Below are positions 1-64,000 of a stretch of 64,000 bases of DNA, piece after piece. A program made the position numbers and the translations under genes. This stretch comes from Volvox africanus (taxonomy: Eukaryota > Chlorophyta > Chlorophyceae > Chlamydomonadales > Volvocaceae). How positions within the stretch are numbered: position 1 is the stretch's first letter; the number at the start of each line of letters is the position of its first letter. The notes under the pieces are model-generated. The model did not search any database and had not been told where the DNA came from. It was given only the letters and a program-made list of their open reading frames with translations. The stretch covers positions 372,001 to 436,000 of the forward strand of contig BSDZ01000037.1 in assembly GCA_030268105.1 (NCBI GenBank), given 5' to 3'.

Positions 1-2
1 TT

Positions 3-1310
3 AAGTTGCTTGAAGAAATGAAAATCAGAAATGTTTTAGGGAGAAAATTGGGAAGTGGTTTTTATAGATTAATAAAAAATACTGAGGGGAAAACAGCGAA
101 ACAGGTAATCAATTTTGACAATTTAGATTATGATTCTCTTCCCTCTATCATTGAATATAAGGATATAGAAGAGGTTCTAAACTGCGGTGATAAATACAGT
201 AAATTCATATCTAATATCCTTGCCGATTTCTTTTCATATGTTATTTCTCTTATTCAAGCGGTAACTGACAACAAAACCGATATAGATAAAGCAATGCAGC
301 TAGGATACAGTTTAAAATACGGACCTTTTGAGTTACTAAATAAAATGCCAGATAAAGAAGAGAGGTGGTTGAAATTAAAAGTGCTGAACCAGAAAATTCC
401 TGAAAATGTTACAAATAACTCTCATCACAGGACACAGGCGGGTTCAAAAATAATCTTGAATAATGATTCAGCTCATTTGGAACTTATAGACAGCAATTAT
501 GTTTTTGTTATTAAATCAAAAATGAATTCGTTAGACAGTAAAGTATTTAATTTAATGATAGAGGCCATAGATTACTGTGAAAATAAAAACGAAGCTTTAT
601 ATATATTTCCTTTAGGAGATAATTTTTCTGCTGGGGCTAACTTAAAATCTTTTAAAGAAGCTATAGAAGGTAAAAATTTCAAATTAATAGAAGAAATCCT
701 GGATCTTGGTCAAAAAACAATGCTACGCTTAAAGTATTCCAAGATTCCTGTTATATCTTGCGCTAAGGGATTAGCTTTCGGAGGAGGGTGTGAGACTCTT
801 CTTCATTCAACTTTTGTAGTTGCTCATCAGAATTTAAATAGTGGACTCGTAGAACTTGGTGTGGGTTTAATACCTGGCTGGGGTGGAACTAAAGAAATGT
901 TCCTCCGGAGCAAAGGCAATAAAACTACATTACTTCAGAACTTAAACAATATACTTCTTCAGAATAAATCCAGTTCTGCTGACTATTTTGCTTTGGATTA
1001 TTCAGTTAAAACAGCAATAAACATGAATAAACATTTAATTTTGGAACAGGCTTTTCAGGAGAAGTTTCAAATCTCTTCTTCTAACAACAGCCAAGTTGAT
1101 CTACCTGAAATAAGTTTAATTGACGAAATAGATCACAGTAGTTTCGATAAATTGCAAATTGATGTAATGAATTTATTCCAAAAAATTCTTGATAAGAAAT
1201 CGGTGAGTGAAAGTGAATTATTAGAGTTGGAAAAGCAGAAGTTCTTACAACTAGCATCTCTTCCTCTTAGTCTAGAGCAGATCAGTAAATTTGTGTGTGC
1301 GCCAAGATAA
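3..1310 (+). CDS. 3-hydroxyacyl-CoA dehydrogenase / enoyl-CoA hydratase, FadJ/FadN-like, partial
   Basis: Fatty-acid beta-oxidation enzyme, cytosolic in bacteria. The frame is open to the left edge, so the N-terminal NAD-binding domain lies outside the window; the TTG at 6 is only the first possible start inside it. Residues about 1-130 look like the C-terminal helical part of a 3-hydroxyacyl-CoA dehydrogenase. From about residue 150 comes a crotonase fold with an SAGANL oxyanion-type motif, a GLAFGGGCE segment and LVELGVGLIPGWGG, which carry the two usual glutamates. This order (dehydrogenase first, hydratase after) is that of FadN-type and Rickettsia proteins. The coding part ends near 1296, where a group II intron begins; the last codons and the TAA at 1308-1310 belong to the intron. 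AT-rich codon use is bacterial. The downstream exon is not in the window. Confidence 0.82.
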   Translation, partial: KLLEEMKIRNVLGRKLGSGFYRLIKNTEGKTAKQVINFDNLDYDSLPSIIEYKDIEEVLNCGDKYSKFISNILADFFSYVISLIQAVTDNKTDIDKAMQLGYSLKYGPFELLNKMPDKEERWLKLKVLNQKIPENVTNNSHHRTQAGSKIILNNDSAHLELIDSNYVFVIKSKMNSLDSKVFNLMIEAIDYCENKNEALYIFPLGDNFSAGANLKSFKEAIEGKNFKLIEEILDLGQKTMLRLKYSKIPVISCAKGLAFGGGCETLLHSTFVVAHQNLNSGLVELGVGLIPGWGGTKEMFLRSKGNKTTLLQNLNNILLQNKSSSADYFALDYSVKTAINMNKHLILEQAFQEKFQISSSNNSQVDLPEISLIDEIDHSSFDKLQIDVMNLFQKILDKKSVSESELLELEKQKFLQLASLPLSLEQISKFVCAPR

Positions 1311-1914
1311 GGTGCATTAGTCTTATAGGTGAAAGTCCTGTTATGGAAGGAGTAGGTAGCTCCACCATGTAGCGAGTCTTGCGTTGAGATGGGTAACCTA
1401 CTCGACGAAGCGTAGATAGCAAAGTATCCGAGCCGAAGTCAAACGATGAGCGCGGTATAGCCCCGAAAGTGTATTGGTAGTGGAAGCTGATATTGTACAC
1501 AAGATAGCAAGCAATAGAAGACAGGAGGTCAAACTAGCGAAAATCCAATAGTCTTCAACCACCGGGGTCTCAGGCGTTGGCGAGTTTACAAAGATTAATG
1601 ACACAACTTGGGAAGTCCTTATAACTCTTATCTAACAAGTAAGTATTCAAAGTACAAGTGCCGAAACACAAGGCTTTGAAGATGGTGTAAGGATGGCTTA
1701 GTCAGCCGTAATAGCGATGAAGCTCCGTAATGGGAGTGGAGCAAAGGGTTGGCAGAAAGGTAAGAACGTAAAAGGGAAACAATGACTGTACACAGCAAAG
1801 ACAGAAAAACATGGTTAACAAAACTTGAGCGTATAAAGTTGTTAGCATCACAAAATCAAGAAATGAAGTTCAATAATATCGGACATATAGCTAAAACAGT
1901 ATAAAAGAATCACA
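1297..1914 (+). mobile_element. Group II intron, 5' portion (truncated)
   Basis: The segment opens with GTGCGCC, matching the GUGYG 5' end of bacterial group II introns. It runs through about 480 bases of structured, non-coding sequence with phrases typical of domain I (for example GGGAAGTCCTTATAACTC near 1609 and the run of short hairpins at 1700-1760). A maturase/reverse transcriptase ORF begins at 1782. The intron interrupts the fadJ-like gene. Domain V, domain VI and the 3' splice site are not found; the intron stops where IS630-type sequence begins, so it cannot splice as it stands. The exact 5' boundary could shift by two bases because the site reads GTGTGTGCG. Confidence 0.72.
1782..1904 (+). 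pseudogene. Group II intron reverse transcriptase/maturase, N-terminal remnant
   Basis: Forty codons from ATG to TAA. The start lies just after the structured intron part, as in other group II introns. The stretch MKFNNIGHIAKTV resembles the N-terminal lead-in to the RT domain of such maturases. No RT motif is present because the sequence changes character right after the stop. Assignment rests mainly on position inside the intron. Confidence 0.5.
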
Positions 1915-1963
1915 AGATATGCTATATTATGTCTTATAATAATTGGAAGACTAAAGGTATAAG

Positions 1964-2113
1964 GTGACATACTCGGTTCAGTTCAGAAAAAAGGTATTTA
2001 AATTACAGGAATCAGGAGAATCGTTTATAAAATTGTCCAAACGATTTAAAATATCGACAACAACAATTAGCAGATGGAAGAAACAATTGGCGCCATGTGT
2101 CATTGTCAACTAA
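1964..2113 (+). pseudogene. IS630-type transposase, N-terminal helix-turn-helix remnant
   Basis: GTG start and 49 codons: VTYSVQFRKKVFKLQESGES then a helix-turn-helix ending TTTISRWKKQL. This is the usual N-terminus of IS630-family transposases in Rickettsiales (YS..FRKKV followed by SI.RWKK). After about residue 44 the frame runs into an IS21 end and stops, so the DDE catalytic domain is lost. It lies between the broken group II intron and IS21/IS481 material, as one layer of a nested pile. Confidence 0.55.
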
Positions 2114-2153
2114 AAAGGGACCACTTATTTGCACCAAAAAGGGACCACTTATC
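2104..2153. repeat. IS21-family left-end fragment
   Basis: Begins TGTCAACTAAAAAGGGACCA and holds two copies of the AAAAAGGGACCACTTAT unit, the same end sequence seen at 3385, 16664 and 23420. It is cut by the IS481 terminal repeat at 2154. It marks a fourth IS21 insertion of which only this end remains. Confidence 0.7.
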
Positions 2154-3361
2154 TGTAGAAGTCAAGATTTGATCTGACATTTGTAAAATAAAATAATTAA
2201 AACAAAGGAGATTAAATCAAATGAATTTACAACAAAAAAAATAAAACGAAAGATAGGATTATTAGAGTTAGCAAAAAGTTTAGGGAATATATCAGCGGCC
2301 TGTAAGACTATGGGTTATAGCAGAGATAGCTACTACAGATTCCAAGAGTTATATGAGACGGGAGGAGAAGAAGCGCTTTTAGATATGACTCGCAAGAAAC
2401 CGATAATAGCTAACAGAGTAGATCCAAAAGTCGAACAAGCAGTGTTAGCTATGGCAATAGAATATCCTGCTTACGGTCAATTAATAGTATCTAATGAACT
2501 TAAGAAAGATGGTGTTATGGTCTCTCCCGGTGGAGTCAGATCGATATGGCTTCGTAATGATCTGAACAATATGAAGAAGCGTTTAAAAGCCCTAGAAGCT
2601 AAGATGGCGCAAGACGGTATTATTCTTACAGAAGCTCAATTACAGGCTTTAGAGAAGCGTAAGAATATGAAAGAGGCTAACGGCGAAATTGATACTCAAC
2701 ATCCAGGTTATTTAGGTTCTCAAGACACGTATTATGTTGGTTATTTTAAAGGCGTCGGAAAAGTGTATGCCCAGGTACTTATGATACTTATGATACTTAT
2801 GATGCTTATGCAAGAGTAGCAGATGCTAAATTGTATGAGGATAAGACGGCTCTAACCGCAGCTGATATGCTTAACGATAGAATATTGCCTTGGTATGAGG
2901 AAGAAGGTATCCCTATTTTGCGTATATTAACCGATAGAGGCACAGAGTATAAGGGCAACATAGAAAATCATGCTTACCAATTGTTTCTTTCTATTGCCGG
3001 CATTGAGCATAGCACTACAAAGGCCTATTCTCCTCAGACTAACGGTATAAGTGAAAGATTTAATAAAACTATGAAACAAGAAATTTTTGATGTAGCAATG
3101 CGTAAGAAGATATATTCTTCACTTGAAGAGCTGCAAAAGGATCTTGATACTTGGCTTGATTATTATAACAATGAGCGGCCGCATTCCGGTAAATTCTGCT
3201 ATGGCAAGACTCCTATGCAGACATTTTAGGATAGCAAAAAACTGGCTCTTGAGAAAAATAATGAAATCTTGTATCTTGAATATAGATCTGGTGGTCGAAA
3301 TTTAACTGACAATCAAATCTAGTTTTTAGACTGTCTGTCAGATCAAATCTTGACTTCTACA
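2154..3361 (+). mobile_element. IS481-family insertion sequence
   Basis: About 1.2 kb bounded by inverted repeats: the left end starts TGTAGAAGTCAAGATTTGAT and the right end is its reverse complement finishing GACTTCTACA at 3361; they match over about 26 bases. One transposase gene fills it. The left neighbour is an IS21 end cut just inside its tip, and the right neighbour (3362-3384) is unrelated, so no target duplication is visible. Confidence 0.8.
2221..3322 (+). pseudogene. IS481-family transposase (frameshifts and nonsense)
   Basis: DDE transposase of the IS481 type. Start ATG at 2221, preceded by AAAGGAG; the frame is broken early in an A-run (CAACAAAAAAAATAA). Residues from 2310 read [20 protein letters not shown] (winged helix-turn-helix), then the linker rich in [12 protein letters not shown]. 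The middle is broken at 2777-2803 where a 9-bp unit ACTTATGAT is repeated three times and the frame shifts. The catalytic core continues as LRILTDRGTEY (second Asp) and ISERFNKTMKQE (catalytic Glu). A further stop (TAG at 3227-3229) replaces the AAG lysine codon seen in the copies at 16284 and 23040. Not functional. Confidence 0.85.
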
Positions 3362-3384
3362 GTCTAATATGCTGTTATTGTCAA
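3362..3384. other. Short unassigned spacer
   Basis: Twenty-three bases between the IS481 right end and the IS21 copy A left end. It contains GTCAA directly before TGTCAA. No homology recognised; perhaps remaining target DNA of either element. Confidence 0.4.
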
Positions 3385-3444
3385 TGTCAACTAAAAAGGG
3401 ACCACATATTTACACCAAAAAGGGACCACTTATCTCAAAAATGT

Positions 3445-3479
3445 TTAGCTCACGGTAACCTCACTTTTTTGATTCTTAG
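3445..3479 (-). pseudogene. istB: istB C-terminal tip, copy A
   Basis: The last codons of istB (…NQKSEVTVS, stop at 3445-3447) stranded to the left of the copia-1 insertion. They align with 16724-16758 in copy B. The final five bases, CTTAG (3475-3479), are the target duplication of copia-1. Confidence 0.75.
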
Positions 3480-3761
3480 TGTTGTGATTATGCGGGATTT
3501 CACGTCATCATAATACCGTCTGGTAACGGTTGTGCAATAGCTCTTACTTAGGTGCGAGTAACCGCGATGTAAGTTAGGTATCGCGACGAGTGCCGTACAG
3601 TTATTATCGCGAGTATATTGTTTGTGCGCACTCTGCGCTAATTAGTCTTGCGCGTTACTAACGTTGATACTATAATTATTTATGCCAATTATACGCGGTT
3701 CTTGCGTCAATACATTGTAATCTATCCATGTTTCGCATCGGTTGCTCCTATTCTCGCAAGA
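3480..3761 (+). repeat. copia-1 5' LTR
   Basis: Starts TGTTGTGATTATGCGGG and ends CTCGCAAGA. Against the 3' LTR the differences are one base each in the runs near 3620 and 3688, and two in the last 35 bases. The start TGTTGTGAT is shared with the copia-2 LTR, so the families are related. Confidence 0.9.
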
Positions 3762-3774
3762 GGTTATGAGCCCC
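3762..3774 (+). promoter_or_regulatory. Primer-binding site 1, complementary to tRNA-Met anticodon region
   Basis: GGTTATGAGCCCC directly after the LTR. Its complement GGGGCTCATAACC has the layout of a Met tRNA anticodon loop (CU-CAU-AA), not of a 3' CCA end. Drosophila copia and yeast Ty5 prime from an internally cleaved initiator tRNA in this way. The same site recurs at 3996 and at 27074 in copia-2. Confidence 0.7.
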
Positions 3775-3905
3775 GGGCGCACGTGCGCGGCTGGCCGAGA
3801 GGTCGCCGATTCGAATCCCACTGGCTGTTGACCAGGGCAGGGAGGCCGGGACGAGGCAGCTATCGGGAGACCGTGAAGCTCGACGGAGTGTCGCTTACGG
3901 GGGGG
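3775..3905 (+). other. Non-coding block with tRNA-like boxes and a G-run
   Basis: About 130 bases between the first primer-binding site and the inner LTR-like block. TGGCCGAGAGG (3792-3802) resembles an RNA polymerase III A box, and GATTCGAATCC (3808-3818) a B box, but they are only five bases apart, so this is at most a collapsed tRNA piece. A run of seven G ends the block at 3899-3905, placed like a polypurine tract before the next TG. Confidence 0.4.
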
Positions 3906-3995
3906 TGTTGAAATGTGAGCAACACTCATATACGAAAGAATGTTAAAGCAAGTAATACGGCCCACGAGGGGCCGGGCGCTTTGCTGACTTCAACA
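3906..3995 (+). repeat. LTR-like block of 90 bp inside copia-1 leader
   Basis: Starts TGTTGAA and ends TTCAACA, a perfect 7-bp inverted repeat, with a G-run just before and a copy of the primer-binding site GGTTATGAGCCCC just after (3996-4008). These are the marks of a very short LTR. It differs from the outer 282-bp LTR. The end TTCAACA resembles the copia-2 LTR end CTCAACA. Confidence 0.5.
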
Positions 3996-4167
3996 GGTTA
4001 TGAGCCCCGGCTCTTCTGAGCCGTAATTATCTCGTCAAGGCATAGGCATCAATCTTTTGGCCAAGCGCTTCCAATTGGTGGTGGCAAATACGGAGCACAG
4101 CGACCGCCGCCTCTGGTCAACAACGACCATAATCGCCTGCCTACATCGGGAACTATAACACGCAGCA
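3996..4167 (+). promoter_or_regulatory. Second primer-binding site and 5' leader of copia-1
   Basis: GGTTATGAGCCCC at 3996-4008, then about 160 bases without a coding frame up to the gag ATG at 4168. The spacing from this site to the ATG is close to that in copia-2 (27074 to 27222), so this is probably the ancestral primer site of the gag-pol module. Confidence 0.55.
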
Positions 4168-7100
4168 ATGGGAAAGGATAGGTTATCAGACCCATTAGGT
4201 CTGAGCAATTATGCTACGTGGTCGTTCAGGTTCCAATCTATGATGCAAGAGAACAACCTGGATAGATGGCTGAGAGACGAACCAATGACCGACGAGGACA
4301 TCGCCGCGTCAAACAAGGTCAGAAACATCCTTGTCAAAAATGTCCAAGATCATCACTTGGCAATTATCAGAGCAGCGCCCAACGCCAAGGGAGCATGGGA
4401 GAGGCTCGCGGCTGTTTTTGCGGCAAGCAGCGACGCAAGAAAATCTCAGCTTGTTGCTGAACTGTCAGCCCTTAAAATGGCACAAAATGAAGCCCTAATC
4501 TTATATCTGGCTCGCGTCCGCAATCTATATACGGACTTGGTGGAAGTGGGGCACCCCGTTACCGAACGGGAAGTTACCTACAATCTACTGGTGGGACTAC
4601 CGAAGAAATTCTCGGTCATTGTTACCACGCTGACAGTCAATGGCCAATACAATTTGGATACCGTGGGCGCTCAACTATTGGCTTTTGAGAAACGAGTCGA
4701 TGCAGAGGGTGATTCCGTTGCTTTCAGTGCAACAAGCCAAAGAGACAATTGGAGCACCGGACAATATCACAGCGAGACTAGCCGCAATCGCAATGATACA
4801 ATTGAACGTGACTATGGAGATAATTCGGTCGCATTTACCGGCACAAGTCGAGGAGGCACATGGAGCGCTGCCAACAACGGCCACGACGGATGGAGCCATC
4901 GCGGCAACACATTTGATCGAGGATACAGGAATATGCCAATCATCAATCAATGCGATGCATGGAGTTATGGAAGAGATGGCCGCAACGGAGTAAGCCAACA
5001 TGAACACAGATCTGGTTATGGCTACGGCGGGACAGTGCAATGCCAACTATGCGGAAATTATGGACATACCGCACGACAATGCCGCACCCCACGCATACCA
5101 CAACCTCCAGGCCAAATAAGACGCGACAGGCAAGATGGCAACTACAACCGCCAGGGCAACAGGAGCCACAACACCGTCGACGCCACAGCGTTATCCAGGC
5201 CAACAAGTCATCAGGAGAGTGGAGGGCGACGATCCAATCAACCAGAGAACTGCGCTTTCGTGGGATCCCAATACGACAAATTACAAGGGTGGTACGTGGA
5301 CTCCGGCGCATCTCACCACATCACGTACGACGAACGGGAGCTAACCAACGTGGTTGGAATAAGCCGACGGGAACGTTTTGACATCATGAGCATGGGTGGG
5401 GAAACCATTCAACCTATCGCAGTAGGCACCCTCATACTGGTGTCCACACTCTACCCCGACACCAAAATCACCATCAACAACGTATACGTGGTGCCACACA
5501 GCTGCGTCAAAATCCTGTCCGTCTCGTCTATCAACGACAAATCCGATGAAGGGGAAATCATGTTCACCAAGCATATGGTCTACGTGAAGCGTTATGGAGA
5601 CATCGTCATTGCAGGCCGACGAGAAGGTAACTTATACAGGTTGGAGTGCGACGTCGATCAACCTAACGACGCACATTTCAGCTTTGCCGGTGCTGCCCAC
5701 GCTAAGCTGTCAAGCCAAAGCGAAGGCCTGTGGCACCGACGCTTTGGGCACATCGGACTCGGAGGTCTGCAGAAGCTAATCAGGCACGGAATGGTGATAG
5801 GCGTCAACGATGTACCACAACAGAAGGTCAACCCCGCCAAGTGCGAGACTTGTGTTTTATCACGGCAAACGCGCGGAACCCACAAATCCACGGGGCACAA
5901 ATCTGATAGACCAATGGAGCTCATTCATGTGGACGTCTGCGGCCCCATGCCGGACAACACCCCAAATGGGTCACGGTACATGACTGTGCTGTTGGATGAC
6001 TGCACAAAATTTTCAGCAGTTGCATTCACCAACACCAAGGAGGCGGTTAAGGACAAGCTGGTAACGATGATAAATCAGCTGGAGAACATGTGTGGACATA
6101 AAACGTGGGAGATGCGATCCGACAGAGGAGGAGAATTCATCAATTCCCAACTACAAACCTTCTTTGCTTCCAGAGGGATCAGGCATGGGCCAACTGTTGG
6201 ATACACCCCTGAACAAAATGGCGCTGCAGAGCGGTTAAACCGGACCCTGCTGGAAAAGATGCGCGCCCTATTGCTTGAATCCAAACTCCCTCAAAAAATG
6301 TGGGCTGAGGCGGCAGCCACAGCCAACTACCTACGCAATATATCCCCAGCAGATGGCATTTCCCGTACCCCGTACGAGCTCTTCACTGGAAAGGTTCCAG
6401 AGGTCGATCACTTGCGCGTTTTTGGCTGCACGGCTTATGTCCATGTGCCCAAGGCCAAGCGCAACAAACTGGATCCCGTGAGTCGATGAGGTATAATGGT
6501 GGGATATGGCGATGGGGGCAGCTACCGGATATTATTCTCGGACGGGTCAGTATCAAGACACAGCGATGTCGTATTCGATGAACAACAGGCCACGCACGAA
6601 CCATACAAACCCTCGGACGACAACCGTGACAATGCTGAAACTGACTCCGATTCCGACATGGATGACCCAGAGCCACGACCAAGAGCTGTCCCTATGCCCA
6701 CCAATGCACACAATGGTCATGGCCACGACCCGAATCTGCCTCAACCACCACCTCCCGTAACACGCACGGCGTCAAGCTATCCAAACACAGAGAGAACAGG
6801 AGCCGTCAACGATGGAGCGGGCCCATCAGGAAGCCAACCAAGGCAAGACCCAATACAAACTGAGGACACCGACGACTCCGACAGTGAAGACATGGCAACA
6901 GAAGAAGACATGGATGTGGACAACACGAGGTTAGCCAACCGCTACCCCATCCGCGTACGAAAGCGCCCATGTGAGTGGTGGCGCACTCAAAGATCGGTGG
7001 CAGCGCGTATCAACATGGCCGCCAGAATACAAGAACCCAAATCTCACCATGATGCGATTAGAGGCCCTCACCGCATCAAGTGGCAACAAGCGATGAACGA

Positions 7101-8574
7101 CGAGATAATTGCCCACATGACCAACGGCACCTGGGAAATTGGCATCCCACCGCCTGGCACAAACGTCCTGCCCTGTTGCTGGGTCTACAAACTCAAGACA
7201 TGCCCTGATGGCTCAATCGACAGATACAAGGCGCGTCTGGTTGCGAAGGGCTTCACACAACGCGAAGGGGTGGATTTTGGAGAACTGTTTGCACCTACAT
7301 CACGAGGCTCATCATTCCGGGCCATCCTAGCCATCGCCGCCGCCAGGGACTTCGACGTACACCAACTAGATGTCTCCACGGCCTTTTTGAACGGCGACCT
7401 CAAAGAGGAAATCTGGATGAAACCACCACCGGGATACGACCTGGCGACCCCAGGAGCTGCCTGCCGGCTACTCAAGTCGATATATGGCCTCCGCCAAGCA
7501 TCCCGCTGCTGGTACGACAAACTATGCACCAAATTCGCTGAAATCGGACTCACCACATCCAAATCTGACCAAGCGATGTTCGTGAGAGCAAGCAACAGCA
7601 AAGGAGACGTGTTCGTGCTGGTCCACGTGGACGACATGTGCATTGCGGCTAAAGACCCCGAGCTGATCCGAAATCTCAAGGCAGAAATCAGCAAACTATT
7701 CAAGGTAAGAGATCTTGGCCGCATTGAGGTATTTCTGGGCATGGAAGTTCGACGGCAACCCAATGGAGAGATCACGTTATCACAATCCAACTATGTGGAA
7801 CGCATCCTACATAAGCATGGCATGAGCGAGGTTAAACCCAGAGCCATCCCCATAGCTGTGGGAGCAAAACTTCACCTGGACAAAGACACCGAGCTGTTGG
7901 AGGATCCGACGCCGTACAGAGCACTCATTGGTGAGCTCAACTACCTGGCAGTCAGCACGCGTCCAGACCTTGGCTTCGCCCTCAGCATGTTGTCACGGTT
8001 CATGGCCAAGCCAACCAAACCCGCAATGGGCATGGCAAAGGGGGTCCTTCGCTACGTGGCGGGCACGCGCAACCTGGGCCTACAGTTCCGGCGGGAGAGC
8101 AAGGAGATCATCGATGGATATTGCGATTCGGACTGGGCAGGAGACACTAACTCAAGGCGATCCACGACTGGGTACGTATTTCGCGTTAATGGTACCGCAA
8201 TCAGCTGGAGCAGTCAGTTGCAGCGCACTGTGGCAGCGTCATCCGTGGAGGCTGAATACCAGGCCCTTTCCAGCGCAGTCAGGGAAGTCCTTTGGCTGAA
8301 TAAGCTATGCGGGGACCTTAATGTGGACTCCGACAGAATCAGAATCAACATAGACTCACAAGGGGCCTTAGACCTAGGCAACAACCGCATTACATCATCA
8401 CGGTCTAAGCATATTGATGTACAGCACCACATGATTCGCGAGAGAGTGATAGAGGGCGACGTGGCACTGGGGCATTGCCGCACGGAGGAGATGGTGGCGG
8501 ACGCATTGACCAAACCACTGCCAGAAGGAAAGTTCGTCTGGTGCCGCCGTGAAATGGGACTAGACGATACCTGA
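4168..8574 (+). pseudogene. copia-1 Gag-Pol polyprotein, one in-frame UGA
   Basis: One frame of 1468 codons plus stop, interrupted only by TGA at 6487-6489, where copia-2 has AAA (Lys). Gag occupies about residues 1-290 with a CCHC zinc knuckle (C292, C295, H300, C305). The aspartic protease has DSGAS at 378-382. The GAG-pre-integrase HHCC region lies near 515-575. Integrase acidic residues are D589, D652 and E688, giving the DD35E spacing. The reverse transcriptase has HVDDMC with D1155/D1156. RNase H holds GYCDSDWAGD near 1310. Related in sequence to copia-2 throughout. A single stop in an otherwise open frame means recent inactivation, a sequencing error or, less likely, readthrough. Confidence 0.92.
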
Positions 8575-8879
8575 CAAAGAAGCCATCGATCTGTTGGTAG
8601 AAACCAGCTCATATAGGCCAATAAGGCGTGAGTCCGGGTGGCTGGCTGTAGTAAAGCTGTTTTTGATAGTGAGGTCATTATTTCTTTTGACAATAACGTT
8701 CATAAGCGAAGGATTACTTATTCTTGTTGTGGCATCTAACAGCACCAGTCCAGCATCGTCTCAATTGCCTTATCGTAGAGGTTTATTTCAGTGATACTTA
8801 GTAACTTGACGCTACTATCTTTGAGGGGGTGTGATATTGGAGTGCCCTATTCGACCATGACGTGCATCCCGAGGGGGTG
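8575..8879 (+). other. copia-1 3' untranslated region with two polypurine tracts
   Basis: No coding frame. GAGGGGGTG occurs twice, at 8823-8831 (followed by TGATATTGG) and at 8871-8879 (followed by the 3' LTR). The second is the functional-looking polypurine tract. The first is followed by 39 bases that look like the start of another, lost LTR, paralleling the doubled signals at the 5' end. Confidence 0.6.
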
Positions 8880-9161
8880 TGTTGTGATTATGCGGGATTT
8901 CACGTCATCATAATACCGTCTGGTAACGGTTGTGCAATAGCTCTTACTTAGGTGCGAGTAACCGCGATGTAAGTTAGGTATCGCGACGAGTGCCGTACAG
9001 TTATTATCGCGAGTATATTTTTTGTGCGCACTCTGCGCTAATTAGTCTTGCGCGTTACTAACGTTGATACTATAATTATTTATGCCAAATATACGCGGTT
9101 CTTGCGTCAATACATTGTAATCTATCCACGTTTCGCATCGGTTGCTCCTATCCTCGCAAGA
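8880..9161 (+). repeat. copia-1 3' LTR
   Basis: Same length as the 5' LTR and 278 of 282 bases identical. Followed directly by CTTAG (9162-9166), the second copy of the target duplication, and then the rest of istB. Confidence 0.92.
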
Positions 9162-9875
9162 CTTAGTTCTATAACTTGGTCCAGTAATTTTAATTACTTT
9201 TCCATGATGTCTTAACCTATCCGTAATAGCTTTAGTTAATTCTTCATCTTCAAGAATATGATTCCAATTCTCATAGTCCTTATTAGTAGTAATAATTATT
9301 GAGTTATTCTCATATCTTTTAGATACAACATTAAAAAAATCATCTACTGAATATTTTGGTAAGGTTTTAAAACCCAGTTCATCTAATATTAATAAATCAT
9401 AACTAACAAGCTGTTGTAATTTTTTATGGTAGGAATTATGAGCTCTTGCTATATGTAAATTATATAGCATGTCAGATACCGTGGTAAAAAATACTTTATA
9501 TTCCTTACTTAATGCCTTTAATGCTATACCAATTGATAAGTGGGTTTTGCTGGTACCAGAATCTCCAATTAAAATTAGATTATGTTTGTCCCTGATAAAC
9601 TGACAGCTAGCTGCATCATTAATTTCTCTCTCATCAATGCTCTTCTGAAAGCTAAAATTAAAATCTTCCAGCTTCTTGTTCGCCGGTAATTTTGCTGCAC
9701 TATAACGCCTCTAATAGTTATTATCACGTCTGTTATCCAGTTCATCCTCGCATAACAGTTCCAAAAATTCTTCATATGGTAATTTTTTACTTCTAGCATA
9801 TGATAAACGGTCTTCCAATGTTAATGCCATGCCGGAAAGTTTGAAGTCCCTGAGCCTTTTATATAATTCCTGCAT
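9162..9875 (-). pseudogene. istB: IS21 helper ATPase IstB, copy A (main part)
   Basis: AAA+ ATPase that helps IstA choose targets. Start ATG at 9873-9875 behind GGAGGTGAAG. N-terminal helical part MQELYKRLRDFKLSGMALTL, then a stop (TAG instead of AAG, near 9715) not present in copies B and C. The Walker A loop is GDSGTSKTHL, complete here but shortened in B and C; Walker B reads LLILDELGF; sensor region SIIITTNKDYENW. The C-terminus is cut off by copia-1. Its start overlaps the end of istA, as usual in IS21. Confidence 0.85.
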
Positions 9876-10039
9876 CTTCACCTCCAAACAAAGGTAAAGG
9901 TAAATCATAACAATTATTTTTTATGATCTCTTTTATTTTACTATAATTCCCAATTCCATAGTGCAAAGCTCTCATACAAGCTTTATTTACTATTTCATTA
10001 CCGTATAGCTTTTTCAGATGTAATATTCCTTTGACGGTC
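9876..10039 (-). pseudogene. istA: istA C-terminal tail, copy A
   Basis: The last ~55 codons of istA (…LHLKKLYGNEIVNKACMRAL and onward), separated from the rest by the 0.8-kb insert at 10040-10853. Aligns with 17433-17612 of copy B. Confidence 0.7.
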
Positions 10040-10853
10040 CATCTCCCTGAACGTTATCGGTAGATCACCTTCAATAGCATTATGTTCCATTTGTTATTGG
10101 GTCCGACTGGCTCGTCCCTTTCCCCCTGGTGGGGGGAGGGCTCGCCGTCATGTCTTGTGGTGTTTGGGGAGTGGTGAAAGTCTTGGTGCAAGGCCCGTGC
10201 CTCAGAGATGTCCGTCGATGTTATTCACGGTGTAAGGCACTAAAGGTGGGTTCGGGTGCTCATATTATCCTATTTTTGAACATGCCACGTACCTTGCCTG
10301 TTTTGCCCCGCAATGAACAATTGACATGAGGTTCAGAAAGGAAGCACTTAATGGGCGTGAAGCCGCATTATCATATCATACTGAAAAACGTTACGGAATA
10401 TTGCAGCTGCCTTCACTTTTGTCGCACATTGGTCTGGGTACGCAATCCCCAACTGCCTCAATCAATCTCCAACACATCCGGCCACCCACCCCGGAAGGTG
10501 TGTTCATCCCAAACGCCGCTACCCACTAACTGTTCTCCTAAACCACCTACTTTATGGCATGCATATGCAAGACGATGACCTCCTGTCTTGCGTTTTTCCG
10601 ATTCAAGTCCAAGAAACATACAGCCGGGGGGAGCATGGCCCAGCGCAAACCGGTTGTGCACGGGGGCTCCTTCTGGACGTCTTCGAGTGTGTCCTCAGAT
10701 GAAAGCAAATTTTTCGTTACAAAATTAATAGTTACAGCCAATCCAACAATTTTGATGCTCATTCGTTGTTCCTGGCTCATCGTCTAGTCGCCACGTACGC
10801 ACAAGGAGCAGCACATCTCAATGCCCAGATTCCAACCAATCAGATCAGTGGAC
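10040..10853. mobile_element. Unidentified 0.8-kb insertion inside istA, copy A
   Basis: Copy B and copy C run straight from GACGGTCC into TTGGCCAATC, while copy A has about 814 extra bases between GACGGTCC and CTTGCCAATC. The insert is richer in G and C than the IS around it and resembles nuclear DNA. It carries no convincing coding frame (short open stretches only), no LTR and no tRNA. The two junctions read GGTCCA and TGGACC, a 6-bp inverted pair; no clear direct target duplication is seen. Probably a nuclear mobile element or filler DNA added after transfer. Confidence 0.6.
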
Positions 10854-12093
10854 CTTGCCAATCTTTACTTTTTCCTCGATCCCGGATGAATGATAACATT
10901 TTATCCCCATATTCCCCTATTTCTTGCATCTCTATAACACATTTATTTTGGTATTCTGGAGATTCAGGGTAATATAATTTGTACTCAGGCCAGTGCGATC
11001 TGTTAGTTGTAAATGATCCTTTCCCATTCAATCTATTATGCATGGCAACCATTTGGCCCTGAGCATAAATTCTGACTATTTCACTTCCCAAGGACACTCC
11101 TACTTCTGTGCCGGCATATTTTGATGGTACAGAATAATAATTTCTATCTAAGCTTATATGACAGTCTTTAGCTACTTTCCTTTTGTGCCATGATGATAAA
11201 TCAAAACCGACTTCAGGTAATTTTGTTAAAGCTGCAATTTCCTCGTTGCTAAAAAGCTCTTCAGGTTTTTTCTTAGAAGTACCATGAATACGTTTATTAC
11301 TCTTTCTATTCCAGGTTCCCAAGGCTTCAACCATTTCCTTATTATTGCTAAATTTTCTACCAGCAAAGAAGTTATTGGTTATATACTTTATGCCATTCTC
11401 TACCTTACCTTTCTCCTGCGGTTTACGAACTCTACAGGGAGCCGGTAAAAAATTATAATGATCTGCAAATCTTTTGTATTGTTCCTGATATATTGGTTCA
11501 TAAAAATTAGCAATAGTTATCGCTGACTTTAAACTATCCAGCTTTATTACTTTTGGTACTCCCTGAAAATAATTAAAAGCATTAATATGACACTGAATCC
11601 ACGTATTAACCTTTTGATCAAACACAATTTCATAATAATCCTTACGACTATAGCTAAGACGCATGTTAAATATATATGCTTTTCTTAATTTCCCTTCAGA
11701 ATCATACCTTCTACCAATATCGCCGAAGTCTACTTGAGCTTCTTCACCGGGTAGAGTATTAAATCTGATACATATTGAATTGTATAGTTTTATCTTTCTA
11801 AGGTATCTGGTAAGACTGGAATAGCTTCCAAAAAAACCTAAGCCTTGAAGTTCTTCATGGATCCTGACAAAACTCAGGTCTTTTTTCAACAGCTTTATAG
11901 CGTCTTCATGCCATTTAAAGACTTGTGATTCCTTTTGCTTTTGTGTTGGGGATTCTATCCCTGCAGAATTATATTTATATACAATTCTTCTTATTGTTTT
12001 GCGGTCTCGCCCAATTAATTTTGCTATTTCCCTCTGGCTCTTACCTTGCTTATATAATGTTAATATAGTTGTATACATAGGAACTCCTATCAT
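10854..12093 (-). pseudogene. istA: IS21 transposase IstA, copy A (C-terminus displaced)
   Basis: Start ATG at 12091-12093 with GAGGG upstream. N-terminal helix-turn-helix (KSQREIAKLIGRDRKTIRRI), then the RNase H-like core: first Asp in AQVDFGDI, second Asp in IKLDSLKSA, Glu in KGKVENGIKYI, then a C-terminal beta domain (KDCHISLDRNYYSVP). The frame is intact from the start but runs into the 0.8-kb insert at 10853. Copy A keeps five bases (AATTC) in the N-terminal part that copy B has lost. Confidence 0.88.
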
Positions 12094-12213
12094 TTTTTAG
12101 CCCTCATTAAAAAATAAAGGCTAGTTTGCACTAAATTTGAACTGTTAAGTTCACCTTTTTACCCGGTCCCTTTGTAGTGCAATTTTCTGGTCCCTTTTAT
12201 CTTAGCACTGACA

Positions 12214-12802
12214 TTAATTCTGATTCTGTAAAAATAATAACGGTACCATCAATATTAAGTGTAATATCGGGTAAATATTTTGCATTCATGTTTTTTCTAA
12301 ACCATGCCAGATCATGAGTATCTAATAGCTGTTGCGGATTTAAAATATTTGGTACGGTGAATTGAATGTTTAAACTTTCTATTTCATCTACTATTTTTTC
12401 AAAAGTACTTATCTTGTTAACAAGCAATTGCGCAGCATTAGGAAAAAACGGAGGAACATTAAAAAAATAAGCGTTAATGGATTTAGGAGTTTTTCTATAT
12501 ATATCAATGCTATTACCCATCCCCACTTCTGATAGTTTTTTCAAAAAAGCTGTATTTGCCGAAGAATCTGTTTTTAAAAAATATTTAAAATTGTCATTTA
12601 TGACCAATTCCAGCTCTTTTTTATAATGTAATTTTATTTCTTCATAAAGCATGTTGTATTCTACCAACTTATTCCATTGATCGTTGGTAGTCAATCCAAC
12701 TGAAGTACCATCGTCAAAAAACCTTCTTACTCCGAAATGAATTCAAAACTCCAGCCCTGACTGTTTTGATTTTGTTTTTAAAAACTCTAAGCTGGTCTTC
12801 AT
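12214..12802 (-). pseudogene. LuxR-like regulator, N-terminal half (unit 1)
   Basis: From ATG at 12800-12802 the frame reads MKTSLEFLKTKSKQSGLEF, then a TGA (12743-12745), then IHFGVRRFFDDGTSVGL and about 165 further residues. The pattern RRFFDDG…L.TN..W resembles the ligand-type N-terminal domain of LuxR-family proteins found in Rickettsiales. The IS21 right end (12213) interrupts it at …FTESEL. A matching DNA-binding half (LuxR helix-turn-helix) lies beyond IS21 copy B at 16484, which supports one gene split by IS21. The family call for this half alone is moderate. IS701-type sequence starts at 12818, so its promoter is gone. Confidence 0.5.
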
Positions 12803-12817
12803 ATTTTTAAATATTAA

Positions 12818-13910
12818 CAGGACTTACGCAAAAGGCAAATTAGGGCTCCTCAATTCCCGTATCAAATAATTTCGCAATAACCCGCTTTTCACTTGATAAA
12901 CACTAGTAGAAGCAGCATTTGCAACTTTTTTTAGACAATTCCAGACCATGATAGCGCAGGCTATATGATTTCTCTGTATCCTTCCTATTCTACATTGGCA
13001 TTTTTCGATACCCGTAACTTGTTTGACTTCACGATGAAATTCCTCAATTTTCCACCTGAACCCATACTCTTCTTGTACAGCTTCAAGCGAATCTTGATCC
13101 ATGTCATTTGTTATGACATAGTCAGTTCTGTTAGTAGAAACAGTTACCCTGAATAATTTCACTTTATGATCCTTAGGAAATTTATGAATCTTTATAACCT
13201 TCCCATTGCTAATATCATCAGTACTCCAATCTAAAGAATCAACTCTACAGTAGTTCCTAACTCCCTTACTATCATCTACTAATCGATTGCTCTTTATGGG
13301 ACAATAATAGTATTTACAGATAGATTCTATTTGAAGTAGAATTGAGATCGTTGCGTACCAACTGTCCATAAGTACTGTGCTAAATGCAACCTTTTTACTG
13401 TGATAAGCATTACGCAGCATTTCTTTAACATGCTCGATTTTAGTTAAACCATCTTTATCGGGGTTGAATATTCTATAATCTACTACCCAGAACTTATTCT
13501 CTTCAGGATTAACATAAACACAACTTACAACTCCTATACCTTTTATGACTCCCTTGGCATTACCACTGTATTGATACCTTACTTCCTCAATATTATTTGA
13601 ATAGCTTTTATCCAATACACTATCGTCAAATAGCAGTTTACCGTTAGGACTAAAGATAATCTCACCTTTACCATGCTCCCATATCAACCTTGGTGATAAT
13701 TTAGCATTTACTAGATATCTTCTTACCTTATCATCGCTTAAACCTTCTACATGATCGGCAAAATTGTAATCGTGTAATTTGTCTGGCTTGATAATAAGTA
13801 CTGACAGTATTCTATTCTTGTAATCATTTCATTTTATAACTAATTTTCTTAAACTACTAACTAAATTAACATTTACATACTCTATTTTCATCTCTTTTGC
13901 GGAAGTCCTG
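12818..13910 (-). mobile_element. IS701/IS4-type insertion sequence 1 (unit 1)
   Basis: About 1.09 kb bounded by inverted repeats CAGGACTTACGCAAAAG (12818-12834) and, reversed, CAGGACTTCCGCAAAAG (13894-13910), one mismatch in 17. It carries one DDE transposase on the minus strand. A clear target duplication is not visible. Confidence 0.7.
12824..13827 (-). pseudogene. DDE transposase (IS701/IS4-like) 1, unit 1, N-terminal frameshift
   Basis: Catalytic part reads LLFDDSVLDKSYSNNIE (first Asp), then VLMDSWYAT (second Asp), then FRWKIEEFHREVKQVTG (Glu of the Y/F-2-R-3-E-6-K type signature). The N-terminal ~45 codons (…YLLSSQTNYTIT then ADHVEGLSDDKVRRYL) are in a second frame because one A is missing near 13771. 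Typical proteins of this group are 320-340 residues, close to the joined length here. The same break is present in unit 2 (20527), so it predates the duplication. Confidence 0.8.
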
Positions 13911-14003
13911 ATAATATTAGCTAATAAGGGATTTTTCTTTTTATAGATTTCGTAAATAATATTGTTAACGCTGCTGATTATCGGGTGCATACTTTACCAT
14001 ATA
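13911..14003. other. AT-rich spacer
   Basis: No frame, repeat or RNA recognised. It joins the IS701-type element to the small ORF at 14004. Confidence 0.4.
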
Positions 14004-14207
14004 TTACTCAGTAAAAGTTTTATCATTATCAAAAATCTCGATCTCATATTTACAGGAGCTATTATCTAATTCCGATTTCAGATTTTTAAGGTTGGTAACC
14101 ATCCCGCACCATTCACTGCGGAATCTATGAAAACGTAGACCGCATGAGCGTATAAAGTCCCTAATATCGCTACTTGGTTCAGTTGCAAGTTTTAGAATCA
14201 CAGGCAC
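14004..14207 (-). CDS. Small hypothetical protein (unit 1)
   Basis: ATG to TAA, 67 residues, beginning MPVILKLATEPSSDIRDFIR, with a basic/aromatic centre (GLRFHRFRSEWCG) and an acidic end. Not recognised. Bacterial codon use, and identical in unit 2. It starts two bases from an IS481 end (14209), so it may be the tail or a decapitated piece of a longer gene. Confidence 0.45.
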   Translation of the reverse strand: MPVILKLATEPSSDIRDFIRSCGLRFHRFRSEWCGMVTNLKNLKSELDNSSCKYEIEIFDNDKTFTE

Positions 14208-14247
14208 TTGTAGAAGTCAAGATTTGATCTGACAGACAGTCTAAAAA

Positions 14248-14757
14248 CTAGATTTGATTGTCAGTTAAATTTTGACTTCTACAATCAATTTCGCCGTTAG
14301 CCTCTTTCATATTCTTATGCTTCTCTAAAGCCTGTAATTGAGCTTCTGTAAGAATAATACCGTCTTGCGCCATCTTAGCTTCTAGGGCTTTTAAACGCTT
14401 CTTCATATTGTTCAGATCATTACGAAGCCATATCGATCTGACTCCACCGGGAGAGACCATAACACCATCTTTCTTTAGTTCATTAGATACTCTTAATTGA
14501 CCGTAAGCAGGATATTCTATTGCCATAGCTAACACTGCTTGTTCGACTTTTGGATCTACTCTGTTAGCTATTATCGGTTTCTTGCGAGTCATATCTAAAA
14601 GCGCTTCTTCTCCTCCCGTCTCATATAACTCTTGGAATCTGTAGTAGCTATCTCTGCTATAACCCATAGTCTTACAGGCCGCTGATATATTCCCTAAACT
14701 TTTTGCTTACTCTAATAATCCTATCTTTGGTTTTATTATTTTTTGTTGTAAATTCAT
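14248..14757 (-). pseudogene. IS481 transposase, N-terminal half with internal deletion (unit 1)
   Basis: Start ATG at 14755-14757 (MNLQQKIIKPKIGLLE), then TAA where the copy at 2221 has TTA; the frame reopens and reads [20 protein letters not shown] up to KEANGEID. After that the whole catalytic core is missing and the frame jumps to the C-terminal tail (NLTDNQI). The deletion junction carries TGTAGAAGTC, the tip of the element's own terminal repeat. Not functional. Confidence 0.8.
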
Positions 14758-14817
14758 TTGATTTAATCTCCTTTGTTTTAATTAGTTTTATTATACAAAT
14801 GTCAGATTAAATCTCAA

Positions 14818-15792
14818 CTACTTCATGTTAGCCAATAGCCATCTGATATTGTTCTGGATTGCTGTTTTTATAACTTCCCAAGTTAGTTGATATAAAGTAA
14901 TTTTTTCATTTATCCTCCTTTTGTTTATCTCAAGCCAAGCAGATACGGCAAGGTAAATATGATTTCTTTGAGCTCGACCCGTGCGTGCCTGACAGCGTCC
15001 AATACTACAAGTTTGCTTTAATTCTCGATGATAAACCTCTATAGACCAACGTGCTTCGGCAATTTTATCTACTTGCTCACGTGTTGGATTTTCCATGTTA
15101 GTTGTTATGTAATCAATGCGACCGTTTTTTGCCACAAACTTGAATACCGTAACCCAACCGTATCCACGTAGGTGAATCTTTAGCCCCTCATCGGGAATCT
15201 CCAAACTTTCCAAGCTAACATTACGATTAACTTTCCTATTCTTCCTTAAGTTGGTAACCCATATCCAACCTAAATCACGTATTTGTTTCAAGTTCTCTAA
15301 GCTGCTATGCCAAGCATCCATTACTACAGCCTCAGGATTGATACCTCTTTCCTTGGCTAAACTAAGCATATCACAAAAATGATCATTCTTCGTTTTTCCG
15401 TCGGTTTCTTTATCATAAACCCTATAATCTACAGGGATAGACTGTTCTTTCTTCGTATCATAATGCAGTAGGTTTACCATTCCTATACCAGGGATAACAT
15501 CATGTACGGCACCAGAATATTGATAATGCACAAGTTCGATCTTTTTGCTATATTGCTTTGATATCAAAGTATCATCGCCTACTAATAGGCAAGGAGAATC
15601 CTTATCAATATATTGCGATACCTCTTTATAAATCTCACTAGGGCGGAAATTCTGGCTATTTAGCCACCGACTTGCGCTATCATGAGACAGAGCGACGGGA
15701 CTTACTTCCGATAGCGCTTTGCCAGTATATCTCACGCTACTTGCTTGCAAAAATGATTTGTATAAATCCTTACTACACTTTGATCTTGACAT
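14818..15792 (-). CDS. DDE transposase (IS701/IS4-like) 2, unit 1
   Basis: Intact 324-residue frame from ATG at 15790-15792. First Asp in LLVGDDTLISKQYSKKIE, second in AVVMDAWHSS, Glu in ARWSIEVYHRELKQTC; the HDSASRWL segment near residue 40 is the usual N-terminal motif. Distant from transposase 1 but of the same general type. Element ends could not be set: the stop codon lies against a diverged IS481 terminal repeat (about 14821) and the upstream side reaches IS481 sequence at about 15855. One of the few unbroken bacterial frames here. Confidence 0.85.
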   Translation of the reverse strand: MSRSKCSKDLYKSFLQASSVRYTGKALSEVSPVALSHDSASRWLNSQNFRPSEIYKEVSQYIDKDSPCLLVGDDTLISKQYSKKIELVHYQYSGAVHDVIPGIGMVNLLHYDTKKEQSIPVDYRVYDKETDGKTKNDHFCDMLSLAKERGINPEAVVMDAWHSSLENLKQIRDLGWIWVTNLRKNRKVNRNVSLESLEIPDEGLKIHLRGYGWVTVFKFVAKNGRIDYITTNMENPTREQVDKIAEARWSIEVYHRELKQTCSIGRCQARTGRAQRNHIYLAVSAWLEINKRRINEKITLYQLTWEVIKTAIQNNIRWLLANMK

Positions 15793-15854
15793 TCTTTACT
15801 AAAAATATTTTTTTCTAATTTAACATATTTTCTTCCAAGTGCGAAACTCCTGTA

Positions 15855-16378
15855 TTGACACTTATGCAAGAGTAGCAGATGCTAAATTGTATGAGGATAA
15901 GACGGCTCTGACCGCAGCTGATATGCTTAACGATAGAATATTGCCTTGGTATGAGGAAGAAGGTATCCCTATTTTGCGTATATTAACCGATAGAGGCACA
16001 GAGTATAAGGGCAACATAGAAAATCATGCTTACCAATTGTTTCTTTCTATTGCCGGCATTGAGCATAGCACTACAAAGGCCTATTCTCCTCAGACTAACT
16101 GTATATGTGAAAGATTTAATAAAACTATGAAACAAGAGTTTTTTGAAGTAGCAATGCGTAAGAAGATATATTCTTCACTTGAAGAGCTGCACAAGGATCT
16201 TGATACTTGGCTTGATTATTATAACAATGAGCGGCCGCATTCCGGTAAATTCTGCTATGGCAAGACTCCTATGCAGACATTTAAGGATAGCAAAAAACTG
16301 GCTCTTGAGAAAAATAATGAAATCTTGTATCTTAAATATAGATCTGGTGGTCAAAATTTAACTGACAATCAAATCTAG
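15855..16378 (+). pseudogene. IS481 transposase, C-terminal half (unit 1)
   Basis: Reads DTYARVADAKLYEDKTALTA, then LRILTDRGTEYKGN (Asp), CERFNKTMKQEFFEV (Glu) and the C-terminal tail NLTDNQI with stop at 16376-16378. The frame is open but lacks the DNA-binding half and first catalytic Asp. Followed by the IS481 right terminal repeat ending at 16417. Confidence 0.82.
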
Positions 16379-16483
16379 TTCTTAGACTGTCTGTCAGATC
16401 AAATCTTGACTTCTACAAAACTAAAACTTTCTTATTAATCTTAACGCCTTTTTTTTCTGAAAATATACTGAAAATATGAATTA

Positions 16484-16663
16484 TTAAACCGTATAAAATA
16501 TCTGTCGAGCCATGGCGGATAAAGCGCTTCTGCTATGCTTTCCTGTTTTTTTTCTAATATTGTTGATACGCCATTCTACAGTTTTTGGAGAAATGTTAAG
16601 TCTATTCGACATTTCTTTAGTAATCGTAGTGTAGGTTAATAGTTTAAGTAATTTTATTGTGTT
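16484..16663 (-). pseudogene. LuxR-type helix-turn-helix domain, C-terminal half (unit 1)
   Basis: Sixty residues: LTYTTITKEMSNRLNISPKT then VEWRINNIRKKTGKHSRSAL. This is the LuxR/GerE DNA-binding domain (LT..E.A..L.IS..TV…NI..K.G..SR). It begins where IS21 copy B starts (16664) and so has lost its own start. The N-terminal half lies on the far side of IS21 copy B at 18970-19558. IS21 therefore split one regulator gene. Confidence 0.75.
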
Positions 16664-16723
16664 TGTCAACTAAAAAGGGACCACTTATTTGCACCAAAAA
16701 GGGACCACTTATCTCAAAAATGT

Positions 16724-17449
16724 TTAGCTCACGGTAACCTCACTTTTTTGATTCTTAGTTCTATAACTTGGTCCAGTAATTTTAATTACTTTTCCATGAT
16801 GTCTTAACCTATCCGTAATAGCTTTAGTTAATTCTTCATCTTCAAAAATATGATTCCAATTCTCATAGTCCTATTAGTAGTAATAATTATTGAGTTATTC
16901 TCATATCTTTTAGATACAACATTAAAAAAATCATCTACTGAATATTTTGGTAAGGTTTTAAAACCCAGTTCATCTTATATTAATAAATCATAACTAACAA
17001 GCTGTTGTAATTTTTTATGGTAGGAATTATCAGCTCTTGCTATATGTAAATTATATAGCATGTCAGATACCGTGGTAAAAAATACTTTATATTCCTTACT
17101 TAATGCCTTTAATGCCTTTTTGCCTGCACCAGAATCTCCAATTAAAATTAGATTATGTTTGTCCCTGATAAACGGACAGCTAGCTGCATCATTAATTTCT
17201 CTCTCATCAATGCTCTTCTGAAAGCTAAAATTAAAATCTTCCAGCTTCTTGTTCGCCGGGTAATTTTGCTGCACTATAACGCCTCTTATAGTTATTATCA
17301 CGTCTGTTATCCAGTTCATCCTCGCATAACAGTTCCAAAAATTCTTCATATGGTAATTTTTTACTTCTAGCATATGATAAACGGTCTTCCAATGTTAATG
17401 CCATGCCGGAAAGTTTGAATTCCATGAGCCTTTTATATAATTCCTGCAT
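16724..17449 (-). pseudogene. istB: IstB ATPase, copy B
   Basis: Start ATG at 17447-17449 behind GGAGGTGAAG. Compared with copy A: an extra G near 17260 shifts the frame; a missing T near 16872 shifts it again; the codon near 16977 reads TAA; and 18 bases are lost at the Walker A motif, so GDSGTSKTHLSIGI becomes GDSGAGKK in phase. Copy C shares the 18-base loss and the extra G. Several breaks, so not functional. Confidence 0.85.
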
Positions 17450-18849
17450 CTTCACCTCCAAACAAAGGTAAAGGTAAATCATAACAATTATTTTTTATGA
17501 TCTCTTTTATTTTACTATAATTCCCAATTCCATAGTGCAAAGCTCTCATACAAGCTTTATTTACTATTTCATTACCGTATAGCTTTTTCAGATGTAATAT
17601 TCCTTTGACGGTCCTTGGCCAATCTTTACTTTTTCCTCGATCCCGGATGAATGATAACATTTTATCCCCATATTCCCCTATTTCTTGCATCTCTATAACA
17701 CATTTATTTTGGTATTCTGGTGATTCAGGGTAATATAATTTGTACTCAGGCCAGTGCGATCTGTTAGTTATAAATGATCCTTTCCCATTCAATCTATTAT
17801 GCATGGCAACCATTTGGCCCTGAGCATAAATTCTGACTATTTCACTTCCCAAGGACACTCCTACTTCTGTGCCGGCATATTTTGATGGTACAGAATAATA
17901 ATTTCTATCTAAGCTTATATGACAGTCTTTAGCTACTTTCCTTTTGTGCCATGATGATAAATCAAAACCGACTTCAGGTAATTTTGTTAAAGCTGCAATT
18001 TCCTCGTTGCTAAAAAGCTCTTCAGGTTTTTTCTTAGAAGTACCATGAATACGTTTATTACTCTTTCTATTCCAGGTTCCCAAGGCTTCAACCATTTCCT
18101 TATTATTGCTAAATTTTCTACCAGCAAAGAAGTTATTGGTTATATACTTTATGCCATTCTCTACCTTACCTTTCTCCTGCGGTTTACGAACTCTACAGGG
18201 AGCCGGTAAAAAATTATAATGATCTGCAAATCTTTTGTATTGTTCCTGATATATTGGTTCATAAAAATTAGCAATAGTTATCGCTGACTTTAAACTATCC
18301 AGCTTTATTACTTTTGGTACTCCCTGAAAATAATTAAAAGCATTAATATGACACTGAATCCACGTATTAACCTTTTGATCAAACACAATTTCATAATAAT
18401 CCTTACGACTATAGCTAAGACGCATGTTAAATATATATGCTTTTCTTAATTTCCCTTCAGAATCATACCTTCTACCAATATCGCCGAAGTCTACTTGAGC
18501 TTCTTCACCGGGTAGAGTATTAAATCTGATACATATTGAATTGTATAGTTTTATCTTTCTAAGGTATCTGGTAAGACTGGAATAGCTTCCAAAAAAACCT
18601 AAGCCTTGAAGTTCTTCATGGATCCTGACAAAACTCAGGTCTTTTTTCAACAGCTTTATAGCGTCTTCATGCCATTTAAAGACTTGTGATTCCTTTTGCT
18701 TTTGTGTTGGGGATTCTATCCCTGCAGAATTATATTTATATACTTCTTATTGTTTTGCGGTCTCGCCCAATTAATTTTGCTATTTCCCTCTGGCTCTTAC
18801 CTTGCTTATATAATGTTAATATAGTTGTATACATAGGAACTCCTATCAT
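17433..18849 (-). pseudogene. istA: IstA transposase, copy B
   Basis: Same protein as copy A with an intact C-terminus (…LPLPLFGGEDAGII, stop at 17433). Start ATG at 18847-18849. Five bases are missing near 18742 (TATATACTTCTT against TATATACAATTCTTCTT in copy A), which breaks the helix-turn-helix region; the frame from 18650 downward is open through the DDE core. The end overlaps the istB start. Confidence 0.87.
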
Positions 18850-18969
18850 TTTTTAGCCCTCATTAAAAAATAAAGGCTAGTTTGCACTAAATTTGAACTG
18901 TTAAGTTCACCTTTTTACCCGGTCCCTTTGTAGTGCAATTTTCTGGTCCCTTTTATCTTAGCACTGACA

Positions 18970-19558
18970 TTAATTCTGATTCTGTAAAAATAATAACGGT
19001 ACCATCAATATTAAGTGTAATATCGGGTAAATATTTTGCATTCATGTTTTTTCTAAACCATGCCAGATCATGAGTATCTAATAGCTGTTGCGGATTTAAA
19101 ATATTTGGTACGGTGAATTGAATGTTTAAACTTTCTATTTCATCTACTATTTTTTCAAAAGTACTTATCTTGTTAACAAGCAATTGCGCAGCATTAGGAA
19201 AAAACGGAGGAACATTAAAAAAATAAGCGTTAATGGATTTAGGAGTTTTTCTATATATATCAATGCTATTACCCATCCCCACTTCTGATAGTTTTTTCAA
19301 AAAAGCTGTATTTGCCGAAGAATCTGTTTTTAAAAAATATTTAAAATTGTCATTTATGACCAATTCCAGCTCTTTTTTATAATGTAATTTTATTTCTTCA
19401 TAAAGCATGTTGTATTCTACCAACTTATTCCATTGATCGTTGGTAGTCAATCCAACTGAAGTACCATCGTCAAAAAACCTTCTTACTCCGAAATGAATTC
19501 AAAACTCCAGCCCTGACTGTTTTGATTTTGTTTTTAAAAACTCTAAGCTGGTCTTCAT
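18970..19558 (-). pseudogene. LuxR-like regulator, N-terminal half (unit 2)
   Basis: Same sequence as 12214-12802, including the in-frame TGA (19499-19501). This copy is the true partner of the helix-turn-helix half at 16484-16663: the two flank IS21 copy B. Family assignment depends mainly on that partner. Confidence 0.5.
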
Positions 19559-19573
19559 ATTTTTAAATATTAA

Positions 19574-20666
19574 CAGGACTTACGCAAAAGGCAAATTAGG
19601 GCTCCTCAATTCCCGTATCAAATAATTTCGCAATAACCCGCTTTTCACTTGATAAACACTAGTAGAAGCAGCATTTGCAACTTTTTTTAGACAATTCCAG
19701 ACCATGATAGCGCAGGCTATATGATTTCTCTGTATCCTTCCTATTCTACATTGGCATTTTTCGATACCCGTAACTTGTTTGACTTCACGATGAAATTCCT
19801 CAATTTTCCACCTGAACCCATACTCTTCTTGTACAGCTTCAAGCGAATCTTGATCCATGTCATTTGTTATGACATAGTCAGTTCTGTTAGTAGAAACAGT
19901 TACCCTGAATAATTTCACTTTATGATCCTTAGGAAATTTATGAATCTTTATAACCTTCCCATTGCTAATATCATCAGTACTCCAATCTAAAGAATCAACT
20001 CTACAGTAGTTCCTAACTCCCTTACTATCATCTACTAATCGATTGCTCTTTATGGGACAATAATAGTATTTACAGATAGATTCTATTTGAAGTAGAATTG
20101 AGATCGTTGCGTACCAACTGTCCATAAGTACTGTGCTAAATGCAACCTTTTTACTGTGATAAGCATTACGCAGCATTTCTTTAACATGCTCGATTTTAGT
20201 TAAACCATCTTTATCGGGGTTGAATATTCTATAATCTACTACCCAGAACTTATTCTCTTCAGGATTAACATAAACACAACTTACAACTCCTATACCTTTT
20301 ATGACTCCCTTGGCATTACCACTGTATTGATACCTTACTTCCTCAATATTATTTGAATAGCTTTTATCCAATACACTATCGTCAAATAGCAGTTTACCGT
20401 TAGGACTAAAGATAATCTCACCTTTACCATGCTCCCATATCAACCTTGGTGATAATTTAGCATTTACTAGATATCTTCTTACCTTATCATCGCTTAAACC
20501 TTCTACATGATCGGCAAAATTGTAATCGTGTAATTTGTCTGGCTTGATAATAAGTACTGACAGTATTCTATTCTTGTAATCATTTCATTTTATAACTAAT
20601 TTTCTTAAACTACTAACTAAATTAACATTTACATACTCTATTTTCATCTCTTTTGCGGAAGTCCTG
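19574..20666 (-). mobile_element. IS701/IS4-type insertion sequence 1 (unit 2)
   Basis: Second copy of 12818-13910 with the same 17-bp inverted ends. Confidence 0.7.
19580..20583 (-). pseudogene. DDE transposase (IS701/IS4-like) 1, unit 2
   Basis: Identical in reading to 12824-13827: catalytic DDSVLDK, VLMDSWYA and FRWKIEEFHREVKQ, with the same one-base frameshift ahead of the ATG at 20443. Confidence 0.8.
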
Positions 20667-20759
20667 ATAATATTAGCTAATAAGGGATTTTTCTTTTTAT
20701 AGATTTCGTAAATAATATTGTTAACGCTGCTGATTATCGGGTGCATACTTTACCATATA

Positions 20760-20963
20760 TTACTCAGTAAAAGTTTTATCATTATCAAAAATCTCGATCT
20801 CATATTTACAGGAGCTATTATCTAATTCCGATTTCAGATTTTTAAGGTTGGTAACCATCCCGCACCATTCACTGCGGAATCTATGAAAACGTAGACCGCA
20901 TGAGCGTATAAAGTCCCTAATATCGCTACTTGGTTCAGTTGCAAGTTTTAGAATCACAGGCAC
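20760..20963 (-). CDS. Small hypothetical protein (unit 2)
   Basis: Identical 67-residue frame to 14004-14207. Unrecognised. Confidence 0.42.
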   Translation of the reverse strand: MPVILKLATEPSSDIRDFIRSCGLRFHRFRSEWCGMVTNLKNLKSELDNSSCKYEIEIFDNDKTFTE

Positions 20964-21003
20964 TTGTAGAAGTCAAGATTTGATCTGACAGACAGTCTAA
21001 AAA

Positions 21004-21513
21004 CTAGATTTGATTGTCAGTTAAATTTTGACTTCTACAATCAATTTCGCCGTTAGCCTCTTTCATATTCTTATGCTTCTCTAAAGCCTGTAATTGAGCT
21101 TCTGTAAGAATAATACCGTCTTGCGCCATCTTAGCTTCTAGGGCTTTTAAACGCTTCTTCATATTGTTCAGATCATTACGAAGCCATATCGATCTGACTC
21201 CACCGGGAGAGACCATAACACCATCTTTCTTTAGTTCATTAGATACTCTTAATTGACCGTAAGCAGGATATTCTATTGCCATAGCTAACACTGCTTGTTC
21301 GACTTTTGGATCTACTCTGTTAGCTATTATCGGTTTCTTGCGAGTCATATCTAAAAGCGCTTCTTCTCCTCCCGTCTCATATAACTCTTGGAATCTGTAG
21401 TAGCTATCTCTGCTATAACCCATAGTCTTACAGGCCGCTGATATATTCCCTAAACTTTTTGCTTACTCTAATAATCCTATCTTTGGTTTTATTATTTTTT
21501 GTTGTAAATTCAT
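21004..21513 (-). pseudogene. IS481 transposase, N-terminal half with internal deletion (unit 2)
   Basis: Copy of 14248-14757, with the same TAA near the start and the same loss of the catalytic core. Confidence 0.8.
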
Positions 21514-21573
21514 TTGATTTAATCTCCTTTGTTTTAATTAGTTTTATTATACAAATGTCAGATTAAATCTCAA

Positions 21574-22548
21574 CTACTTCATGTTAGCCAATAGCCATCT
21601 GATATTGTTCTGGATTGCTGTTTTTATAACTTCCCAAGTTAGTTGATATAAAGTAATTTTTTCATTTATCCTCCTTTTGTTTATCTCAAGCCAAGCAGAT
21701 ACGGCAAGGTAAATATGATTTCTTTGAGCTCGACCCGTGCGTGCCTGACAGCGTCCAATACTACAAGTTTGCTTTAATTCTCGATGATAAACCTCTATAG
21801 ACCAACGTGCTTCGGCAATTTTATCTACTTGCTCACGTGTTGGATTTTCCATGTTAGTTGTTATGTAATCAATGCGACCGTTTTTTGCCACAAACTTGAA
21901 TACCGTAACCCAACCGTATCCACGTAGGTGAATCTTTAGCCCCTCATCGGGAATCTCCAAACTTTCCAAGCTAACATTACGATTAACTTTCCTATTCTTC
22001 CTTAAGTTGGTAACCCATATCCAACCTAAATCACGTATTTGTTTCAAGTTCTCTAAGCTGCTATGCCAAGCATCCATTACTACAGCCTCAGGATTGATAC
22101 CTCTTTCCTTGGCTAAACTAAGCATATCACAAAAATGATCATTCTTCGTTTTTCCGTCGGTTTCTTTATCATAAACCCTATAATCTACAGGGATAGACTG
22201 TTCTTTCTTCGTATCATAATGCAGTAGGTTTACCATTCCTATACCAGGGATAACATCATGTACGGCACCAGAATATTGATAATGCACAAGTTCGATCTTT
22301 TTGCTATATTGCTTTGATATCAAAGTATCATCGCCTACTAATAGGCAAGGAGAATCCTTATCAATATATTGCGATACCTCTTTATAAATCTCACTAGGGC
22401 GGAAATTCTGGCTATTTAGCCACCGACTTGCGCTATCATGAGACAGAGCGACGGGACTTACTTCCGATAGCGCTTTGCCAGTATATCTCACGCTACTTGC
22501 TTGCAAAAATGATTTGTATAAATCCTTACTACACTTTGATCTTGACAT
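21574..22548 (-). CDS. DDE transposase (IS701/IS4-like) 2, unit 2
   Basis: Identical, intact 324-residue frame to 14818-15792, with Asp in VGDDTLIS and VVMDAW and Glu in RWSIEVYHRELKQ. Confidence 0.85.
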   Translation of the reverse strand: MSRSKCSKDLYKSFLQASSVRYTGKALSEVSPVALSHDSASRWLNSQNFRPSEIYKEVSQYIDKDSPCLLVGDDTLISKQYSKKIELVHYQYSGAVHDVIPGIGMVNLLHYDTKKEQSIPVDYRVYDKETDGKTKNDHFCDMLSLAKERGINPEAVVMDAWHSSLENLKQIRDLGWIWVTNLRKNRKVNRNVSLESLEIPDEGLKIHLRGYGWVTVFKFVAKNGRIDYITTNMENPTREQVDKIAEARWSIEVYHRELKQTCSIGRCQARTGRAQRNHIYLAVSAWLEINKRRINEKITLYQLTWEVIKTAIQNNIRWLLANMK

Positions 22549-22610
22549 TCTTTACTAAAAATATTTTTTTCTAATTTAACATATTTTCTTCCAAGTGCGA
22601 AACTCCTGTA

Positions 22611-23134
22611 TTGACACTTATGCAAGAGTAGCAGATGCTAAATTGTATGAGGATAAGACGGCTCTGACCGCAGCTGATATGCTTAACGATAGAATATTGC
22701 CTTGGTATGAGGAAGAAGGTATCCCTATTTTGCGTATATTAACCGATAGAGGCACAGAGTATAAGGGCAACATAGAAAATCATGCTTACCAATTGTTTCT
22801 TTCTATTGCCGGCATTGAGCATAGCACTACAAAGGCCTATTCTCCTCAGACTAACTGTATATGTGAAAGATTTAATAAAACTATGAAACAAGAGTTTTTT
22901 GAAGTAGCAATGCGTAAGAAGATATATTCTTCACTTGAAGAGCTGCACAAGGATCTTGATACTTGGCTTGATTATTATAACAATGAGCGGCCGCATTCCG
23001 GTAAATTCTGCTATGGCAAGACTCCTATGCAGACATTTAAGGATAGCAAAAAACTGGCTCTTGAGAAAAATAATGAAATCTTGTATCTTAAATATAGATC
23101 TGGTGGTCAAAATTTAACTGACAATCAAATCTAG
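22611..23134 (+). pseudogene. IS481 transposase, C-terminal half (unit 2)
   Basis: Copy of 15855-16378; retains the second Asp (LTDRGTEY) and Glu (CERFNKTM) but no DNA-binding half. Confidence 0.82.
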
Positions 23135-23239
23135 TTCTTAGACTGTCTGTCAGATCAAATCTTGACTTCTACAAAACTAAAACTTTCTTATTAATCTTAA
23201 CGCCTTTTTTTTCTGAAAATATACTGAAAATATGAATTA

Positions 23240-23419
23240 TTAAACCGTATAAAATATCTGTCGAGCCATGGCGGATAAAGCGCTTCTGCTATGCTTTCCT
23301 GTTTTTTTTCTAATATTGTTGATACGCCATTCTACAGTTTTTGGAGAAATGTTAAGTCTATTCGACATTTCTTTAGTAATCGTAGTGTAGGTTAATAGTT
23401 TAAGTAATTTTATTGTGTT
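23240..23419 (-). pseudogene. LuxR-type helix-turn-helix domain, C-terminal half (unit 2)
   Basis: Copy of 16484-16663, cut at its N-terminal side by the left end of IS21 copy C at 23420. Its N-terminal partner is absent because IS21 copy C is truncated. Confidence 0.72.
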
Positions 23420-23479
23420 TGTCAACTAAAAAGGGACCACTTATTTGCACCAAAAAGGGACCACTTATCTCAAAAATGT

Positions 23480-24206
23480 TTAGCTCACGGTAACCTCACT
23501 TTTTTGATTCTTAGTTCTATAACTTGGTCCAGTAATTTTAATTACTTTTCCATGATGTCTTAACCTATCCGTAATAGCTTTAGTTAATTCTTCATCTTCA
23601 AAAATATGATTCCAATTCTCATAGTCCTTATTAGTAGTAATAATTATTGAGTTATTCTCATATCTTTTAGATACAACATTAAAAAAATCATCTACTGAAT
23701 ATTTTGGTAAGGTTTTAAAACCCAGTTCATCTTATATTAATAAATCATAACTAACAAGCTGTTGTAATTTTTTATGGTAGGAATTATCAGCTCTTGCTAT
23801 ATGTAAATTATATAGCATGTCAGATACCGTGGTAAAAAATACTTTATATTCCTTACTTAATGCCTTTAATGCCTTTTTGCCTGTACCAGAATCTCCAATT
23901 AAAATTAGATTATGTTTGTCCCTGATAAACGGACAGCTAGCTGCATCATTAATTTCTCTCTCATCAATGCTCTTCTGAAAGCTAAAATTAAAATCTTCCA
24001 GCTTCTTGTTCGCCGGGTAATTTTGCTGCACTATAACGCCTCTTATAGTTATTATCACGTCTGTTATCCAGTTCATCCTCGCATAACAGTTCCAAAAATT
24101 CTTCATATGGTAATTTTTTACTTCTAGCATATGATAAACGGTCTTCCAATGTTAATGCCATGCCGGAAAGTTTGAAGTCCATGAGCCTTTTATATAATTC
24201 CTGCAT
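23480..24206 (-). pseudogene. istB: IstB ATPase, copy C
   Basis: Start ATG at 24204-24206. Shares with copy B the extra G (frameshift near 24017), the 18-base Walker A deletion (here GDSGTGKK) and the TAA near 23734, but not the missing T of copy B. Confidence 0.85.
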
Positions 24207-24549
24207 CTTCACCTCCAAACAAAGGTAAAGGTAAATCATAACAATTATTTTTTATGATCTCTTTTATTTTACTATAATTCCCAATTCCATAGTGCAAAGC
24301 TCTCATACAAGCTTTATTTACTATTTCATTACCGTATAGCTTTTTCAGATGTAATATTCCTTTGACGGTCCTTGGCCAATCTTTACTTTTTCCTCGATCC
24401 CGGATGAATGATAACATTTTATCCCCATATTCCCCTATTTCTTGCATCTCTATAACACATTTATTTTGGTATTCTGGTGATTCAGGGTAATATAATTTGT
24501 ACTCAGGCCAGTGCGATCTGTTAGTTATAAATGATCCTTTCCCATTCAA
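24190..24549 (-). pseudogene. istA: IstA transposase C-terminal part, copy C
   Basis: The last 119 codons, from MNGKGSFITNRSHWPEYKLY to the stop at 24190. All catalytic residues are lost at the deletion junction. Confidence 0.82.
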
Positions 24550-24550
24550 T

Positions 24551-24921
24551 CCGCATTGACTTTATGCAGTAACTCTTTGACAGAAACCCTATAACCATCT
24601 TCCATTATACTGTACATTTTATTTTTAATCGCAATTCTAACCAATTGGCTCTTACCAGGTGCTATCTTAAACATCACAGGAGTGACCGTTAAATCTTTTG
24701 TTTCCTTTAAGACTTCTTTACCATGTTCATTTTCTACTTTATAGACAATTAACTGGAAATGCTTAACTTCATTACTATCGTTCTTAAGTGTTAAAGCAGC
24801 AATCTTTTCGTCTTTATTGATTTTTAATTTTACCGGAGTAATGGTAAAAGATCCATAAGCAAAAGTTGGTAAAATACAAAAGATTAATAAACTTAGCTTA
24901 GTATAAAAACTTTTTTTTCAT
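24551..24921 (-). pseudogene. PapD-like periplasmic pilus/fimbrial chaperone, truncated, frameshifted start
   Basis: ATG at 24919-24921 followed by an A-run of eight; reading it as seven gives a signal peptide (KSFYTKLSLLIFCILPTFAYG) and then the immunoglobulin-like N-domain of a PapD-type chaperone: FTITPVKLKINKDEKIAALT, FQLIVYKVENEHGKEVL, FKIAPGKSQLVRIAIKNK. The last motif includes the basic residue that anchors subunit C-termini in this family. With the eighth A the frame stops after a few codons. The C-terminal domain is cut off by IS21 copy C. It lies downstream of tolB on the same strand. Not functional. Confidence 0.7.
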
Positions 24922-24995
24922 ATTATCTTCTCACAATTTAAGTTATTTAAAATGTTACAGTTACTGTCATTGCATTTAATGGTAACGTCCGATAG
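24922..24995. other. Spacer between chaperone remnant and tolB
   Basis: AT-rich and non-coding apart from a drifting continuation of the tolB tail. The minus strand has GAGAAG just ahead of the chaperone ATG, a possible ribosome-binding site. Confidence 0.4.
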
Positions 24996-26309
24996 CTATC
25001 CGGAATGACCAAAAACGGGTTGCGGCCGTAATTCGTATCCATTATAACCGGTAAAATCAATAGTATGTAACCTACTTAAACCACTTGTTTTATGGCCAGT
25101 AGGCTTACTTCCTTTAGTAAATAATATTACCCGTCCGTTTGGTGCCCAGCATGGGCTCTCTACAAGATAACCGCTAGCAATCAATCACTCATTACTATAG
25201 GTAGATGTTGGGTTATGCTTCATGACTCCTATAGTAAAGCCAAAATCTCTACTTACTTTGGTAAAAGCTATATAATTATTAACTGACCAGCTTGGTTCTG
25301 CATAGGATCCGCTGCTGCTAATTCTTCTGATATTTGAACCATTCCTATCCATGATATATAGTTGCCGTAATCCGTCTTTATCAGACTGGAATAATATTTC
25401 TTTTCCGTCAGGAGAATAGCTAGGAGAAGTAAAAATACTAGCACCTTGTGTTAACTGAGTTTTCTTTTTAGTGGCTAAATCAATTTCATATATATGAGTT
25501 CTACCATTTTGAGCAATTGAAATCAGTGCAGTTCTCCCGTCAGGGGCAAAATGGGGAGCGAATGACATTCCTGGAAAATTACCAAGCAAAGAACTTTTAC
25601 CGCTTGCTAAATCAAGCATAAAAACTTGAGGAATCCTATTTTTGTACGATAAATATAATATTTTTTTACCGTCTGGAGAGAACCGAGGCGTTAAAACGAG
25701 GGTTGAACCATCAGTAAGATATCGATGATTCTCGCCGTCCTGATCCATTATTGCTATTCTCTTTATCCTTTTTGTATAAGGGCATTTTTCCGACACATAA
25801 ACAATTCTAGTATCAAAATAACCATCATAACCGGTTATTTTTTTGTATATTTTATCAGCAATTTTATGGGCACCTCTGCGCCAAATTGCTTCAGAAAGTT
25901 CTAAGGTTTCAGATACTAATTGAGTTTCAAGTATAGTATCCCAGAGGATAAATTTTACCTTTAGCTTACCGGAGTCAAGCCTTTGATCCTCACCGTTAAC
26001 AAGTAAGTTCGCATTTATTTGCTGCCAGGCGGCAAATAAAGGTTTATGACTTACACCTATTTTATTTTCTATAAAGGCAGCATTAGAAATAGGGCGAAAT
26101 ACCCCGCAATTATACAGATCATTTTTAATAACTTTTACTATATTCTCTGCACTTTTTACATCAGCGTGGTTATGGCCAGAAAATTCATTTATGGCAATCG
26201 GTATAGGGTCAATATTGCCTTCTGTTATTTCTATGGTTGTTATAGCAAAAATATTAGGGGTGGCAAAAAATATAGCCAAACAAATTAAATGCTGAAAGGT
26301 TTTGATCAT
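24996..26309 (-). pseudogene. tolB: TolB, Tol-Pal system periplasmic beta-propeller protein, one nonsense codon
   Basis: Part of the Tol-Pal envelope complex; binds Pal and the TolA partner system in the periplasm. Start ATG at 26307-26309 with AGGAGAT upstream. Signal peptide at residues 1-22 (MIKTFQHLICLAIFFATPNI…), TolB N-domain to about 130, then propeller blades marked by RFSPDGKKILYLS, HFAPDGRTALIS, SYSPDGKEILFQSDKDG and CWAPNGRVILFT. The frame meets TGA at 25185-25187, followed in the same frame by LIASGYLVESPCWAPNGR, the normal next segment of the family. The total of about 437 residues matches intact TolB. The last dozen residues (…PVFGHSG) have drifted from the usual DASDPDWS ending. 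Confidence 0.9.
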
Positions 26310-26349
26310 ATTTTATCTCCTAAAGATATAAAATTTGTTGTATAACTTA

Positions 26350-26430
26350 CTATAAGATTTTGCTTAAGTAAACCTTTATGCAAGGACCTGATAATATAGC
26401 CAGATAGGTAAATATAAGCAGCCATAACAT
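26350..26430 (-). other. Short hydrophobic ORF upstream of tolB
   Basis: Twenty-six residues from ATG at 26428-26430 (MLWLLIFTYLAILSGPCIKV…). It could be the tail of an upstream membrane protein or chance. A stop codon closes the frame just upstream. No family recognised. Confidence 0.2.
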
Positions 26431-26439
26431 CTTTATCAC

Positions 26440-26653
26440 ATCATGGTACTAAAAGTCCGAGAGGTTAAAATTCAGGTTAAATCGTTTCCAAACATTATAA
26501 CGCTCGGGACGCAAATTCTTGTTAAGTTGTGCGGGACAAAACATCTCTTTTATTGGTGACCATTCTGATGGCACCAGGATATGAACTTTGGTCGCATAGC
26601 AGCGCCCTGTTGGTAGCGGGATTCGAACCCGCATCGCGCCGATGAATTCGCGC
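26440..26653. other. Bacterial/nuclear boundary zone
   Basis: Base composition and style change here from AT-rich bacterial to mixed nuclear sequence. No bacterial gene continues past about 26440. The minus strand has a 61-codon open frame (26449-26634) whose beginning is just a translated tRNA T-arm. No target-site or terminal repeat marks the join. Confidence 0.5.
26609..26652 (-). repeat. tRNA-like fragment (T arm with B box)
   Basis: On the minus strand the sequence has GCGGGTTCGAATCCCGC, a perfect T stem-loop holding the GGTTCGAATCC B box, then TACCAACA like an acceptor 3' strand. No matching 5' acceptor, D arm or anticodon arm is found, since the copia-2 LTR begins at 26654. Either a tRNA gene or a tRNA-derived SINE cut by copia-2. 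Confidence 0.5.
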
Positions 26654-27073
26654 TGTTGTGATGTCTTAGGACGATGCTTGCATAGCTTACTGACAACTAA
26701 GTTGTTGTTAGGCGATCGCGATTCGTATATTCGTATATACGAACGCGATGAAGCTGCAAGTAGGTGCAGGAAGCTGCGAGAAGGTACCGAACCTTGGTAC
26801 GCGCGTTCGACCGCGATGACCCGTGGGTCGGTGACGGGGATTTCGGTACAAGGTTAGGAACCTTGTGGTAGCTGAAGTACAGTTTGCCTTGATATAAATA
26901 GGCAAACTGTTCTATAACATTTGCTCTTCCCTAATCGGTCCTTACTTGGATAAGCTCTCTCCTATCCACTCCTTGTAACAGCTGAGTCTACCTTAATCGT
27001 CCTACTCTGCTGAACGGAGCGGCTTCCCTTCCGCTGTGCCCGTCAGCATCTACCTTAAGCCGTCTACTCAACA
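26654..27073 (+). repeat. copia-2 5' LTR
   Basis: 420 bp from TGTTGTGATG to CTCAACA, followed by the same primer-binding site as copia-1. It holds a TATA-like GATATAAATA at 26891-26900 in the loop of a perfect 10-bp inverted repeat (ACAGTTTGCC / GGCAAACTGT, 26879-26910), a second hairpin ACAAGGTT-AGG-AACCTTGT (26848-26866) and a 14-bp palindrome TTCGTATATACGAA (26730-26743). No 3' LTR remains. Confidence 0.72.
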
Positions 27074-27221
27074 GGTTATGAGCCCCGGCTGTGAAGCCGG
27101 TTAAGTCATCTGCCAATCGGAGATTGCTGCGACGTCTGCCGATTCGGCGAGTGCTAAGTAAGCTGGGACGTCGGCAACAGCAACGCGCCTGTTTTGAGCG
27201 GTTAGCTGGACGTCGGTTAAG
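27074..27221 (+). promoter_or_regulatory. copia-2 primer-binding site and leader
   Basis: GGTTATGAGCCCC at 27074-27086, complementary to a tRNA-Met anticodon stem-loop as in copia-1, then a 135-base non-coding leader to the ATG at 27222. Confidence 0.7.
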
Positions 27222-30200
27222 ATGGGTAAGGGGACGTTAAAAGAGCCCCTAGGATTGAGTAACTATGCAACCTGGTCGTTTCGATTTGAGGCCCTCATGC
27301 ATGAGGAGAAGATAAGTAGGTGGTTGCAAGAGGATCCCATGACGGACGAGGATGTTGAGGCATCGCGTTTAGTCAGGGACTATATGATTAAGAATGTGCA
27401 GGATTGTCATTTGCCTGTTCTGCTCGCGGCCAACAATGCGCGCCAGGCATGGGATGCTTTGGCGGCCGTTTTTGCCGCCAATAGCGATGCAAGGAAGTCG
27501 CAGCTCCTGGCTGAGTTGTCCGGAGTGCGCATGGGATCTGCGGAAGTGTTGCCGGTGTACATTGCTCGAGTGCGCAATCTGTACACAGATCTGCTGCAGG
27601 TCGGACATCCGATTACGGAGAGGGAAGTCTGTTTTCAGCTGTTGAACGGGCTTTCGAAGAAGTTCTCGATGATTGTGGCCATTTTGACGTCTTGCGGTAT
27701 CCTGACTTTGGAGAACGTGAGTTCGCAATTATTGGCGTTTGAGAAGCGTGTAGACGCGGAAAATGCGTGCGAGGAATCTGCGGCCTTTTTCGGCGTTGGA
27801 CAAGGAGATGGTCGGAGAGCTGGACCGTCGACGCGTGGCGGAAATGTTTTTCCCGCACCTGGTCGAGGTCGCGGTGGGCCGCTGCATTGCTGGAGATGCG
27901 GCGAGCCGGGGCATATTGCGCGGCTATGTCAAAGGCCGCGGATGCCGCAACTGTCGGGACCGATGGGTCAAGCATCGGGGTCCCAGGACAGGTCGGGCGG
28001 GTCATCATACCGCCGCGACGGTGAGAGCCGCCAAGGAGCGGCGGGCAACGACACGCGCAAGTCAAGTGAGCGTGGGTCGGGTGCTTCGGGACAAAGGTCT
28101 GAGCATCCGGGGAATAGCGCATTCATGACCTATGGGTCGTATAGGATGGACGGATGGTACGTCGATTCCGGTGCGTCACAGCACATCACTTATGATGAGC
28201 GAGACCTTATTAACGTGAGGAGGCTTGATGCCTCATCCAGTTTTGACATCTATAGCATTGGAGGTGAAGTGCTGCGGCCTGTTGCGATGGGCACACTGGT
28301 GCTCGCACCCAATTTCTGCCCGGGCCTGACCGCAACTATTGCGGATGTGTACCTGATTCCGGAGAGCCAAGTTAAGGTGCTCTCAGTGGCTGTCATGAGC
28401 AAGACGGGAGCCGTCGTGCGTTTCGATGAGTCCGTCGTTACCATCTGCCGCCGCGGTAGGATTGTGTTGACGGGTCACCGTGAAGGAAACCTGTACGCAC
28501 TGGAGTGTCGGGCGGCATCAGATGGTGGGCAACGAGGAGAGTTTGTTGGAGCAACCCACGCCAAGCCGGCGAATGAGGTTGAGAACTTGTGGCACCGACG
28601 GTATGGACATATCGGGGTTGGACAGTTTGAGCGCTTGGTAAGGCACAACCTAGTGTACGGCATTGATCTCAATGCACGTAAGGCATCCACGACTGACACG
28701 TGTGAAACGTGTGTGATGTCGAAGCAGAGTCGTGGAAGGCATGCTTCTACGGGCCATAAGTCGGAAAGGTCGATGGAGTTGGTGCACATGGATGTGTGTG
28801 GGCCGATGCCTGAGGAGTCACCAAACGGGTCTCGGTACATGACTGTTTTGTATGATGACTACACAAAGTTTTCGGCCGTTGCGTTTACGGACACGAAGGA
28901 GGCCGTAAAAGAGAAGGTGGTGACTATGATCACCCAGTTGGAGAATATGTGCGGAAATCGGACCTGGGAGATCCGGTCCGACCGCGGTGGAGAGTTTCTG
29001 AATGAGGAGTTACGGTCATTCTTTCGCCAGAAGGGGATTAGGCATGGAATGACGGTAGGGTATACACCCGAACAGAATGGAGCTGCAGAGCGTTTGAATC
29101 GCACGCTGATTGAGAAGATGCGGGCTCTGCTGATTGATTCCAAGTTACCTCAAGAAATGTGGGCTGAGGCGGCTGCGACGGCCAACTATCTCAGAAATAT
29201 TTCGCCCGCTGAGGGGGTGCAGTGCACTCCGTATGAGTTGTTTACAGGCAAGATCCCTGAGGTGGGACACCTGCGAGTGTTTGGGTGTGTTGCGTACGTC
29301 CACATACCTAAGGTGAAGAGAAACAAGCTGGACCCGGTTAGCCGAAAAGGGGTCCTGGTGGGATATGGCAACGGCGGACAGTATCGAATTTTGTTCCCCG
29401 ATGGAGCAGTGTCGGTGCATACAGACGTGGAGTTTGATGAGGGGGTGATTGGAATGCCCCAGTCACGTCGTAAGCTGTCCTCAATGCGGGAGGATGATGA
29501 TACAGACACTGATACGGATACAGAGATGGGGGAACTGCGGTCACGAGCACCGCCTCCCGTTGTCTCGAACGGTGGTAACGGCAGATCTACATCAAGTGCC
29601 GAGACGGCTAACAACCAAATGGGGCCGAATGCCAGTGCGACGCCAAGCACGAGTGGGGCGACAGCGGGAGCTGGCCCGTCGGGTAGTCAACCCGATACCC
29701 GGAACTGGTCGACTACTGAGGGTAATAGTGACGACGATGAGGAGGAGGACATGGAGACGGACGACGGCTTGGACGAGGATGAAGGGTTCGTCGGTCGCTA
29801 CCCAGTACAAGATCGAAAGCGCCCATGTGAGTGGTGGCGCAATGAGAGGACGGTATCACAACGGGTCAATATAGCGATTAGGCTGAAGGAGCCAGCGACG
29901 TACGAAGAAGCTGTGCGCGGACCACAAAGTCGTGAGTGGGGGAAGGCCATGGACGCAGAGATAGAGGCACAGCTCGCCAATGGGACATGGGAACTGGGGG
30001 TCCCACCAAAAGGGGCCAAGGTGTTACCGTGTCGGTGGGTATACAAAGTGAAGACCAATCCGGATGGGTCGGTCGATAGGTTTAAGGCGCGCTTGGTGGC
30101 AAACGGGTTCGCACAGCGCGAGGGGGTGGATTACGGGGAACTGTTTGCCCCGACCTCCCGAGCCTCATTTTTTCGAGCCCTGCTGGCTGTGGCTGCGGCT

Positions 30201-31006
30201 AGGGGATTGCAGGTGCATCAGTTGGATGTCGCCACTGCTTTCCTAAATGGAGAGTTGAAAGAGGAAATATGGATGAAAGAGCCGCCAGGCTACGAGTCAA
30301 AGACCCCGGGCGTGGCTTGTCGTCTGCTGAGATCGATTTATGGGCTCCGACAGGCGTCGCGGTGCTGGTACGATAAGTTGTGTACTAAATTTGCGGAGAT
30401 TGGCCTGTTTCCATCAAAGTCGGACCTGGCTATGTTTGTGAAAGTAGACGAGAAGGGGGTGATTTTGGCACTGGTGCATGTGGACGACATGTGTGTTGCT
30501 GCCAAGACGCAAGAACTGGTCAACCGGATCAAGAGGGCCATCGGCGGACTATTTAAAGTCCGGGACTTGGGAGAGATCAAGGTCTTCTTGGGAATGGAGG
30601 TGACCAGGCGTGAGAACGGGGACATCACACTGTCCCAGGCGAGCTACGTGGAGCGCATATTGAGTGCGCATGGTCTTGGCGATGTGAAGCCGAGGGTTTT
30701 ACCTATGGCTGTGGGTACGCGGGTGACACCCGCAAAGGAGGATGCAGAGGTGTTGGAGGATTCAACGGCGTACAGGGCGTTAGTAGGCGAGCTCAATTAC
30801 TTGGCGGTGAGCACTCGCCCGGACTTGGCATTTGCGCTAAGCGTGCTGTCAAGGTATATGGCTAAACCGACGAAGGCAGCCATGGGGATGGCAAAAGGAG
30901 TGCTTAGGTATGTCGCTGGCACCCGCCATCTAGGCCTAGTTTTCCGGCGGAGGTCGTCAGAAGTCTTTGATGGTTACTCCGATTCTGACTGGGCCGGGGA
31001 CATGGA
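27222..31006 (+). pseudogene. copia-2 Gag-Pol polyprotein, C-terminus cut in RNase H
   Basis: Open for about 1260 codons with no stop until it enters a gypsy LTR. Gag at 1-220; CCHC zinc knuckle CWRCGEPGHIARLC from C223; protease DSGAS from D315; GAG-pre-integrase HHCC near 450-510; integrase with DVCGPM, IRSDRGGEF and AAERLNR; an acidic/serine-rich linker; reverse transcriptase HVDDMC with D1088/D1089; RNase H begins GYSDSDWAGD and is cut off there. Strongly similar to copia-1 but with its own codon use, so a separate subfamily. G1 (LTR from 31007) replaces the last ~150 residues, the polypurine tract and the 3' LTR. Confidence 0.92.
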
Positions 31007-31832
31007 TGTTGTACCTCTCGTTCGCGTTTGCTCATGAGTATCTGCACGTCTGGAAACTATCGACACCGATGCGCGAGCACTTGCAAGTACAGCAAGGCAA
31101 GCGAGAGCAAACAGAGACAGCGGAAGACTTCAAGACGAAGAGAGATATAACTTACGGTCTTACAGGTCGGAATGATGCAATGGACGAAATCGCCGTCAGC
31201 GCCGGAAGCAAGCAATCATCACGCGGCGGTGATTAGCGAAGTTCAGGCTTTAGCTCGGGCTATATAGCATATCGTATAGTAATAGTAATGTAGAACACAC
31301 AAGTGTTCTCCGGTATCGAATGTCTCGTCTAGCTTAGCCGTCCTCGCATCTGTTATACTCGCAGCATCGCAGTGCCGTACGATTCACATCAGGAGGCCGA
31401 TCCTAGATGTGACAACCTTACTGCGTCTAGGCGATGTCTACGTATAACAACGTACAAGCCTTCCCGGCATTCGCATGATGCAAGGGTCCGGATAACGATA
31501 TCCGATTGCAGGGCATGCATCGCGACGAGTGCGGCGCTCTCAACGTGTGCTTTAATGAAGTAATATTATATCAGATAATATTACTTATCGTTTCGTAGCA
31601 CGAGCATAATGCGCACTTCAATGATTAGGTCATTCATGCATGCTAGGCGGATTTGCCATGGTGCGATGTCGCGATGGATAAATGACAACATGCCAGGTGC
31701 ATATATAAATGTATGCGAATACATTTATATCATGCAGATTCATTCATATGTAATGCGTTCATCACAAAAGCACTTCGACTCATAGGATCGCGTCGACCTA
31801 CGCGTCGACGGGAAATGAACCGTAGCACAACA
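31007..31832 (-). repeat. Gypsy G1 3' LTR
   Basis: 826 bp; on the minus strand TGTTGTGCTACGG…GGTACAACA. Contains a hairpin ATATAAATGTAT-GCGA-ATACATTTATAT (31703-31730) and GTAATATTAT-ATCAG-ATAATATTAC near 31560, both conserved or nearly so in the other copies. The left neighbour is copia-2 sequence CATGGA. Confidence 0.85.
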
Positions 31833-31891
31833 ATTATCCCCCCTCCCGTATGCAGCGTCCTCGCTGCATCATACAGCATCGACTGCAGGGG
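31833..31891 (-). other. G1 polypurine tract and 3' untranslated region
   Basis: On the minus strand GGGAGGGGGGATAAT lies directly before the 3' LTR, as a polypurine tract should. The rest is short and non-coding. Confidence 0.7.
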
Positions 31892-34800
31892 TCATTGGGC
31901 TTGTGTGGCACGTTTGCGGGCTTCTTCGAGCAGGGATTTCATGTCCTGTGAGAAGTTGCGTGCCGGTTCCCATGAGTTGTGCTCGTCGGTATACCCTGTC
32001 CACTTAACCAAGTACTCGTGTACTGTTCGCTTACGTCGGTGTCGACCCACACGACGCGCGCGATAATCTAACACCCGCTCCACATCGTAAAACTTCTGTT
32101 TACCAGCGATCCAAGTCTCGGGAACTGGTTCGATCGCTGTGGGGGCATTAGCAGGCTCAGGGACGGGTTCCATACTACGATACGGACGAACAAGCGATAC
32201 GTGAAACGTGGGGTGAATGGTCATATCAGCGGGCAATGCAAGCTGCACAGCCACATTCCCAACCATGCGCACGACAGGATACGGACCAATCCAACGGGGT
32301 AAGAGTTTTCGGGATCCGTCGGCCAAGGAACGCAAGTTCTTGGTGCTTAGCAACACGAGTTGCCCCTCCGAAAACGTCACATCCTGCTTGGATTTGTTAT
32401 AGTATTCCGTCGTTCGTTGCTGCGCCGCGTCCAAACACGACTTCGCGTCTGTGATTCGGGACATAAAAGACTTGGCAAAAAGTTTAGCAGCAGGCACGTT
32501 CACTTCCAACTCATGCCACACGGGTAGCGCGGGATGAAACCCGTAGTTAGGAAAGAACGGACTTTTGCCTGTAGAGCGGTTAACAGTGTTGTTAAGCGCA
32601 AATTCTGCCGCAGTCAAATACGTATCCCAAACGAGTGGTGTGCGACCAGCATAATTGCGCAACATATCACCCAACGTGCGGTTTGTGCGTTCGGTTTGAC
32701 CATCAGTCTGCGGGTGATACGCCGTGCTCAGGTTGACGCGCATGCCAACTAGCTTGCAGAGCGCTTCCCAAAACTTAGACGTGAACTGTCCACCGCGGTC
32801 CGAGATCACATTTTTGGGAACCCCGTGTAACCGAACCACATTATCGAAAAACAAACGTGCGGTTTGCTCAGCTGTGCAGGATGATGTGCATGGTGCTAGG
32901 TGAACCATCTTAGTCAGACGATCGACCATTACGAACACCGCATCGTATCCCCCCTCAGTTTTGGGCAGCGCGACTACGAAGTCCATGGAAACACTTTCCC
33001 AAGGCGCATCCGGGACAGGCAACGGTTGCAACAACCCATGGCCCTTACCGGACAAAGCCTTATTGCGCTGGCACAGACTGCATGTCTGGACGAAGTTCGC
33101 CGCATCCTTAGCCAAACGAGGCCACCAAAAGGAACGTTGCACCAAGTCGATCAATCGCTTGCTACCAGGGTGTCCTGCTAACGGGTCCTCGTGGAACCGC
33201 GCAAGGATGTCGTAGCGTAGCGCGTCGTCGTTCGGAACGACGATTTGCGTAGCTGCACCCTCCGTCCGTAGCCAAAGGCCATTCTGCTTGCGAAGGTTTT
33301 CTACATTAGCCGGCTCCGAGAACCAGGCATCAGCATTGTAGGCCACCTTCAACCGCTCCGCGAGGTCCGTCGCGATCGGTACCTCCTCGCTACGCGGCCG
33401 CACGACGGGCGCTGCCAAAATTGCAGCGTGTAGCGACGGATGTCGACTGAGAGCATCGGCAATATTCAATTTACCAGATATATACTCCCAGGTGCAGTTG
33501 AACCTAGCTAGATATTCCATCCACCTAGCTTGACGGCGGTTCAACGTCGGAACGCTTTGCAAAAACGTTAGGGGCTTATGGTCAGTCTTTAAAGTAAACG
33601 GGCGTCCCTCGAGGTAACAGCGCCATTCCTTTAAAGCATGCAGCACAGCCAGAAGCTCCTGTTCCCCGGTGGTGTAGCGAATCTCCGCACCAGAAAACTT
33701 CTTACTCGTGAAGGCGATCGGTCGCCCTTCCTGTAACAATACAGCGCCGCTTCCAAATATTGAGGCATCAGACACTACCTCAACACGAAATGGCAACGAG
33801 TAATCGGGGAATGCAAGGGTGACATCTTCGGCAACGATCCGTTTGAGCTCTTCGAATGCCCGCTGGCATTGCGACGTCCACGACTCGAGCGAAACGAAAA
33901 CGCCTTTGCGAGTTAAGTTAGTAAGCGGGGCCGCAATGATGGAATATTTTTCAATGAACTTCCGGAAATAATTGGTCAAGCCAAGGAACTTACGCAGCTC
34001 CGTGAGGTTCTGAGGCGCGGGCCAATCGCGAACCACGGCGACCTTCCGCGGGTCCATCTTCACACCGGTGGCCGACACAATGTGGCCCAAATATTCCACC
34101 TGAGGCTGCGCCCAAAAGCATTTGGCGCGTTTAGCAAACAATTGCTCCCGCCTCATAACGTCGAGCACGAGCCGAAGATGCTCCAAGTGCTCCTCGCGCG
34201 TTTTAGAATATACCAAGATGTCATCCAGGTAGCAAACAACGAACCTGTCGATAAACGGCCTAAACATTCGGTCCATAACCGCCTGAAACGTCGCAGGGGC
34301 ATTAGTCAAACCAAATGATAGGACCGTATACTCAAAGTGACCGAAGGGCGTCCGAAAAGCGGTTTTCGGGATATCAGAGGCAGCGATGCGAATCTGATTG
34401 TAGCCCTGTTGTAAGTCAATTGAGGAAAAATAAGCCGAGCCCTTCAGCTTATCCAACAGGTCGTCAACGTGTGGCAAAGGGTAGCGATTTTTCACCGTAT
34501 TCGCATTTAACCCCCGGTAATCGATGCACATGCGCAAGGTCCCATCCTTCTTACCGACAAACAAAATCGGTGCAGAATACGGGGATGTGCTGGGGCGTAT
34601 CATACCCTTCGCGAGCAAATCCGTCACCTGGCGCTTTACCTCATCCAGCTCCAATGGACTCAACCTGTACATTGGCCGGGCTGTAGGCTGCGCTCCAGGC
34701 ATGAGAGGGATTGTGTGATCAACAGGACGCATAGGTGGTAGGCCGGGGATATCTTTAAAGACGTCCTCATACTGCGACAGTAGGGCCTCAACCTCAGGAT

Positions 34801-35560
34801 CCACAGAAATCTGCGCGGTGGTGGCACAACAGCCCACCCGCGGCCTCAAAAGCAGTCCGTGGGCACCCTTCCGTAACAAACGGACGGCCTCCTTACGCCC
34901 GACTAGCTCTGGTTCGATTCGCGCGGCCATTGCGGTCACGGCGAAATTAACCATAGGCACCGCCTCAGTTTCGCCCTCCTTTGGTGTGACATGTTCGAAC
35001 GACAGGAAAGGTACCTTAATCGACAGAGTACCCTTGCACATATGCAGGGTTGCGGTCTCCATGTCGATGCGCGCGCGGTACTGTCGTAATGTCGACGACC
35101 CCATTATGTACGGTGCAGTCTCTGCTAAGCCCTGCAGCACGTACGGCCGGGTCACAACACGCAAAGGGCCTAACGATAGGCTAAGGGTAATCCTGCCCAC
35201 GATGGGATGCTTACCCCCGTCAGCAAGGGTAACCTGTGGACAATCAGACGACTCTGGGGACAACCCCAGCGCATTCACCTCTGCGACAGAGATGAAGTCG
35301 TCGCTGGCACCGGTGTCAACAAGTGCCTTCAGAGTACGGCCATTCAAACCAATCTGAACCACAGGGACACGGTTATCTACGAGCGAATGCCCAGCAGACA
35401 ACGTCAGTGCACTTAAGGCGGGTCCGTAACCAACGGCACCCCCATCAGGAGCTTCATACCAAACGTCAACCGAGTAGGATAGGTGTGGCCACGGAGCCAA
35501 CGTACCCTCCCGATCCACACCATTAAACAAAACGGTGCCCGGCTCGAACCGGTGGACATG
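31892..35560 (-). CDS. Chromodomain Ty3/gypsy Pol polyprotein, G1 (gag missing)
   Basis: Open frame of 1236 codons; the first ~14 are read from the neighbouring G2 LTR, so the true 5' part is missing. In that numbering: aspartic protease DTGAS at 96-100; reverse transcriptase with [11 protein letters not shown] and YLDD at 458-461; RNase H with Asp 611 and TDHKPL near 673; integrase HHCC zinc finger (H803, H810, C840, C843) and catalytic D873, D934, E970 (DD35E); and a C-terminal chromodomain ([18 protein letters not shown]) close to the end. RT before integrase is the gypsy order, and the chromodomain marks a chromovirus, which usually targets heterochromatin. This is the only pol in the window without internal stops. 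Confidence 0.92.
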
Positions 35561-35561
35561 C

Positions 35562-36386
35562 TGTTGTACCTCTCGTTCGCGTTTGCTCATGAGTATCTGC
35601 ACGTCTGGAAACTATCGACACCGATGCGCGAGCACTTGCAAGTACAGCAAGGCAAGCGAGAGCAAACAGAGACAGCGGAAGACTTCAAGACGAAGAGAGA
35701 TATAACTTACGGTCTTACAGGTCGGAATGATGCAATGGACGAAATCGCCGTCAGCGCCGGAAGCAAGCAATCATCATGCGGCGGTGATTAGCGAAGTTCA
35801 GGCTTTAGCTCGGGCTAAGTAGCATATCATATAGTAATAGTAATGTAGAACACACAAGTGTTCTCCGGTATCGAATGTCTCGTCTAGCTTAGCCGTCCTC
35901 GCATCTGTTATACTCGCAGCATCGCAGTGCCGTACGATTCACATCAGGAGGCCGATCCTAGATGTGACAACCTTACTGCGTCTAGGCGATGTCTACGTAT
36001 AACAACGTACAAGCCTTCCCGGCATTCGCATGATGCAAGGGTCCGGATAACGATATCCGATTGCAGGGCATGCATCGCGACGAGTGCGGCGCTCTCAACG
36101 TGTGCTTTAATGAAGTAATATTATATCAGATAATATTACTTATCGTTTCGTAGCACGAGCATAATGCGCACTTCAATGATTAGGTCATTCATGCATGCTA
36201 GGCGGATTTGCCATGGTGCGATGTCGCGATGGATAAATGACAACATGCCAGGTGCATATATAAATGTATGCGAATACATTTATATCATGCAGATTCATTC
36301 ATATGTAATGCGTTCATCACAAAAGCACTTCGACTCATAGGATCGCGTCGACCTACGCATCGGCGGAAATGAACCGTAGCACAACA
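35562..36386 (-). repeat. G2 3' LTR
   Basis: 825 bp, nearly identical to the G1 3' LTR, with the same palindromes; followed on the left strand side by the ATTATCCCCCCTCCC polypurine complement at 36387. Confidence 0.88.
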
Positions 36387-36445
36387 ATTATCCCCCCTCC
36401 CGTATGCAGCGTCCTCGCTGCTTCATACAGCATTGACTGCAAGGG

Positions 36446-39400
36446 TCATTGGGCTTGCGTGGCACGTTTGCGGGCTTCTTCGAGCAGGGGCTTCATGTCC
36501 TGCGAGAAGTTGCGTGCCGGTTCCCATGAGTTGTGCTCGCTGGTATACCCTGTCCACTTGACCAAGTACTCATGTACTGTCCGCTTACGTCGGTGTCAGC
36601 CCACACGACGCGCGTGATAATCTTACACCCGCTCAACATCGTAAAACTTCTGTTTACCAGCGATCCAGGTCTCGGGAACTGGTTCGATCGCTGCGGGGGC
36701 GTTAGTAGGCTCAGGGACGGGTTCCGTACCATGATAAGGACGAACAAGCGACACGTGAAACGTGGGGTGAATGGTCATCTCAGCGGGCAATGCAAGCTCA
36801 ACAGCCACATTCCCAACCATGTGCACGACAGGATACGGACCAATCCAGCGGGGTAAGAGTTTTCGGGATCCGTCGGCCAAGGAACGCAAGTTCTTGGTGC
36901 TTAGCAACACGAGTTGCCCTTCCAAAAACGTCACATCCTGCTTGGATTTGTTGTAGTATTCCGTCGTTCGTTGCTGCGCCGCGTCCAAACACGACTTCGC
37001 GTCTGTGATTCGGGACATAAAAGACTTGGCAAAAAGTTTAGCAGCAGGCACGTTCACTTCCAACTCACGCCACACGGGTAGCGCGGGATGAAACCTGTAG
37101 TTAAGAAAGAACGGACTTTTGCCTGTAGAGCGGTTAACAGTGTTGTTAAGCGTGAATTCTGCCGCAGTCAAATATGTATCCCAAACGAGAGGTGTGCGAC
37201 CAGCATAATTGTGCAACATATCACCCAACGTGCGGTTTGTGCGTTCAGTTTGACCATCAGTCTGCGGGTGGTACGCTGTGCTCAGGTTGACACACATGCC
37301 AACTAGCTTGCAGAGCGCTTCCCAAAACTTAGACGTGAACTGCCCACCACGGTCCGAGATCACATTTTTGGGAACCCCGTGTAACCGAACCACATTATCG
37401 AAAAACAAACGTGCGGTTTGTTCAGCCGTGCAGGATGATGTGCATGGTGCTAGGTGGACCATCTTAGTCAGACGATCGACCATTACGAACACCGCATCAT
37501 ATCCCCCCTCAGTTTTGGGCAGCACGACTACAAAGTCCATGGAAACACTTTCCCAAGGCGCATCCGGGACAGGCAACGGTTGCAACAACCCATGACCCTT
37601 ACCGGACAAAGCCTTATTGCGCTGGCACAGACTGCATGTCTGTACGAAGTTCGCCGCATCGTTAGCCAAATGAGGCCACCAAAAGGAACGTTGCACCAAC
37701 TCGACCAACCGCTTGCTACCAGGGTGTCCTGCTAACGGGTCCTCGTGGAACCGTGCAAGGATGTCGTAGCGTAGCGCGTCCTCGTTCGGAACGACGATTT
37801 GCATAGCTGCACCCTCCGTCCGTAGCCAAAGGCCATTCTGCTTGCGAAGGTTTTCTACATTAGCCGGCTCCGAGAACCAGGCATCAGCATTGTAGGCCAC
37901 CTTCAACCGCTCCGCGAGGTCCATCGCGATCGGCACCTCCTCGTTATGCGGTCGCACGACGGGCGCTGCTAAAATTGCAGCGTGTAGCGACGGATGTCGA
38001 CTGAGAGCATCGGCAATATTCAGTTTACCAGAAATGTACTCCCAGGTGCAGTCGAACCTAGCTAGGTATTCCATCCACCTAGCCTGACGGCGGTTCAACG
38101 TCGGAACGCTTTGCAAAAACGTTAGGGGCTTGTGGTCAGTTTTTAAAGTAAATGGGCGTCCCTCGAGGTAACAGCGCCATTCCTTTAAAGCATGCAGCAC
38201 AGCCAGAAGCTCCTGTTCCCCGGTGGTGTAGCGAATCTCCGCACCAGAAAACTTCTTACTCGTGAAGGTGATCGGTCACCCTTCCTGTAACAATACAGCG
38301 CCGCTTCCAAATACTGAGGCATCAGACACTACCTCAACACGAAACGGCAACGAGTAATCAGGGAATGCAAGGGTGACATCTTTGGCAACGATTCGCTTGA
38401 GCTCTTCGAATGCCCGCTGGCATTGCGACGTCCACGACTCGAGCGAAATGAAAACTCCTTTGCGAGTGAAGTTAGTAAGCGGGGCCGCAATGATGGAATA
38501 TTTTTCAATGAACTTCCGGAAATAATTGGTCAAGCCAAGGAACTTACGCAGCTCCGTGAGGTTCTGAGGCGCGGGCCAATCGCGAACCACGGCGACCTTC
38601 CGCGGGTCCATCTTCACACCGGTGGCCGACACAATGTGGCCCAAATATTCCACCTGAGGCTGCGCCCAAAAGCATTTGGCGCGTTTAGCAAACAATTGCT
38701 CCCGCCTCATAACGTCGAGCACGAGCCGAAGATGCTCCAAGTGCTCCTCGCGCGTTTTAGAATATACCAAGATGTCATCCAGGTAGCAAACAACGAACCT
38801 GTCGATAAACGGCCTAAACATTCGGTCCATAACCGCCTGAAACGTCGCAGGGGCATTAGTCAAACCAAATGATAGGACCGTATACTCAAAGTGACCGAAG
38901 GGCGTCCAAAAAGCGGTTTTCGGGATATCAGAGGCAGCGATGCGAATCTGATTGTAGCCCTGTTGTAAGTCAATTGAGGAAAAATAAGCCGAGCCCTTCA
39001 GCTTATCCAACAGGTCGTCAACGCGTGGCAAAGGGTAGCGATTTTTCACCGTATTCGCATTTAACCCCCGATAATCAATGCACATGCGCAAGGTCACATC
39101 CTTCTTACCGACAAACAAAATCGGTGCACATTACGGGGATGTGCTGGGGCGTATCATACCCTTCGCGAGCAAATCCGTCACCTGGCGCTTCACCTCATCC
39201 AGCTCCAATGGACTCAACCTGTACATTGGCCGGGCTGTAGGCTGCGCTCCAGGCATGAGAGGGATTGTGTGATCAACAGGACGCATAGGTGGTAGGCCAG
39301 GGATATCCTTAAAGACGTCCTCATACTGCGACAGTAGGGCCTCAACCTCAGGATCCACAGAAATCTGCGCGGTGGTGACACAACAGCTCACCCGCGGCCT

Positions 39401-40459
39401 TAAAAGCAGTCCGTGGGCACCCTTCCGTAACAAACGGACGGCCTCCTTACGCCCGACTAGCTCTGGTTCGATTCGCGCGGCCATTGCGGTCACGGCGAAA
39501 TTAACCATAGGCACCGCCTCAGTTTCGCCCTCCTTTGGTGTGACATGTTCGAACGACAGGAAAGGTACCTTAATCGACAGAGTACCCTTGCACATATGCA
39601 GGGTTGCGGTCTCCATGTTGATGCGCGCGCGGTACTGTCGTAATGTCGACGACCCCATTATGTACGGTGCAGTCTCTGCTAAGCCCTGCAGCACGTACGG
39701 CCGGGTCACAACACGCAAAGGGCCTAACGATAGGCTAAGGGTAATCCTGCCCACGATGGGATGCTTACCCCCGTCAGCAAGGGTAACCTGTGGACAATCA
39801 GACGACTCTGGGGACAACCCCAGCGCATTCACCTCTGCGACAGAGATGAAGTCGTCGCTGGCACCGGTGTCAACAAGTGCCTTCAGAGTACGGCCATTCA
39901 AACCGATCTGAACCACAGGGACACGGTTATCTACGAGCGAATGCCCAGCAGACAACGTCAGTGCACTTAAGGCGGGTCCGTAACCAACGGCACCCCCATC
40001 AGGAGCTTCGTACCAAACGTCAACCGAGTAGGATAGGTGTGGCCACGGAGCCAACGTACCCTCCCGATCCACACCATTAAACAAAACGGTGCCTGGCTCG
40101 AACCGGTGGACATGCCGCATACCCCTTAACGATGCCTCTGCCTTGCGCCGACAGAAAGCGGGGAGTAAAACACATGCGGCAGTGTCTGGATATTGACGCC
40201 TACACCTCCTGTACATGGCCAACTGTTCCGACATCTCACGCAGAGACGAGGGGATGAACAAAACCACGTGGTTGGACAGATCGATAGACGACAGGGGACG
40301 GCGAGGTGTAAACACATTACACAACGGATCGAAGCAGAGAAGTCCCGTGCGTCCGTCAAGCGTGATGCGTCGCGCAATGACTCGCTCGATGTGTCACCGA
40401 CCACGCGTTAGTTCAGAAAACCCAGGTAGAGCCCCCTCCGCAGGAACCCGGGCAAGCCC
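36446..40459 (-). pseudogene. G2 Pol (protease-RT-RNase H-integrase-chromodomain), several in-frame stops
   Basis: Same frame throughout. Stops: TGA near 40390 (side effect of a deletion), TAA at 39131-39133 in the segment that reads SPYSAPILF in G1, TGA at 38276-38278 (CGA in G1), and TAA at 36623-36625 (TTA in G1) just ahead of the chromodomain. Between them protease DTGAS, YLDD, the integrase zinc finger and DD35E residues are preserved. Starts in frame with gag after a UAG. The stops at 39131 and 38276 are shared with G3. Confidence 0.88.
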
Positions 40460-41695
40460 CTATTTCGGCTGAGGTACAAACGGCGGCATTAGAGGGCAAT
40501 CCTTCGTAGAATGGCTCTCCGCACACCGTAGACAAACGTTGGCCAATTTTCGACGCTCGAATTCGGAACGATTGCAATTCCATTTTGGCATAAATGTGTC
40601 ATCCGTACGAGTACGCTTCACGTTGGGGTCGGAACGCTGTGCGGCTGCCGACGACGGCGCACCACCACGCTTCCTGTTCCTAGCTGGGTCCGGGCTCGGA
40701 CCTGCTCCTCCTGACCCGCGGACACCCGAGCTAGCACCCCTGCGCGCCTGGTGTTGCCCGTTGCTGCGTCGCGTCGCAGCAGTAGGCGTGGGGCGGGTCG
40801 CGCCGAGGTCCTGGTCGAGAGCCACAGCTTCCCCAAGCGGATCCTGCACTTGCACTGCATTTGCACGAGGGGCAGACTTGACTTCTTCCTCGCCGGCAAG
40901 AAGTCGTATCTCCGCGCCCTTAGCAAAAGCGACCAACGCGTCATACGACTTGATCTGCGCTCCAACCAAGTCAGTGGCGCACCATTTAGCCAAAAGTTTC
41001 GTTAGGCCTCGCCTAAACCAAAAGACACGCTCAGATTCGGTGAGGTCAGCAATGGGAGTCACAAGTGCTTCGAAGCGTGACTGGTACGCAGGTACATTTT
41101 CATCCCGACGCATGTGGTAGCTACCCGCTGCCAAAACGTTACGAGCTCCCACATCGCGTGCTTGAACCTCAGTAGCGAATCGTGCGAGCAAAGCGGCGAC
41201 TAACTCGTCAAAAGTATAGCTGCCCCGGGCGTTGGTCCAATTGCGATACCAGTCCTTCGCTGCGCCCTCGAGGGTGTTACCAACGAAGAGACACCTGATA
41301 CCGTCATTGTCGCCACCATGAACAGCTTGGAGGTACTTTTTAGCGTCACGCACGTACGCACGAGTTGCATCGGCTATGCTATGCCCTGGTGTCTTGTCGG
41401 TCAGCGAAATATTAAGCCTAGGAACGGGAATCGACAATCTCATCACCTCAGGGATGTCATCATGCCCTCGAGCTTGAGGTAATGGCAGGACCCTTGGTCC
41501 AGCAGTGTTGTCCATATTCGTGTTCACTGCTGAATGCGGCACAATTAAGTGAGCAGGGGTCTGAAGGACAAGGGGCTCTTGAGTGGCTCGCGCGCCAACA
41601 GTCTCAAGACCTCTATCCGGCGCTCTAGCAGCTACAACGAAATCGGGTTGGCTAGCTAGGCTAGTGTGCGGCGTATCGTCGTGTTCCGCGGACAT
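40460..41695 (-). CDS. G2 Gag, ending in UAG in frame with pol
   Basis: About 411 residues from ATG at 41693-41695 (an upstream GTG would add four). A helical capsid-like core (RLNISLTDKTPGHSIAD…, DWYRNWTNARGSYTFDELVA) is followed by a basic region and a zinc knuckle CLRCAESHSTKDC (C-x2-C-x3-H-x4-C) near the end. The stop is TAG at 40460-40462, followed by GGGCTTGCCC, which can form a tight hairpin. Pol continues in the same frame, suggesting readthrough. Confidence 0.82.
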   Translation of the reverse strand: MSAEHDDTPHTSLASQPDFVVAARAPDRGLETVGARATQEPLVLQTPAHLIVPHSAVNTNMDNTAGPRVLPLPQARGHDDIPEVMRLSIPVPRLNISLTDKTPGHSIADATRAYVRDAKKYLQAVHGGDNDGIRCLFVGNTLEGAAKDWYRNWTNARGSYTFDELVAALLARFATEVQARDVGARNVLAAGSYHMRRDENVPAYQSRFEALVTPIADLTESERVFWFRRGLTKLLAKWCATDLVGAQIKSYDALVAFAKGAEIRLLAGEEEVKSAPRANAVQVQDPLGEAVALDQDLGATRPTPTAATRRSNGQHQARRGASSGVRGSGGAGPSPDPARNRKRGGAPSSAAAQRSDPNVKRTRTDDTFMPKWNCNRSEFERRKLANVCLRCAESHSTKDCPLMPPFVPQPK

Positions 41696-41915
41696 GGAGC
41701 ACGACACGATACCCTAGTTTTGCGTAATAGAAGCCGACTTCTATCGCAAAGGCAAGAGTACAAAGCGATTCGGTGAGCCTACCGACAGTACTCTTGAGAA
41801 GATTCAGCAAACTCAGCAAGTAATTGCCCAGCTGAGTCCTGATCTCCGTAGTTTGAGCAATGAGAGTCGCCAGCTGGTCCGAACGAACGCCGGTCTCAGT
41901 CGCCGCGGCAAGCAA
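41661..41915 (-). CDS. Upstream ORF in gypsy leader (G2)
   Basis: Eighty-four codons (MLAAATETGVRSDQLATLIA…) in a different frame, overlapping the gag start by about 35 bases. Equivalent frames with mainly conservative changes are open in G3 (50256-50510) and G4 (60451-60690). Unknown function; a leader peptide or chance conservation between young copies. Confidence 0.35.
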   Translation of the reverse strand: MLAAATETGVRSDQLATLIAQTTEIRTQLGNYLLSLLNLLKSTVGRLTESLCTLAFAIEVGFYYAKLGYRVVLHVRGTRRYAAH

Positions 41916-42143
41916 TGCCGGTGCACTGAGATTACCTGCGACTCAGAGCGTACACTTACACAACAAGTGCAGCAATCTAAGTAAAAGCAATTAAACAATT
42001 ACAAACCGGAAGCGGCGGCGTCCAAAACGGCGCGGCCTAAGTCTTCGGCAAAAGTATCTAGCGGTCCTCGTGGTTCGTCGCTGGAACTCGCCATAGAAAG
42101 AACCTACTTCCGATTAGACAAAGAGAGACAGTTAGGCAACGAA

Positions 42144-42158
42144 CCTGTCTCGATACCA
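42144..42158 (-). promoter_or_regulatory. G2 primer-binding site
   Basis: On the minus strand TGGTATCGAGACAGG, three bases inside the 5' LTR. TGG at the edge pairs with a tRNA CCA end, so gypsy here uses the ordinary tRNA 3' end, unlike the copia elements. Repeated at 50739-50753 and 60919-60933. Confidence 0.7.
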
Positions 42159-42161
42159 AAT

Positions 42162-42985
42162 TGTTGTACCTCTCGTTCGCGTTTGCTCATGAGTATCTGC
42201 ACGTCTGGAGACTATCGACACCGATGCGCGAGCACTTGCAAGTACAGCAAGTCAAGCGAGAGCAAACAGAGACAGCGGAAGACTTCAAAACGAAGAGAGA
42301 TATAACTTACAGTCTTACGGATCAGAATGATGCAATGGACGAAATCGCCGTCAGCGCCGGAAGCAAGCAATCATCACGCGGCGGTGATTAGCGAAGTTCA
42401 GGCTTAGCTCGGGCTAAGTAGAATAGTGTATAGAAATAGTAATATAGAACACACGAGTGTTCTCCGGTATCGAATGTCTTATCTAGCTTAGCCGTCCTCG
42501 CATCTGTTATACTCGCAGCATCGCAATGCCGTACGATTCACATCAGGAGGCCGATCCTAGATGTGACAACCCTACCGCGTCTAGGCGATGTCTACGTATA
42601 ACAACGTATAAGCCTTTCCGGCATTCGCATGATGCAAGGGTCCGGATAACGATATCCGGTTGCAGGGCATGTATCGCGACGAGTGCGGCGCTCTCAACGT
42701 GTGCTTAAATGAAGTAATATTATATCAGATAATATTACTTATCGTTTCGTAGCACGAGCATAATGCGCACTTCAATGATTAGGTCATTCATGCATGCTAG
42801 GCGGATTTGCCATGGTGCGATGTCGCGATGGATAATGACAACATGCCAGATGCATATATAAATGTATGCGAATACATTTATATCATGCAGATTCATTCAT
42901 ATGTAATGCGTTCATCACAAAAGCACTTCGACTCATAGGATCGCGTCGACCTACGCGTCGACGGGAAATGAACCGTAGCACAACA
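42162..42985 (-). repeat. G2 5' LTR
   Basis: 824 bp, TGTTGTGCTACGG…GGTACAACA on the minus strand. It differs from the 3' LTR at scattered positions, so G2 is older than copia-1. Confidence 0.87.
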
Positions 42986-43460
42986 CTCTACAGGCAAAAG
43001 TCCATTCTTTCATAACTACGGGTTTCATCCCGCGCTACCCGTGTGGCGTGAGTTGGAAGTGAACGTGCCTGCTGCTAAACTTTTTGCCAAGTCTTTTATG
43101 TCCCGAATCACAGACGCGAAGTCGTGTTTGGACGCGGCGCAGCAACAAACGACGGAATACTACAACAAATCCAAGCAGGATGTGACGTTTTCGGAAGGGC
43201 AACTCGTGTTGCTAAGCACCAAGAACTTGCGTTCCTTGGCCAACGGATCCCGAAAACTCTTACCCCGCTGGATTGGTCCGTATCCTGTCGTGCGCATGGT
43301 TGGGAATGTGGCTGTGGAGCTTGCATTGCCCGCTGATATAACCATTCACCCCACGTTTCACGTATCGCTTGTCCGTCCTTATCGTGGTACGGAACCCGTC
43401 CCTGAGCCTGCTAACGCCCCCGCAGCAATCGAACCAGTTCCCGAGACCTGGATCGCTGGA
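42986..43460 (+). pseudogene. Gypsy pol fragment, plus strand, first copy
   Basis: Integrase C-terminal part from [13 protein letters not shown] sequence through [14 protein letters not shown] to [10 protein letters not shown], then a switch to copia-3. It starts exactly where the G2 5' LTR ends. Near-identical to 53058-53532. Opposite in orientation to the neighbouring gypsy copies. Confidence 0.82.
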
Positions 43461-44211
43461 ACCTCTCAAGATTACCCAGGCCAAGGTGTCCATACCGGCG
43501 GTGCCACAGGTCCATTGACTTCCTGTGAGCAACTCCACCAAAAGGCTGTTCGGCCATTGACCTGAAAGCAGACCTGGGAATCGAAATACATGCTAGGGCA
43601 TACAAATTTTCACAGCACTTGCCCGTCAAGATTTTCTCACCATCCTTGAGCAAAGTGACTTCACCATTCTCAAAGCAGACTGACCCGCCCTTCTGGTCCA
43701 GGGCAGCAACTGACAGCACATTCGCAAAGCTGTCAGGAACAAGATACACCTCATGCACCGTCAACGTGGCCATGGTAACCATGGAGACAAGCCTCAGGGT
43801 CCCTACTGCTGTAGGCCTGATAATCCCCCCGTTTACGCTCAGAATCTCAAATTTCTCTGACTCTGCCAGCTCGCGGATATCAATTAGCTGTTCTGCATCA
43901 TATGTCAGATGATGGGATGCACCAGAATCCAGGTACCAACCTTTCATACGGTCAGACTCTGATGCCGCAAAAGCAAAGTTCTTCGGGCTAGCATTGCTCC
44001 TGCCGCCGGCACCTTCCACATGATTGTGCCGGCCATAACTTTGGCAGTCGCTCCCTGAGCTGGACCCACCTGCGGCCTCTCCATGGCTGCCCATTCTTGC
44101 ACGCTCCAGGCCGCCCGACCCATATCTAGGTCCTATGGGCGCCGAGCTCCATGAGCCAGTCCTCTGGGCCATCCTGGGTGCAAGGCACCTCCTCTCCAGA
44201 TGCCCGGGCTG
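43461..44211 (-). pseudogene. copia-3 fragment: zinc-knuckle end, protease and pre-integrase
   Basis: On the minus strand: second half of a CCHC knuckle (GHLERRC), a Gly/Ser-rich linker, protease WYLDSGASHHLTYD, a beta-rich stretch, and GAG-pre-integrase WHRRYGHLGLGNLERF, where it is cut by the gypsy pol fragment. The right side is cut by the G3 LTR at 44212. A third copia family, distinct from copia-1 and copia-2. An identical copy lies at 53533-54283. Confidence 0.85.
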
Positions 44212-45044
44212 TGTTGTACCTCTCCTTCGTGTTTGCTCATAAGTATCTGCGCGTCTGAAGGCTTTCGACACCGATGCGCGAGCACTTACAATACAGAAAG
44301 ACAAGCGCGAGCAAACAGAGACAGCGGAAGACTTCAAGACAAGAAGAGATATAACTTACAGTCTTACAGATCGAAGCGGTGCAATGGACGCAATTGCCGT
44401 CAGCGCCGGAAGCAAGCAATCATCACGCGGCGGTGAATAGCGAAGTTTAGGCTTAGCTCGGGCTAAGTAGAATTGCGTATAGTGATAATAGCGTAGAACA
44501 CACGAGTGTTCTCCGGTATCGAATGTCTTCTTTTACTTAGCCGTCCTCGCATCTGTTATACTCGCAGCATCACAATGCCGTACGATTCACACTAGGAGGC
44601 CGATCCTAAGTGTGACAACCCTACTGCGTTTAGACGATGTCTACGCATAACAACGTATAAGCCTTTCCGGCATTCGCATGATGCAAGGGTCCGAATAACA
44701 ATATTCGGTTGCAAGGCATGCATCACGACGAGTGCGGTGCTCTCAACGTGTGCTGTAATGAAGTAATATTATATCAAATAATATTACTTATCGTTTCATA
44801 GCACGAGCATAATGCGCACTTCAATGATTCGGTATTTCATGCATGCTAGGCGGATTTGCCATGATGCGATGTCGCGATGGATAATGATAACATGCCAAAT
44901 GCATATATAAATGTATGCGAATACATCTATATCATGCAGGTTCATTCATATGCAATAGTCATTCATGCGTTCATCAAGATAACACTTCGCCTCATAGGGT
45001 CACATCGACCTACGCATCAGCGGGAAACGAGCCGTAGCACAACA
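44212..45044 (-). repeat. G3 3' LTR
   Basis: 833 bp of the same LTR family as G2 but a distinct subtype (for example CTCCTTCGTGTTTGCTCATAA at its left end), shared with G4. Confidence 0.87.
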
Positions 45045-45103
45045 ATTATCCCCCCTCCCATATGCAGCGTCCTTGCTGCTTCATACAGCATCGACTGCAA
45101 GGA

Positions 45104-48100
45104 TCATTGGGCTTGCGTGGCACGTTTGCGGGCTTCTTCGAGCAGGGGCTTCATGTCCTGCGAGAAGTTGCGTGCCGGTTCCCATGAGTTGTGCTCGCTG
45201 GTATACCCTGTCCACTTGACCAAGTACTCGTGTACTGTCCGCTTACGTCGGTGTCGGCCCACACGACGCGCGCAATAATCTAACACCCCCTCCACATCGT
45301 AAAACTTCTGTTTACCAGCGATCCAGGTCTCGGGAACTGGTTCGATCGCTGCGGGGGCGTTAGCAGGCTCAGGGACGGGTTCCGTACCACGATAAGGGCG
45401 GACAAGCGATACGTGAAACGTGGGGTGAATGGTCATCTCAGCGGGCAATGCAAGCTCCACAGCCACATTCCCAACCATGTGCACGACAGGATACGGACCA
45501 ATCCAGCGGGGTAACAGTTTTTGGGATCCGTCGGCCAAGGAACGCAAGTTCTTGGTGCTTAGCAACACAAGTTGCCCTTCCGAAAACGTCACATCCTGCT
45601 TGGATTTGTTGTAGTATTCCGTCATTTGTTGCTGCGCCGCGTCCAAACACGACTTCGCGTCTGTGATTCGGGACATAAAAGACTTGGCAAAAAGTTTAGC
45701 AGCAGGCACGTTCACTTCCAACTCACGCCACACGGGTAGCGCGGGATGAAACCCGTAGTTAGGAAAGAACGGACTTTTGCCTGTAGAGCGGTTAACAGTG
45801 TTGTTAAGCGTGAATTCTGCCGCAGTCACATATGTATCCCAAACGAGAGGTGTGCGACCAGCATAATTGTGCAACATATCACCCAACGTGCGGTTTGTGC
45901 GTTCAGTTTGACCATCAGTCTGCGGGTGGTACGCTGTGCTCAGGTTGACACACATGCCAACTAGCTTGCAGAGCGCTTCCCAAAACTTAGACGTGAACTG
46001 CCCACCACGGTCCGAGATCACATTTTTGGGAACCCCGTGTAACCGAACCACATTATCGAAAAACAAACGTGCGGTTTGTTCAGCCGTGCAGGATGATGTG
46101 CATGGTGCTAGGTGGACCATCTTAGTCAGACGATCGACCATTACGAACACCGCATCATATCCCCCCTCAGTTTTGGGCAGCACGACTACAAAGTCCATGG
46201 AAACACTTTCCCAAGGCGCATCCGGGACAGGCAACGGTTGCAACAACCCATGACCCTTACCGGACAAAGCCTTATTGCGCTGGCACAGACTGCATGTCTG
46301 TACGAAGTTCGCCGCATCGTTAGCCAAATGAGGCCACCAAAAGGAACGTTGCACCAACTCGACCAACCGCTTGCTACCAGGGTGTCCTGCTAACGGGTCC
46401 TCGTGGAACCGTGCAAGGATGTCGTAGCGTAGCGCGTCCTCGTTCGGAACGACGATTTGCATAGCTGCACCCTCCGTCCGTAGCCAAAGGCCATTCTGCT
46501 TGCGAAGGTTTTCTACATTAGCCGGCTCCGAGAACCAGGCATCAGCATTGTAGGCCACCTTCAACCGCTCCGCGAGGTCCATCACGATCGGCACCTCCTC
46601 GTTATGCGGTCGCACGACGGGCGCTGCTAAAATTGCAGCGTGTAGCGACGGATGTCGACTGAGAGCATCGGCAATATTCAGTTTACCAGAAATGTACTCC
46701 CAGGTGCAGTCGAACCTAGCTAGGTATTCCATCCACCTAGCCTGACGGCGGTTCAACGTCGGAACGCTTTGCAAAAACGTTAGGGGCTTGTGGTCAGTTT
46801 TTAAAGTAAATGGGCGTCCCTCGAGGTAACAGCGCCATTCCTTTAAAGCATGCAGCACTGCCAGAAGCTCCTGTTCCCCGGTGGTGTAGCGAATCTCCGC
46901 ACCAGAAAACTTCTTACTCGTGAAGGTGATCGGTCACCCTTCCTGTAACAATACAGCGCCGCTTCCAAATACTGAGGCATCAGACACTACCTCAACACGA
47001 AACGGCAACGAGTAATCAGGAAATGCAAGGGTGACATCTTTGGCAACGATTCGCTTGAGCTCTTCGAATGCCCGCTGGCATTGCGACGTCCACGACTCGA
47101 GCGAAATGAAAACTCCTTTGCGAGTGAAGTTAGTAAGCGGGGCCGCAATGATGGAATATTTTTCAATGAACTTCCGGAAATAATTGGTCAAGCCAAGGAA
47201 CTTACGCAGCTCCGTGAGGTTCTGAGGCGCGGGCCAATCGCGACCCATGGCGACCTTCCGCGGGTCCATCTTCACACCGGTGGCCGACACAATGTGGCCC
47301 AAATATTCCACCTGAGGCTGCGCCCAAAAGCATTTGGCGCGTTTAGCAAACAATTGCTCCCGCCTCATAACGTCGAGCACGAGCCGAAGATGCTCCAAGT
47401 GCTCCTCTCGCGTCTTAGAATAAACCAAGATGTCATCCAGGTAGCAAACAACGAACCTGTCGATAAACGGCCTAAACATTCGGTCCATAACCGCCTGAAA
47501 CGTCGCAGGGGCATTAGTCAAACCAAACGATAGAACCGTATACTCGAAGTGACTGAAGGGCATCCGAAAAGCGGTTTTCGGGATATCAGAGGCAGCGATG
47601 CGAATCTGAATATAGCCCTGTTGTAAGTCAATTGAGGAAAAATAAGCCGAGCCCTTCAGCTTATCCAACAGGTCGTCAACGCGTGGCAAAGGGTAGCAAT
47701 TGTTTACCGTACTCGCATTTAACCCCCGATAATCGATGCACATGGACAAGGTCCCATCCTTCTTACCGACAAACAAAATCGGTGCACATTACGGGGATGT
47801 GCTGGGGCGTATCATACCCTTCGCGAGCAAATCCGTCACCTGGCGCTTCACCTCGTCCAGCTCCAATGGACTCAACCTGTACATTGGCCGGGCCGTAGGC
47901 TGCGCTCCAGGCATAAGAGGGATTGTGTGATCAACAGGACGCATAGGTGGTAGGCCAGGGATATCTTTAAAGACGTCCTCATACTGCGACAGTAGGGCCT
48001 CAACCTCAGGATCCACAGAAATCTGCGCGGTGGTGGCACAACAGCCCACCCGCGGCCTCAAAAGCAGTCCGTGGGCACCCTTCCGTAACAAACGGACGGC

Positions 48101-49075
48101 CTCCTTACGCCCGACTAGCTCTGGTTCGATTCGTGCGGCCATTGCAGTCACAGCGAAATTAACCCATAGGCACCGCCTCAGCTTCGCCCTCCTTTGGTGT
48201 GACATGTTCGAACGACAGGAAAGGTACCTTCATCGACAGAGTACCCTTGCACATATGCAGGGTTGCGGTCTCCATGTCGATGCGCGCGCGGTACTGCCGT
48301 AATGTCGAAGACCCCATTATGTACGGTGCAGTCTCTGCTAAGCCCTGCAGCACGTACGGCCAGGTCACAACACGCAAAGGGCCTATCGATAGGCTAAGGG
48401 TAATCCTGCCCACGATGGGATGCTTACCCCCATCAGCAAGGGTAACCTGTGGACAATCAGACGACTCTGGTGTCAACCCCAGCGCATTCACCTCTGCGAC
48501 AGAGATGAAGTCGTTGCTGGCACCGGTGTCAACAAGTGCCTTCAGAGTACGGCCATTTAAACCGATCTGAACCACCGGGACACGGTTATCTACGAGCGAC
48601 TGCCCAGCAGATAACGTTAGTGCACTTAGGGCGGGTCCGTAACCTACGGCACCCTCATCAGGAGCTTCATACCAAACGTCAACCGAGTAGGATGTCCCTG
48701 GCCACGGAGCCAGCATACCCTCCCGATCCAAACCATTAAACAAAACGGTGCCCGGCTCGAACCGGTGGACATGCCGCATACCCCTTAACGATGCCTCTGC
48801 CTTGCGCCGACAGAAAGCGGGGAGTAATACACATGCGGCAGTGCCTGGATATTGACGCCTACATCTCCTATAAACGGCCAACTGTTCCGACATCTCACGC
48901 AGAGATGAGGGGATGAACAAAACCACGTGGTTAGACAGATCGATAGACGACAGGGGACGGCGAGGTGTAAACAAATTACACAACGGATCGAAGCAGAGAA
49001 GTCCCATGCGTCCGTCAAGCGTGATGCGTCGCGCAATGACTCGCTCGATGTGTCCAAGTACGCAAGGCAACAATG
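45104..49075 (-). pseudogene. G3 Pol with stops and a frameshift
   Basis: Pieces 45104-46858 (RNase H, integrase, intact chromodomain), 46934-47776 (RT with YLDD), 47789-48205 and the protease segment up to about 49075. Breaks: TGA at 46934-46936 and TAA at 47789-47791 (both shared with G2, 8658 bases apart) and one extra C near 48165. Confidence 0.86.
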
Positions 49076-49078
49076 CCT

Positions 49079-50290
49079 TCACAGTAATGGGCGATCCTTC
49101 GTAGGATGACTCTCCACGCACCGTAGATAAACATTGGCCGCTTTCCGACGTTCGAACTCGGAACGATTGCAATTCCATTTTGGCATAAACGAGTCATCAG
49201 TGCGAGTCCGCTTTGCATTGGGGTCAGAGCGCTGTGCGGCTGCCGACGACGGCGCACCACCATGCTTCCTGCTCTTAGCCGGGTCCGAGCTCGGACCTGC
49301 TCCTCCTGACCCGCGGACACGTGAGCTAGCGCCCCCGCGCGCCTGGCGTTGCCGGTTGCTGCGTCGCGTTGCGGCAGTAGGCGTGGGGCCGGTGGCTCCG
49401 AGTTCCTGGTCGAGAGCTACAGCTTCCCCAAGCGGATCCTGCACTTGCACGGCATTTGCACGAGGGACAGACTTGACTTCTTCCTCACCGGCAAGGAGTC
49501 GTATCTCCGTACCCTTAGCAAAAGTGACCAAGGCATCATACGACTTGATCGGCACCCCAGCCAAGTCAGTAGCGCACCATTTAGCCAAAAGTTTCGTCAG
49601 GCCTCGCTTAAACCAAAAGACACGCTCGGTTTCAGTGAGATCAGCAATGGGGGTCACTAGTGCTTCGAAGTGTGACTGGTACGCAGGTACATTTTCACCC
49701 CGACGCATGTGGTAGCTACCGGCTGCCAAAACCTTACGAGCCTCCACATCACGTGCTTGAACCTCAGTAGCGAACCGTGCGAGCAAAGCGGCGATCATCT
49801 CGTCAAAAGTATAGTCGCCCCGGGCGGTGGTCCATTCGCGATACCAGTCCTTCACTGAGTCCTCGAGGGTGTTACCAACGAAGAGACACCTGATACCATC
49901 ATTATCACCACCATGAACAGCCTGGAGATACTTTTTAGCGTCACGCACGTACGCACGAGTTGCATCGGCTATGCTATGTCCTGCTGTCTTTTCAGTTAGC
50001 GAGATATTGAGCCTAGGAACGGGAATTGACAATCTCATCACCTCAGGGATGTCATCATGCCCTCGAGCTTGAGGTAATGGCAGAACCCTTGGTCCAGCAG
50101 TGTTGTCCATATTCGTATTAACTGCTGAATGCGGCACAATTAAGTGAGCAGGGGTCTGAAGGACAAGGGGCTCTTGAGTGGCTCACGTGCCAACAGTCTC
50201 AAGACCTCTATCCAGCGCTCTAGCAGCCACAATAAAGTCGGGTTGGCTAGCTAGGCTAGTGTGCGGTGTATCGTCGTGTTCCACGGACAT
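49079..50290 (-). pseudogene. G3 Gag, nonsense near start and lost zinc knuckle
   Basis: Start at 50288-50290 (MSVEHDDTPHTSLASQPDF); TGA at 50183-50185 where G2 has CGA; then open to a stop at 49079. The knuckle reads YLRCVESHPTKDR, with two cysteines lost. A deletion at the gag/pol join removed the UAG region seen in G2 and G4. Confidence 0.78.
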
Positions 50291-50510
50291 GGAGCACGAA
50301 GCGATACCCTAGGGTTGCGTAATAGAAGCCGACTTCTATCGCAAAGGCAAGAGTACAAAGCGATTCGGTGAGCCTACTGACAGTACTCTTGAGAAGATTC
50401 AGTAAACTCAGCAAGTACTTGCCCAGCTGAGTCCTGATCTCCGTAGTTTGGGCGATGAGAGTCACCAAATGGTCCGGACGAAAGCCGGTCTCAGTCGCCG
50501 CGGCAAGCAA
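50256..50510 (-). CDS. Upstream ORF in gypsy leader (G3)
   Basis: Equivalent of 41661-41915, also 84 codons, open and overlapping the gag start. Unknown function. Confidence 0.33.
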   Translation of the reverse strand: MLAAATETGFRPDHLVTLIAQTTEIRTQLGKYLLSLLNLLKSTVSRLTESLCTLAFAIEVGFYYATLGYRFVLHVRGTRRYTAH

Positions 50511-50756
50511 TGCCGGTGCACTGAGATTACCTGCGACTCAGAGCGTACACTTACAAAACAGTTGCAGTAATCTAAGTAAAAGCAATTAAACAATTACAAA
50601 TCGGAAGCGGCGGCGTCCAAAACTGCGCGGCCTAGGTCTTCGGCAAAAGTATCTAGCGGTCCTCGTGGTTCGTCGCTGGAACTCGCCATAGAAAGAGCCT
50701 ACTTCCGATTAGACAAAGAGAGACAGTTAGGCAACGAACCTGTCTCGATACCAATT

Positions 50757-51591
50757 TGTTGTACCTCTCCTTCGTGTTTGCTCATAAGTATCTGCACGTC
50801 TGAAGGCTTTCGACACCGATGCGCGAGCACTTACAATACAGAAAGACAAGCGCGAGCAAACAGAGACAGCGGAAGACTTCAAGACAAGAAGAGATATAAC
50901 TTACAGTCTTACAGATCGGTGCGGTGCAATGGACACAATCGCCGTCAGCGCCGGAAGCAAGCAATCATCACGCGGCGGTGAATAGCGAAGTTTAGGCTTA
51001 GCTCGGGCTAAGTAGAGTAGCGTAAAGTAATGATAATGTAGAACACACGAGTTTTCTTCGGTATCGAATATCTTATCTTGCTTAGCCGTCCTCGCATCTG
51101 TTATACTCGCAGCATCGCAATGCCGTACGATTCACACTAGGAGGCCGATCCTAAGTGTGACAACCCTACTGCGTATAGGCCATGTCCAAGCATAACAACG
51201 TATAAGCCTTTCCGGCATTCGCATGATGCAAGGGTCCGAATAACGATATTCGGTTGCAAGGCATGCATCACGACGAGTGCGGCGCTCTCAACGTGTGCTG
51301 TAATGAAGTAATATTATATCAAATAATATTACTTATCGTTTCGTAGCACGAGCATAATGCGCACTTCAATGATTCGGTATTTCATGCATGCTAGGCGGAT
51401 TTGCCATGATGCGATGTTGCGATATATGATGGTGTCATGCCAAATGCATATATAAATATATATACGAATACATTTATATCATGCAAGTTCATTCATATGC
51501 ATTGATTCTTCATGCTTTCATCAAGATAGCATTTCGCCTCATAGGATCACATCGACCTACGCATCGGCGGGAAACGAACCGTAGCACAACA
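50757..51591 (-). repeat. G3 5' LTR
   Basis: 835 bp, more diverged from its own 3' LTR than the copia-1 LTRs are from each other. The primer-binding site follows at 50739-50753 on the minus strand. Confidence 0.85.
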
Positions 51592-51625
51592 CTACGCATC
51601 GGCGGAAGCGAACCGTAGCACAACA
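51592..51625 (-). repeat. Repeat of the LTR tip
   Basis: Thirty-four bases (CTACGCATCGGCGG…CACAACA) that nearly repeat the last 34 bases of the LTR before them, directly ahead of a plus-strand pol fragment. Could be a remnant LTR end of another copy. Confidence 0.65.
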
Positions 51626-53532
51626 CGGAAGGTCGCCGTGGTTCGCGATTGGCCCGCGCCCCAGAACCTCACGGAGCTGCGTTAGTTCCTTGGCTTGACC
51701 AATGATTTCCGGAAGTTCATTGAAAAATATTCCATCATTGCGGCCCCGCTTACCAACTTAACACGCAAAGGCGGGCATTCAAAGAGCTCAAGCCAACCGT
51801 TGCCGAAGATGTCACCCTTGCATTCCCTGATTACTCGTTGCCGTTTCGTGTTGAGGTAGTGTCTGATGCCTCAGTATTTGGAAGCGGCGCTGTATTGTTA
51901 CAGGAAGGGCGACCGATCGCTTTCACGAGTAAGAAATTTTCTGGTGCGGAGATTCGCTACACCACCGGGGAACAGGAGCTTCTGGCAGTGCTGCATGCTT
52001 TAAAGGAATGGCGCTGTTACCTCGAGGGACGCCCATTTACTTTAAAGACTGACCACAAGCCCCTAACGTTTTTGCAAAGTGTTCTGACGTTGAACCGCCG
52101 TCAGGCTAGGTGGATGGAATACCTAGCTAGGTTCGACTGCACCTGGGAGTACATTTCTGGTAAACTGAATATTGCCGATGCTCTCAGTCGACATCCGTCG
52201 CTACACGCTGCAATTTTAGCAGCGCCCGTTGTGCGACCGCATAACGAGGAGGTGCCGATCGTGATGGACCTCGCAGAGCGGTTGAAGGTGGCCTATAACG
52301 CAGATGCCTGGTTCTCGGAGCCGGCTAATGTAGAAAACCTTCGCAAGCAGAATGGCCTTTGGCTACGGACGGAGGGTGCAGCTACACAAATCGTCATTCC
52401 GAACGAGGACGCGCTACGCTACGACATCCTTGCGCGGTTCCACGAGGACCCATTAGCAGGACACCCTGGTAGCAAGCGGTTGGTCGAGTTGGTGCAACGT
52501 TCCTTTTGGTGGCCTCGTTTGGCTAACGATGCGGCGAACTTCGTTCAGACATGCAGTCTGTGCCAGCGTAATAAGGCTTTGTCCGGTAAGGGTCATGGGT
52601 TGTTGCAACCGTTGCCTGTCCCGGATGCGCCTTGGGAAAGTGTTTCCATGGACTTCGTAGTCGTGCTGCACAAAACTGAGGGGGGATATGATGCGGTGTT
52701 CGTAATGGTCGATTGCCTGACTAAGATGGTTCACCTAGCACCATGCACATCGTCCTGCACGTCTGAACAAACCGCACGCTTGTTTTTCGACAATGTGGTT
52801 TGGTTACACGGGGTTCCCAAAAATGTGATCTCGGACCGTGGTGGGCAGTTCACGTCTAAGTTTTGGGAAGCGCTCTGCAAGCTAGTTGGCATGCGTGTCA
52901 ACCTGAGCACAGCGTACCACCCGCAGACTGATGGTCAAACCGAACACACAAACCGCACGTTGGGTGATATGTTGCGCAATTATGCTGGTTGCACACCTCT
53001 CGTTTGGGATACATATTTGACTGCGGCAGAATTCGCGCTTAACAACGCTGTTAACCGCTCTACAGGCAAAAGTCCATTCTTTCATAACTACGGGTTTCAT
53101 CCCGCGCTACCCGTGTGGCGTGAGTTGGAAGTGAACGTGCCTGCTGCTAAACTTTTTGCCAAGTCTTTTATGTCCCGAATCACAGACGCGAAGTCGTGTT
53201 TGGACGCGGCGCAGCAACAAACGACGGAATACTACAACAAATCCAAGCAGGATGTGACGTTTTCGGAAGGGCAACTCGTGTTGCTAAGCACCAAGAACTT
53301 GCGTTCCTTGGCCAACGGATCCCGAAAACTCTTACCCCGCTGGATTGGTCCGTATCCTGTCGTGCACATGGTTGGGAATGTGGCTGTGGAGCTTGCATTG
53401 CCCGCTGATATAACCATTCACCCCACGTTTCACGTATCGCTTGTCCGTCCTTATCGTGGTACGGAACCCGTCCCTGAGCCTGCTAACGCCCCCGCAGCAA
53501 TCGAACCAGTTCCCGAGACCTGGATCGCTGGA
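51626..53532 (+). pseudogene. Gypsy pol fragment, plus strand, long copy
   Basis: Begins in the C-terminal part of RT ([19 protein letters not shown], then TAG where others have AAG), has a deletion near 51770, then is open from 51838: RNase H (VVSDASVFGSG…, TDHKPL), the integrase zinc finger (HEDPLAGH…CSLCQ) and DD35E core, ending at [10 protein letters not shown]. No chromodomain: copia-3 replaces it. Inverted relative to G1-G4. Confidence 0.88.
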
Positions 53533-54283
53533 ACCTCTCAAGATTACCCAGGCCAAGGTGTCCATACCGGCGGTGCCACAGGTCCATTGACTTCCTGTGA
53601 GCAACTCCACCAAAAGGCTGTTCGGCCATTGACCTGAAAGCAGACCTGGGAATCGAAATACATGCTAGGGCATACAAATTTTCACAGCACTTGCCCGTCA
53701 AGATTTTCTCACCATCCTTGAGCAAAGTGACTTCACCATTCTCAAAGCAGACTGACCCGCCCTTCTGGTCCAGGGCAGCAACTGACAGCACATTCGCAAA
53801 GCTGTCAGGAACAAGATACACCTCATGCACCGTCAACGTGGCCATGGTAACCATGGAGACAAGCCTCAGGGTCCCTACTGCTGTAGGCCTGATAATCCCC
53901 CCGTTTACGCTCAGAATCTCAAATTTCTCTGACTCTGCCAGCTCGCGGATATCAATTAGCTGTTCTGCATCATATGTCAGATGATGGGATGCACCAGAAT
54001 CCAGGTACCAACCTTTCATACGGTCAGACTCTGATGCCGCAAAAGCAAAGTTCTTCGGGCTAGCATTGCTCCTGCCGCCGGCACCTTCCACATGATTGTG
54101 CCGGCCATAACTTTGGCAGTCGCTCCCTGAGCTGGACCCACCTGCGGCCTCTCCATGGCTGCCCATTCTTGCACGCTCCAGGCCGCCCGACCCATATCTA
54201 GGTCCTATGGGCGCCGAGCTCCATGAGCCAGTCCTCTGGGCCATCCTGGGTGCAAGGCACCTCCTCTCCAGATGCCCGGGCTG
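53533..54283 (-). pseudogene. copia-3 fragment, second copy
   Basis: Same as 43461-44211 (offset 10,072 bases): protease DSGASHHLTYD and pre-integrase WHRRYGHLG. Part of the segmental duplication. Confidence 0.85.
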
Positions 54284-55116
54284 TGTTGTACCTCTCCTTC
54301 GTGTTTGCTCATAAGTATCTGCGCGTCTGAAGGCTTTCGACACCGATGCGCGAGCACTTACAATACAGAAAGACAAGCGCGAGCAAACAGAGACAGCGGA
54401 AGACTTCAAGACAAGAAGAGATATAACTTACAGTCTTACAGATCGAAGCGGTGCAATGGACGCAATTGCCGTCAGCGCCGGAAGCAAGCAATCATCACGC
54501 GGCGGTGAATAGCGAAGTTTAGGCTTAGCTCGGGCTAAGTAGAATTGCGTATAGTGATAATAGCGTAGAACACACGAGTGTTCTCCGGTATCGAATGTCT
54601 TCTTTTACTTAGCCGTCCTCGCATCTGTTATACTCGCAGCATCACAATGCCGTACGATTCACACTAGGAGGCCGATCCTAAGTGTGACAACCCTACTGCG
54701 TTTAGACGATGTCTACGCATAACAACGTATAAGCCTTTCCGGCATTCGCATGATGCAAGGGTCCGAATAACAATATTCGGTTGCAAGGCATGCATCACGA
54801 CGAGTGCGGTGCTCTCAACGTGTGCTGTAATGAAGTAATATTATATCAAATAATATTACTTATCGTTTCATAGCACGAGCATAATGCGCACTTCAATGAT
54901 TCGGTATTTCATGCATGCTAGGCGGATTTGCCATGATGTGATGTCGCGATGGATAATGATAACATGCCAAATGCATATATAAATGTATGCGAATACATCT
55001 ATATCATGCAGGTTCATTCATATGCAATAGTCATTCATGCGTTCATCAAGATAACACTTCGCCTCATAGGGTCACATCGACCTACGCATCAGCGGGAAAC
55101 GAGCCGTAGCACAACA
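54284..55116 (-). repeat. G4 3' LTR
   Basis: 833 bp, practically identical to the G3 3' LTR because both lie in the segmental duplication. Confidence 0.87.
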
Positions 55117-55175
55117 ATTATCCCCCCTCCCATATGCAGCGTCCTTGCTGCTTCATACAGCATCGACTGCAAGGA

Positions 55176-58100
55176 TCATTGGGCTTGCGTGGCACGTTTG
55201 CGGGCTTCTTCGAGCAGGGGCTTCATGTCCTGCGAGAAGTTGCGTGCCGGTTCCCATGAGTTGTGCTCGCTGGTATACCCTGTCCACTTGACCAAGTACT
55301 CGTGTACTGTCCGCTTACGTCGGTGTCGGCCCACACGACGCGCGCAATAATCTAACACCCCCTCCACATCGTAAAACTTCTGTTTACCAGCGATCCAGGT
55401 CTCGGGAACTGGTTCGATCGCTGCGGGGGCGTTAGCAGGCTCAGGGACGGGTTCCGTACCACGATAAGGGCGGACAAGCGATACGTGAAACGTGGGGTGA
55501 ATGGTCATCTCAGCGGGCAATGCAAGCTCCACAGCCACATTCCCAACCATGTGCACGACAGGATACGGACCAATCCAGCGGGGTAACAGTTTTTGGGATC
55601 CGTCGGCCAAGGAACGCAAGTTCTTGGTGCTTAGCAACACAAGTTGCCCTTCCGAAAACGTCACATCCTGCTTGGATTTGTTGTAGTATTCCGTCATTTG
55701 TTGCTGCGCCGCGTCCAAACACGACTTCGCGTCTGTGATTCGGGACATAAAAGACTTGGCAAAAAGTTTAGCAGCAGGCACGTTCACTTCCAACTCACGC
55801 CACACGGGTAGCGCGGGATGAAACCCGTAGTTAGGAAAGAACGGACTTTTGCCTGTAGAGCGGTTAACAGTGTTGTTAAGCGCGAATTCTGCCGCAGTCA
55901 AATATGTATCCCAAACGAGTGGTGTGCGACCAGCATAATTGTGCAACATATCACCCAACGTGCGGTTTGTGCGTTCGGTTTGACCATCAGTCTGCGGGTG
56001 GTACGCTGTGCTCAGGTTGACACGCATGCCAACTAGCTTGCAGAGCGCTTCCCAAAACTTAGACATGAACTGCCCACCGCGGTCCGAGATCACATTTTTG
56101 GGAACCCCGTGTAACCAAACCACATTGTCGAAAAACAAGCGTGCGGTTTGTTCAGCTGTGCAGGACGATGTGCATGGTGCTAGGTGGACCATCTTAGTCA
56201 GACGATCGACCATTACGAACACCGCATCATATCCCCCCTCAGTTTTGGGCAGCGCGACTACGAAGTCCATGGAAACACTTTCCCAAGGCGCATCCGGGAC
56301 AGGCAACGGTTGCAACAACCCATGACCCTTACCGGACAAAACCTTATTGCGCTGGCACAGACTGCATGTCTGAACGAAGTTCGCCGCATCATTAGCCAAA
56401 CGAGGCCACCAAAAGGAACGTTGCACCAACTCGACCAACCACTTGCTACCAGGGTGTCCTGCTAATGGGTCCTCGTGGAACTGCGCAAGGATGTCGTAGT
56501 GTAGCGCGTCGTCGTTCGGAACGACGATTTGCGTAGCTGCACCCTCCGTCCGTAGCCAAAGGCCATTCTGCTTGCGAAGGTTTTCTACATTAGCCGGCTC
56601 CGAGAACCAGGCATCTGCGTTGTAGGCAACCTTCAACCGCTCCGCGAGGTCCATCGCGATCGGCACCTCCTCGTTATACGGTCGCACAATGGGCGCTGCT
56701 AAAATTGCAGCGTGTAGCAATGGATGTCGACTGAGAGCATCGGCAATATTCAGTTTACCAGAAATGAACTCCCAGGTGCAGTCGAACCTAGCTAGGTATT
56801 CCATCCACCTAGCCTGACGGCGGTTCAACGTCGGAACGCTTTGCAAAAACGTTAGGGGCTTGTGGTCAGTTTTTAAAGTAAATGGGCGTCCCTCGAGGTA
56901 ACAGCGCCATTCCTTTAAAGCATGCAGCACTGCCAGAAGCTCCTGTTCCCCGGTGGTGTAGCGAATCTCCGCACCAGAAAACTTCTTACTCGTGAAGGTG
57001 ATCAGTCGCCCTTCCTGTAACAATACAGCGCCGCTTCCAAATACTGAGGCATCAGACACTACCTCAACACGAAACGGCAACGAGTAATCAGGGAATGCAC
57101 GGGTGACATCTTCGGCAACGATTCACTTGAGCTCTTCGAATGCCCGCTGGCATTGTGACGTCCACGACTCGAGCGAAACGAAAACGCCTTTGCGTGTTAA
57201 GTTGGTAAGCGGGGCCGCGATGATGGAATATTTTTCAATGAGCTTTCGGAAATAATTGGTCAAGCCAAGGAACTTACGCAGCTCCGTGAGGTTCTGAGGC
57301 GCGGGCCAATCGCGAACCACGGCGACCTTCCGCGGGTCCATCTTCACACCAGTGGCCGACACAATGTGGCCCAAATATTCCACCTGAGGCTGCGCCCAAA
57401 AGCATTTGGTACGTTTAGCAAATAATTGCTCCCGCCTCATAACGTCGAGCACGAGCCGAAGATGCTCCAAGTGCTCCTTGCGCGTCTTAGAATAAACCAA
57501 GATGTCATCCAGGTAGCAAACAACGAACCTGTCGATAAACGGCCTAAACATTTGGTCCATAACCGCCTGAAACGTCGCAGGGGCATTAGTCAAACCAAAC
57601 GACAGGACTATACTCGAAGTGACTGAAGGGCGTCCGAAAAGCGGTTTTCGGGATATCAGAGGCAGCGATGCGAATCTGAATATAGCCCTGTTGTAAGTCA
57701 ATTGAGGAAAAATAAGCCGAGCCCTTCAGCTTATCCAACAGGTCGTCAACGCGTGGCAAAGGGTAGCGATTGTTTACCGTACTCGCATTCAACCCCCGGT
57801 AATTGATGCACATGGACAAGGTCCCATCCTTCTTACCGACAAACAAAATCGGTGCAGAATACAGGGATGTGCTGGGGCGTATCATACCCTTCGCGAGCAA
57901 ATCCGTCACCTTGCGCTTCACCTCGTCCAGCTCCAATGGACTCAACCTGTACATTGGCCGGGCCGTAGGCTGCGCTCCAGGCATAAGAGGGATTGTGTGA
58001 TCAACAGGACGCATAGGTGGTAGGCCAGGGATATCTTTAAAGACGTCCTCATACTGCGACAGTAGGGCCTCAACCTCAGGATCCACAGAAATCTGCACGG

Positions 58101-59235
58101 TGGTGGCACAACAGCCCACCCACGGCCTCAAAAGCAGTCCATGGGCACCCTTCCGTAACAAACGGACGGCTTCCTTACACCCGACTAGCTCTGGTTCGAT
58201 TCGTGCGGCCATTGCAATCACAGCGAAATTAACCATAGGCACCGCCTCAGCTTCGCCCTCCTTTGGTGTGACATGTTCGAATGACAGGAAAGGTACCTTA
58301 ATCGACAGAGTACCCTTGCACAAATGCAGGGTTGTGGCCTCCATGTCGATGCGCGCGCGGTACTGTCGTAATGTCGCAGACCCCTTTATGTACGGTGCAG
58401 TCTCTGCCAAGCCCTGCAGCACGTACGGCCGGGTCACAACATGCAAAGGGCCTAACGATAGGCTAAGGGTGATCCTGCCCACGATGGGATGCTTACCCCC
58501 GTCGGCAAGGGTAACCTGTGGACAATCAGACAACTCTGGGGTCAACCCCAGCACATTCACCTCTGCGACAGAGATGAAGTCGTCGCTGGCACCGGTGTCA
58601 ACAAGTGCCTTCAGAGTACGGCCATTCAAACCGATCTGAACCACCGGGACACGGTTATCTACGAGCGACTGCCCAGCAGATAACGTCAGTGCACTTAGGG
58701 CGGGTCCGTAACTTATGGCACCCTCATCAGGAGCTTCATACCAAACGTCAACCGAGTAGGATGTCCCTGGCCACGGAGCCAGCATACCCTCCCGATCCAC
58801 ACCATTAAACAAAACGGTGCCCGGCTTGAACCGGTGGACACACTGCATACCCCTTAACGATGCCTCTGCCTTGCGCCGACAGAAAGCAGGGAGTAATACA
58901 CATGTGGCGGTGCCTGGATATTGACGCCTACATCTCCTGTATACGGCCAACTGTTCCGACATCTCACGCAGAGACGAGGGGATGAACAAAACCACGTGGT
59001 TTGACAGATCGATAGACGACAGGGGACGGCGTGGTGTAAACAGATTACACAACGGATCGAAGCAGAGAAGTCCCGTGCGTCCATCAAGTGTGATGCGTTG
59101 CACAATGACTCGCTCGATGTGTCCAAGTACGCAAGGCAACAATGCCTTCACGGCTGGCCGTAAGGATGACCACCGGCCACGCGTTAGTTCAGAAATCCCG
59201 GGCGGTGCCCCCTCCACAGGAACCCGGGCAAGCCC
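55176..59235 (-). pseudogene. G4 Pol with one stop and one frameshift
   Basis: 57586-59217 holds the N-terminal part, protease DTGAS and the first RT motifs. Two bases are missing near 57607 (GACAGGACTATACTC against GATAGGACCGTATACTC in G1), so RT continues in another frame (YLDD in 57123-57701). TGA at 57123-57125 replaces CGA of G2. RNase H, integrase and chromodomain follow open in 55176-57080. In frame with UAG at the gag end. Confidence 0.87.
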
Positions 59236-60470
59236 CTATTTCGGCTGAGGTACAAACGGCGGCAGTAATGGGCGATCCTTTGTAGGATGGCTCTCCGCGC
59301 ACCGTAGACAAACATTGGCCGCTTTCCGACGTTCGAACTCGGAACGATTGCAATTCCATTTTGGCATAAATGAGTCATCCGTGCGAGTCCGCTTCACATT
59401 GGGGTCAGAGCGCTGTGCGGCTGCCGACGACGGCCACCACCACGCTTCCTGCTCTTAGCCGGGTCCGAGCTCAGACCTGCTCCTCCTGACCCGCGGACAC
59501 CCGAGCTAGCACCCCTGCGCGCCTGGTGTTGCCGGTTGCTGCGTCGCGTCGCGGCAGTAGGCGTGGGGCGGGTCGCTCCGAGTTCCTGGTCGAGAGCTAC
59601 AGCTTACCCAAGCGGATCCTGCACTTGCACGGCATTTGCACGAGGGACAGACTTGACTTCTTCCTCACCGGCAAGGAGTCGTATCTCCATACCCTTAGCA
59701 AAAGTGACCAAGGCATCATACGACTTGATCGGCACCCCAGCCAAGTCAGTAGCGCACCATTTAGCCAAAAGTTTCGTCAGGGCTCGCTTAAACCAAAAGA
59801 CACGCTCGGTCTCGGTGAGATCAGCAATGGGGGTCACAAGTGCTTCGAAGCGTGACTGGTACGCAGGTACATTTTCACCCCGACGCATGTGGCAACTACT
59901 GGCCACCAAGACCTTACGAGCCTGCACATCACGTGCTTGAACCTCAGTAGTGAACCGTGCGAGCAAAGCGGCGATCATCTCGTCAAAAGTATAGTCGCCC
60001 CGGGCGGTGGTCCATTCACGATACCAGTCCTTCGCTGAGCCCTCGAGGGTGTTACCAACGAAGAGACACCGGATACCATCATTATCGCCACCATGAACAG
60101 CCTGGAGATACTTTTTAGCGTCACGCACGTACGCACGAGTTGTATCGGCTATGCTATGTCCTGCTGTCTTTTCAGTTAGCGAGATATTGAGCCTAGGAAC
60201 GGGAATCGACAATCTCATCACCTCAGGGATGTCATCATGCCCTCGAGCTTGAGGTAATGGCAGAACCCTTGGTCCAGCAGTGTTGTCCATATTCGTATTA
60301 ACTGCTGAATGCGGCACAATTAAGTGAGCAGGGGTCTGAAGGACAAGGGGCTCATGAGTGGCTCGCGTGCCAACAGTCTCAAGACCTCTATCCGGCGCTC
60401 TAGCAGCCACAACAAAATCGGGTTGGCTAGCTAAGCTAGTGTGCGGCGCATCATTGCGTTCTGCAGACAT
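59236..60470 (-). pseudogene. G4 Gag with frameshifts
   Basis: Start ATG at 60468-60470 (MSAERNDAPHTSLASQPDF); open to about 59604, where a stop replaces a Glu codon (CTTACCC for CTTCCCC), then a missing base near 59432. The stop at the gag end is TAG at 59236-59238, followed by the same GGGCTTGCCC hairpin as in G2. Confidence 0.8.
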
Positions 60471-60690
60471 GGAACACGAAGCAATACCCTAGATTTGCGT
60501 AATAGAAGCCGACTTCTATCGCAAAGGCAAGAGTACAAAACGATTCGGTGAGCCTACTGACAGTACTCATGAGAAGATTCAGTAAACTCAGCAAGTACTT
60601 GCCCAGCTGAGTCCTGATCTCCGTAGTTTGGGCGATGAGAGTCGCCAAGTGGTACGGACGAAAGCCGGTCTCAGTCGCAGCGGCAAGCAA
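60451..60690 (-). CDS. Upstream ORF in gypsy leader (G4)
   Basis: Seventy-nine codons, homologous to 41661-41915 and 50256-50510, with a shorter end (…FVFHVCRTQ). Unknown function. Confidence 0.32.
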   Translation of the reverse strand: MLAAATETGFRPYHLATLIAQTTEIRTQLGKYLLSLLNLLMSTVSRLTESFCTLAFAIEVGFYYANLGYCFVFHVCRTQ

Positions 60691-60936
60691 TGCCAGTGCA
60701 CTGAGATTACCTGCGACTCAGAGCGTACACTTACACAACAAGTGCAGCAATCTAAGCAAAAGCAATTAAACAATTACAAACCGGAAGCGGCGGCGTCCAA
60801 AACGGCACGGCCTAGGTCTTCGGCAAGAGTATCTAGCGGTCCTCATGGTTCGTCGCTGGAACTCGCCATAGAAAGAACCTACTTCCGATTAGACAAAGAG
60901 AGACAGTTAGGCAACGAACCTGTCTCGATACCAATT

Positions 60937-61639
60937 TGTTGTACCTCTCCTTCGTGTTTGCTCATAAGTATCTGCGTGTCTGAAGGCTTTCTACACCAAT
61001 GCGCGAGCACTTACAATACAGCAAGACAAGCACGAGCAAACAGAGACAGCGGAAGACTTCAAGACAAGAAGAGATATAACTTACAGTCTTACAGATTGAA
61101 GCGGTGCAATGGACGCAATCACCGTCAGCGCCGGAAGCGCTTGCTTCATCACGCGGCGGTGAATAGCGAAGTTTAGGCTTAGCTCGGGCTAAGTAGAATA
61201 GCGTATAGTGATAATAGTGTAGAACACACGAGTGTTCTCCGGTATCGAATGTCTTCTTTTACTTAGCCGTCCTCGCATCTGTTATACTCGCAGCATTGCA
61301 ATGCCGTATGATTCACACTAGGAGGCCGATCCTAAGTGTGACAACCCTACTGCGTATAGGCGATGTCCAAGCATAACAACGTATAAGCCTTTCCGGCATT
61401 CGCATGATGCAAGGGTCCGAATAACGATATTCGGTTGCAAGGCATGCATCACGACGAGTGCGGCGCTCTCAACGTGTGCTGTAATGAAGTAATACTATAT
61501 CAAATAATATTACTTATCGTTTCGTAGCACGAGCATAATGCGCACTTCAATGATTCGGTATTTCATGCATGCTAGGCGGATTTGCCATGATGCGATGTCG
61601 CGATGGATAATGATAACATGCCAAATGCATATATAAATG
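60937..61639 (-). repeat. G4 5' LTR, truncated
   Basis: About 700 of 835 bases remain. The outer ~130 bases are missing beyond 61639. Primer-binding site at 60919-60933. Confidence 0.83.
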
Positions 61640-63202
61640 AATTTGGAAGAAGGAAGGAAAGGGGACGTATATGATAGGGGACGGAAAATACGATATGGGC
61701 ATGCAAGGTGGGAAAGAACCGGAAAGGGCGTCCAAAGGCGCACACAAAGGTGGTATGAGACGTAATGCTTTTTGTAATAATGTTGTAACGGCATAGGACA
61801 CCGATAAAACGCACGGGTCACGGGGAGGTAGAAGAGATATAGATAATTGGAGCGGGGGACGATGAAGTACGAGTGTGTCTTCATGCAAGGAAGCCGGTGA
61901 AGAACGCTTTCCGTAAGTGTAGAGAGAGTTATCAGTAGTAGACGTCCAAGTCCAATGTCGGGAGGGGGGTTTGCAAGTGGGGGAATAAGGGCATGACGGC
62001 TCCGAGATCATTTAAGAATAACTCCAGGAAACACCACACTGGATGACAAAGTCAGAACATCGGCGTGTTTAGAGGGAAGAGGGGGACAGAGATCCGATCG
62101 GACAGGACGAGGAAGAGGTGACTGGATGAAGGCGCAGGTGCAACATGAAGGAGGGGTTAGGCGAGCGGAGTGAGAAAGAAACCACATCGCTCTACGGAGG
62201 GAGACTTATCAGAGGGGTTCCGGGCCAGGCACTTCAGCCGCTGCCCGTGAGAGGGGATTCCGTGGTGTTAAAGAAGCAAGCAATAAAGCAGTAAAAACTT
62301 TATTTGAAACAAGTTGTATAGCTTCTTATTACAGATAGGAAGAGCTATGGATAACTCCCCTTGCACAAATTCGCATGGGACGGGGAGTTCCAAAGGAACG
62401 CTGCAAGCCCTCGCACGGGGATAAAATGTTGCAACTTCTGATTTTCCGCAGCTAGCAATCCGGAAGTTCTCGAATTATGACATGAATGCGACGGCCTGAA
62501 TGATGCGGAATTAGGTAGATGTCGTATCCACAGAGCCTGTCCACTGCCACAACACTACATCTGTGCTGCAGTTGTCATATATTAATCTGTATTAATGCTC
62601 CTATTCTTTCTGAGCATGAAAGATATTATTTGATGTTGCTCGAGTTGCCATGTATAGCTCGTGCGCCAAGCCAATTCTTCCTCATGCTGTACCTTTCACT
62701 TGTAACGGTGGCGCCCCTGGGGCCCTCCGCAGCTGGGCTGTGTGACGATGCCACCATGATACCTGGGTGGGCCGATGTTGGATTCTGACCGTGAAATCTT
62801 AGGCCATGGCCTTATTTGGTTTTCATCAGGCGAAGATCCATGTATCAGCTAGAGGTGACAATTTCACTTGTAAAGGTGGTCTAACCGTCTTCAAGCCACC
62901 TCTGCTGGGTGGTGCTGATGTGGGTGTTTTCGGAGGGAGGGAGCCCATTCAAATCCACCGCATCTGTAATCTGTCCACAGCCCATCGGTCACCAGCCTAG
63001 TAACCCTCACAGCCATCTGGAAGGAGGACTTTTGTTTCCCAATGTCTCATTTCCAGCCGGAAGGAAAAGCTGCAATATCAAAATAACGACAATCTGTCGG
63101 GGAGGGGCCCGACCCCTGGCGGCGTCTGCCGCTTAACCACGCCACCGTCTCCCTATTCCATCCCCCTCCCGATCGGACCGACCCACCTAACACTCCACCC
63201 AC
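61640..63202. other. Nuclear sequence without a recognised gene
   Basis: Begins as a purine-rich plus strand (61640-62200). It includes an inverted pair AACTCCCC / GGGGAGTT (about 62354-62390), an AT-rich patch at 62280-62340 and two similar TCACTTGTAA.GGTGG phrases (about 62697 and 62863). Open frames are short and look like chance. Searched on the minus strand for further arylsulfatase exons; none recognised. Probably intron or intergenic DNA. Confidence 0.5.
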
Positions 63203-63348
63203 CGGGATATATTCTCGGCTGGCCCCGTTGAGACTGAATGCGGGGCTTTAGTATTCGAAGATGAAGGGGTGCACAAGCGCGTCAAAGACTGTCCAGTCGG
63301 AAGGTGGGGGGTCGTACTTGCGGATTGTGTAGTCCACTATGAACTTGC
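63203..63348 (-). pseudogene. Arylsulfatase exon (volvocine-type), with in-frame stop
   Basis: On the minus strand, 3' splice site CCCACCTCAG at 63349 and the exon reads GKFIVDYTIRKYDPPPSDW, TVFDALVHPFIFEY, then TAA (63248-63250), then SPAFSLNGASREYIP up to a possible donor GTGGGT at 63202. GKF.DY, DPP..W..FDALV.P..F.Y and PAFSLNG are arylsulfatase features. The stop falls between FEY and SPAF, inside the domain. The reading after the stop stays on the family pattern, so this is a broken gene or a base error. Arylsulfatases are secreted enzymes that release sulfate from esters under sulfur starvation in Chlamydomonas and Volvox. Confidence 0.7.
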
Positions 63349-63849
63349 CTGAGGTGGGGTCAGAGGCCCCAGTGAAAAAGGACAGGGATGCCGAGGTGGA
63401 GGGGCAGAGGAGAGGGAGGGCAACAGATAGCGGGCACAGAGGGTGGGCAACTCGATATGAAAGGACATGATGAAGCCAAAGGTGCGCAGCACGTGGCCGA
63501 GGAGGGGAAAGAGAGGTGCAGGGTAGGAGCAGCGAGACGAGGCTAATGAGGGCGGCAGGTAAGGGGCAGAGCCCTCGAGGCAGTGCCCTCGAGGAGGAGA
63601 CAAAAGTATGAAACCTGGATCTGAAGGCGCTATGGGGACAGGTGCCCCGGTGAGGAGTGTAAATCACCAGCCACTGGGAAATGAGTGAAATTGAAATTGG
63701 CAAACCAGTCTCTGTATGCTCTGCATAAGCTCAAACCACGGGGGAATTCAGGCATCGCGCGTTCCCAGGCCCGTTCCCTCGAGACCTCTCCATATCCCAT
63801 ATAACCTCCCATGCCCTATAACCCCTCGCCCTATAAGGCCCCCCCTCAC
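63349..63849 (-). other. Intron of the arylsulfatase gene
   Basis: Minus-strand donor GTGAGG at 63849-63844 and acceptor CCCACCTCAG ending at 63349. The phases agree: the upstream exon ends with G and the next begins GC, giving a Gly codon. Pyrimidine-rich on the minus strand over much of its length. Confidence 0.65.
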
Positions 63850-63933
63850 CTGTGTATAGCGTGTTGTAACCCACTTTCTGCAGCCAGGTGGGGAGCCACT
63901 CGCGATCCAGCTCACGGAATTTTGCATAATCTC
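63850..63933 (-). CDS. Arylsulfatase exon (volvocine-type)
   Basis: 84-base exon between acceptor CCTCACATACAG and donor ACACAG/GTGAGG on the minus strand. Reads DYAKFRELDREWLPTWLQKV and GYNTLYTG, the WLPT.LQ..GY.T…GK segment of sulfatases of the N-sulfoglucosamine/arylsulfatase type, shortly after the catalytic Cys region, which must lie in exons beyond the right edge. Joins in phase to 63348. Confidence 0.75.
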
Positions 63934-64000
63934 CTGTATGTGAGGGAGGGGTTGTAGGTTCGCGAGCCAGGGCCTCGGGGATAACGAATTTGGTATGTGG
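63934..64000 (-). other. Intron upstream of arylsulfatase exon, partial
   Basis: Ends in a pyrimidine-rich acceptor (CCCCTCCCTCACATACAG). Nothing else is recognised before the window edge. Confidence 0.5.

Follow-up and report, generated by a model that had tools for sequence, protein, structure and literature searches.

Algal mobile elements inserted in 'Candidatus Megaira'-type DNA on a contig of Volvox africanus

The window analysed in this work is a stretch of 64,000 nucleotides from Volvox africanus (contig BSDZ01000037.1, positions 372,001 to 436,000), carried by a 695-kb contig which is called C36 below. Genes of bacterial type, among them several transposase genes, are found in its first part together with two insertions of algal sequence (Table 1). 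The larger insertion is a Ty1/copia element covering 3480-9161, which is flanked by two copies of CTTAG and placed near the 3' end of istB in an IS21 insertion sequence.

Table 1. Features of the window, with positions counted from its first nucleotide.
Feature	Position	Strand	Basis
Partial Megaira-type enoyl-CoA hydratase / 3-hydroxyacyl-CoA dehydrogenase gene	6..1310	+	
Bacterial IS transposase remnants, HTH and rve_3 domains	2234..3361	+	
Outer end of interrupted IS21 copy, repeated AAAAAGGGACCA end motifs	3375..3479	.	
Left target-site duplication CTTAG	3475..3479	.	sequence and multiple alignment
5' LTR of copia element, 282 bp, TGTTGTG...CGCAAGA	3480..3761	+	
Putative primer-binding site GGTTATGAGCCC, abutting 5' LTR	3762..3773	+	position
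Copia open frame 1: gag, gag-pre-integrase, beta-barrel, integrase core, start of SH3-like domain	4168..6489	+	
Copia open frame 2: reverse transcriptase (RVT_2)	6496..8574	+	
3' LTR of copia element, 4 mismatches to 5' LTR	8880..9161	+	
Right target-site duplication CTTAG	9162..9166	.	sequence and multiple alignment
istB and junction to istA, interrupted IS21 copy	9162..10040	-	
Second insertion: multi-copy algal repeat, flanks GGTCC / GGACC (imperfect)	10041..10849	.	
istA (IS21 transposase) remainder past second insertion	10840..12093	-	
Tandem duplication of Megaira-type DNA, period ~6,756 bp, copies 99.8% identical	10850..24551	.	
Bacterial DDE (DDE_Tnp_1) transposase frame; repeated at 19580-20443	12824..13687	-	
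Second bacterial DDE transposase frame; repeated at 21574-22548	14818..15792	-	
IS21 copy B; empty sites for copia (16754-16758) and insertion 2	16654..17614	-	
IS21 copy C; empty sites for copia (23510-23514) and insertion 2	23410..24371	-	
TolB frame, 374 aa; no further bacterial gene seen between it and the algal copia frame at 27222	25185..26309	-	

A preliminary description of this DNA had reported CTTAG on both sides of the LTRs and a difference of 4 out of 282 bases between them, and both statements were confirmed exactly. The mismatches are located at 3620, 3689, 3729 and 3752, with none other across the 282 bp. Under an assumed GC content of 34%, a matching 5-bp duplication is expected by chance with a probability of ~0.0016. 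The element shares with Ty1/copia retrotransposons a gag domain, the two LTRs, the 5-bp duplication and the domain order, as the integrase core (rve) of the first open frame lies upstream of RVT_2 in the second. Ty1/copia LTRs usually end in CA, whereas GA or TA is found in the copies observed here, and the gag-pol frame of the window element is broken between the two open frames. The putative primer-binding site is presumably complementary to the anticodon region of the initiator tRNA-Met. The element belongs to the algal assembly, in which at least 41 matches to its LTR were found (40 of 143 candidates scored). A second full-length copy of the family is located at C26:1687332-1692782 and has its own 5-bp duplication, CCAAG. 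Like the copia family, the family of the second insertion is present elsewhere in the assembly. Compared with the paired genomic copies listed, the two parts of this insertion are inverted, and it resembles a rearranged repeat. Frames of 141 aa and 145 aa are seen near two of the genomic copies.

As in IS21 elements, the istA of the interrupted bacterial element combines HTH and rve domains with a C-terminal domain of Mu type, and it is accompanied by the istB ATPase. A repeated end motif is seen in the multiple alignment. IstB_IS21, HTH_23 and Mu-transpos_C_2 scored over the cut-off, while rve reached 29.9-30.2 bits, under its cut-off of 32.6. In contrast to the IS21 family, the window copy is split by eukaryotic elements and is no longer in a bacterium. 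IstB loses only its last nine residues to copia, and the Pfam IstB match still extends to profile position 234 of 238.

Excision of the copia element and joining of the flanks with a single CTTAG gave a sequence matching window positions 16654-17340 and 23410-24097 at 95%, in agreement with the earlier claim that its removal restores the istB sequence. The copies at 16755 and 23511 had been regarded as uninterrupted istB. This holds at the copia site, but the frames are broken elsewhere, the longest being 132 aa; full-length frames of 258 aa are found at ~350 kb and ~50 kb of C36, and one of 256 aa in Megaira. All five other sequences in the multiple alignment are uninterrupted at the copia site, i.e. 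the window copies at 16.65 kb and 23.41 kb, the copies at 350.6-350.9 kb and ~50.6 kb of C36, and one Megaira locus (L109). This means that the pre-insertion site is present in four IS21 copies on C36 and in one present-day Megaira genome. As a check, it had been proposed to look for the empty site in the endosymbiont genome; in the genome of a relative, the Megaira of Mesostigma viride, the site was found, with unbroken sequence over 2.05 kb across it at 96% identity.

Judged by the closest relatives of several genes, the target DNA is of 'Candidatus Megaira' (Rickettsiaceae) type. At the amino acid level, PepA shows 96% identity with its counterparts in MegNEIS296 and in one uncultured Rickettsiales MAG, and 88% with that of a MAG bearing the label Rickettsia sp. 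bin_208; for the other 77 of the 80 loci returned, identity is at most 69%. Two gene blocks of 2.6 and 6.2 kb (8.8 kb in total) are collinear with Megaira at 88-89% DNA identity, and the IS21 DNA is 95-97% identical. The PepA block of 4.9 kb has a single copy in the assembly, which lies on C36 (all 10 candidates scored). A bacterial 16S model, for which 5 of 3,058 candidates were scored, gave six partial matches that were set aside as unusable. For DnaA, none of the nine scored matches in the assembly was above the cut-off. The published assembly had its bacterial contigs filtered out (PMC10291315), and the missing DnaA is therefore no evidence of a symbiont-free strain.

Three further algal insertions were found in the Megaira-type DNA of C36: a chromodomain gypsy element, a 241-bp insert and the repeat of ~800 bp listed as the second insertion in Table 1. 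Two of the three have exact 5-bp duplications (CCAAT and CGAAC). The gypsy element, at C36:356070-362511 within an IS630-like gene, has its reverse transcriptase before the integrase, a chromodomain, the CCAAT duplication and LTRs of 354 bp with 5 mismatches. RVT_1, RNase H, H2C2 and Chromo were over the cut-off, and rve, at 29.8 bits, slightly below its cut-off of 32.6. With the flanks joined, the IS630-like transposase frame stays open across the insertion site, and the empty site depends on this continuity; in the one Megaira genome searched it was not found (67% over 183 bp). The 241-bp insert, perhaps a solo LTR, is flanked by CGAAC and its site is empty in both units of array locus L015; the insert was read in two array units (L016 and L017), and two more were assigned by position.

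Bacterial-type DNA was found in samples between 42 and 398 kb of C36, and AT-rich bins account for 91.5 of the 106.5 kb examined. Megaira-type tandem units, about 4.4, 7.6 and 11 kb long, are distributed over ~197 kb of this contig, and related units occur on contig C69. The 7.6-kb unit is not collinear with MegNEIS296, matching it in 11 pieces (40 of 63 candidates scored). On contig C47, a monomer of 2,425 bp combines Megaira-type and algal sequence (two units read), and the Megaira-type piece is repeated 27 times over 63 kb. The bacterial blocks of C36 are flanked by stretches with algal sequence. A LINE 99% identical to V. africanus lies at 312-322 kb, and algal retroelements are found from 27 kb to 64 kb of the window. 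Together with the GC samples, these place the bacterial DNA and host nuclear DNA on a single contig. As the 241-bp insert is present in some units of a tandem array and absent from others, this array grew in the nucleus. That the Megaira DNA is now satellite DNA of the V. africanus nucleus, with arrays grown between waves of algal insertion and perhaps a heterochromatin- or centromere-like role, is a tentative proposal which we consider rather unlikely.

Besides the host mobile-element insertions, the tract shows decay. Of nine indels private to C36, four shift the reading frame, and these affect 4 of the 8 genes compared; the corresponding counts are 0 of 3 private indels for one Megaira and, for the other, 1 of 8, located at an alignment edge. 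As most tract genes remain open over the greater part of their length, and codon positions mostly follow the pattern of genes under selection, the transfer is young. Neutral change since the transfer was estimated at 0.52% (bootstrap -0.6 to 1.65%), or 0.12% without the largest gene, and is indistinguishable both from zero and from the pooled LTR age of 0.71% (0.32-1.34%); codon-position dating is too coarse to resolve the transfer from the element jumps.

The copia insertion is precise, the insertions show duplications and empty sites in a Megaira-type target, and one inserted element, of 241 bp, is present in only some array units. Almost certainly, a Megaira tract lies in a nuclear chromosome of V. 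africanus, where it was targeted by algal mobile elements and then partly amplified into arrays. Genomic DNA of a 'Candidatus Megaira' endosymbiont would have entered the chromosome as a tract, most likely by end joining. Ty1/copia then inserted at CTTAG, close to the end of istB, the staggered cut leaving the 5-bp duplication, and the chromodomain gypsy, the 241-bp insert and the algal repeat of ~800 bp inserted as well. Parts of the tract were amplified into tandem arrays, most likely by recombination. Copia integrase needs host nuclear DNA, and we infer that the integration required a nuclear location of the bacterial DNA and that a live symbiont is not required. The three further insertions point the same way.

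An assembler could have joined contigs of a co-cultured symbiont to algal repeats. The assembly was made from PacBio Sequel reads with Canu (PMC10291315), repeats are abundant and bacterial arrays are difficult to assemble. A misjoin does not leave a complete element between exact 5-bp repeats, with a bacterial sequence that is regained once the element is excised, nor does it yield three exact duplications on C36 (CTTAG, CCAAT and CGAAC), or the mixed monomers and the repeated Megaira-type piece of C47. This explanation, which we rejected on the duplications and the restored sequence, is very improbable; given the bacterial flanks, the exact duplication and the pre-insertion site in sibling copies and in Megaira, it cannot explain the site. 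The earlier statement that nuclear transfer preceded the copia jump, rather than contamination or a bad join, is supported by the same evidence.

Still less credible is that copia jumped into the chromosome of a Megaira cell living inside the alga and that the contig is symbiont DNA, even though Megaira inhabits algal cells and the tract still consists mostly of open reading frames. We know of no way in which a eukaryotic pre-integration complex could enter a bacterium. The bacterial blocks of C36 lie between algal stretches (the LINE and the retroelements beyond 27 kb of the window) and the C47 monomers mix both DNAs, and on these grounds the explanation was rejected. The bacterial DNA may also have reached the nucleus without a resident endosymbiont, e.g. 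through a giant virus or as free DNA, and the pieces that make up the mosaic unit at C36:192260 correspond to sites scattered over the Megaira chromosome. The collinear blocks of 2.6 and 6.2 kb speak against this route, as do the rickettsial endosymbionts recorded in Volvox carteri, Pleodorina japonica and Carteria cerasiformis (PMC4324946), and we regard it as highly unlikely. The preferred reading is a nuclear tract derived from an endosymbiont.

The kind of transfer is already known. A tract of ~9 kb resembling rickettsial genes has been described in the nuclear genome of V. carteri (Kawafune et al. 2015, PMC4324946), with multicopy A within ddlB and a Jordan-like transposon nearby. Like the present tract, it places DNA from a rickettsial symbiont of algae in the nucleus of a Volvox, is truncated in part and has received host repeats, whereas in V. 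africanus such DNA was found in samples across 42-398 kb of C36 and is tandemly amplified. murB, a part of the V. carteri tract, has no match in the V. africanus genome, which argues for a different transfer, or a different part, in the two species. The terms 'Target site' and 'retrotranspos' do not occur in PMC4324946. On chromosome four of Drosophila ananassae, a large, duplicated Wolbachia tract, which carries many host retroelement integrations and is presumably arrayed in tandem, is estimated at ~5 Mbp (Klasson et al. 2014, PMC4299567); there, an insect carries whole-genome copies of Wolbachia, and here an alga carries Megaira DNA in units of ~4.4, 7.6 and 11 kb.

The scale, the amplification and the occurrence in a second Volvox species were not found reported. 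A Megaira insert in V. africanus was not named in the titles and abstract openings surveyed, subscription papers lying mostly outside the survey. In the available text of PMC10291315, which gives the sequencing reads as DRA015422, 'rickettsia', 'megaira', 'endosymbiont' and 'horizontal' do not occur, and 'nuclear' is absent from that of PMC10132079.

The locus would provide proof, internal to the sequence and not reliant on coverage, of a symbiont-to-nucleus transfer in an alga, and it gives an order of events from transfer through mobile-element insertions to further tandem amplification. Filters that remove contigs by bacterial matches can overlook, and might throw out, genuine nuclear inserts. 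Volvocalean hosts are non-phagotrophic (PMC4324946), and large Megaira transfers thus bear on how symbiont DNA may reach the nucleus without engulfment.

Contig C36, of which the window forms bases 372001-436000, is 694,844 bp long and belongs to a V. africanus assembly of 141 Mb in 126 contigs. The LTRs of the copia element occupy window positions 3480-3761 and 8880-9161, differ at 4 positions in 282 bp and have CTTAG at both outer ends, in agreement with the preliminary description. Two frames gave Pfam matches, the first to gag, gag-pre-integrase, integrase core and SH3-like domains and the second to RVT_2. The integrase therefore precedes the reverse transcriptase, which is the Ty1/copia order, and the coding frame is interrupted between the two. 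Elsewhere on the contig (C36:312-322 kb) a LINE frame matches V. africanus VaNZ11_015193 with 99% identity across 96% of the frame.

The insertion lies nine residues upstream of the C-terminal end of IstB. All five IS21 sequences aligned, four siblings on C36 and one from the genome of MegNEIS296, a living Megaira found as a symbiont of Mesostigma viride, are uninterrupted at this point. The match to MegNEIS296 is unbroken over 2.05 kb at 96%, so that one relative's genome supplies the empty site that had been proposed as a check in the endosymbiont genome. The copies at C36:336040-338175 and 338913-340477 match continuously across the point, as judged from match coordinates alone. Intact IstB copies end in SYRTKNQKSEVTVS and the Megaira protein in SEVAVS, and the interrupted reading runs on into the LTR after SYRTK. 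The two istB copies originally used as references do lack an interruption at the site, but other breaks leave them a frame of 132 aa against 258 aa.

Judged from pairwise identities, the bacterial DNA of C36 is of Megaira type. A search with PepA (C36:362-372 kb) returned 80 loci: MegNEIS296 and one uncultured Rickettsiales MAG share 96% identity with it, a MAG labelled Rickettsia sp. bin_208 shares 88%, and the remaining 77 share at most 69%. Collinearity with MegNEIS296 extends over 8.8 kb in two blocks (88-89% DNA identity), and the IS21 of that genome shares 95-97% identity with the copies found here.

C36 was sampled in separate stretches, up to 546 kb. In the stretches examined together with window positions 1-26,500, 500-bp bins below 42% GC made up 91.5 of 106.5 kb. 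Of the 120 bins in six further stretches of C36, 6 fell below this limit, three of these bins being in L013, which contains a simple repeat, and three in L022; GC alone is no proof of origin. The repeat in L013 (C36:286140-287531) is a 1.4 kb short simple repeat translating as MYVC/THIY. The contig start (C36:1-10000) is a satellite of about 299 bp, with copies about 97% identical and a GC of 0.53, possibly centromeric or subtelomeric DNA. The PepA block is single-copy in the assembly; its nine shards elsewhere (41-181 bp, 76-100% identity) are spread over nine other contigs and suggest that the transfers differ in age. GC-poor dips at C11:737199 and C91:1417698 hold TolB-like pieces of 44-46 residues (64-67% identity), possibly older rickettsial shards.

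Further insertions were found in the bacterial tract.

Further insertions in the bacterial tract of C36
Feature	Position	Characteristics
Gypsy element	C36:356070-362511	RVT_1, RNase H, chromodomain; integrase core just below cut-off
241-bp insert	C36:99579-99819	CGAAC on both sides; lies in a Megaira-type tandem unit
Algal repeat insert	window 10041-10849	at least 64 matches in the assembly (40 of 45 candidates scored)

The gypsy LTRs (354 bp) have 5 mismatches, with CCAAT at both ends of the element. Joining its flanks gives an open transposase frame running through the site, which we take from its motif pattern to be IS630-like; it has one match to a Rickettsia locus (145 bp, 71%). Sibling tandem units lack the 241-bp insert, which has a 95% match on C26, downstream of a copia LTR at a distance of about 1.1 kb; 300 bp of flank on either side gave no match at that place. 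The first approximately 296 bases of the algal repeat are inverted relative to paired genomic copies among the matches listed, and its flank duplication is imperfect. Its nearest listed copies (99-100%) lie about 55 kb off on C36, at 437279-438074.

Window positions 10850-24551 are a tandem duplication (99.8% identical). It looks as if IS21 copies had recombined to produce it: within the interrupted IS21, the istB part (9162-10040) differs by 3-4% from its counterparts in copy B (16754-17614) and copy C, and the stretch after it is 99.8% alike between the tandem copies. At least 38 matches were obtained with a unit of 7,583 bp from C36:192260 (17 of 102 candidates scored). Of those listed, 2 are on C69 and 36 on C36, where they span 67-332 kb; from 81 to 138 kb their starts are about 11 kb apart. 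In MegNEIS296 the unit is 11 scattered pieces. The 241-bp insert splits four units of this family (two read, in L016 and L017, and two inferred from the same gap), and four others and both L015 units are unsplit; the array thus grew after the insert entered, i.e. in the nucleus. On C47 the monomer is 2,425 bp (two units read) and joins approximately 350-510 bp of Megaira type to an 835-bp algal repeat. Its Megaira-type piece occurs 27 times at C47:96078-159508 with a period of about 2,425 bp, and there are two further occurrences on C114 and a single one on C22. All copy counts are lower bounds. The assembly was made from PacBio Sequel reads with Canu, according to PMC10291315, and the exact length of the assembled C36 array may be wrong.

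Pooled LTR divergence of the copia and gypsy elements is 0.71% per lineage (0.32-1.34%). Eight genes were used to estimate neutral change since transfer from the excess at codon positions 1 and 2, which gives 0.52% (bootstrap -0.6 to 1.65%). The order put forward earlier, transfer before the copia jump, holds because of the insertion itself and not because of these figures. In four of these genes C36 alone carries a frame-shifting indel. Private indels falling inside genes were 4 of 9 for C36, 0 of 3 for L026 and, counting one at the edge of the alignment, 1 of 8 for L028, the latter two being Megaira sequences; the genes compared were open frames defined in L026, a bias against indels in L026 itself.

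The strain may also carry a live symbiont, since bacterial contigs were filtered out of the published assembly, as PMC10291315 describes; a DnaA search shows only that the file is without a whole bacterial chromosome. In V. carteri a rickettsial tract of 9 kb that contains host repeats is known (PMC4324946), and D. ananassae carries Wolbachia DNA that, like the Megaira-type tract, is duplicated and has retroelement integrations (PMC4299567). The V. africanus tract resembles that of V. carteri in being rickettsial DNA with host repeats inserted, and is a new algal case of this known kind, much larger in extent.
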